Notes under the pieces: generated by a model
The model's database searches: none
The model's input: only the letters and a program-made list of their open reading frames with translations
What the model was told of the DNA's origin: nothing
Translations under genes and position numbers: made by a program
Part shown: piece after piece, positions 1 to 24,039 of the stretch
How positions within the stretch are numbered: position 1 is the first letter of the stretch
How the letters are laid out: the number at the start of each line of letters is the position of its first letter
From: a virus
Length of the DNA stretch: 24,039 nucleotides
Reading direction: 5' to 3' (one strand)
IMG/VR virus record: IMGVR_UViG_3300025137_000285
Span: 1 to 24,039 of that record

Positions 1-420
1 TATGACTGGGAAAAGGAAACGTATCATCTACTAGACGAATATTTTGACTCAGAACGCACGACAGAACAACATGCCGCAGAAATACAAAAACTTATTGATA
101 AATGGGATATTGATTATATCTACATAGATTCTGCAGCAGCACAAACTCGTTTTGACTTTGCACAGAACTATGATATTAGTACTATAAACGCTAAAAAATC
201 TGTACTTGATGGCATAGGGCATGTAGCAGCAGTAGTAGATAATGATACTTTATTTGTAGATCAAACCTGCCATCAAACACTGGCTTGTCTAGATGCTTAT
301 CAGTGGGATAGTAATCCCAACCTTGCAAGAGAAAAGCCAAAACATAATATGGCATCGCATATGGCTGATGCACTACGTTATGCACTATACTCATTTCAAA
401 CTGGTGGTGGCACGTTCTAG
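1..420 (+). CDS. terL: Terminase large subunit, C-terminal part (partial)
   Basis: The frame is open from base 1 to TAG at 418-420 and gives 139 residues; the start lies upstream of the window. This is the nuclease half of the large terminase, which cuts concatemeric phage DNA while the missing N-terminal ATPase half drives it into the prohead through the portal. Visible signatures are the hydrophobic strand ending in an acidic residue, DYIYIDSAAAQTRF (about residues 38-51 of the fragment), and the C-terminal HMADALRYALYSF (about 120-132). Both match the RNase H-like nuclease motifs of phage terminases, whose aspartates bind the catalytic metals. The portal gene following after one small gene supports the call. 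The short Gly-rich end (GGGTF) suggests the natural C-terminus. The assignment is secure; the packaging type (cos, pac or other) cannot be read from this fragment. Confidence 0.95.
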   Translation, partial: YDWEKETYHLLDEYFDSERTTEQHAAEIQKLIDKWDIDYIYIDSAAAQTRFDFAQNYDISTINAKKSVLDGIGHVAAVVDNDTLFVDQTCHQTLACLDAYQWDSNPNLAREKPKHNMASHMADALRYALYSFQTGGGTF

Positions 421-441
421 TGCAGGTAAGAAAAATAGTGT

Positions 442-470
442 TTGACATTGAACCCTAAACTAGTTATAAT
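442..470 (+). promoter_or_regulatory. Perfect-consensus sigma70 promoter
   Basis: TTGACA at 442-447 and TATAAT at 465-470 are separated by exactly 17 bases, so both hexamers and the spacer match the bacterial housekeeping consensus. It lies in the 64-base gap between the terminase stop and the HNH gene, the right place to drive the head genes. The expected transcription start, about 476-478, leaves only some 7-9 bases before the ATG at 485, so the first gene would be nearly leaderless. There is no extended -10 TG. Confidence 0.8.
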
Positions 471-484
471 TTTGGATAAGAAAA

Positions 485-847
485 ATGGAACTAAAAAGAG
501 ATTTAGTAAAATACATTCGGGATAAAGCCAAATCAAAGTACAAAAAGGGCACTGAATGCGAAATTTGTGGAGATACCGTAAAGCTTGACTTTCACCATTT
601 CTACAGTCTAACTCGATTATTAGATAAATGGGTTAAGGAGCAAAGCCTTGAACCATATTTAGTAATGGAGTGGCGAGAAGAATTTATTGATGAGCATGAT
701 GCAGAGTTATATGAATACACTGCAACTTTATGCCACAAGCATCATTTACAACTACACTCTATATACGGTAAAGACCCACTATTAAGTACAGCGAAAAAAC
801 AAGAACGCTGGGTAGGAATTCAAAGAGATAAACATGGCTTGGTATGA
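485..847 (+). CDS. HNH endonuclease-like protein next to terminase
   Basis: The product has 120 residues with a zinc-stabilised HNH layout: C25-x2-C28 (CEIC), a central LDFHH (H37, H38), then LCHKHHLQLH (C83, H86, H87, H91). The paired cysteines would hold a structural zinc, and the central histidines with the later histidines would form the metal-dependent nuclease site. About 44 residues separate the HH from the second CH cluster, longer than in minimal HNH domains. HNH proteins beside the terminase are common in long-tailed phages; in HK97-like phages such a protein helps terminase cleave cos DNA, so that role is inferred from context. A free-standing homing endonuclease is the main alternative. 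The gene sits directly after a consensus promoter, has only a weak ribosome site (GATAAG), and its last 14 bases overlap the portal gene. Confidence 0.85.
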   Translation: MELKRDLVKYIRDKAKSKYKKGTECEICGDTVKLDFHHFYSLTRLLDKWVKEQSLEPYLVMEWREEFIDEHDAELYEYTATLCHKHHLQLHSIYGKDPLLSTAKKQERWVGIQRDKHGLV

Positions 848-2033
848 TAGAATTATAGGAAGAAAAGTAGAAGATGCGGATGAAACCTATCTAAAATTGA
901 ATCCTGTTCAGCAGTATTTTCAAGAAATCAATTCTTCCAGAGAGGATCATACTAACTATGAAAAATACTACGAAGAGCTAGAAATAGTTAATCGTAGTGT
1001 AAATATGATAGTTGACGATGTAGCAGAGATACCTCATAGAGTATTTGGCCCTACTAAAGGTACTAGTATAGTAAAAGGAATAAAAAGATCAAAAGTAGAT
1101 CTTTTACTAAATGTAGAACCAAATTTATTTCAAGACGTGAGTACATTTAAACGTAACTGTATTACGGATTATTTACTAGATGGAAATATTTTTATATACT
1201 TTGATGGAGTCCATTTATATCATATTCCCGCAGAAAATGTACAAATACATGGAGACTCAAAAAATTATATAGAAAAGTATACTTATAATGATGTAGACTA
1301 CTCTCCTGATGAAATTATACATGTTAAAGAAAATTCTTTCTATAGTATTTATAGAGGAGTTTCTAGACTTAAACCCGCTGTTAGAACAATGAAAATTATA
1401 AAAGCTATGCGTAATTTTCAAGATAACTTTTTTAATAATGGAGCAGTCCCAGGTTTAGTACTAAAGTCCCCTAATACTTTATCCGAGAAAATAAAAGAAA
1501 GAATGATACAATCATGGTCTGCAAGATATAGACCAGACTCAGGTGGTAGAAGACCTCTAATATTGGATGGAGGAATAGAAGTAGATGATCTAACAAATAT
1601 AAATTTTAAAGACTTAGATTTTCAAAACGCCATTTTAGAAAATGAAAAGATTATTAGTAAAGCATTAGGAGTACCCTATCTTTTAATGGACTCTGGTAAT
1701 AATGCAAATATTCGCCCCAATATGCGATTATACTATTTAGAAACTATACTACCTATTGTAAGAAAAATAAACTACTCTCTTACTAGATTTTTTGGGTTTG
1801 AGATATTAGAAGATACAACAAATATTTCAGCACTGCAACCAGAGATGAGAGACCAATCAGCATACTATAGTTCTTTAGTAAACGGTGGAATTATTACTGT
1901 TGCAGAGGCAAGAGAAAAATTAGGTTTCAGAGAGCTACCCGAAACAGATAATATTAGAGTTCCTGCAAATATTGCAGGTTCAGCAGTAAACCCCGATGAA
2001 GGCGGAAGACCTGCAGAAAGTACTGAGGAATAA
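834..2033 (+). CDS. Portal protein (HK97 family)
   Basis: This 399-residue protein forms the dodecameric ring at the capsid vertex through which DNA enters and leaves, and to which terminase and the connector attach. The sequence follows the HK97-type portal family, whose usual length is about 380-450: an N-terminal alpha/beta region, a stem and clip region including FFNNGAVPGLVL (about 200-211), and a C-terminal stretch with ISKALGVPYLLM (about 275-286) and EAREKLGFRELP (about 359-370), the last typical of these portals. The final 20 residues are acidic and probably disordered. The start at 834 lies inside the end of the HNH gene with AGAGAT just upstream, and the N-terminus MAWYDRIIG is a normal portal beginning. 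The position between terminase and protease/capsid is the standard one. Confidence 0.97.
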   Translation: MAWYDRIIGRKVEDADETYLKLNPVQQYFQEINSSREDHTNYEKYYEELEIVNRSVNMIVDDVAEIPHRVFGPTKGTSIVKGIKRSKVDLLLNVEPNLFQDVSTFKRNCITDYLLDGNIFIYFDGVHLYHIPAENVQIHGDSKNYIEKYTYNDVDYSPDEIIHVKENSFYSIYRGVSRLKPAVRTMKIIKAMRNFQDNFFNNGAVPGLVLKSPNTLSEKIKERMIQSWSARYRPDSGGRRPLILDGGIEVDDLTNINFKDLDFQNAILENEKIISKALGVPYLLMDSGNNANIRPNMRLYYLETILPIVRKINYSLTRFFGFEILEDTTNISALQPEMRDQSAYYSSLVNGGIITVAEAREKLGFRELPETDNIRVPANIAGSAVNPDEGGRPAESTEE

Positions 2034-2035
2034 TT

Positions 2036-2335
2036 ATGAATAGTAATAGAGGAAAAGAGAAAAGAATTGTACAAAAAGTTGCGGAGTATTTAGCAAATAG
2101 AGGAAACGTTCCTTCCCCTAGGGAATATAGTAGAGACTCAAATAGACCTAGTTTTACAAATTTAAAAGAGATAAATAAGTATGTAGGAAGCTGGGAAATA
2201 TTATTAAATAAGATACAAGCTGCTCACCCTACCCTCTGGGAGCTAGCACAACCACAAATAAAAGCTAAACCAATTCCTAAAGCTAAACCTAAAGCTAAAC
2301 CCGCTACTAAAGTGGCAAGCACTAAAGAGAAGTAA
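2036..2335 (+). CDS. Small basic protein with homing-endonuclease-associated-repeat-like domain and PKAK tail
   Basis: The product has 99 residues. Residues about 8-60 resemble the helix-turn-helix unit found as repeats beside homing endonucleases: two helices, then GNVPSPREY, a spacer, and KYVGSWEILLNKI, compared with the family pattern of xxPTxxEY followed by xxGSWxxAL. That likeness is by eye, not a search result. Residues about 74-99 form a Lys/Ala/Pro-rich tail (KAKPIPKAKPKAKPATK) like histone H1 or other DNA-binding tails. No nuclease residues are present. A DNA-binding role, perhaps in packaging or capsid assembly or together with the HNH protein upstream, is inference only. The start has GAGGAA seven to eight bases upstream. 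It begins three bases after the portal stop and ends one base before the protease start, so it is part of the head operon. Confidence 0.75.
   Translation: MNSNRGKEKRIVQKVAEYLANRGNVPSPREYSRDSNRPSFTNLKEINKYVGSWEILLNKIQAAHPTLWELAQPQIKAKPIPKAKPKAKPATKVASTKEK
2276..2299 (+). repeat. Tandem direct repeat coding PKAK
   Basis: CCTAAAGCTAAA occurs twice back to back (2276-2287 and 2288-2299), and a related AAAGCTAAACC lies just before at 2261-2271. It encodes the PKAK units of the basic tail of the small head-region protein. Being in frame and a multiple of three, it could change in copy number by slippage without breaking the gene. Confidence 0.85.
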
Positions 2336-2336
2336 T

Positions 2337-4409
2337 ATGGATAAAATTTTACATGTAGCCTCTACGTTCAAGTCTCATGAGAATGACGATGGTAGCGTAA
2401 TGATACGGGGCATGGCAAGTACTAACCATTCTGACCGAGCTGGAGATGTAATTTCTGCAGAAGCTTGGGCTAAAGGTGGATTAGAAAACTTTAAAAATAA
2501 CCCTGTAATTTTATTTAATCACGACTATGATAAACCTATTGGTCGTGCTACTGGAGTTAAAGTAACAGAAAACGGACTAGAGTTAGAAGCAAAGATTAGT
2601 AAATCTGCTCCTGCTCATGTCTGCGAACTAGTTAAAGACGGTGTTCTTGGAGCCTTTTCCGTTGGTTTCAAAGTCAAGGATGCTGATTACCTAAAAGAAA
2701 CTGACGGATTAATGATTAAGGATGCTGAGTTGTTTGAAGTATCGGTTGTATCGGTACCATGCAATCAAGCAGCTACTTTTTCGCTAGCGAAGTCTTTTGA
2801 TTCAGTTGATGAATACGAAGCCTTCAAAAAAACTTTCACCAATCGTGTCGATCTACCTGGTCAGTCTCTGACCAAAGATGATTCAAAAGAATCAAACCTG
2901 GTTAGTGACGCACCTAAGCACGTAGAGCAATCTACAAATAAGGAGACGAAAATGTCGGAAGATAACACTCCCGCAATCGACTTGGAAGCATTTGCTAAGA
3001 AAGTAGCTGAGGAAACTGCTGCTAAAATTGCAATGAAACAAGCCGAACAAAAAGCCGCTGAAGAAGCGGAGCAAAAAGCAGCTGCAGAAGTAGCAGCTGA
3101 AAAAGCTGCTGAACAAGAAGCAGTTCAAAAAACTATCCGTACTGGTATTGAAACTGGTGCAGAAAAACTCATGGCTGACGTACAAGCAGACATGGCAAAA
3201 GCTTCACTCGATGAAATCGCTGAAGTTAAAGCTAAGTACGAAGCTGAATTAGTAGCTAAAGCTGACGAATTAGAGCAAATGCGTAACAGCAAACGCGACT
3301 TTTCTGGTCGTAAGTCTGGTGACTTAACTGCTTTTGGTCTAGACTTTTTAGGTGCTCATATTCTTGGTAAAGTCACTGGTAAAGGAATGGATACTTCTTT
3401 TGCAAAAGCCTTAATGGAAAAAGCTGGTGTAACATTTACTAGTACTACAGCTGCTGGTATTGATGTAACTGTTTCAACTACTTTTGAGGAAGAAGTACGT
3501 CAAGAACAAAAACTTGCCGGTCTTTTCCGTGAAATTGCTGTACAATCTGGTGCGACTGTATTACCGATCGCTCTTGAAAGTGATCCAGCAAGTTTTGCAA
3601 GTCCAGGCACTGGTCTTGACACCGCAGGTAACTTTTTGCAGAATAAAGGCGGAAGTGGCCAAAACTATGCAACAAGCCAAGTAATCTTACAGGCTCATCG
3701 ATTGATTTCTGGTTCTGCAATCAGCAATGATACTGATGAACAAGTTCTTGTTAGCTTGCTTCCTATGATTACCTCTGCTTTAGCACGCGCTCATGCGATT
3801 GCTATTGACAAAGCTATTCTTATCGGTGAAGATACTAACCGTTGGAGCGATGGTCTCGTAGGTGCTGATGGTTCTGATGCAGGTGCAGGCTTTGCGAAAG
3901 CAGGTACTGCTATTGATAATGGTAATGCTGGTACTGGCAATAACATTGATGGTAGTGTTGCTGGTCAAGGTATTTCTCCTGCAGGCTTACTAGATATGCG
4001 TCAACAAATGGGTAAATATGGTCTTCGACCTTCTGAAGTTGCCTATATTGTTCCTACTGATGCTTACTACCCACTACTTGATGAAACTGGTTTTACAGAT
4101 GTTTCAGAAGTTGGTAGTGATCTTGCAAACAAACTTACTGGTTTAGTTGGAGCTGTATTTGGTTCTCCAGTAATTGCAACTGATCAGTTAGCAGCACGCC
4201 CAAGTGGCGATGGCGCTACAACTGCAGCTTGTGCTGTTCATATGCCAAGCTATGTAATTCCACGTTTACGCGGTGTTAGCATTGAAACTGATTATGAAGT
4301 TGGTAATCAGCGTAACGTTATTGTTGCGTCTCAATCTCTTGGCTTTAATGAACTTAAAGCTGGTGATGGTGCGGGTAATGAGCCTTCAATTAGGATTCCT
4401 TACTCTTAA
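2337..4409 (+). CDS. Prohead protease-scaffold-major capsid fusion polyprotein
   Basis: One frame of 690 residues joins three functions usually coded by two or three genes. Residues about 1-150 are an HK97-family prohead protease: FNHDYDKPIG with candidate catalytic H62, GAFSVGFKV with candidate nucleophile S108, and ELFEVSVVSVPCNQA (about 131-145). Residues about 150-205 are a polar linker. Residues about 213-315 are an Ala/Glu/Lys-rich predicted coiled coil, like the scaffolding delta domain of the HK97 capsid protein. Residues about 320-690 are an HK97-fold capsid protein. In HK97-like phages the protease enters the prohead, cuts scaffold from capsid and itself; cleavage around residues 310-330 is expected here but unproven. 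The gene start has only a weak AGAGAAG site, whereas a much stronger start lies inside at 2952. The frame is followed by a strong terminator. Confidence 0.93.
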   Translation: MDKILHVASTFKSHENDDGSVMIRGMASTNHSDRAGDVISAEAWAKGGLENFKNNPVILFNHDYDKPIGRATGVKVTENGLELEAKISKSAPAHVCELVKDGVLGAFSVGFKVKDADYLKETDGLMIKDAELFEVSVVSVPCNQAATFSLAKSFDSVDEYEAFKKTFTNRVDLPGQSLTKDDSKESNLVSDAPKHVEQSTNKETKMSEDNTPAIDLEAFAKKVAEETAAKIAMKQAEQKAAEEAEQKAAAEVAAEKAAEQEAVQKTIRTGIETGAEKLMADVQADMAKASLDEIAEVKAKYEAELVAKADELEQMRNSKRDFSGRKSGDLTAFGLDFLGAHILGKVTGKGMDTSFAKALMEKAGVTFTSTTAAGIDVTVSTTFEEEVRQEQKLAGLFREIAVQSGATVLPIALESDPASFASPGTGLDTAGNFLQNKGGSGQNYATSQVILQAHRLISGSAISNDTDEQVLVSLLPMITSALARAHAIAIDKAILIGEDTNRWSDGLVGADGSDAGAGFAKAGTAIDNGNAGTGNNIDGSVAGQGISPAGLLDMRQQMGKYGLRPSEVAYIVPTDAYYPLLDETGFTDVSEVGSDLANKLTGLVGAVFGSPVIATDQLAARPSGDGATTAACAVHMPSYVIPRLRGVSIETDYEVGNQRNVIVASQSLGFNELKAGDGAGNEPSIRIPYS
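2858..2893 (+). repeat. Two tandem perfect hairpins in the protease-capsid linker
   Basis: TGGTCAG (2858-2864) pairs with CTGACCA (2868-2874) across a three-base loop. Five bases later GATTC (2880-2884) pairs with GAATC (2889-2893) across AAAA. Both lie in the linker-coding part of the protease-capsid frame, some 60-90 bases upstream of the internal capsid start at 2952. They could be mRNA structures or RNase processing sites that set the yield of free capsid protein; that role is inference. Confidence 0.55.
2940..2954 (+). promoter_or_regulatory. Internal ribosome binding site and start codon for capsid protein
   Basis: AAGGAG at 2940-2945 sits six bases before an ATG at 2952-2954 that is in frame with the protease start at 2337 (615 bases, 205 codons). 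It is a much better Shine-Dalgarno than the one at 2337. It falls exactly at the boundary between the protease linker and the scaffold coiled coil, so it decides a second start. Confidence 0.82.
2952..4409 (+). CDS. Major capsid protein with N-terminal scaffold domain (internal in-frame start)
   Basis: Initiation at the internal ATG gives 485 residues beginning MSEDNTPAIDLEAFAKKV, that is scaffold coiled coil (about 8-110) plus HK97-fold capsid (about 115-485). This resembles a complete HK97-type capsid precursor, which also carries an N-terminal delta domain removed by the protease. The arrangement parallels lambda C/Nu3, where a nested gene starts inside the protease frame. Capsid protein is needed in hundreds of copies and protease in few, so a strong internal ribosome site beside a weak outer one gives a sensible ratio. 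Capsid signatures include STTFEEEVRQEQKLAGLFR near the start of the mature region and a C-terminal GFNELKAGDG. Whether the long fusion is also incorporated as capsid subunit is unknown. Confidence 0.82.
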   Translation: MSEDNTPAIDLEAFAKKVAEETAAKIAMKQAEQKAAEEAEQKAAAEVAAEKAAEQEAVQKTIRTGIETGAEKLMADVQADMAKASLDEIAEVKAKYEAELVAKADELEQMRNSKRDFSGRKSGDLTAFGLDFLGAHILGKVTGKGMDTSFAKALMEKAGVTFTSTTAAGIDVTVSTTFEEEVRQEQKLAGLFREIAVQSGATVLPIALESDPASFASPGTGLDTAGNFLQNKGGSGQNYATSQVILQAHRLISGSAISNDTDEQVLVSLLPMITSALARAHAIAIDKAILIGEDTNRWSDGLVGADGSDAGAGFAKAGTAIDNGNAGTGNNIDGSVAGQGISPAGLLDMRQQMGKYGLRPSEVAYIVPTDAYYPLLDETGFTDVSEVGSDLANKLTGLVGAVFGSPVIATDQLAARPSGDGATTAACAVHMPSYVIPRLRGVSIETDYEVGNQRNVIVASQSLGFNELKAGDGAGNEPSIRIPYS

Positions 4410-4428
4410 TAGTTATTTTAACTATGTT

Positions 4429-4461
4429 AACTTCGGGGTGGTTCGCCACCCCCAAGTTTTT
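4429..4461 (+). terminator. Rho-independent terminator after capsid gene
   Basis: GGGGTGG (4435-4441) pairs with CCACCCC (4446-4452) around a TTCG loop. The stem continues outside a C-C mismatch with AACTT (4429-4433) against AAGTT (4454-4458), and a run of five T ends at 4461. It separates capsid from connector genes, so downstream genes need read-through or antitermination. Confidence 0.9.
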
Positions 4462-4478
4462 ACTAATGGACTTATAAG

Positions 4479-5081
4479 ATGGCAGTTATAGTTAATGGTT
4501 TAGATCTAATTTCTCTTGCGGACTACAAAACGTTGGCAGGTATTTCATCGTCTACTGATGATAGCAAATTAGAAGAACTTATTGATTCTGTGAGCCAATT
4601 AGTAAAAACTTATTGTGGAATTAGTTTTTTAGACTATTATTCTGCTGATAAGACAGAGTTTATTACAAAGAATTTTTCTACTCATTTAGTAGAACTAACA
4701 GAAAGTCCTGTAACTACAGTTACCACTGTTCAAGAGAGAAGCTCTCCTACAGCAGATTATACTACACTTACAGAAAATACAGATTATGTACTTGATGCGA
4801 CTACCGACTGTCTTTATAGAGTGTCAGGATCAACTTATAAAAATTGGCAAACTGGACCAAACTCAGTAAAAGTAATTTATAGAGCAGGATATTCCGCTTT
4901 GCCACAAGATTTAAGACTCGCAGTAGTAGACTTAATTACATACTACAACAAAAATGAGCAGAAACAACGACAAACAATTGCTGGCGCTACAATACAGAAT
5001 CAAAGTACATCTAGCACTCGAAATAGCGTTGCATTTCCTGATCATATAAAACGAGTTTTAGATTTGTATAAAGTTTACTAA
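4479..5081 (+). CDS. Head-tail connector protein (HK97 gp6-like)
   Basis: The product has 200 residues. The N-terminal half, with ISLADYKTLAGI and then EELIDSVSQLVKTYCGISF (about 32-50), has the helix-loop-helix opening of the phage connector family that contains HK97 gp6; members form a ring beneath the portal to which the neck binds. The middle (residues about 60-120) is beta-rich. It continues with VIYRAGYSALPQDLRLAVVDLITYYNK (about 129-155, key element LPQDLRLAVVDL), which is very typical of these proteins. The C-terminal tail is polar. The ribosome site before 4479 is weak (ATAAG), and it is the first gene after the capsid terminator. The stop overlaps the next start (TAATG), showing translational coupling with the neck gene. 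The family call is by motif and position. Confidence 0.88.
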   Translation: MAVIVNGLDLISLADYKTLAGISSSTDDSKLEELIDSVSQLVKTYCGISFLDYYSADKTEFITKNFSTHLVELTESPVTTVTTVQERSSPTADYTTLTENTDYVLDATTDCLYRVSGSTYKNWQTGPNSVKVIYRAGYSALPQDLRLAVVDLITYYNKNEQKQRQTIAGATIQNQSTSSTRNSVAFPDHIKRVLDLYKVY

Positions 5082-6334
5082 TGGCTCGTAAACCTACAAG
5101 TATTACTCAAATAAGGGATGACCTTAAAAGAAATGTATTTACTAGAGCTAAGTTACTGCGTAGAGCAATTGATAGAAATAAAGCAATTACTCAAATAACA
5201 AAATTTGATGGAGAATACGCAAAAAGATTTGAAGCTTTTAAAGAAGCTGCAAATCAAGCAGCAAAAGAGCACGGAGATAAGTCTAGAAAAACATTTGAGT
5301 TTGAAGGTAAAAAATTTAGTACAGGCACAGCAAAAAGACTAGTAGATAATAAGTCTAGTTTCAGGCAACAAGGTTACTTATATAATAAGTTATTTCCAGA
5401 GCTAGTAGAAAACTACCAGCTAGGACACCAAAATATAAGTATTCTTAGAGCCAATATTGCACTTGCACTAGACACTTATGAGAAAGATGATCCAAGAAGA
5501 CCAGCCTTAAGAGCTTTATTTGTTGCCGTTGAAGAATTAGATAAAATAATTGATGAAGAAAATCTTGAAGGTATAAATTTTGAAAACTTAATGAGTGAAG
5601 TTTCAAAAACAGTAAATAGAAAAAGAAGTTTTAAAGTAGAATACAAAGCTGATATAGACATTATACAGGGTATCAGTGGAATGATAGAAATGGAGTATGA
5701 ACCTATTGGTCTTAATCAGGCTAAAGGTAGGGTATCCGCATTTATTGGTGAGCTATTTAAACAGTTAGTAGAAGACGAAGAAGCAAACATAGAAAAATAT
5801 TTAGCGGGTATAGATGTAACTAAATTAAAAGGTTCTCCTAATATGCTTGAAGATATAGGGGATCTTTTAACAGAAGCAATAGACCCTAAGAAGAAAGCAA
5901 AAAAACGAAAGCGAAGGCCCAGTCCTGGCAAAGGATCAAATGCAGGAGGAAGGACTCAAACAAGAAGCAGAAAAAAACTAACAAAACCTAGGCGTCCAAC
6001 AGTAACTAAAGGTACAAACAGTTCGTTAAAGTTATTGGGGGTTTTAAATCAAAAACTACCAGAAACTGTAAGAAAAAATATGAGAGAACCGGGGTTAGTA
6101 AACCAAACAGGTAGATTTGCAAGTAGCGTTAAAGTTACAGATATAGCAGAAACTGCAGGAGGTTTTCCTAGTATAGGGTATACTTACGATAGAGATAATT
6201 ATAGTCAGTATGAAGCTAGTAGCGGAAGTAGATTTGCCAATCCAGACAGAGATCCAAGAAAAGTTATAGATGAGTCTATACGAGAAATAGCAATACAATT
6301 ATTAGAAGGCAGATTTTTTACTAGGAGAGTTTAG
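5081..6334 (+). CDS. Neck / head-tail joining protein with long helical extension and polybasic linker
   Basis: The product has 417 residues and three visible parts. Residues about 1-268 are charged and mostly helical with no family I recognise. Residues about 269-310 form a strongly basic, Gly/Pro-containing linker (PKKKAKKRKRRPSPGKG, then RSRKKLTKPRRP). Residues about 335-417 (LVNQTGRFASSVKVTDI, YSQYEASSG, DPRKVIDESIREIA) resemble the C-terminal region of HK97 gp10-like neck or tail-completion proteins, which normally span only about 120-150 residues. The assignment as a neck protein rests on that region and on its place between connector and tail terminator. The large N-terminal addition is unusual; it may wrap the connector or contact DNA in the channel, which is inference. 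The start overlaps the connector stop and the stop overlaps a GTG start. Confidence 0.7.
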   Translation: MARKPTSITQIRDDLKRNVFTRAKLLRRAIDRNKAITQITKFDGEYAKRFEAFKEAANQAAKEHGDKSRKTFEFEGKKFSTGTAKRLVDNKSSFRQQGYLYNKLFPELVENYQLGHQNISILRANIALALDTYEKDDPRRPALRALFVAVEELDKIIDEENLEGINFENLMSEVSKTVNRKRSFKVEYKADIDIIQGISGMIEMEYEPIGLNQAKGRVSAFIGELFKQLVEDEEANIEKYLAGIDVTKLKGSPNMLEDIGDLLTEAIDPKKKAKKRKRRPSPGKGSNAGGRTQTRSRKKLTKPRRPTVTKGTNSSLKLLGVLNQKLPETVRKNMREPGLVNQTGRFASSVKVTDIAETAGGFPSIGYTYDRDNYSQYEASSGSRFANPDRDPRKVIDESIREIAIQLLEGRFFTRRV

Positions 6335-6792
6335 TGACAACATCAAATAGAACTTATACTACTAGACGTCAAGGTATTGTAAATGCTCTTGTAACACAGA
6401 TAAAAACAATAAATGGCTCAGGAGACTTTCGTACAGATTTAAGCAATAATGTAAGCCCAAGACTAAAGTTTTGGGATGAAGTAGATGATTTTCCTTCAGT
6501 ACATATAAATGCAGGAGGAGAGACTAGAGAATATCAAGGTGGCGGGTATAAAGATCGCTTTCTTGCTATTACATTAAGATGTTATGTAAATGCTGATAAC
6601 TCTGTCGAAGCATTAGATGCTTTATTAGAAGATATAGAAACCGTCATAGAAGATAATTCTTCTTTGACTTATGCAGATAAAAGTGGTGCAACAACCACCA
6701 CTCAACAAATCTCAATCATTAGTATTGATACTGATGAAGGAGTCCTCGACCCTTTAGGAGTGGGAGAAATACTAATAGAGGTTCGATATTAG
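6334..6792 (+). CDS. Tail terminator protein (gpU-like)
   Basis: The product has 152 residues and starts with GTG at 6334, overlapping the neck stop by one base (TAGTG) with a good AGGAGAG ribosome site upstream. The sequence alternates helices and strands, with RFLAITLRCYVN (near residue 78), a central helix ALDALLEDIETVIEDN, and a closing strand DEGVLDPLGVGEILIEVRY (key element TDEGVLDP). This matches small phage tail terminator proteins such as lambda gpU and similar tail-completion proteins, which form a hexameric ring that stops tube growth and joins the tail to the head. Position immediately before the tail tube gene is the normal one. I am fairly sure of the class but have no alignment. 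Confidence 0.78.
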   Translation: MTTSNRTYTTRRQGIVNALVTQIKTINGSGDFRTDLSNNVSPRLKFWDEVDDFPSVHINAGGETREYQGGGYKDRFLAITLRCYVNADNSVEALDALLEDIETVIEDNSSLTYADKSGATTTTQQISIISIDTDEGVLDPLGVGEILIEVRY

Positions 6793-6854
6793 AAAATGCT
6801 GGCACGAACAAACGTTCAAGACCATGCCTTTTCAAGATTCATAGGAGATAAACT

Positions 6855-7994
6855 ATGGCCTTAACTTTTAGTCGCGATACGAAGCTGTTTGTAACTGTAA
6901 GCAGCATGGTATTTGAAATTCCAATTCTTGATGGATTTTCTTTTTCGCAAGCTCAAAATATTCAAGAAATATCACTTAATGAAGCAGCTTCAACAAGTGG
7001 AGTTAGTCGTAGAGGGCGAGAAGCTCTTGTAAATTCAATTAACCCTGCTGAGTTTAGCTTTTCAACTTATATTAGACCTTTTAAGTCTGCAGGTTCAGGA
7101 GCTGGAGCTGCTGATAATGCTGCGGAACATCACATGGTAGATGATGTTTTATGGTCTCTACTTCTAGCTAGTAACACAAGCACCTTTACTGGAGGTGATG
7201 CTTCTACTCCTGCTGCGTCTGTTATACCAGGCTGGGCTTTTGCGGGTGCAGCCAGCGCGCTTACTCCTAGTAGTAATTCGACTACTTTAAATACCTGTAG
7301 CCTAACATTTCTAATTGGAGATCAAAGTTATACAATTTCTGATTGTGTAATGAATGAGTGTAGTATTGATTTTGATATTGATGGAATTGCTACAGCAAGC
7401 TGGAGCGGGTTTGGTACAACAATTGTAGATGGCGCTGCTGCAGGTAGTGTAACTTGTAACGAAGGGATTTTTGCTCAAAATAACTTTATTCGTAACAGGC
7501 TTTCACAAGTTAGATTAGTTGGTGGAGGAGATCCTGCTTCGGTAACTTATGGTATTACTTTAATAGGGGGCAGTCTCACAATTTCCAATAATATTACTTA
7601 TTTAACTCCTGAGCAGTTAGGTAAGGTAAATACTCCTTTAGGTCATGTAACAGGTACTAGGTCAGTTACAGGAACTTTAAATTGTTATCATAATACTACT
7701 TCCAATGGCTCGGCAGATTTATTGGAAGATATTCTAGAGGATATAGGAACAGCTACTACTGCAGGTAATGCAACAAACGTACATGAGTTGGATATCTTTA
7801 TTGGTGGAGGATCAGGTACAGATCCTAACACTCCCGGAATGATAATTAGTATGGATCAAGTACATTTAGAAATCCCTACAATCTCTTCTGATGATGTTAT
7901 GACAGTTGAGATTCCATTCCATGCACTACCTGCTGATTTGGATTCTACAAATGAAATAACTTCAATAATTGTAGAGGGTGCAGTACCAGCTTAA
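6855..7994 (+). CDS. Major tail tube protein
   Basis: The product has 379 residues with a strong AGGAGA ribosome site (6843-6848). It is placed where the tube gene belongs, between the tail terminator and the chaperones. Sequence features are beta-rich: FSFSQAQNIQEISLNEAA (about 28-45), STYIRPFKSAGSG (about 70-82), a middle domain with two cysteines (C148, C164), then GKVNTPLGHVTGTRSVTGTL (about 256-275) and LEIPTISSDDVMTVEIPF (about 338-355). These pairs reappear in the next gene, so the two are paralogues. The GKVNxxxxHVTGxR motif also occurs in other phage tube proteins of this type as far as I recall. Hundreds of copies would stack around the tape measure. It is probably the main tube subunit because it is compact and has the stronger ribosome site and a terminator behind it. 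Confidence 0.82.
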   Translation: MALTFSRDTKLFVTVSSMVFEIPILDGFSFSQAQNIQEISLNEAASTSGVSRRGREALVNSINPAEFSFSTYIRPFKSAGSGAGAADNAAEHHMVDDVLWSLLLASNTSTFTGGDASTPAASVIPGWAFAGAASALTPSSNSTTLNTCSLTFLIGDQSYTISDCVMNECSIDFDIDGIATASWSGFGTTIVDGAAAGSVTCNEGIFAQNNFIRNRLSQVRLVGGGDPASVTYGITLIGGSLTISNNITYLTPEQLGKVNTPLGHVTGTRSVTGTLNCYHNTTSNGSADLLEDILEDIGTATTAGNATNVHELDIFIGGGSGTDPNTPGMIISMDQVHLEIPTISSDDVMTVEIPFHALPADLDSTNEITSIIVEGAVPA

Positions 7995-8022
7995 TAATTA
8001 GTTTTATACTAAGCGCATAAGG

Positions 8023-8045
8023 CGGGGGCTTCGGCCTCCGTTTTT
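8023..8045 (+). terminator. Rho-independent terminator after tail tube gene
   Basis: CGGGGGC (8023-8029) pairs with GCCTCCG (8034-8040), with one G-T pair, around a TTCG loop closed by C-G, the especially stable form. Five T follow (8041-8045). It lies 14 bases before the next ATG and would make the compact tube protein more abundant than its giant paralogue. Confidence 0.92.
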
Positions 8046-8058
8046 GTAAGAGATATTT

Positions 8059-11000
8059 ATGGCTATTCAAAAGAAGTCACAGACTCAATGTTTTTTGGAG
8101 AACGGAGGACAACTCTGGAAGCTCCCTATATCTGATTACAGTTTTTCTCAAAACTTAAATCAGGAGGATATAGTAATAAATGAAATGAGTACAGGTGTCG
8201 CTCTAAATAGAAGTATAGGCCAAGAAAATATTTCATTAGATCCTGCAGACTGGAGTTTAACTACTTTTGCAAAACCTTTCAAAACTACGGGGTCAGGAGA
8301 TGGCAGAGCTTCTTTAGTTTCAGGAAATCATCATGCAACTGATGAGGCATTATGGAGCATGCTTGGGAGCTCTCAAGGCGCAGTTTTACAGCCAGGAACT
8401 GCACTATCAGATTTAGATACATATAGAGGTAAAGTTACTTGGACTACAGCAGATATAAGTACGGCACATGGAGGCTCCAATGCAAATACAATTGGATATT
8501 GGGCACACGCAGAGCCAAATGTTTTTGATTTGTATGTTCTAGAGAAGTTTGAGCCTAATATAGAAGCAAATTATCAAGATACTTTTATTTGGACTTGCAC
8601 TACAGCAGGTGGGTTAAAGATACCTGTAGAGCGTGGAGTTAATCGATCCAATCAACTAGAACGAAATGGGAATGAAATGAGAGCATATTCTGACGTTGCT
8701 CATGGTGGTGGTCCAGTTTTATTTGTATATTCCTATGTTCATGCTAATCAAGGAAGCTCTGAGTTTTTTACAACTTTACTTATTCCTTCAGATACAACTT
8801 TTCATGATTTTTTAAATACAAATGGTGCTTTAACTATTACGGGTACTCCAAAGTCAACCGTGTACCTTTCAGGGGTAAAAGACGCTGTTGCAAGCTCTAA
8901 GTGGAGTTTTGATTTTTCTCAGTCTCAAAAAGAGCAACTAGCAACTGGAAATCTATATTTTGTTACAGATATTCCTCAAGTAACAACTGTAGCGGGAACA
9001 GTAAATTCCTCCAATCAACTAATTTTAGAAGCCACACATCATCATACCGATATTGAGTGGAATTTTTTTGGTAGCGATTCCTACGCTTCTTTCTTTAAGG
9101 GAGGATATGTACCATATGTACATATTGATCATTTACAGTATCAAAATACAACTAGCGTTACTGGGTGGAGCTTACCTACTACATGGTTTGTAAGTGGTAA
9201 AGGTACTCCAGCTGCTAGAACGGGCAGCGTTGAGACTAAAAATTGTGTGTACCCTAGCAAGATAATTAGAGATGGGGTTGAGTATCCTGTAACAGTATTT
9301 GGTACTGATTCAATTGGAGATAGTAGCATTTCAGCTATATGGAACGATGGTTCAAATTATTGGCACTGTCCTACTTTCAGATTTAGAGTACAAACTGATG
9401 GTAAAGTTAACACTATCCAAATAAGAGACTCAAAAGCTCCAAATGTACTCGCTGTAAGTGTAGCCAGCTGGGGACAGCGAGCAGGAGGTATAGCAGGAGA
9501 TATATTTGTAATACCTGCAGGAACTTTAGACGATAATGGTGTAGCACTTCCTGTAGAGGTAAGATTTGTTGCTACCTCTGCTTCTTCTATGGATTTGGGA
9601 CGGTTACCTACCTCCGCTGATAGAGATGTTTTTATATATGGAACGGAAAATTATAAAAGCGATCTTACTAAAACTCCTCAATTTGAAGTATTTGGTCGCG
9701 GTAGACCTCAATGGTTAGTGGATAATGATTTTTATGTTGAGGTAGAAAAAGTTGACTCTGGAACTACATTTTCTTTAACGGAAAATTCTAACTCTCGTCA
9801 AGATCTCAGGCAGATTACTACTGCAACTACACAAACTGATTGTAATGATTCAAGAAATATTACTTTAAGTGCTTCAAATTCAAATATACGTTTAGGAGCT
9901 TTAGTAACAGGAAGTTTTACCGATAAGAGAGTATATGTTAGTTTTATATCAGGAACTACTTTAAGAGTTCAGGGGAATGTAACAATACCTGCAGGAACTA
10001 CTTTAACTTTTATAGACTACCCTGTTAAAGCAGGTCTTAGTCAAGGAGAGTATAGATGGTATAATTCTGACGGTAGAAACCATCTAATATATAGAGAACC
10101 CGCTGATTTTACTGGGCATAATCCTGATTTAATAAGAGTATACACTTCCCGAAATAAAAATACGGGTGGAAGTGCTGTTATGAAACTAGAAGACTGTGTA
10201 ATTGATACTGCTTCTCTAAACTTTGGCATAGATAGTATGACACAAATTACTTGGACAGGTTATGCCAAAAAAATACATCAAGAAGCCCCTAACTTTATTA
10301 TAGCTTCCTCCGCTCCTTCGAGCCCCTCAGCAAAAGATATTTTTTACGATATAGATGATGATAAAGTACAAATTAGAAATGCTGCGAATACTGCTTGGAT
10401 AAATTGTATTACTGAAGGAGTAGATAAAGAAGATAACTTTATAATAAATAAACTAGGCACTCTTAAACTTGCAAATAATGTTGGAACTGCTCAAGTAAAT
10501 ACAATACTATTAGATGAATTAATATTTTCCGATCCAAATGCATATTCTTATTTAGGAGGATCGTCTAAATACTACTCCGGTTTAGCAGGCACAAATGGAA
10601 TGACTGCAAATATTGCTGCAACTATAATTAATTTAGGAGATATTAATGCCAGAGAAAATAATACTCAAGCCTCTTATGCGGAAACTGCAAATTGGTTAGG
10701 TGATTATGACTGGAGTTTAAATATAGACGGTCAAACCTATGGCTCCTCTCACTTTAAAGGCGTAGACACTTGGACAGTAAACTCTACTTTAATAACTGCT
10801 ATGAGATCCGAAACAACTTTTGGAGATTTTTTATTGGCAAAAAACGTAGGAGTTTGGCATAATAATGCTAACATACTTTTAATGTTTTGCACAGGAACAA
10901 ACGCATCTTATAATACAGCAGCTAAGCTTGCTGCAGCAAATATAACTTTGACAGGAACAGCAAAATCCTCTGTTAAAACTTTTGAAGAGTTTAGTATTCC

Positions 11001-11532
11001 AATTACGGGTGGAACTGTTACTATTTTAAATAATATACAAACTATTACAAGAAATGAAATTGGAAAAGTCAATACAATGGATTCTCATGTAACAGGTGCC
11101 AGAATAATAAAAGGAGAAGTAAGCGCTTATTTAGACGATACTACTTCTATTGTTAGAAACAGGATATTTGAAGAAATGAATGAATCTATAGCTTATTCTG
11201 CTTATGGTGAAGGCGATACTGAAATGGGATTTAGTAATCCTTATACATATAATGTTGAAATGTCTTTAGGAGGAACTTATTTAGCAGATAATACTGTTAA
11301 TTTAAAAATGCCAACTACTAGCTTTAAGTTGCCCACAATAGATTCAGAAGAAGTATTTACAACAAATATACAATTTACCGCATTAGATCCTGGAGTATAC
11401 CAGAGAGATATAATTTCACTTAATGAGGCATTTCCTTTATTTAATAATTTTGTGCCAACACCTTATGCTGGCAATACAGGCACGCACAATCAGCAAGGGA
11501 AAGAATTAAATGTAATTTATAAAGGTAAGTAA
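8059..11532 (+). CDS. Giant tail tube paralogue with inserted domains
   Basis: The product has 1157 residues. Its ends and two internal blocks align by eye with the 379-residue tube protein just upstream: residues 1-107 (SFSQNLNQEDIVINE, FAKPFKTTGSG, HHATDEALWSML), about 706-740 (CVIDTASLNFGIDSM), about 788-808, and about 976-1130 (EIGKVNTMDSHVTGAR, LPTIDSEEVFTTNIQF). Between them lie about 600 extra residues (108-705), a short piece with SSAPSSPSAKDIFYD (about 741-787, like tail-fibre linkers), and about 160 residues (812-975). The first and last extra parts share a pattern (TTFHDFLN with LTITGTPKS, and TTFGDFLL with ITLTGTAKS), suggesting a duplicated module. No enzyme motif is visible. Minor tube subunit, decorated tube or baseplate ring component are possible roles; the insertions may bind carbohydrate, which is unproven. 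Lying behind a terminator, it is probably made in lower amounts. Confidence 0.8.
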   Translation: MAIQKKSQTQCFLENGGQLWKLPISDYSFSQNLNQEDIVINEMSTGVALNRSIGQENISLDPADWSLTTFAKPFKTTGSGDGRASLVSGNHHATDEALWSMLGSSQGAVLQPGTALSDLDTYRGKVTWTTADISTAHGGSNANTIGYWAHAEPNVFDLYVLEKFEPNIEANYQDTFIWTCTTAGGLKIPVERGVNRSNQLERNGNEMRAYSDVAHGGGPVLFVYSYVHANQGSSEFFTTLLIPSDTTFHDFLNTNGALTITGTPKSTVYLSGVKDAVASSKWSFDFSQSQKEQLATGNLYFVTDIPQVTTVAGTVNSSNQLILEATHHHTDIEWNFFGSDSYASFFKGGYVPYVHIDHLQYQNTTSVTGWSLPTTWFVSGKGTPAARTGSVETKNCVYPSKIIRDGVEYPVTVFGTDSIGDSSISAIWNDGSNYWHCPTFRFRVQTDGKVNTIQIRDSKAPNVLAVSVASWGQRAGGIAGDIFVIPAGTLDDNGVALPVEVRFVATSASSMDLGRLPTSADRDVFIYGTENYKSDLTKTPQFEVFGRGRPQWLVDNDFYVEVEKVDSGTTFSLTENSNSRQDLRQITTATTQTDCNDSRNITLSASNSNIRLGALVTGSFTDKRVYVSFISGTTLRVQGNVTIPAGTTLTFIDYPVKAGLSQGEYRWYNSDGRNHLIYREPADFTGHNPDLIRVYTSRNKNTGGSAVMKLEDCVIDTASLNFGIDSMTQITWTGYAKKIHQEAPNFIIASSAPSSPSAKDIFYDIDDDKVQIRNAANTAWINCITEGVDKEDNFIINKLGTLKLANNVGTAQVNTILLDELIFSDPNAYSYLGGSSKYYSGLAGTNGMTANIAATIINLGDINARENNTQASYAETANWLGDYDWSLNIDGQTYGSSHFKGVDTWTVNSTLITAMRSETTFGDFLLAKNVGVWHNNANILLMFCTGTNASYNTAAKLAAANITLTGTAKSSVKTFEEFSIPITGGTVTILNNIQTITRNEIGKVNTMDSHVTGARIIKGEVSAYLDDTTSIVRNRIFEEMNESIAYSAYGEGDTEMGFSNPYTYNVEMSLGGTYLADNTVNLKMPTTSFKLPTIDSEEVFTTNIQFTALDPGVYQRDIISLNEAFPLFNNFVPTPYAGNTGTHNQQGKELNVIYKGK

Positions 11533-11541
11533 AAAAAGTTC

Positions 11542-11570
11542 TTGACTTTTTTCTTGATTTAAAATATACT
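11542..11570 (+). promoter_or_regulatory. Sigma70-type promoter before tail chaperone genes
   Basis: TTGACT (11542-11547) and TATACT (11565-11570) are 17 bases apart, each one mismatch from consensus. They lie in the 115-base gap between the giant tube paralogue and the chaperone gene, the longest gap in the window. The predicted transcript starts near 11577 and has a leader of about 70 bases. Confidence 0.72.
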
Positions 11571-11594
11571 ATGTAGTATCAAAATGTTTCAAAG

Positions 11595-11625
11595 AGTGCA
11601 CACGTAGCACTTATTTTCTTTTTTT
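11595..11625 (+). terminator. Weak hairpin with T-rich tail in chaperone leader
   Basis: AGTGC (11595-11599) pairs with GCACT (11607-11611) around a seven-base loop, with a possible G-T pair outside, followed by a T-rich stretch (TATTTTCTTTTTTT). The stem is short, so it is at best a weak terminator. Because it lies downstream of the promoter at 11542-11570 it could act as an attenuator or protect the RNA end. Confidence 0.4.
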
Positions 11626-11647
11626 AATTTCATATACAGGATATAAC

Positions 11648-12073
11648 ATGAGCGAGCAAGAAGTAGTATCACTGTCATCTTTGATGACTCCCAGTAAAAC
11701 AGTACAGATAGATTTTCCAGGTTATAAAGATTTTAGAGTTTTAGTTTGTTACTTAGCACGAGAAGAATTAGTTAAGCTTCGTAAAAAGTGCATGACAACA
11801 AAGTTTAATAAAAGAACTCATCAACCTGAAGAAGAATTAAACGAAGATAAATTTTTAACAGAATATTGTAAAGCAGTTATTAGAGGCTGGTCAGGCTTCA
11901 AATACTCTTACCTAGAAGAGCTTCTTTTGGTGGATGTATCTAGCTATGATGCTGACGATGAACTTCCTTTTACTACAGATAATGCGGAAACGTTGATGAA
12001 AAACTCAAATGGTTTTGATACGTGGCTTACAGAAACCGCAAGTGAACTGGAAAATTTTACTCAGAACAAGTAA
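11648..12073 (+). CDS. Tail assembly chaperone, short form (gpG-like)
   Basis: The product has 141 residues, with AGGATAT before the ATG. In long-tailed phages the gene just before the tape measure encodes a chaperone that coats the tape measure and keeps it soluble until tube protein replaces it; lambda gpG (140 residues) is the model. Here size, place, the mixed charged sequence (VCYLAREELVKLRKKCM, about 33-49) and a C-terminal acidic region fit. Sequence likeness alone is weak, as is usual for these proteins. The main support is the recoding site at the 3' end that joins it to the following frame. The stop at 12071-12073 is used by ribosomes that do not shift. Confidence 0.82.
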   Translation: MSEQEVVSLSSLMTPSKTVQIDFPGYKDFRVLVCYLAREELVKLRKKCMTTKFNKRTHQPEEELNEDKFLTEYCKAVIRGWSGFKYSYLEELLLVDVSSYDADDELPFTTDNAETLMKNSNGFDTWLTETASELENFTQNK

Positions 12074-12492
12074 GCAGAATACAAAACTTACTTGTTCGAT
12101 ATGTAAATCAAGCTTCAACGTTTGATCTAGACAAGTATTTACAAATTTGTGAACAGCTAGGCGAAGAACCTGACCCCGAAAGAATGCCGGTTGAACTAAC
12201 AGGAATGCCTGTAGAAGTTCAAACGGCATTTTTTATATATGGATTTCTTCCTGATGTTTGGGATGGAATGTCTGGTACTTATATGGGGAAAGACTGGTCT
12301 TCGCTACAATATTTTATGACTATTTATGAGGTCGAAGAAGAAAAAGTAGTAATTATGTTTATGAAAATGTATGAAACAATTACTATTAACCATAGAGCAG
12401 ACAAACAACAAGAGAACCGTAAAAAAGCAGAAAGACAAGCAAAAAACTCTGCAGGAAGTGGTGGTAACTACACTCATAGTGTGAAAGGTTAA
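11648..12492 (+). CDS. Tail assembly chaperone, frameshifted long form (gpGT-like)
   Basis: A -1 shift at the heptamer ending at 12058 joins 137 residues of the first frame to 144 of the next, giving about 281 residues, close to the lambda GT fusion. The -1 frame is open from 12046 to the stop at 12490-12492; a TGA in that frame at 12043-12045 and the zero-frame stop at 12071-12073 confine the shift to a 28-base window, in which A_AAU_UUU is the only standard slippery site. The added T-like part begins YSEQVSRIQNLLVRYV and ends in a charged, Lys/Arg- and Gln-rich tail (near QQENRKKAERQAK). In lambda the T domain binds tube protein while G binds the tape measure. No ribosome site precedes ATG 12184, so that frame is not a separate gene. 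The tape measure ATG follows its stop immediately. Confidence 0.88.
12052..12058 (+). promoter_or_regulatory. -1 programmed frameshift slippery site A_AAU_UUU
   Basis: The zero frame reads GAA-AAT-TTT; the bases 12052-12058 (AAATTTT) fit X_XXY_YYZ. After slipping, translation continues TAC-TCA-GAA and stays open to 12492. The zero-frame stop lies 12 bases downstream. I see no strong stem just after the site, so any stimulator is weak or absent. Confidence 0.85.
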
Positions 12493-15400
12493 ATGGCAAA
12501 GAAGAATAGAGTACAAATAGACGTAGAAATTAATGGTAAAATGCAAAAAGCAACCGTTGATGCCAAAAAACTTCGTGGACAACTAGACGGACTAAGTGGT
12601 AGTGCTCATTCAACAGATCGTCGTCTTAAAGGTGCTTCTCAGCAATCTGCAAATACAACTAAAAACTTTTCAAAAATGGCTCAAGGTATTACTGGAGGAC
12701 TTGTTCCTGCGTATGCAATTTTAGCTTCTTCTGTATTTGCCATGTCTGCAGCTTTTAACTTTTTAAAGAATGCTGGTGATCTTCGTACTTTACAACAGGG
12801 TCAAGTTGCATATGCTAGTGCTACTGGTGTAGGATTAAGAACTCTAACAAAATCTGTGCAGGATGCAGCAGGAGGAATGCTGACATTTAGAGATGCTGCT
12901 CAAGCAGCTTCTATTGGTGTAGCTGCAGGTCTTAGTCCCGATCAGCTAACTCGTCTTGGTAAAGCCGCAAAAGATGTTTCTATTGTATTAGGTAGAGATG
13001 TTACTGACTCTTTTAATCGTCTTGTAAGAGGTGCTACAAAAGCAGAACCTGAACTACTTGATGAATTAGGTATTATACTAAGATTAGATGACGCTACAAA
13101 ATTATACGCAGATAAACTAGGTATAGCCGCGGGAACTCTTACTACTTTTCAAAGACAACAAGCAGTAACAAATTTTGTACTGGGAGAAGCAGAAAGAAAG
13201 TATGGTGCTATACTTGATATTGTTGAAGTTCAGCCAAATGCTTTTGCACAATTAGGTAAAGCATTTGATGATATTATGAACAAAGTAAAGTCTTTAATAG
13301 AGACTGCACTTAGCCCTCTTGCTGAAACTCTTACTCGATTTCCCGCATTAGCCGTAGCAGCTTTTGGTTTGCTAGGTGCAAGTATTATGAAATCAATTAT
13401 TCCTGGATTACAAGACTTTGGAGCAAATGCAAAATCTAACTTTGAAATTTTTAGTAGTCAAGCAGAAATTGCACGTCAAAGAGCAGTAGCATTTAATGCA
13501 ACCTTAGCTAAAGCTAAACTAGATCCTGGGGCAACTTCTGCGATGGGAGATGCAGCGAGAGCCGGTGCTAGTTCGACTTTGCAGCAGGCAGGACCAAAGT
13601 CAGCTTTCTCAGGAAAGTATGCTCAAGTTCATGCAGGTGACTTTTCTAATATAAGCAAAAAACAAGTTAGTAACATGATAGAAGATCTTGAAAAAGGAAC
13701 TGGACAAGCAAAACTACTTTCTCAAAGTATGAGAGATTCTATGATTTTGGACTTAAAAGATGTTCAGTTAGAAATGAAAGTCACCGGAAATGTCGTAGAA
13801 GTAGAGACAGCAGAAGCAACTACAAAAGCCAAGTTTTCTTTTAAATCTTTTGAGCTAAGTGCAAAAGCAGCAATTGCAGGAATTAAAGCTCAAATGTCTA
13901 CTCTTGCAATCGCTGCATCTAGATTAATGTCTGCATTTGGTTGGATTTCTATACTTGCAACTGCAGGTACTATGCTTTATAGCTTTATAAAACCTGTAAA
14001 AGAACTAACTGCTGAAGAAAAGAAATTAGCAGAAACTACTGAAAACTTAGAGAAAAAATTACAGAGTCTCGGAAATGAATTTACTTTTTTAACTGATGTA
14101 ATGCAGCATCATAACAAAGAAGCCTTTACTTTAGCAGAAACCTTTACTGTGCTAGGAAATGCACTTAGTAATTTAAGCGAAGATGAAATGGGTTTGAATG
14201 TTAAAAACTTTGAATCTGCTCTTCCTGTACTTCAACAAATAAGTAAAGAAATAGATCGGTTAAATACTAATAGGGCTGCGTATAATGCCAAGGATGTAAG
14301 TCAAGGCAGAAAACCCCGGTTTGAAATGATAGATAGTTCTATGGAAGGAATTGTAAAACGGGCTCAGTCTGGTGTTAATGATTTAAGTGATGAAGAAGCT
14401 GCCGCCGTAGGATTTTTTACAACAATACAAAATGCAATGAACGCTACAGAAAATGAAGCACTAAAAAATGCAACTTCATTTAAAAACTTAGCCGCTGCTT
14501 TACAAGGAGTTGGAGAAGTAAGTTTAGAGGAAGCAATAAAACAGTTTCAAGCTTCATCAAAAGCTTTGGACTCAATAACAAAAACAGGTGTTGAAAACGC
14601 TAAAAAATCTAGACAATTATTTGCAAGTTTTATGCCTGAGAGTAAATTTGATCAACAAGTGGCTCTTTTAGAAGCTGAAAAGAAAGCAATTGATGAGCTT
14701 ACAGCTAAGGAAGGGACACTAAGCGCAATAGAAGAAGAAAGACTAAAAGTGATTGAAAAACAAGTTATTGCTTTTAAACGCATAGCCGTAGAAAAACATA
14801 AAGATCTTATGATGACTATGAAAATTAATAATATGGCTCTAGCTTCCCAGAGAGGTGCGACTCCTTTACAAAAAGAAAGATTAAATACCCAAAAAGAACT
14901 TCTTCATGTAAATAGAAAAATTGTTGCAATACAAAACAATAATAGAATTGTTCAATCAAAAATTAATGAAGAAGTGAAAAAAGCAACTGCCAATGGCTTA
15001 TCAGCTTCAGAAGCAAATGTTACTGCAGGAGAACGACAGCTCGAAATAAATAGAGAAAAAACTTTAGAGTTAGCACTGCAAAAACAAGCTTTAGAGGATC
15101 AATTAAATTTACAGTTTCAACTGAATGAAGCATTTAAAGCAGGGTTTGAAGCACAAACTACAAAAGGCGTAGAGGGTCTTATTACTGGAGAGGAAAGCAG
15201 TTTCGGAGACGTTGCACTAGAATCAGTACAAGCAGGGTTAAAAGGAATGGCGAGTACTTTAGCTAAAGATATGTCTAGAAATGTAAGTGACTTCATGTTT
15301 GGAAAGAAAGCATTAAAAGATCCAGAGAATGCGGATGACGTACTAAAGACAGTATATGATAGTGCAACTGGTGCTCTTAAAGTAGTTATGGCTGGTGCAC

Positions 15401-16566
15401 CTAAAGTAGATCCTAAACCTACTCCTTCAACTCCGGGCAAAGTCGACCCTAAAAACTTTGACACAGGAGGAGGGACTCCAGGTGCGGGACAATCTATTTT
15501 TAACGCTGATGGTAGTATTAATCAAACAAGAGGCTACTCTATGGGCACTGGTAATATGATGAGCGCTGATGGTGCAATAGATTGGGCTTCTTTAGGTGTA
15601 ACTAAGGAAAGTATGGCGAAACCAACAATAACAGGTCAAGGTGCTGGAGTTGTTGGGGGCATGGCAAATGTTACAAAAGAACAACTAGCTGGTTCAGGTC
15701 TTAGCTTAACCGAATATATGAATCAAATGAACGCTACAGGAACTCGACCTGGAGAAGGTGGAGACGGTGAAGGGCTTCCAGGAGGCGAAGGCTTTTTAGA
15801 AGGATTAAAAAATGTATTTACAGGGGAAGGAAGTGAAGATGGTTTTGTAGGAAGACTTGGTACTTTCTTCCAAGGACAAGCCGAAGGGGAGGGTTTTATA
15901 GGAAAAATGTCAACTTTCTTTACTGAAGCAGCAAACCATAAAGATGGATTTGTAGGTAAGCTAAAAGATACCTTTAAAGAAAAACTGCTTGGACCTGATG
16001 GCTTTCTACAAGGATTAGGGTCTACTTTTAAAGAGAAAGGCAAGAATCTTTTAGATGGATTAGGCGGCTTTTTAGGTAAAATGAAAGATGGTTTAGGAGG
16101 ATTTTTAAGTGAGATGGGAGGAGCTCTTAAAGGTCTTTTTAGTGGCGGTGGCGGTGGCGGTGGCCTCGGAGGCTTACTAAGCACTGTAGCCGGAGCGTTT
16201 GGATTTGGGGGTGGAGGTGTAGGCGCTAGATACGGCGGTATCATGAAAGAGTATGCTACTGGAGGAATCGCAAGAGGTAGAAATGCTGGATATCCTGCTA
16301 TGCTTCATGGAACAGAGGCTGTAGTTCCTTTACCTAACGGAAATAAAATTCCTGTAGAAATGCAAGGTGGTGGAGGAAATAATATTACAAATAATATTAC
16401 AGTAAATGTAAGCAAAGAAGGTGCCTCTCAAGAAACTACTTCCTCTATGGGAGAAAGCTCAAAAGACGATGCAAAACTAGCAAATGCACTATCTTTAGCG
16501 GTACAAGAAGAACTTGTAAAACAACAAAGACCTGGCGGATTATTAAGCCAGTATGGAGCAGGCTAA
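12493..16566 (+). CDS. Tape measure protein
   Basis: The product has 1357 residues and is one of the two longest proteins wholly in the tail operon. Tape measures set tail length at about 1.5 angstrom per residue, so the tail should be near 200 nm. Features in order: basic N-terminus, hydrophobic segment at about 68-92 (VPAYAILASSVFAMSAA), an Ala-rich conserved region (about 100-215), further hydrophobic stretches at about 280-305 and 485-500, helical and coiled-coil middle (about 510-880), a Gly-rich repeat region (1099-1216), poly-Gly, and the usual end GGIARGRNAGYPAMLHGTEAVVPL (key element LHGTEAVVPL). Hydrophobic segments are thought to enter the cell membrane during DNA injection. I see no peptidase or transglycosylase motif, so cell-wall cutting may rest with the K-like protein. 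The ATG abuts the chaperone stop with AAAGG five bases before; its stop overlaps the M-like start. Confidence 0.95.
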   Translation: MAKKNRVQIDVEINGKMQKATVDAKKLRGQLDGLSGSAHSTDRRLKGASQQSANTTKNFSKMAQGITGGLVPAYAILASSVFAMSAAFNFLKNAGDLRTLQQGQVAYASATGVGLRTLTKSVQDAAGGMLTFRDAAQAASIGVAAGLSPDQLTRLGKAAKDVSIVLGRDVTDSFNRLVRGATKAEPELLDELGIILRLDDATKLYADKLGIAAGTLTTFQRQQAVTNFVLGEAERKYGAILDIVEVQPNAFAQLGKAFDDIMNKVKSLIETALSPLAETLTRFPALAVAAFGLLGASIMKSIIPGLQDFGANAKSNFEIFSSQAEIARQRAVAFNATLAKAKLDPGATSAMGDAARAGASSTLQQAGPKSAFSGKYAQVHAGDFSNISKKQVSNMIEDLEKGTGQAKLLSQSMRDSMILDLKDVQLEMKVTGNVVEVETAEATTKAKFSFKSFELSAKAAIAGIKAQMSTLAIAASRLMSAFGWISILATAGTMLYSFIKPVKELTAEEKKLAETTENLEKKLQSLGNEFTFLTDVMQHHNKEAFTLAETFTVLGNALSNLSEDEMGLNVKNFESALPVLQQISKEIDRLNTNRAAYNAKDVSQGRKPRFEMIDSSMEGIVKRAQSGVNDLSDEEAAAVGFFTTIQNAMNATENEALKNATSFKNLAAALQGVGEVSLEEAIKQFQASSKALDSITKTGVENAKKSRQLFASFMPESKFDQQVALLEAEKKAIDELTAKEGTLSAIEEERLKVIEKQVIAFKRIAVEKHKDLMMTMKINNMALASQRGATPLQKERLNTQKELLHVNRKIVAIQNNNRIVQSKINEEVKKATANGLSASEANVTAGERQLEINREKTLELALQKQALEDQLNLQFQLNEAFKAGFEAQTTKGVEGLITGEESSFGDVALESVQAGLKGMASTLAKDMSRNVSDFMFGKKALKDPENADDVLKTVYDSATGALKVVMAGAPKVDPKPTPSTPGKVDPKNFDTGGGTPGAGQSIFNADGSINQTRGYSMGTGNMMSADGAIDWASLGVTKESMAKPTITGQGAGVVGGMANVTKEQLAGSGLSLTEYMNQMNATGTRPGEGGDGEGLPGGEGFLEGLKNVFTGEGSEDGFVGRLGTFFQGQAEGEGFIGKMSTFFTEAANHKDGFVGKLKDTFKEKLLGPDGFLQGLGSTFKEKGKNLLDGLGGFLGKMKDGLGGFLSEMGGALKGLFSGGGGGGGLGGLLSTVAGAFGFGGGGVGARYGGIMKEYATGGIARGRNAGYPAMLHGTEAVVPLPNGNKIPVEMQGGGGNNITNNITVNVSKEGASQETTSSMGESSKDDAKLANALSLAVQEELVKQQRPGGLLSQYGAG
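15787..16140 (+). repeat. Degenerate 17-19-residue protein repeat in tape measure
   Basis: Residues about 1099-1216 of the tape measure hold successive units starting EGF, DGF, EGF, DGF, DGF, DGL and DGL, each followed by a hydrophobic and Lys/Gly pattern, for example DGFVGRLGTFFQGQAEG and DGFVGKLKDTFKEKLLGP. Unit length is mostly 17-19 residues, with one of 11. The DNA is diverged, so the repeat is old or selected at protein level. Confidence 0.7.
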
Positions 16567-16937
16567 TGTCATTAATTGGATTTACAACCACACTAGGACA
16601 CGACTTCACTCCAGATAAAAGCCTTACAATTAGTAATACACCTACTATAATTACGGCAAAATTTGGAGATGGCTATGAGCAGAGAGCTAGAAAAGGTATT
16701 AATAGTTTACAAGTTTCTTATGCAGTTACTTTTTCAAATAGAACTCTATCAGAGGCTCAAGAATTATCAAGGTTTTTTGAAGAGGTACTGGGAGTAACTT
16801 CTTTTGATTTTAGTTTACCTAAAACAAGTCTTAACACATACAATGTAGTAAGCGTAGTATGTGACGACTACTCTAGAACTATGGACTATAATAACTACCA
16901 TACAATAACGGCAACATTTAGAAGAGTATATAATTAA
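16566..16937 (+). CDS. Minor tail protein M-like
   Basis: The product has 123 residues, close to lambda gpM. Recognisable elements are AKFGDGYEQRARKGIN (about 31-46), a conserved block of this family, and the ending ITATFRRVYN. Lambda gpM is a tail-tip component added with L and needed to complete the tip complex on which the tube grows. Its start overlaps the tape measure stop (TAATG) and its own stop overlaps the L-like start in the same way, so M and L are translationally coupled. Nothing unusual is seen, in contrast to the greatly enlarged L-like neighbour. Confidence 0.92.
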   Translation: MSLIGFTTTLGHDFTPDKSLTISNTPTIITAKFGDGYEQRARKGINSLQVSYAVTFSNRTLSEAQELSRFFEEVLGVTSFDFSLPKTSLNTYNVVSVVCDDYSRTMDYNNYHTITATFRRVYN

Positions 16938-19900
16938 TGCCAACTAGAATAAATAGAACTCAAGAAATAGATAATTCTTTGCAGAAACAAGAGCTAGAGG
17001 CTCTTGTAAATCTTTTTGCAATTTATTTACCAAACCCCTCTTCTGTGGGTAGCTGGCTTGCTGAGCCAACATACACCTTAACTGCGGTTGATGTCTCACA
17101 ATCACATCTTGCATATTCCGTGCCTAATGCGAACTTCTCTGATCCCACAAAAAAACCCTTTAATTTTATAATAAAAGGTAAAAAATATCAGTTTGATCCA
17201 ATACCTATTGAAATAGATGGTATAGAGTATACTTCTGAAAGTGCTATGCCGCACCCAATGGTAACAATAGGTAATATAAACTTACCTGGGTGGAAGCCAG
17301 AATCTTTATTAGGAGCTAAATTTCAGTATATACAAACTTTTCAAAAATATGTTAATACTGATACTTCTTTGCCAGTACAAACTTTTATTATAGACTCAAT
17401 AAAAGAAGAAACTTTTTCATATATTCAATATGAACTAGTTGCTCCCTATGATTTGCAAGACGTAAAGTTACCTAGAAGAAGAATAGTAGGGGGACAGTGC
17501 CCTTGGATATATAAAGGAGCCTCAGAAAAATCTGGAAGACATAATTTTATAGCTACAGATGCTATTAGAGGGGGCTGCAACTGGCCTGATGATAATATTT
17601 ATGTAACAGGAGGCCAGGGGAGGGCTTCTTTACTATTTATGAATTCAAACGATGAATATGTAGTTGATGCAAGATTAATACCTTTAGCTACTAGAAATTA
17701 CGCAGAAAAACCGGCAGACCAAGGTATTACTGCCGGACAATATTTTTATACTATTTCTTCGTCTTACAAGTTAGACAGTCAAGGACTAAAAGACCCTAAT
17801 TTAAGCATAGTATACCAATACTGGCAGGCTATGAAAACTGTTACTTTTGATCAACCAGTAGACGAACCTTCTGCAGATAGCCCTTTCTGGAGACAAGTAA
17901 GAGTATATAAACCTTACAATTATACTAATACTTATTGTGCATATTCTGACTCTCGTTTTAATGATTACGTTAGTCTTTCGCAGGGAGGTACTACAGTAAA
18001 TAATGCAGGATTAGCCAGTCTTGTAGAAGGTTATGAATTTGTAGAGCCAGAACCCATTAATGAGATAATACCATTAGATAGTTTTTCGGAAGTATTAGAC
18101 AACGCAGGAGGAAAAGCTTTAAGGTTAGCTATAGACCCTGGTACATCTTTGGAGATATTAGCTAATTACATAGCCGATGTAGAATATTCAACAGATGATA
18201 TGGGAGCTTATATAAATACTAGAACTAACACAGCTGTGGGCTCTTTTGCAGCTCAACCTGGTACTGACCAAACTTGGTTAAATTTAGTCGCCCCTATTTA
18301 TAATTCAGGACTTTTATATAGTAAACAAAATATTCAAGGTTGGGGAATGGCACCAGGACAAGTTGTTCTTGTAGATGAGACAAACTTAAATCCTGCATAT
18401 AATTCTATTAAAGCAGGAACTGATTATTCTTTATGGATAGGTCTTGGAGCCAATACAGTTGAAGAAACTAATGGATTAAGTGGGTTTTTAAGTCCAGAAG
18501 GAGAGTTTTTGTCTTTGTGGATGCATACAAAAAATGAAAATACACAAACTCAAAAACAAATTTATCAAGTAAAGAACAAAACTCTTGACCCAAATAAACT
18601 ATCTAGACTTCAGCACGGACCCTTTCCTCCTAGAGATACTAGGAGCTTTAATTATGAAAACTGGAATGCTGGAGATCAGTGTAGTAAAACTTTAGATGCG
18701 TGCGTTCTTAGATTTCAATCAGCAGCTTTAGCGGTGGAAGAAGACGAGTCAGTTAATACTAATTTTGATTGGAATATGACACCTAGATACTCTGATGATG
18801 CATCAGGAATTAGAAATATATATTATATGGCAACTCTTACGCCAAGCTACGACTTTAGCCGAGGGGCCGAAGGGCAGAGCGGAGTCGACCTCCTAGGAAG
18901 GAGTCCTGTAGTAAGATATCTTAGATGTGACGATGATGTTTTATATAATAGCTTACCTGATGAAGGTTTTGTAAATGTCGAGATGTACATAGATGGACAA
19001 TATAGAACTAATTATCCTTACTATAAGCATAATAAAACAGGGCAAGATAATTATTTAGATGATGGAAATGATGTAAGTTTTTCTGGTAGTAAGACAGGAA
19101 GCGAGTATACAGGAGCAATGGGCCATAAATTAAGCCCTAGATTAAATCTTCCAGACATGGCCGATAAGGGTTTTGGAGATTATTACTATATTAAACTAGC
19201 TCCTCAAGAAGACTCAACTTCTCCGGGTACTTTTACTCCTGGTTGGGCAACTTTTACTGAAGGGGCGGAAGTTACTACGGCATCAGGAAGAGAGGTGTTA
19301 TTTCACCCTGACCGAAGTATAAGGAGTGGTGGCAACCGAAAGTTAGGCATTGGCGTTGACGGCTCTTCATATAATTTTACGTTTAAATGGTCTGGGTCTG
19401 AAAACCCGGCACAGGGGGGCACTCCTTCACAGCCTCACGGTCTAATAATGGCTGATATAGACGTACTTGGCGTTGAAAATGAAGGGGCAGTAAATGGTTT
19501 ATTTCTAATTAGTATGGCGGGCCTAGAAGCAGAAACTGCTCCTTTTGAAATCGATCGATTTGATAATATGACAGAGGGCGGTATGGGAATGAGCCCTCGA
19601 GGCTATCTTGGCGACATAGGAGTGCCTGATGTGACTATAACAGCCAGTGGCAGTGGCGAAGGCGTTGGCACCTTTCTAACAGGTACAAAAAATAATGCAG
19701 TGGCACATGGGGGCGCATCTTCGGGGTGGACTGTGGGCTCTAGGTCTTGGACTCAACCTGTATTAAGAGATAAAGACGATAATGCTATAGCAAACGGAAC
19801 TATAGACCCAAGTACAGGACAAACATATAAATTTAGATTTTCTAATTTTACTAATTTAGGTAATACTCCGTTAAGCCCAGTTTTACAATCACAAATTGCT

Positions 19901-19942
19901 CTACCTTTTGGAGGTTTTCCAGGCTCAAGGAGGTTCAAGTAA
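16937..19942 (+). CDS. Minor tail protein L-like, greatly enlarged by two insertions
   Basis: The product has 1001 residues; lambda gpL has about 230. Residues 1-220 follow gpL: LEALVNLFAIYL, IEIDGIEYTSESAMPHPMVTIGN, LVAPYDLQDVKLPRRR, then QCPWIYKG (C188) and GGCNWP (C214). The third and fourth signature cysteines, usually some tens of residues on, lie at DQCSKTLDACVLRF (C582, C589), and the family's terminal FGGFPG motif is at 991-996, at the very end. Lambda gpL binds an iron-sulphur cluster through four cysteines; all four positions seem kept here, with C582-C589 at the seven-residue spacing I recall for lambda. About 365 residues lie between the cysteine pairs and about 390 between RF592 and FGGFPG. 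The second insertion is much GC-richer than the rest. AAGGAGG near the 3' end serves the next gene. Insertion functions are unknown; surface-exposed binding domains at the tail tip are likely. Confidence 0.88.
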   Translation: MPTRINRTQEIDNSLQKQELEALVNLFAIYLPNPSSVGSWLAEPTYTLTAVDVSQSHLAYSVPNANFSDPTKKPFNFIIKGKKYQFDPIPIEIDGIEYTSESAMPHPMVTIGNINLPGWKPESLLGAKFQYIQTFQKYVNTDTSLPVQTFIIDSIKEETFSYIQYELVAPYDLQDVKLPRRRIVGGQCPWIYKGASEKSGRHNFIATDAIRGGCNWPDDNIYVTGGQGRASLLFMNSNDEYVVDARLIPLATRNYAEKPADQGITAGQYFYTISSSYKLDSQGLKDPNLSIVYQYWQAMKTVTFDQPVDEPSADSPFWRQVRVYKPYNYTNTYCAYSDSRFNDYVSLSQGGTTVNNAGLASLVEGYEFVEPEPINEIIPLDSFSEVLDNAGGKALRLAIDPGTSLEILANYIADVEYSTDDMGAYINTRTNTAVGSFAAQPGTDQTWLNLVAPIYNSGLLYSKQNIQGWGMAPGQVVLVDETNLNPAYNSIKAGTDYSLWIGLGANTVEETNGLSGFLSPEGEFLSLWMHTKNENTQTQKQIYQVKNKTLDPNKLSRLQHGPFPPRDTRSFNYENWNAGDQCSKTLDACVLRFQSAALAVEEDESVNTNFDWNMTPRYSDDASGIRNIYYMATLTPSYDFSRGAEGQSGVDLLGRSPVVRYLRCDDDVLYNSLPDEGFVNVEMYIDGQYRTNYPYYKHNKTGQDNYLDDGNDVSFSGSKTGSEYTGAMGHKLSPRLNLPDMADKGFGDYYYIKLAPQEDSTSPGTFTPGWATFTEGAEVTTASGREVLFHPDRSIRSGGNRKLGIGVDGSSYNFTFKWSGSENPAQGGTPSQPHGLIMADIDVLGVENEGAVNGLFLISMAGLEAETAPFEIDRFDNMTEGGMGMSPRGYLGDIGVPDVTITASGSGEGVGTFLTGTKNNAVAHGGASSGWTVGSRSWTQPVLRDKDDNAIANGTIDPSTGQTYKFRFSNFTNLGNTPLSPVLQSQIALPFGGFPGSRRFK
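19201..19740. other. GC-rich island inside the L-like gene
   Basis: Hand counting gives about 48% GC over 19201-19740, up to 55-58% in single 60-base lines, against about 22% at 17161-17220 and 33% at 18901-18960 in the same gene. A smaller rich patch lies near 18841-18900. Codons such as GGC, GCC and GTC become common. It covers much of the second insertion, suggesting acquisition from a different source. Confidence 0.65.
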
Positions 19943-19944
19943 TG
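19927..19944 (+). promoter_or_regulatory. Strong ribosome binding site for the K-like gene
   Basis: AAGGAGG at 19927-19933 lies eight bases before ATG 19942 and is formed by the last codons of the L-like gene (S-R-R-F-K end). It fixes the start of the K-like gene and, with the TAATG overlap, gives both coupled and independent initiation. Confidence 0.85.
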
Positions 19945-20637
19945 GATAATGAAATACTAAAATATTGTTTTGAAAAATACCCTGAAGAAGCTTGTGGAGT
20001 AGTATTGAATCAAAAAGGTACTTTAAAATGGATTCCTTGCGAAAATGTAGCAGAGGATAAAGAAAATAGTTTTAAAATTTCTGCAGTAGACTATGCATCT
20101 CTTTCTTTACAAGGAGATATTTATGCCATAGTACACAGTCATCCAGATGAAAGTTGCGAGCCTAGTGAAAAAGACAAAAAAGCGAGCGAACATTTAAAAG
20201 TTCCATATCATATATACTCTATACCAAGCGGAGAAAAACATGTATATACTCCTAGTGTTTCTATAGAGCCTTACATAGCAAGAGTTTATGACTTTGGTGT
20301 AACAGATTGTTGGACTTTAGTAAGAGATTACTATTTACAAGAGTTTAAGTATACACTACCTATGATAGAATTTGATGAAGAATTCTATGATAAAGGAATA
20401 GACTATTTTGGAAATAATATGGAAGCATGGGGAGGCTTTGAAGTAGATACTCCTCAAATTGGAGATGTAGTTCTATTTAAAATAATGAATGATATAGAAA
20501 ACCATTGTGGGGTTTATATAGGGGAAGGAAAGTATATTCATCACATGAGAGACAGGCTCTCTTGTACAGATAGTATTTACTCTGGCTGGGGTAAATATAT
20601 TACGAGGTATATAAGATGCAAAAAGTTGTTCTCGTAG
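19942..20637 (+). CDS. Tail tip assembly protein K-like: JAB/MPN plus NlpC/P60 peptidases
   Basis: The product has 231 residues with two hydrolase domains in the order known for lambda gpK. Residues about 1-105 are a JAB/MPN metalloprotease: E16 in PEEACGVV and HSHPDESCEPSEKD, giving H65, H67, S75 and D78 of the JAMM zinc site. Residues about 115-231 are an NlpC/P60 cysteine peptidase: DCWTLVRDYY with C123 and HCGVYIGEGKYIHH with H188. All key residues are present, so both domains look active. The NlpC/P60 domain could cut peptidoglycan during entry; the JAB domain may process a tail protein, though its substrate is not established. It sits between the L- and I-like genes as in lambda. Its last 22 bases overlap the next gene in another frame. 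Confidence 0.95.
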   Translation: MDNEILKYCFEKYPEEACGVVLNQKGTLKWIPCENVAEDKENSFKISAVDYASLSLQGDIYAIVHSHPDESCEPSEKDKKASEHLKVPYHIYSIPSGEKHVYTPSVSIEPYIARVYDFGVTDCWTLVRDYYLQEFKYTLPMIEFDEEFYDKGIDYFGNNMEAWGGFEVDTPQIGDVVLFKIMNDIENHCGVYIGEGKYIHHMRDRLSCTDSIYSGWGKYITRYIRCKKLFS

Positions 20638-21239
20638 GAGACTTAGCACAGTTTGGAGAAGTTTGGCATACTGAATGTAAAGACATTGCAAGTATATTTA
20701 AACTCATCTCCTGTCAGACTCCTGGATTTCGTAAATATCTTATAGATGCTGATGAAGCAGGTTTAGATGTAGAAATAGTAAAAGGGGGAGAACTTTTAGT
20801 TGACCCAAGAGAGATTCTCATGCAGATAGGGTCTGAGGATATTGTAATAACCTTGTGTCCTTCAGGAGGTAAAAGTAAATTTTTGCGCATCGTATTTGCT
20901 GTAGCTTTGTACTTTACTCCTTTAGGTCCTTTTACTGCAATCGCTCAAGGTATCGCAATTAATTTGGGTCTAAGTGTAATATCAGAAATGCTAGCTCCCG
21001 GCCCTGAGACTCAACAACAAAGAAATCAAATTGATGGAGAAGAAGTAGGAGACAGACTATTTAATGGACCAGTAAATGTAAGTAAAAATGGAACAGTAAT
21101 ACCTTTATTGTATGGAGAACTTATAGTAGGGGGCGCTGCAATAAGTGCAGAATTTTTCCAAGTGAGGGACAACGCTGCAGAAAATACATTTATAGATTCA
21201 TCTATTCAAGATTCAACAGTAAGGTTATATGGAAACTAA
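20616..21239 (+). CDS. Tail tip assembly protein I-like
   Basis: The product has 207 residues. The N-terminal 80 residues form an alpha/beta domain (VVLVGDLAQFGEVW, GFRKYLIDADEAGLDVEI), followed by a long hydrophobic region at about 88-127 (FLRIVFAVALYFTPLGPFT, then AIAQGIAINLGLSVI), a polar linker, and NGPVNVSKNGTVIPLLYGEL (about 150-169; key element GTVIPLLYGEL). This is the layout of lambda gpI, required for tail-tip assembly but not detected in the finished lambda tail. The hydrophobic segment could be a membrane or assembly element. It starts inside the K-like gene, and the J-like ATG follows its stop after two bases. The call rests on motif and place. Confidence 0.9.
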   Translation: MQKVVLVGDLAQFGEVWHTECKDIASIFKLISCQTPGFRKYLIDADEAGLDVEIVKGGELLVDPREILMQIGSEDIVITLCPSGGKSKFLRIVFAVALYFTPLGPFTAIAQGIAINLGLSVISEMLAPGPETQQQRNQIDGEEVGDRLFNGPVNVSKNGTVIPLLYGELIVGGAAISAEFFQVRDNAAENTFIDSSIQDSTVRLYGN

Positions 21240-21241
21240 TA

Positions 21242-24039
21242 ATGGCTAAAATTTCAAATCAAACAGGAAGGATATTAGATGCTATTTCAGCAGGGCCAAT
21301 TGAAGGTCTTGTAAACGGGAACGCTAGTGTGTTTTTGGATGACTCCTCAGTTGCAAGAAAAACACTAGTAGATGATGCAGGTATAGATGTACCCACAAAT
21401 ACATTAAATATGACTGCTAATTTTGTACAAGGAAGTAGTATAGTAACTGTTCCAAAAACTGCAGAATTACAGGCTTTGATAGGTAATCTTAGTGCTAACT
21501 TTCCTAGATTTTTATGGTTAGAGGGGGCAGGAAGACAAGCAGCTCTTTCAAACTATTCAGGAGTGGGAAGTACTAATACCACAGCATTCTCTAGGTTCGG
21601 TTCATTTGCAAACGCAAGCAAAAGTACTGGTGGACTAGGGGGTAAAGCTCTACAAACATATCCTTTTGTTCGTAATGAGATAGATGATGATAATTTTGGT
21701 ACTTTATTTAATGACCCTGCATATAGAATCCATGCACGAGAAATTGTGGATTTAAAAAGCTTTTATGAGGATGGTACGATTACAACCCAAAGTACTACTT
21801 CTGATATTAAACAAACTTTTACAGTAAATATGGTAGCAAATCCAACTTTAGTCAGTGCGCGCAATTCCCCGACCTTCTCCAGGTCAGGGCTAAATCTTGT
21901 TACTGCTAATGTAGAAAGAAAACATTACTTTAAAGATATATCTACTTATAGTTATGGGGATCATCCTGATGGCGGAGATACTTTTACTACCGCTGGAGTA
22001 GATGATATATCAGACGAAGTTCTTTTAAAAAGGATAGACCTCAGTACTATTACACCATCAGATACTGTTTCTGGCCATATTGGTATTTTGGGTAATGAGG
22101 GGTTTCACCCTAGAGGTAGTCGATGGTTAGCAAATGGAAATGAGGAGACAGATTTTATACTTTTTGACGGAGTATATAAAATTGTAGATATTAGCCCTGC
22201 TGCAGATAATAATTTTATAGAAATACAAATTGATACTAGTACATCAGATTCCAGTACTACTAATATGTTAACTCCTAGACCTCCTGCTAGAACAAGAGAT
22301 AATGTTAGGGCTCATGTTTTTACTGTCGGAGGCGCGGGTGTGGACTCTGGAGGAACTTTACGTGGTGACGTTCAATTTAAGACAGGAGAAAGAGAGCAAT
22401 TAGAGCTCTCTGCTGTAGAAGGTGGCACAGCTCCTCCAAGAACAAATGTAATTATAAATCCAAATACTACACTTCTTTTATCTAGTTCTTTTACTAATGG
22501 AACATCTGTACCTACAATTTATACGGCTTCTGGCTCTTCCTCAGCTTCTTTAGGGCTGTCTGCTTTACAGACTAAACAAATAGATGCAATACGATTAAAT
22601 CTGCTTTTTCCAAATGGGTTATTTGCTATAGAAAGGGATGGAGACTACATTGATGGAAAATTTGACGCAGTAATTAGATTTAGGCATAGAAATAGCACCT
22701 CAGAAGAATTCAAAGAAGTATTAGTAAGAGGAACAGAAAAATCTGGAAGTTGGTGGGAAAGCGGAACTAGTGATTCCGAATTTTCTCAAGATATAGCAGC
22801 GGGGGTAGGAGTGAGGATATTTGAAAATAAAAAATCTGTTTTTTCCAAAGAGCTCCTTATTGATGTCTCCGTATTCCACCCCTTTATAGATTTTGAACTA
22901 GAAATAGAAAGGCAAACACCAGATAACTTTGATGATTATATGGCAGGAGGTAGAATATTTGATACAGTAGATAACGATAATGAAGTTAAAAGTTTTTCCG
23001 GAACTGCAGTAGTTCAATATGTTCAAGCTTTATTTTATGATAAGTTTACTTACCCACTTACAGCGTATGCAGCAGTAACTTTTTCAGGTGCAGATTTTGA
23101 CAAAATACCTACTCGAGGTTATCATTGTAGAGGTTTAAAAGTAGCTGTACCCAGTAATTATATAACTAGAGAGGAAGATGCTTTAGTTTCAGGAGACAAA
23201 GGAATCGCTCGATATTCGAGAACTGTATCGGGGTACAACAAAATACTAGTTAATCAGGATATTGATAATCAAACAATATTGACAAATACTTTAACTTTTA
23301 CATTAGATGCAGGAGAACTAAATATAAATAGGCCAGATGGATCTTATGATGTAGGGTACTGGAAAGATAAACAATATGGTGGTTCAACTCAGCATGCTGC
23401 TAATATATCCCCTAATGTAGATGACTTGATTATAAGTTTTTACAACTCTGATCCAGATAAAGATGGAAGTCTTTCTCATGCTTCTAACGTACGAGTAAGA
23501 TTTAATCCCGACTATAAACTGCATGGAACTAATTTTCAATTATATCAACAGTTGGATAGTTTTACTGTTACTGATATAGTATCTCAACAAGTTCTTACTT
23601 ATGACACTGACTATTCATTTTTTGATAATATTATGGATGGTAGTACTCCCGGAGTTCAAATATCTCAAACTAATTATGATGCAGCACTTCCTGGTATTAC
23701 TGCCGGCAAAAGCTATACTGTAGTTATGAACTTTAAAAGTAATGTAGTTAGACCGAATAATTATGAACTATGGGATGGTAGCTTTAGAGGTCCTGTATAT
23801 TGTAATAACCCCGCTTGGATATATTTAGATATATTGAATCAACCAGATTATGGACTAGGTGACTTTTTAAAATTAGAAGATGTAGATATATACGAACTAT
23901 ATGAAATAGCAAGACATTGTGATGAGTTAGTACCGGATGGAAAAGGGGGCTTAGAGCCTAGATTTACGTGTAATGTTTATTTAAATAAACCTACTGAAGC
24001 TTATCAGCTTTTAAAAGATTTGGCGTCAACATTTAGAGG
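21242..24039 (+). CDS. Tip attachment protein J-like (partial, runs off the window)
   Basis: The frame is open from ATG 21242 to the window end: 932 codons, incomplete at the 3' end. The start is classic gpJ: ISAGPIEGLVNGNASVFLDD (about 15-34; key element GPIEGLVNG). Later signatures are RGLKVAVPSNY (about 630-640), YELWDGSF (841-848), NNPAWIYLDILNQPDYGLG, and HCDELVPDGKGGLEPRFTCN (key GGLEPRFTCN). gpJ-type proteins form the central tip hub and, at their C-terminus, the host receptor-binding fibre, which is not in view. In lambda only about six residues separate VPSNY from WDG; here about 200 do, so roughly 190 are inserted. The VPSNY motif also lies much further from the N-terminus than in lambda, implying extra sequence around residues 160-400. 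This continues the pattern of the L-like gene and the giant tube paralogue. Confidence 0.95.
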   Translation, partial: MAKISNQTGRILDAISAGPIEGLVNGNASVFLDDSSVARKTLVDDAGIDVPTNTLNMTANFVQGSSIVTVPKTAELQALIGNLSANFPRFLWLEGAGRQAALSNYSGVGSTNTTAFSRFGSFANASKSTGGLGGKALQTYPFVRNEIDDDNFGTLFNDPAYRIHAREIVDLKSFYEDGTITTQSTTSDIKQTFTVNMVANPTLVSARNSPTFSRSGLNLVTANVERKHYFKDISTYSYGDHPDGGDTFTTAGVDDISDEVLLKRIDLSTITPSDTVSGHIGILGNEGFHPRGSRWLANGNEETDFILFDGVYKIVDISPAADNNFIEIQIDTSTSDSSTTNMLTPRPPARTRDNVRAHVFTVGGAGVDSGGTLRGDVQFKTGEREQLELSAVEGGTAPPRTNVIINPNTTLLLSSSFTNGTSVPTIYTASGSSSASLGLSALQTKQIDAIRLNLLFPNGLFAIERDGDYIDGKFDAVIRFRHRNSTSEEFKEVLVRGTEKSGSWWESGTSDSEFSQDIAAGVGVRIFENKKSVFSKELLIDVSVFHPFIDFELEIERQTPDNFDDYMAGGRIFDTVDNDNEVKSFSGTAVVQYVQALFYDKFTYPLTAYAAVTFSGADFDKIPTRGYHCRGLKVAVPSNYITREEDALVSGDKGIARYSRTVSGYNKILVNQDIDNQTILTNTLTFTLDAGELNINRPDGSYDVGYWKDKQYGGSTQHAANISPNVDDLIISFYNSDPDKDGSLSHASNVRVRFNPDYKLHGTNFQLYQQLDSFTVTDIVSQQVLTYDTDYSFFDNIMDGSTPGVQISQTNYDAALPGITAGKSYTVVMNFKSNVVRPNNYELWDGSFRGPVYCNNPAWIYLDILNQPDYGLGDFLKLEDVDIYELYEIARHCDELVPDGKGGLEPRFTCNVYLNKPTEAYQLLKDLASTFR
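21856..21889. repeat. GC-rich palindrome and hairpin inside the J-like gene
   Basis: TGCGCGCA (21856-21863) is a perfect palindrome. Eight bases on, GACCT (21871-21875) pairs with AGGTC (21881-21885) around TCTCC, and CCC (21868-21870) can pair with GGG (21887-21889) past a bulged A. The patch is about half GC in an AT-rich gene and keeps the reading frame (codes ARNSPTFSRSG). It might be a small inserted palindromic element. Confidence 0.45.

Follow-up and report, generated by a model that had tools for sequence, protein, structure and literature searches.

A giant paralogue of the tail tube protein with four loop insertions in a virus with a T5-like tube module and a lambda-type tail tip

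In a 24 kb record of an uncultured, marine-type phage (the window, meaning the whole analysed stretch of 24,039 nucleotides), a gene for a protein of 1157 residues is located between the gene of the tail tube protein (TTP) and the genes of the tail assembly chaperones. What role could a second tube-type protein of this size play in the tail? The original prediction, made from the sequence alone, described it as a minor or decorated tube ring carrying large outward domains.

Gene Order of the Window

The head, neck and tube modules of the window are T5-like, and the tail tip is of the lambda type. The genes follow in the order portal, protease–capsid fusion, head completion, tail completion, tail terminator, TTP, giant protein, two tail chaperones and tape measure. 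Downstream of the tape measure gene the module changes to a lambda-type tip, represented by homologues of gpM, gpL, gpK and gpI and followed by a gpJ-like frame from position 21242. The main features are:

6334..6792, + strand, tail terminator of the T5 type (Pfam PF23818, E 1.2e-30)
6855..7994, + strand, TTP, 379 aa, homologue of pb6 without the C-terminal Ig domain (PDB pb6, E 5e-36; phrog_3575, E 6e-53)
8022..8045, + strand, intrinsic terminator (UUCG hairpin and U tract) between the genes of the TTP and the giant protein; hairpin at the equivalent position in most relatives
8059..11532, + strand, giant TTP paralogue, 1157 aa (sequence matches, TTP HMM, AlphaFold2 model)
11648..12073, + strand, tail assembly chaperone 1 (phrog_313)
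12184..12492, + strand, tail assembly chaperone 2 (phrog_3914)
12493..16566, + strand, tape measure protein (phrog_3779, E 1.5e-48)
16566..21239, + strand, lambda-type tip genes gpM, gpL, gpK and gpI (PF05939, PF05100, NlpC/JAB, phrog_30, phrog_32)

The same arrangement was found in a second contig, L001, which is 99.98% identical to the window and stops at residue 400 of the giant protein; the frame is open up to the contig end. L001 was the only close relative of the giant protein or its inserts that was found, and a plasmid search gave no match.

Paralogy with the Tail Tube Protein

Both open reading frames, 6855–7994 (379 aa) and 8059–11532 (1157 aa), are present as claimed, and all three quoted pairs of matching blocks were found in the translations. 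Blastp aligned the TTP with residues 1–115 (35% identity, E 3e-17), 978–1109 (34% identity, E 3e-13) and, as a third block, 710–804 (E 8e-5) of the giant protein. The giant protein was also matched by the TTP HMM built from relatives (E 4e-51), by PHROG 3575 ‘major tail protein’ (E 4e-18) and by pb6 of T5/DT57C in the PDB (E 3e-11), while the Pfam profile PF18906 on its own fell short of E 0.1. These matches bear out the claimed paralogy and confirm the giant protein as a true paralogue of the neighbouring TTP, itself a homologue of T5 pb6.

The core of the giant protein shares 28% identity with the TTP of the same virus, and its branch in the tree, with a length of 3.17, compares with a median of 0.34. 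Alignment columns that are invariant in the TTPs are retained in the giant protein. The core appears to be fast-evolving and relaxed, and the long branch could also mean lost constraint. The position of the giant protein in the tree is not fixed: with the giant protein and its own TTP as a clade, p-AU is 0.475, by which duplication inside this virus is neither shown nor rejected.

Tube Core Segments and Fold

According to the TTP HMM built on relatives, the giant protein is divided into four core segments (residues 6–111, 277–312, 705–810 and about 974–1117), which jointly span nearly the whole TTP:

8074..8391, + strand, core segment 1, residues 6–111, including the gap-free first long inter-ring loop (HMM 6–109; pLDDT mostly 60–95)
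8887..8994, + strand, core segment 2, residues 277–312 (HMM 116–150, iE 0.002; pLDDT up to 91)
10171..10488, + strand, core segment 3, residues 705–810, with a small insert at 750–775 (HMM 144–223)
10978..11409, + strand, core segment 4, residues 974–1117, including the gap-free second long inter-ring loop (HMM, AlphaFold2 model)

Both long inter-ring loops (HMM 40–68 and HMM 246–275) are free of gaps, and the two long loops are required for tube formation by pb6, which assembles into tubes on its own (PMC5717097).

In the AlphaFold2 model, built with an alignment of 48 family sequences (TTPs), confident structure is essentially confined to the core segments, and the inserts are of low confidence. 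The flanking blocks do resemble the tube protein in structure, as had been predicted: the modelled core, whose fold is partly steered by the TTP alignment supplied to AlphaFold2, matches T5 pb6 (7qg9_A) with Z 31.4 over 345 aa at rmsd 4.7, and the pb6 crystal structure with Z 30.0 over 311 aa at rmsd 3.0. The T5 tip complex includes a chain of 293 residues, which we take to be p140; the modelled core aligned to it with Z 23.8 over 287 residues. The sequence matches are independent of AlphaFold2. Retention of the complete pb6-type double tube domain is established at the level of sequence and supported by the model.

Four Loop Insertions

Insertion of about 800 residues between the shared elements had been proposed. 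The amount is close to that found, about 780 extra residues, but they do not form a single block. One large insertion is ruled out; there are four, at about 112–276, 313–704, 750–775 and 811–973 (about 165, 392, 26 and 163 residues), with core strands between them. In the AlphaFold2 model the insertions are situated between confidently predicted tube strands, in agreement with the expectation that they loop out of one tube fold. Apart from the small insert at 750–775, the inserted regions are:

8392..8886, + strand, insertion S1, residues 112–276, without known domain (TTP HMM, domain searches)
8995..10170, + strand, insertion S2, residues 313–704 (TTP HMM)
9814..10011, + strand, motif of about 66 residues in S2, residues 586–651, common to loop inserts of the TTPs of contigs L133, L138, L139 and L170 (blast)
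10489..10977, + strand, insertion S3, residues 811–973, without known domain (TTP HMM, loop-site comparison)

The S2 motif was detected with E 5e-5 over the open reading frames of relatives and 4e-7 in pairwise comparison, and the small insert resembles an insert of the L048 TTP (z 5.6); part of the cargo thus appears to come from a shared pool. Searches of Pfam and PHROGs, even at loose thresholds, gave no known domain in the inserts, and in particular no recognised sugar-binding or adhesion domain, in regions that have no confident predicted fold. S2 folded alone gave pLDDT 32. Insertions S1 and S3 are not recognisable as mutual copies, their score being within the shuffle range.

Relatives with a sole TTP also carry insertions at each of these four loop sites. 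The site at HMM 110–128 carries about +67 to +119 residues in L043, L048, L069, L080 and others, the site at HMM 144 carries +87 in L143, the site at HMM 184–195 carries +28 to +52 in many sole TTPs, and the site at HMM 217–243 carries +55 to +108 in L096, L115, L119 and L133. Cargo at these sites is therefore tolerated in a working tube and presumably faces outward; since a sole TTP must enclose the tape measure and the DNA, these loops should accept cargo on the outside only. The prediction of outward domains gains support from this comparison, and we infer that the four insertions of the giant protein are directed away from the lumen.

Terminator and Expected Dose

The terminator predicted between the two genes is present at 8022–8045, with the stem GCGGGGGC-UUCG-GCCUCCGU followed by a U tract. 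The intergenic stretch has a folding energy of -20.8 kcal/mol (z -3.0); the hairpin was not listed by a consensus terminator scan. A hairpin terminator is located 3' of the TTP gene in most relatives tested, ahead of the p140 or chaperone gene. For Shine-Dalgarno pairing the energies are -7.3 kcal/mol (TTP gene) and -2.9 kcal/mol (giant gene). The terminator and the weak ribosome site together predict much less giant protein than TTP, and production in small amounts is probable. The description of the protein as ‘minor’ is supported indirectly, by these two signals and by the gene position discussed below, and stands as a prediction.

Relation to T5 p140 and Tip Type

In T5, the gene following that of the TTP encodes p140, in the order TTP, p140, chaperones, tape measure. 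Protein p140 is a trimer with the TTP fold that forms one ring, around which the p132 collar bears the side fibres; its origin has been attributed to an ancient duplication of the TTP, of which only 9% identity remains (PMC10038345). The original prediction makes no mention of p140, the known second tube ring. The giant gene, directly after the TTP gene and before the chaperones, occupies the p140 position. Searches with Pfam PF23779 and phrog_3889 gave no match to the giant protein, the p140 HMM scored 1.6 bits against E 4e-51 for the TTP HMM, and there is no detectable identity to p140 against 35% to its own TTP.

Genes of the T5-type tip (pb9, pb3) were not found beside the giant gene, the tip genes being lambda-type M, L, K and I. 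Where TTP, chaperone and tip can all be seen on a contig, the T5-type tip is accompanied by p140 in every case (46 of 46) and the lambda-type tip in none (0 of 31); these counts are not independent, because many of the contigs are near-identical cultured phages. The window belongs to the lambda-tip group, in which the chaperone gene normally comes straight after the TTP gene. In view of the p140-like position, the lack of a p140 signal and the lambda-tip context, the giant protein is better read as the product of a separate TTP duplication in the p140 position, and identity as p140 is not claimed.

T5-type head and tube modules of related contigs are paired either with a T5-type tip and p140 or with a lambda-type tip and no p140, which suggests that whole tip modules are exchanged together with p140.

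Recurrence of Extra and Decorated Tube Proteins

Extra TTP copies were found in L015/L016/L125/L129 (L125 and L129 being the same contigs as L016 and L015, respectively), L019, L021, L034, L045 and L178. The L015/L016/L125/L129 contigs encode a 626 aa copy together with a TTP and an enlarged p140; L021 contains a close TTP pair, L034 tube proteins of 659 and 396 aa, and L045 tube proteins of 379 and 649 aa. Four tandem tube-type genes (406, 400, 358 and 344 aa) are present in L178:2555-7235, the last two of which give a signal to both the TTP and p140 HMMs and are a possible sequence bridge from the TTP to the p140 family. The large copies of L034 and L015 are encoded upstream of the TTP gene, ahead of any terminator, so that the group shows no set position or dose.

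Protein p140 is enlarged to 533–773 aa in L171:7170-9491, L111:7208-8809, L015:10218-11915 and L016:2239-4092, and a lectin-like Laminin_G_3 domain was detected in two of these proteins (L111, E 5e-17; L015, E 3.5e-6). Decorated second tube proteins are a recurrent feature by sequence comparison, and the giant protein, with 1157 aa the largest in the set compared, is a new and extreme variant among them.

Proposed Role and Alternatives

The reading we prefer, with a probability of about 0.55, is that the giant protein is a TTP-derived, low-copy, decorated tube ring, similar to p140 in function and probably distal and adhesive. A TTP gene would have been copied, the giant copy keeping the full double tube domain and gaining four outward loop insertions. 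Produced at a low level owing to the terminator and the weak ribosome site, the protein would assemble as a ring of three subunits and stack on the TTP tube via the two intact long inter-ring loops. Judging by the gene position, there would be one special ring, probably close to the tip as in the case of T5 p140, and the inserts would project outward from it as a collar of modules for host contact. The result would be a collar-like protein in a lambda-tip phage whose visible genes include no p140 and no collar protein. The relaxed core and the recurrence of extra or decorated second tube proteins count in favour of this reading. Against it count the domain searches, which gave no recognised adhesion domain in the inserts, the low-confidence fold of these regions, the upstream position of the large copies in L034 and L015, and the long branch, with its alternative meaning of lost constraint.

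The main rival is co-polymerisation of the giant protein and the TTP along the tail, the giant protein being a minority decorated subunit comparable to SPP1 gp17.1* and lactococcal TpeX. Its core and long loops are intact, there are precedents for decorated and frameshift-extended tail proteins bearing carbohydrate-binding modules (PMC6669499), and the large copies of L034 and L015 lie, like the TTP gene, ahead of the terminator. Free mixing within rings is, however, hard to reconcile with a core so diverged from its own TTP (28% identity, branch 3.17), the terminator and weak ribosome site reduce the dose, and the gene occupies the p140 position, so that co-polymerisation is regarded as rather unlikely. 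A highly diverged and decorated true orthologue of p140 would occupy the same position and have the fold match to the p140-sized T5 chain (Z 23.8, 287 residues); p140 proteins also reach 773 aa, and the L178 proteins give signals to both families. This identity is improbable given the empty PF23779 and phrog_3889 searches, the difference between the p140 and TTP HMM results, the 35% identity to the TTP with none detectable to p140, and the absence of p140 from all 31 lambda-tip contigs.

Tail position is not readable from sequence, and the extra copy of some relatives lies upstream, adjoining the tail terminator gene; both would be consistent with a decorated ring at the head-proximal end, or with an assembly factor, in place of a distal ring. 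The T5-group order of TTP, p140, chaperones and tape measure, with the giant gene after that of the TTP, argues against such a role, which is considered quite improbable. Least credible of all is a decaying duplicate without function: it would account for the long branch, but the frame of 1157 codons is intact, and open in L001 to the contig end, the invariant TTP columns are kept and the long loops are free of gaps.

Compared with known systems, the proposed ring protein resembles T5 pb6 (PDB 5NGJ, 7QG9; Pfam PF18906, Phage_tube_2) in the double tube domain, strand order and long inter-ring loops (Z 30–31); it differs in being a second copy next to a normal TTP and in having four internal loop insertions of about 780 residues, instead of one C-terminal Ig domain. 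With T5 p140 (PF23779, phrog_3889) it shares the tube fold, the status of a second TTP-like protein and the gene position directly after the TTP, but it has no p140 sequence signal, is far closer to the TTP, has built-in insertions in place of a separate collar and accompanies a lambda-type tip. A single ring bearing peripheral parts is described for p140 (PMC10038345), and the giant protein would form a comparable ring. Lambda gpV with its Ig domain, SPP1 gp17.1* and TpeX of 936 phages with carbohydrate-binding modules are likewise tube subunits with host-contact domains (PMC6669499), but their cargo consists of C-terminal extensions of the major protein, whereas the giant protein, a separate paralogue, has it in internal loops.

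It is conceivable, though doubtful as a general rule, that repeated tube-gene duplication and outer-loop loading are a general route by which marine siphophages equip themselves with a collar or adhesion ring; in a lambda-tip phage, the giant protein would then stand in for p140, collar and side fibres as a single protein. Tube-gene duplications are visible at several ages, as the close pair of L021, the four-gene series of L178 and the decorated copy of 1157 residues; with this series, the way in which a tube protein becomes a baseplate ring can be put to a direct test, and the insertions point to four loops of the tube fold as acceptors of large cargo.

Other Features of the Window

The gpL homologue (16937–19942) has 1001 aa, compared with 339–504 aa in complete relatives, so that a second tail part is enlarged in this phage; no homology was found between the inserts of the giant protein and the enlarged gpL. 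In the head module, a lysine-rich frame of 99 aa (2036–2335) without match in the PHROG search is located between the portal and protease genes. The prohead protease and the major capsid protein are apparently fused in a single frame of 690 aa (2337–4409), as in most environmental relatives, while in T5 they are encoded by separate genes. A strong hairpin with a U tract (4430–4457) follows immediately 3' of the capsid gene, in the position of an annotated T5 terminator.

Follow-up and report, generated by a model that had tools for sequence, protein, structure and literature searches.

An enlarged lambda-type hub and a domain-bearing second tube protein in a siphophage tail module

The window analysed here, the whole stretch of 24,039 bases of a virus record, is a siphophage tail module in which a T5-type tube and tape measure are combined with a lambda-type tip. 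In the reading we prefer, given a probability of about 0.45, the tip end of this tail is bulked twice, by enlargement of the hub proteins L and J and by a ring of a decorated second tube-fold protein, TT2, which is probably a tip-end collar or adhesion skirt. The hub would have been enlarged on the outside of the tip, at the unit made up of the gpL C-domain and the gpJ HDII-insertion. A tube gene would have been duplicated, and the copy, TT2, loaded with additional residues in three loops that accept insertions. Like T5 p140, TT2 would most likely assemble at the tube's tip end into a single trimeric ring or a small number of them; its own decoration would then act as an integral collar or adhesion skirt, a task for which T5 pairs a bare p140 with a separate collar protein, p132, that bears side fibres. 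The skirt, lying next to the enlarged hub, could widen the contact with the cell surface or anchor fibres.

Gene layout of the tail module

Structural genes in the window all lie on the + strand, as do all window features given below. In order they are the end of the terminase, an HNH protein, the portal, a protease-capsid fusion, connector proteins and the tail terminator, followed by TT1, TT2, two chaperones, the tape measure protein, then M, L, K and I, and finally a truncated J. The head protease and major head protein are fused in a single 690-aa ORF (2337-4409). TT1 (6855..7994, 379 aa) is the major tail tube protein, undecorated and of the T5 pb6 type (phrog_3575, 6e-53); its residues 2-348 match pb6 of PDB 7qg9 at E 5e-36. 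TT2 (8059..11532, 1157 aa) follows, and 3' of it lie two tail assembly chaperone ORFs of the G/T type (11648..12492; phrog_313, phrog_3914). The chaperone ORFs overlap at 12046-12073 in a -1 relation; the heptamer there (12052-12058), which reads A_AAT_TTT in the first ORF's frame, is a candidate frameshift site of the lambda G/GT type.

Like the tube, the N-terminus of the tape measure protein (12493..16566, 1357 aa) is T5-like, resembling pb2 (phrog_3779, 1.5e-48). The tip is lambda-like and consists of an M-like distal tail protein (16566..16937, 123 aa; PF05939, 7.8e-21), an L-like hub protein (16937..19942, 1001 aa; PF05100, 1.5e-11, with a structure match to lambda gpL), a K-like JAB and NlpC/P60 protein (19942..20637, 231 aa; phrog_30, 2e-71), an I-like tail assembly protein (20616..21239, 207 aa; phrog_32, 1e-27) and a J-like hub/central fibre protein truncated where the contig stops (21242..24037; phrog_31, 1.5e-59). 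Judged against the sizes of the lambda proteins, M, K and I are of normal size, as the original prediction had stated.

Insertions in the tube-fold and hub proteins

TT2 aligned with TT1 in three colinear blocks: residues 1-115 with 1-116 (35% identity, E 1.7e-16), 710-804 with 161-221 (E 4e-4) and 978-1109 with 232-358 (34%, E 1.5e-12). About 590 extra residues separate the first block from the second, and about 165 precede the third. The pb6-type profile (PHROG 3575) covers both tube subdomains and was matched by TT2 in two stretches (4e-18). The predicted structure of TT2 (mean pLDDT 54.7, core mostly 70-90) superimposed on the T5 tube protein 9iny_A with a Z of 30.2 and an rmsd of 4.6 over 336 aligned residues, which identifies a duplicated tube fold, and on the T5 tail-tip chain 9ioz_A (293 residues), which we take to be p140, with a Z of 21.7. 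Decoration beyond the tube core totals about 780 residues and falls into insertion A (residues 106-706; 8374..10176), which has no known domain, a 52-aa hairpin (residues 738-789; 10270..10425; family site 195) and insertion B (residues 804-977; 10468..10989; family site 226). No intein or other Pfam family scored above cut-off in the inserts, and TT2 had no Pfam hit at E 0.1, PF23779 included. Residues 585-651 resembled small beta-barrels at a Z of about 6, which is under the trustworthy level, and fold prediction for the inserts was of low confidence (mean pLDDT 54.7 and 49.1).

When 98 distinct tube proteins were aligned, insertions at least 12 residues long clustered at TT1 positions ~106-156, 195 and 226, with few others, at position 15 and near the C-terminus; TT2 uses all three of the main sites. 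Tube proteins that are the only visible ones of other phages bear +24 to +168 aa at these same sites (for example in loci L098, L100, L102, L110, L148 and L161), and one of the two pb6-type copies in L178 bears +168 aa. Because such sole tube proteins are decorated there, a functional tube must tolerate extra residues on its exterior at these sites, which should not be lumen-facing, and from tube geometry the TT2 insertions should face outward. Between the window and its relatives L240/L242, identity was 52% in TT1, 41% in the TT2 core, 37% in insertion A (against L240), 67% in the hairpin, the best-conserved part of TT2, and 26% in insertion B, the most divergent. Insertion A is thus conserved to about the same degree as the core, and the hairpin more strongly, which suggests structured parts under constraint; the remaining insertions diverge quickly. 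The second TT2 copy (L240, the same as L089) is 1149 aa long, with reading frame and inserts kept.

Of 128 columns conserved among tube proteins, TT2 has lost 63 in the window and 59 in L089, against a median loss of 4 across all rows, and 49 are kept in both copies. The losses were not enriched in ring-contact loops (12/33 vs 31/95). They hint, at the level of sequence, at a reduced ability of TT2 to polymerise as bulk tube. A recent origin of TT2 from the TT1 of its own phage was set aside, as the two TT2 proteins fall, in a tree, outside the remaining 53 tube proteins, although their branches are long.

L matched gpL families solely over residues 80-196. Against lambda gpL (8iyk_L) it gave a Foldseek value of 4.3e-7 and a Z of 10.7 with an rmsd of 3.8 over 146 aligned residues, so the HDI fold is retained. 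Cysteines C188, C214, C582 and C589 were invariant in the 23 rows aligned and correspond to the four Cys of the gpL Fe-S site, and the C-terminal motif LPFGGFPG is kept, ending in FGGFPG as in gpL. Site 1 (17579..18679), an insertion of ~367 aa, lies between the second and third conserved Cys, and site 2 (18737..19891), of ~390 aa, between the Cys pair and the C-terminal motif. J keeps its N-terminal motif (residues 6-35), a middle block (443-645) and a block at 844-932; as expected of a gpJ, the N-terminal HDII motif is accompanied by the downstream hub block (phrog_31; 8iyk_J 259-347). Gap 1 (residues 39-440; 21356..22561) is 397 aa over the family spacing and follows lambda gpJ residue 52 in the alignment, and gap 2 (residues 641-842; 23162..23767), 177 aa over the family spacing, falls between gpJ residues ~251 and 259. 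Some of the extra length at L site 1 and J gap 1 is common to relatives, nearly all of which have an L of ~330-420 aa and a gap 1 of ~230-290 aa. Identity to L240/L242 was 49% in the L HDI, 39% and 30% in site 1 and 28% in site 2 (to L242); it was 58-71% in the J core blocks, 36% in the J gaps, and 52, 64 and 57% in M, K and I.

The claim that the tube paralogue, L and J keep family motifs on both sides of large insertions is therefore borne out, by the colinear TT1 blocks, by the Cys and end motif of L and by the blocks of J. The outer surface of the lambda tip includes the gpL C-domain, which together with the N-terminal region of gpJ equals one domain of T5 pb3, the HDII-insertion (PMC10721106). 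The gpL/gpJ hub region, close to the cell wall, is a published focus of hypervariability (PMC13243795). The L and J expansions are one composite hub unit of gpL C-domain and gpJ HDII-insertion, a known hot spot enlarged beyond the published cases found. The original prediction had placed the enlarged proteins on the outer surface, which agrees with the published location of the gpL C-domain and with TT2 sites that should face out; L and J, however, represent a single known hypervariable hub region and not several independent surface proteins. Two other arrangements were seen among relatives: L138 (14444-17179) encodes a 912-aa L with ~500 extra N-terminal residues, a third mode of growth of L, and in L091, L094, L105, L128, L134 and L219 I and J are joined in a single ORF whose residues ~250-310 hold the J N-terminal motif.

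Insert-against-insert comparison within the window gave short chance matches only. One candidate, a match of TT2 insertion B to L site 1 of L304 (E 2e-6), was rejected, since a profile built without the window misses it and its 102-bit score was circular; an internal repeat in insertions A and B (words around 240-270 and 917-972) reached E 1-4 only. In relatives, a short beta-rich module of the GYTSAPTVT type was found in L site 2 (L305 clade), in L site 1 (L278, L280, L281, L286 and L289), near the N-terminus of the L178 tube protein and in other proteins (L035, L068 and L262). Judged from sequence, the family does have a pool of movable domains from which several kinds of tail protein are supplied; for the window phage this is no more than a possibility.

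Distribution among relatives

Viral sequences were scanned with K, tape measure, tube, TT2 and L queries, which yielded loci L002-L319; the best 80 per query were used where more matched. This survey is a sample, and some of its loci share one contig. Of 326 records, 165 with all four measures were grouped by K identity into 114 clusters, of which 112 were left when L069 and L070 (L fragments) had been dropped before the tree. J gap 2 measured 155-195 aa in 11 clusters, and no other cluster exceeded 21 aa. L site 2 was at least 116 aa in 11/11 clusters with a large J gap 2, against 2/101 of the others (L110 and L307). On a tree of M, K and I the L/J co-expansion has two origins, a window clade (window, L242 and L103; starred at 99) and another centred on L305, so the coupling of L site 2 to J gap 2 is suggestive and not significant (sign test, p 0.5). 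The size of J gap 1 does not follow that of L or tube. L length and tube decoration gave a Spearman coefficient of 0.60 over 32 clusters, uncorrected for kinship; a joint gain of tube and hub decoration was set aside, as its 3 independent pairs were too few.

Protein and alignment scans for TT2 matched L002, L240 (the same as L089) and L241 (the same as L090 and L242) only. Tube regions were compared in the 151 loci showing both tube and chaperone genes. One tube gene adjoins the chaperone in 134, a figure that includes some loci with a 5'-cut tube ORF and also L090, L241 and L242, which are a single contig showing no tube ORF besides a truncated TT2; a p140-family protein lies between tube and chaperone in 14, and TT2 in three, the window plus L089 and L240 of one contig. 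In the large-L group, L099 and L103 have one 441-aa tube protein and no TT2 (L098 has the same tube); L is large in both, and J is also large in L103. TT2 is thus nested in the hub expansion and not tied to it, and since L/J expansion occurs without TT2, joint function is not required. The expectation that the insertions are gained and lost together fits L site 2 and J gap 2 (11/11) but not TT2, which is decoupled in L099 and L103. Window TT1 groups with L089 TT1, apart from the L103 tube, whereas the M-K-I tree unites L103 with the window and L242, which suggests recombination between tube and tip modules. A relative with a 51% identical K (L004 2-8413, and L010) carries its extras between the tape measure and M, as enlarged M-like genes (573 and 583 aa) and large putative fibre genes (1468 and 1859 aa). 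The tape-measure query found no relatives in cellular genomes, and published phages gave nothing closer than distant T5-like tube matches and family-level L/J matches.

The p140-type proteins of L172, L176 and L178 score 1.6e-10 or better with PF23779. Inserts of ~200 aa were present in two of the three p140-type proteins scanned (L172 and L178), and a similar insert was seen in L215 by alignment; the insert is near the N-terminus of these ORFs (L172 11263-12771; L178 11218-12912; L215 11216-12721), and that of L178 matches the lectin-like Laminin_G_3 at 3.5e-6. Within this phage family, a second ring protein has thus gained a large domain at least two times, and the ring protein concerned was not the same one. 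None of the 14 p140-type loci has a lambda-type L, and the gene after the p140-type gene encodes a pb9-like distal tail protein in both loci checked (L234/L323 and L176). Locus L178 (8013-12912) encodes three consecutive tube-fold proteins, pb6-type of 626 aa, pb6-type of 379 aa and p140-type of 565 aa.

Alternative readings and comparison with known systems

The tail of SPP1 has two major tail proteins, gp17.1 and gp17.1*, one of them decorated and the second made by frameshift. TT2 could similarly be a minor tube subunit mixed along the whole tail and displaying spaced whiskers, and this is the main rival, although we consider it unlikely. It accords with the tube scaffold that TT2 retains in both copies and with the published statement that decorated tube subunits are common (PMC13243795), but many residues common to bulk tube proteins are lost in TT2, and the position of its gene fits a baseplate ring and not a frameshift product. 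Rather less probable is independent, near-neutral growth at tolerant loops with no common function. Inserts of L and J at 28-39% identity against L/J core blocks at 49-71%, TT2 insertion B at 26% against 41%, and insert sizes that differ widely between lineages would all be expected from such growth; conservation of TT2 insertion A and the hairpin, and the joint expansion of L site 2 and J gap 2 in both origins, would not.

The original prediction went further and envisaged that tube and tip share a single coordinated system, either an outer coat or an array of related domains. The probably outward insertion sites, the kinship-uncorrected correlation of L length with tube decoration and the GYTSAPTVT-type module, shared by both L sites, the L178 tube protein and other proteins of relatives, lean towards it, but the insertions of the window are mutually unlike, TT2 is absent from L099 and L103 despite their large L, and J gap 1 varies independently of L and tube size, so we regard it as improbable. 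Mutual comparison detected no sequence common to the insertions, the lone TT2/L match having failed leave-one-out, and a coat along the whole tail gains no support over a local collar; the TT2 gene occupies the position that the baseplate-tube ring gene has in T5. An artefact (chimeric assembly, intein or pseudogene) has a negligible chance: L002, a separate 8.7-kb contig near-identical to the window, has the same TT2 start at 99.5%, L240 and L242 have open frames and a matching layout, and the inserts lack any intein match.

TT2 is read as a tip-end ring because it combines the p140 gene slot with a duplicated tube fold. Counting against the ring reading, p140 is undecorated, TT2 lies outside the p140 sequence family, and TT2 is known from few contigs (window/L002, L089 and L090). 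The fuller form of our preferred reading is tentative: TT2 would be a self-decorated collar ring from a second, independent pb6-type duplication, a trimeric skirt doing in one protein what p140 and p132 do in T5, and cooperating with the enlarged L/J hub. Enlarged hubs are already known, but building a tail-end collar from a second, decorated tube protein seems not to have been reported; in the open-access papers searched, titles and abstract openings describe no decorated second tube protein with a lambda-type tip. If the reading is right, tube rings, besides tips, get swapped and specialised, and a comparative map of the tube loops that accept domains becomes available.

The T5 collar consists of a bare tube-derived ring of p140, thought to derive from duplication of the tube gene, surrounded by p132, which holds the side fibres; the p140 and p132 pair is a landmark of T5-like phages, and lambdoid phages must anchor side fibres otherwise (PMC10038345). 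A decorated second ring before a lambda-type tip would, if the reading is true, be one way for lambdoid phages to do so. Like p140, TT2 is a second tube-fold protein whose gene adjoins the main tube gene ahead of the chaperones; unlike p140, a single undecorated trimeric ring between tube and distal tail protein that receives the p132 collar, it belongs to the pb6 sequence family, occurs alongside a lambda-type tip and is itself decorated, by ~780 aa. With pb6 and other decorated tube proteins TT2 shares a duplicated tube fold with decoration outside the ring, but pb6 has one C-terminal Ig domain whereas TT2 has three internal insertions in a second gene. The likeness to SPP1 gp17.1* lies in two tube proteins in a tail, one decorated; TT2 differs in being encoded by its own diverged gene (35% to the TT1 N-terminus) and is not a frameshift product. 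Window L and J share with lambda gpL and gpJ the HDI fold, the four Cys and the HDII-insertion site, and published hypervariable extensions (LSH1 and Jersey; PMC13243795) also occur at the gpL C-domain and gpJ N-terminal region, but the window hub differs from that of lambda in an L of 1001 aa against 232 and in four sites enlarged simultaneously.

Follow-up and report, generated by a model that had tools for sequence, protein, structure and literature searches.

The window analysed here is a 24,039-nucleotide stretch of DNA from a marine virus (positions 1 to 24,039 of IMG/VR record IMGVR_UViG_3300025137_000285) that carries a lambda-type block of tail genes. A tape measure protein gene (12493-16566) lies upstream of M. 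It is followed on the plus strand by genes for a gpM-like distal tail protein (16566..16937; PF05939, 7.8e-21), the gpL-like hub or tail-tip protein under study (16937..19942), a gpK-like protein with JAB and NlpC/P60 domains (19942..20637; PF14464, 1.9e-11; PF00877, 1.6e-13; PHROG 30, 2.2e-71), a gpI-like tail assembly or plug protein (20616..21239; PHROG 32, 1.2e-27) and a gpJ-like central fibre protein that is truncated by the window end (21242..24037; PHROG 31, 1.5e-59). The order is that of lambda, M-L-K-I-J, with L located between M and K.

The gpL gene is a single open reading frame with an ATG start and no internal stops, encoding 1001 aa. Residues 80-195 match PF05100 (Phage_tail_L; E = 1.5e-11, 44.5 bits against a cut-off of 25) and the protein matches PHROG 18 (E = 2.4e-18). 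Sequence-profile matches to solved gpL-type hubs include 8iyk_L, 25vf_7, 9l9p_J and 23gd_C, and the best Foldseek match of the predicted structure is lambda gpL (8iyk_L, E = 2e-7). The original prediction of an L-like tail tip protein is borne out by the Pfam, PHROG and Foldseek matches together with the gene order. The protein is of the gpL type and is not a Dit, as the Dit-like gpM is encoded by a separate gene (16566-16937). Only in this frame does the codon usage of every segment of the gene, including the inserts described below, agree with that of the remaining window, a finding that speaks against an artefact of assembly or reading frame.

Residues 1-187 (16937..17497, plus strand, as are all features below) correspond to the N-terminal attachment (HDI) domain, as indicated by the Pfam match, by an AlphaFold2 pLDDT of ~80-95 over residues 91-170 and by the alignment with gpL of lambda and of the relatives. 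The remainder of the protein contains the iron-sulphur domain. Cysteines are located at positions 188, 214, 334, 582, 589 and 664, and the terminal FGGFPG begins at residue 991. In an alignment with lambda gpL (reference sequence taken from NC_001416), C188 (17498..17500), C214 (17576..17578), and C582 and C589 (both within CSKTLDACVLRF, 18680..18715) share invariant columns with lambda C173, C182, C205 and C212, respectively, and FGGF aligns with the FGGF of lambda gpL. Across 96 homologues, C188, C214, C582, K584 and C589 are invariant, the terminal LPFGGFP and FGGFPG (residues 991-996, 19907..19924) are >90% conserved, and the third and fourth cysteines (C3-C4) are spaced by 7 throughout, in a CxK....C context. 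C334 and C664 fall outside the conserved columns of this alignment. The order of the gpL signatures C188, C214, C582, C589 and FGGFPG had been predicted correctly, as both the lambda alignment and the 96 homologues agree, and a profile-alignment check favours the observation that C582/C589 and FGGFPG fit the gpL family pattern. Judged from sequence, the motif agreement with the gpL family is far beyond chance. In the lambda structure, C173, C182, C205 and C212 surround the cluster density (PMC10721106); the window protein may likewise bind a [4Fe-4S] cluster. Three gpL relatives (L007, L062 and L072) have none of these cysteines.

Relatives were gathered via the neighbouring gpK and via the gpL alignment. 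When IMG/VR was searched with a single sequence, be it the entire window gpL, insert 1 or insert 2, no relatives were returned. The set is no census: its members were retrieved through gpK and gpL patterns, for their similarity to this family, so that its spacings describe the sample and do not estimate population frequencies. The median is 157 between the second and third cysteines (C2-C3; n = 95, non-redundant set) and 30 between the fourth cysteine and FGGFPG (n = 87). The corresponding spacings in the window protein are 368 (C214-C582) and 402 (C589-F991), each the largest of the set, while C188-C214 and C582-C589 span 26 and 7; the predicted separations of about 365 and about 390 residues were fair. 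Eight members have a C4-FGGFPG spacing of 100-111, and one, L008, of 296. In gpL genes from bacterial genomes, mostly proteobacterial prophages, the medians are 23 (C2-C3) and 12 (C4-FGGFPG). Nearly all marine relatives that were fetched have a C2-C3 insertion, and the median of 157 indicates that an insertion at this point is normal in the marine group. The automatic spacing parser misreads two rows (L144 and L058), whose cysteine lists show both to be lambda-like.

Extra sequence is thus present at two points of the iron-sulphur domain, here called port 1 (C2-C3) and port 2 (C4 to FGGFPG). Port 1 is composite. A profile of the port-1 module was built on the C2-C3 segments of 73 relatives and compared with the window protein in a two-sequence search. 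It matches residues 214-348 (i-Evalue 6.9e-23) and residues 533-593, the latter including the C3-C4 motif (i-Evalue 2e-8). The first part of the module (residues 214-348, 17576..17980) is a homologue of the module of ~150 aa that the marine relatives carry between C2 and C3, and the second part (residues 533-581, 18533..18679) extends up to C582. Blastp of the module returns E ~1e-12 to L060, L028 and L086. As the profile matches on both sides of a gap, ~residues 349-532 (17981..18532) represent a second, unrelated insert of about 185 aa, nested within the module. The module of L008 is interrupted at the same point (L008 residues 348-465), and no recognisable likeness was found between the two nested inserts. 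The nested insert of the window protein has no Pfam match and no convincing PDB match.

Port 2 contains an insert of ~residues 597-985 (18725..19891), between C589 and FGGFPG, with a GC content of 0.42 versus ~0.35 in the remainder of the gene. In searches of PDB, Pfam, PHROGs and phage records, neither this insert nor the nested one gave anything above noise; matches to cyanobacterial GAPDH, Atu4242 and Big_8 were dismissed (E 0.05-0.2). The port-2 insert of L008 shows no recognisable similarity to that of the window. In the L121-L154 clade, port 2 is occupied by a glycine-rich GSGYTSAP repeat, for which no homology to the window insert was found and of which the terminal motif alone aligns. 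The two huge insertions originally described therefore stand as to their two positions, but are better counted as three inserts, as the first is itself composite. Searching the inserts separately, as had been proposed, succeeded for the port-1 module, which matches the profile of the relatives, but gave no matches for the nested and port-2 inserts.

AlphaFold2 was run on the window gpL with the 96-row alignment. Most of residues 91-170, 220-350 and 571-590 are predicted at pLDDT ~80-95, with ~85 over 571-590 around the third and fourth ligands, ~57 near C188 and ~85-95 over most of the module part. The inserts, which have no relatives, are mostly below 50 (residues 351-568) or mostly ~30 (597-941). 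Foldseek ranks lambda gpL first, then T1, Sf11, Chi and JBD30, and the RcGTA and R4C hubs more weakly. The second prediction was made for L060, a natural short relative (380 aa) without the large inserts. Its model has a mean pLDDT of 85.3 and matches lambda gpL with 5e-10 over 220 columns, with further matches to T1, Sf11, DT57C, Chi, T5, JBD30, RcGTA and R4C. Taken as whole models, both predictions show weak overall matches to 6tba_7A and 8gtc_P. The Foldseek matches of L060 also include a viral protein named ChiA1_BD-domain-containing.

Carbohydrate-binding signatures are found in the port-1 inserts of several relatives. The Pfam family CBM_5_12 (carbohydrate-binding module 5/12, PF02839) occurs in 8 of the 96 relatives. 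In L135 the match falls between C2 and C3 and is above the cut-off (3.3e-8 for the segment alone); in L116, L145 and L040 it falls there too, but is weaker. A module profile made without these four members aligns end to end with all of them, and a single profile, which includes the shared flanks beside the cysteines, aligns the CBM-bearing modules and the window module. When CBM-bearing members are part of the profile, the top eight PDB matches are chitin-binding chains (E 0.018-0.2); when they are left out, in a profile of the window-like clade, these matches vanish. The window module matches neither CBM_5_12 nor any other Pfam family. Because the chitin-binding signal depends on the CBM-bearing members and the window module itself has no CBM match, a sugar-binding reading of the latter is indirect and the name CBM was withheld. 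Seen through its relatives, the module is probably built of carbohydrate-binding-module 5/12-like units. Port 1 of another relative, L147, carries mannose-lectin motifs (QTDGNLVLY and QNDGNLVYY) and a weak B_lectin match.

Structures solved by cryo-EM already contain an extra domain between C2 and C3, looped out of the hub. In gp13, the hub protein of RcGTA (PDB 6TBA/6TEH), the ion-binding domain comprises residues 143-167 and 250-263, with an oligosaccharide-binding domain (168-249) in between (PMC7296036); in the hub of roseophage R4C (8GTC), residues 142-161 and 244-266 flank a domain of residues 162-243 (PMC10276861). Both are gpL-type hubs with a four-cysteine iron-sulphur domain in two segments, as is the window protein, although the arrangement was observed by cryo-EM in RcGTA and R4C and is read from the sequence here. 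Their inserts measure only ~80 residues, have an OB-like fold and contain no nested insert, and a large C4-to-end insert is absent. JBD30 gp50, with cysteines at positions 147, 156, 238 and 245 (PMC11445458), is a further published case of the C2-C3 insertion. Lambda gpL (PDB 8IYK/8K35) shares the HDI domain, the four cysteines, the FGGF end motif and the M-L-K-I-J order with the window, but it is 232 aa long, with a C2-C3 spacing of 23, a C4-FGGF spacing of 9 and no inserts. The original view that looped-out domains would be unusual thus holds for the nesting and the ~390-aa insert, but not for the C2-C3 insertion, which is known in RcGTA and R4C and normal in marine relatives.

The three-part architecture recurs in L008 (IMGVR_UViG_3300017779_000235, 821 aa), whose gpK is 59% identical to that of the window. 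It has a port-1 module, a nested insert at the same point and a port-2 insert. The latter two are shorter than in the window, at ~118 and ~290 aa, and show no recognisable homology to their counterparts there. Among isolated cyanophages, S-CBS4 gp036 (465 aa) and S-2L S2L_46 (435 aa) also contain C2-C3 inserts, of ~260 and ~180 residues, respectively. Unlike in the window, each of these is bordered by long stretches rich in Ala, Lys and Glu, which by eye look helical and may form a stalk; no sequence likeness to the window inserts was seen, and a large port-2 insert is absent. No precedent for the second port, the nesting or so extreme a size came up in the literature searched; L008 provides a second case. 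A resemblance in logic alone exists with the 'evolved Dit' of phages of Gram-positive bacteria (PMC7291167), in which a conserved tail-tip ring protein carries carbohydrate-binding modules in its loops; Dit is a different protein without an iron-sulphur domain.

We consider it probable that the window gene encodes a gpL-type hub whose intact iron-sulphur domain presents adhesion modules at the outside of the tail tip. The hub would belong to the tail tip of a lambda-like siphophage, with the N-terminal HDI domain closing the tail ring jointly with gpJ. The C-terminal iron-sulphur domain would be intact, with C188, C214, C582 and C589 as its ligands, and two of its surface loops would act as insertion ports. 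Port 1 would hold the module that the marine relatives share, interrupted by an additional nested domain, and port 2 a domain of ~390 residues. The cluster may pin the loop ends while the C2-C3 and C4-to-end loops project outwards. In lambda, the iron-sulphur domain sits on the outer face of the tail tip, contrary to the expected burial (PMC10721106), and by homology the port loops of the window protein would be free to project outwards. By analogy with RcGTA, R4C and the evolved Dit, the inserts may be adhesion modules, probably gripping host sugars.

The same inserts could instead be structural, forming an outer wall or a collar around the tip, holding side fibres or replacing lambda gpJ domains (HDII-insertion, FNIII), with no receptor role. 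The C-domain of gpL and the N-terminus of gpJ are jointly the counterpart of the T5 HDII-insertion region (PMC10721106), and the gpL/gpJ junction has been described as hypervariable, a place where structural additions occur (PMC13243795); both fit such a role. The repeat in port 2 of the L121-L154 clade is not a recognised lectin, and the nested and port-2 inserts, having neither relatives nor a confident model, could be structural as well. We nevertheless regard a purely structural role as unlikely. The port-1 inserts vary freely among relatives (CBM5/12, B_lectin motifs, helix-flanked), and such a free change of type is more readily explained by adhesion than by a fixed role in structure; moreover, the RcGTA and R4C authors ascribe oligosaccharide binding to their inserts between the cysteines (PMC7296036, PMC10276861).

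Two other readings are much less likely. C582/C589 and FGGFPG might be decoys in a protein whose true iron-sulphur domain is degenerate, so that the cysteines are not brought together. The relatives L007, L062 and L072, which lack these cysteines, and the clusterless lambda homologues on record (PMC13243795) provide precedent, but the four cysteines are invariant in 96 homologues, whose C2-C3 spacings range from lambda-like values up to 368, and the third and fourth keep their constant spacing and context, which makes this reading very improbable. Alternatively, the gene could be a chimera created during assembly or could harbour an intein-like or mobile element, which would account for the orphan nested and port-2 inserts and for the higher GC content of the latter. 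This reading is hardly credible, since all 1001 codons lie in one open frame, host-gene codon usage is seen in every segment, and L008 repeats the three-part plan with its inserts at the same points. Pfam and PHROG searches of the window gpL and its inserts gave no intein, nuclease or transposase matches; with these absent and the plan shared with L008, the intein or mobile-element reading was rejected.

Beyond the preferred reading of a hub displaying adhesion modules, a broader possibility can be put forward tentatively, and we hold it to be rather doubtful at present: the iron-sulphur domain of gpL might be a general two-port display scaffold in marine siphophages, with unrelated adhesion domains swapped into two cluster-clamped loops and nesting allowed. 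In phages like this one, the hub, and not the gpJ fibre alone, would then be a main receptor-binding protein. If such a scaffold exists, both orphan inserts, the nested one and that of port 2, would represent new folds for receptor binding. The hub would be a possible source of host-range variation that annotation of gpJ and side fibres would miss. The role of the gpL iron-sulphur cluster is an open question in the field (PMC10721106). If the cluster clamps the ends of loops with exchangeable domains, its ligands should stay essential whatever the insert size. This idea is made testable by a graded series, with no insert in lambda, one in RcGTA, one composite module in marine phages and three in L008 and the window.

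A tree built from the N-terminal domain calls for at least three changes to explain the large port-2 inserts, which allows their repeated gain; the window protein and L008 are long-branched in this tree and placed with little certainty. The gpK beside the window gpL is 51-59% identical to the gpK of the relatives. The end branch of the window gpL measures 2.07, against a median of 0.18, indicating a strongly diverged core, and a changed role of the protein is therefore possible.

The HDI domain of the window gpL (residues 1-187; 16937..17497) and that of L008, the 821-aa gpL of IMGVR_UViG_3300017779_000235 with the same three-part plan, have branch lengths of 2.07 and 2.39, respectively, against a median of 0.18. 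Despite these very long HDI branches in both gpL proteins, the gpK proteins of the two phages share 59% identity. Among the loci retrieved as relatives via gpK or gpL, three (L007, L062 and L072) encode gpL ORFs of 170-183 aa that consist of the N-terminal domain alone and lack the Fe-S cysteines. These reduced proteins resemble Jersey gp30, a truncated gpL homologue (PMC13243795).

Inserted sequences were also found in the gpL proteins of relatives. Between the second and third Fe-S cysteines (C2-C3), the 543-aa gpL of L147 (L147:2930-4558) carries the mannose-lectin motifs QTDGNLVLY and QNDGNLVYY, and its match to B_lectin is weak and under the cut-off. A C2-C3 insert is likewise present in the 405-aa marine-type gpL of L161. 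This contig is assigned to a Euryarchaeota MAG (SP3014) but is probably of phage origin and was placed in an archaeal bin. Between the fourth cysteine and the FGGFPG motif, one gpL clade (the gpL ORFs of L121, L131, L132, L133, L140, L143, L151 and L154) contains approximately 105 residues with glycine-rich GSGYTSAP repeats.

The adjoining tail-tube-like genes of the window (6855..7994 and 8059..11532) are paralogues, whose products share 34.7% identity at their N-termini (E=3e-17) and 33.6% at their C-termini; between these common parts, the 1157-aa product of 8059..11532 has several hundred additional residues. Large insertions are a habit common to this product and the window gpL. Compared with its homologues in L003 and L005, the window gpJ (21242..24037) is longer by approximately 300 residues in the part that precedes the conserved region (residues 841-932). 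In L011, a 926-aa ORF (L011:6674-9451) starts with a gpI-like N-terminus and is possibly a long extension of this plug protein. The ORF immediately ahead of gpM in L003 (L003:1-4413) is at least 1470 aa long and contains FG-GAP-like repeats, whereas the tape measure gene occupies this position in the window.
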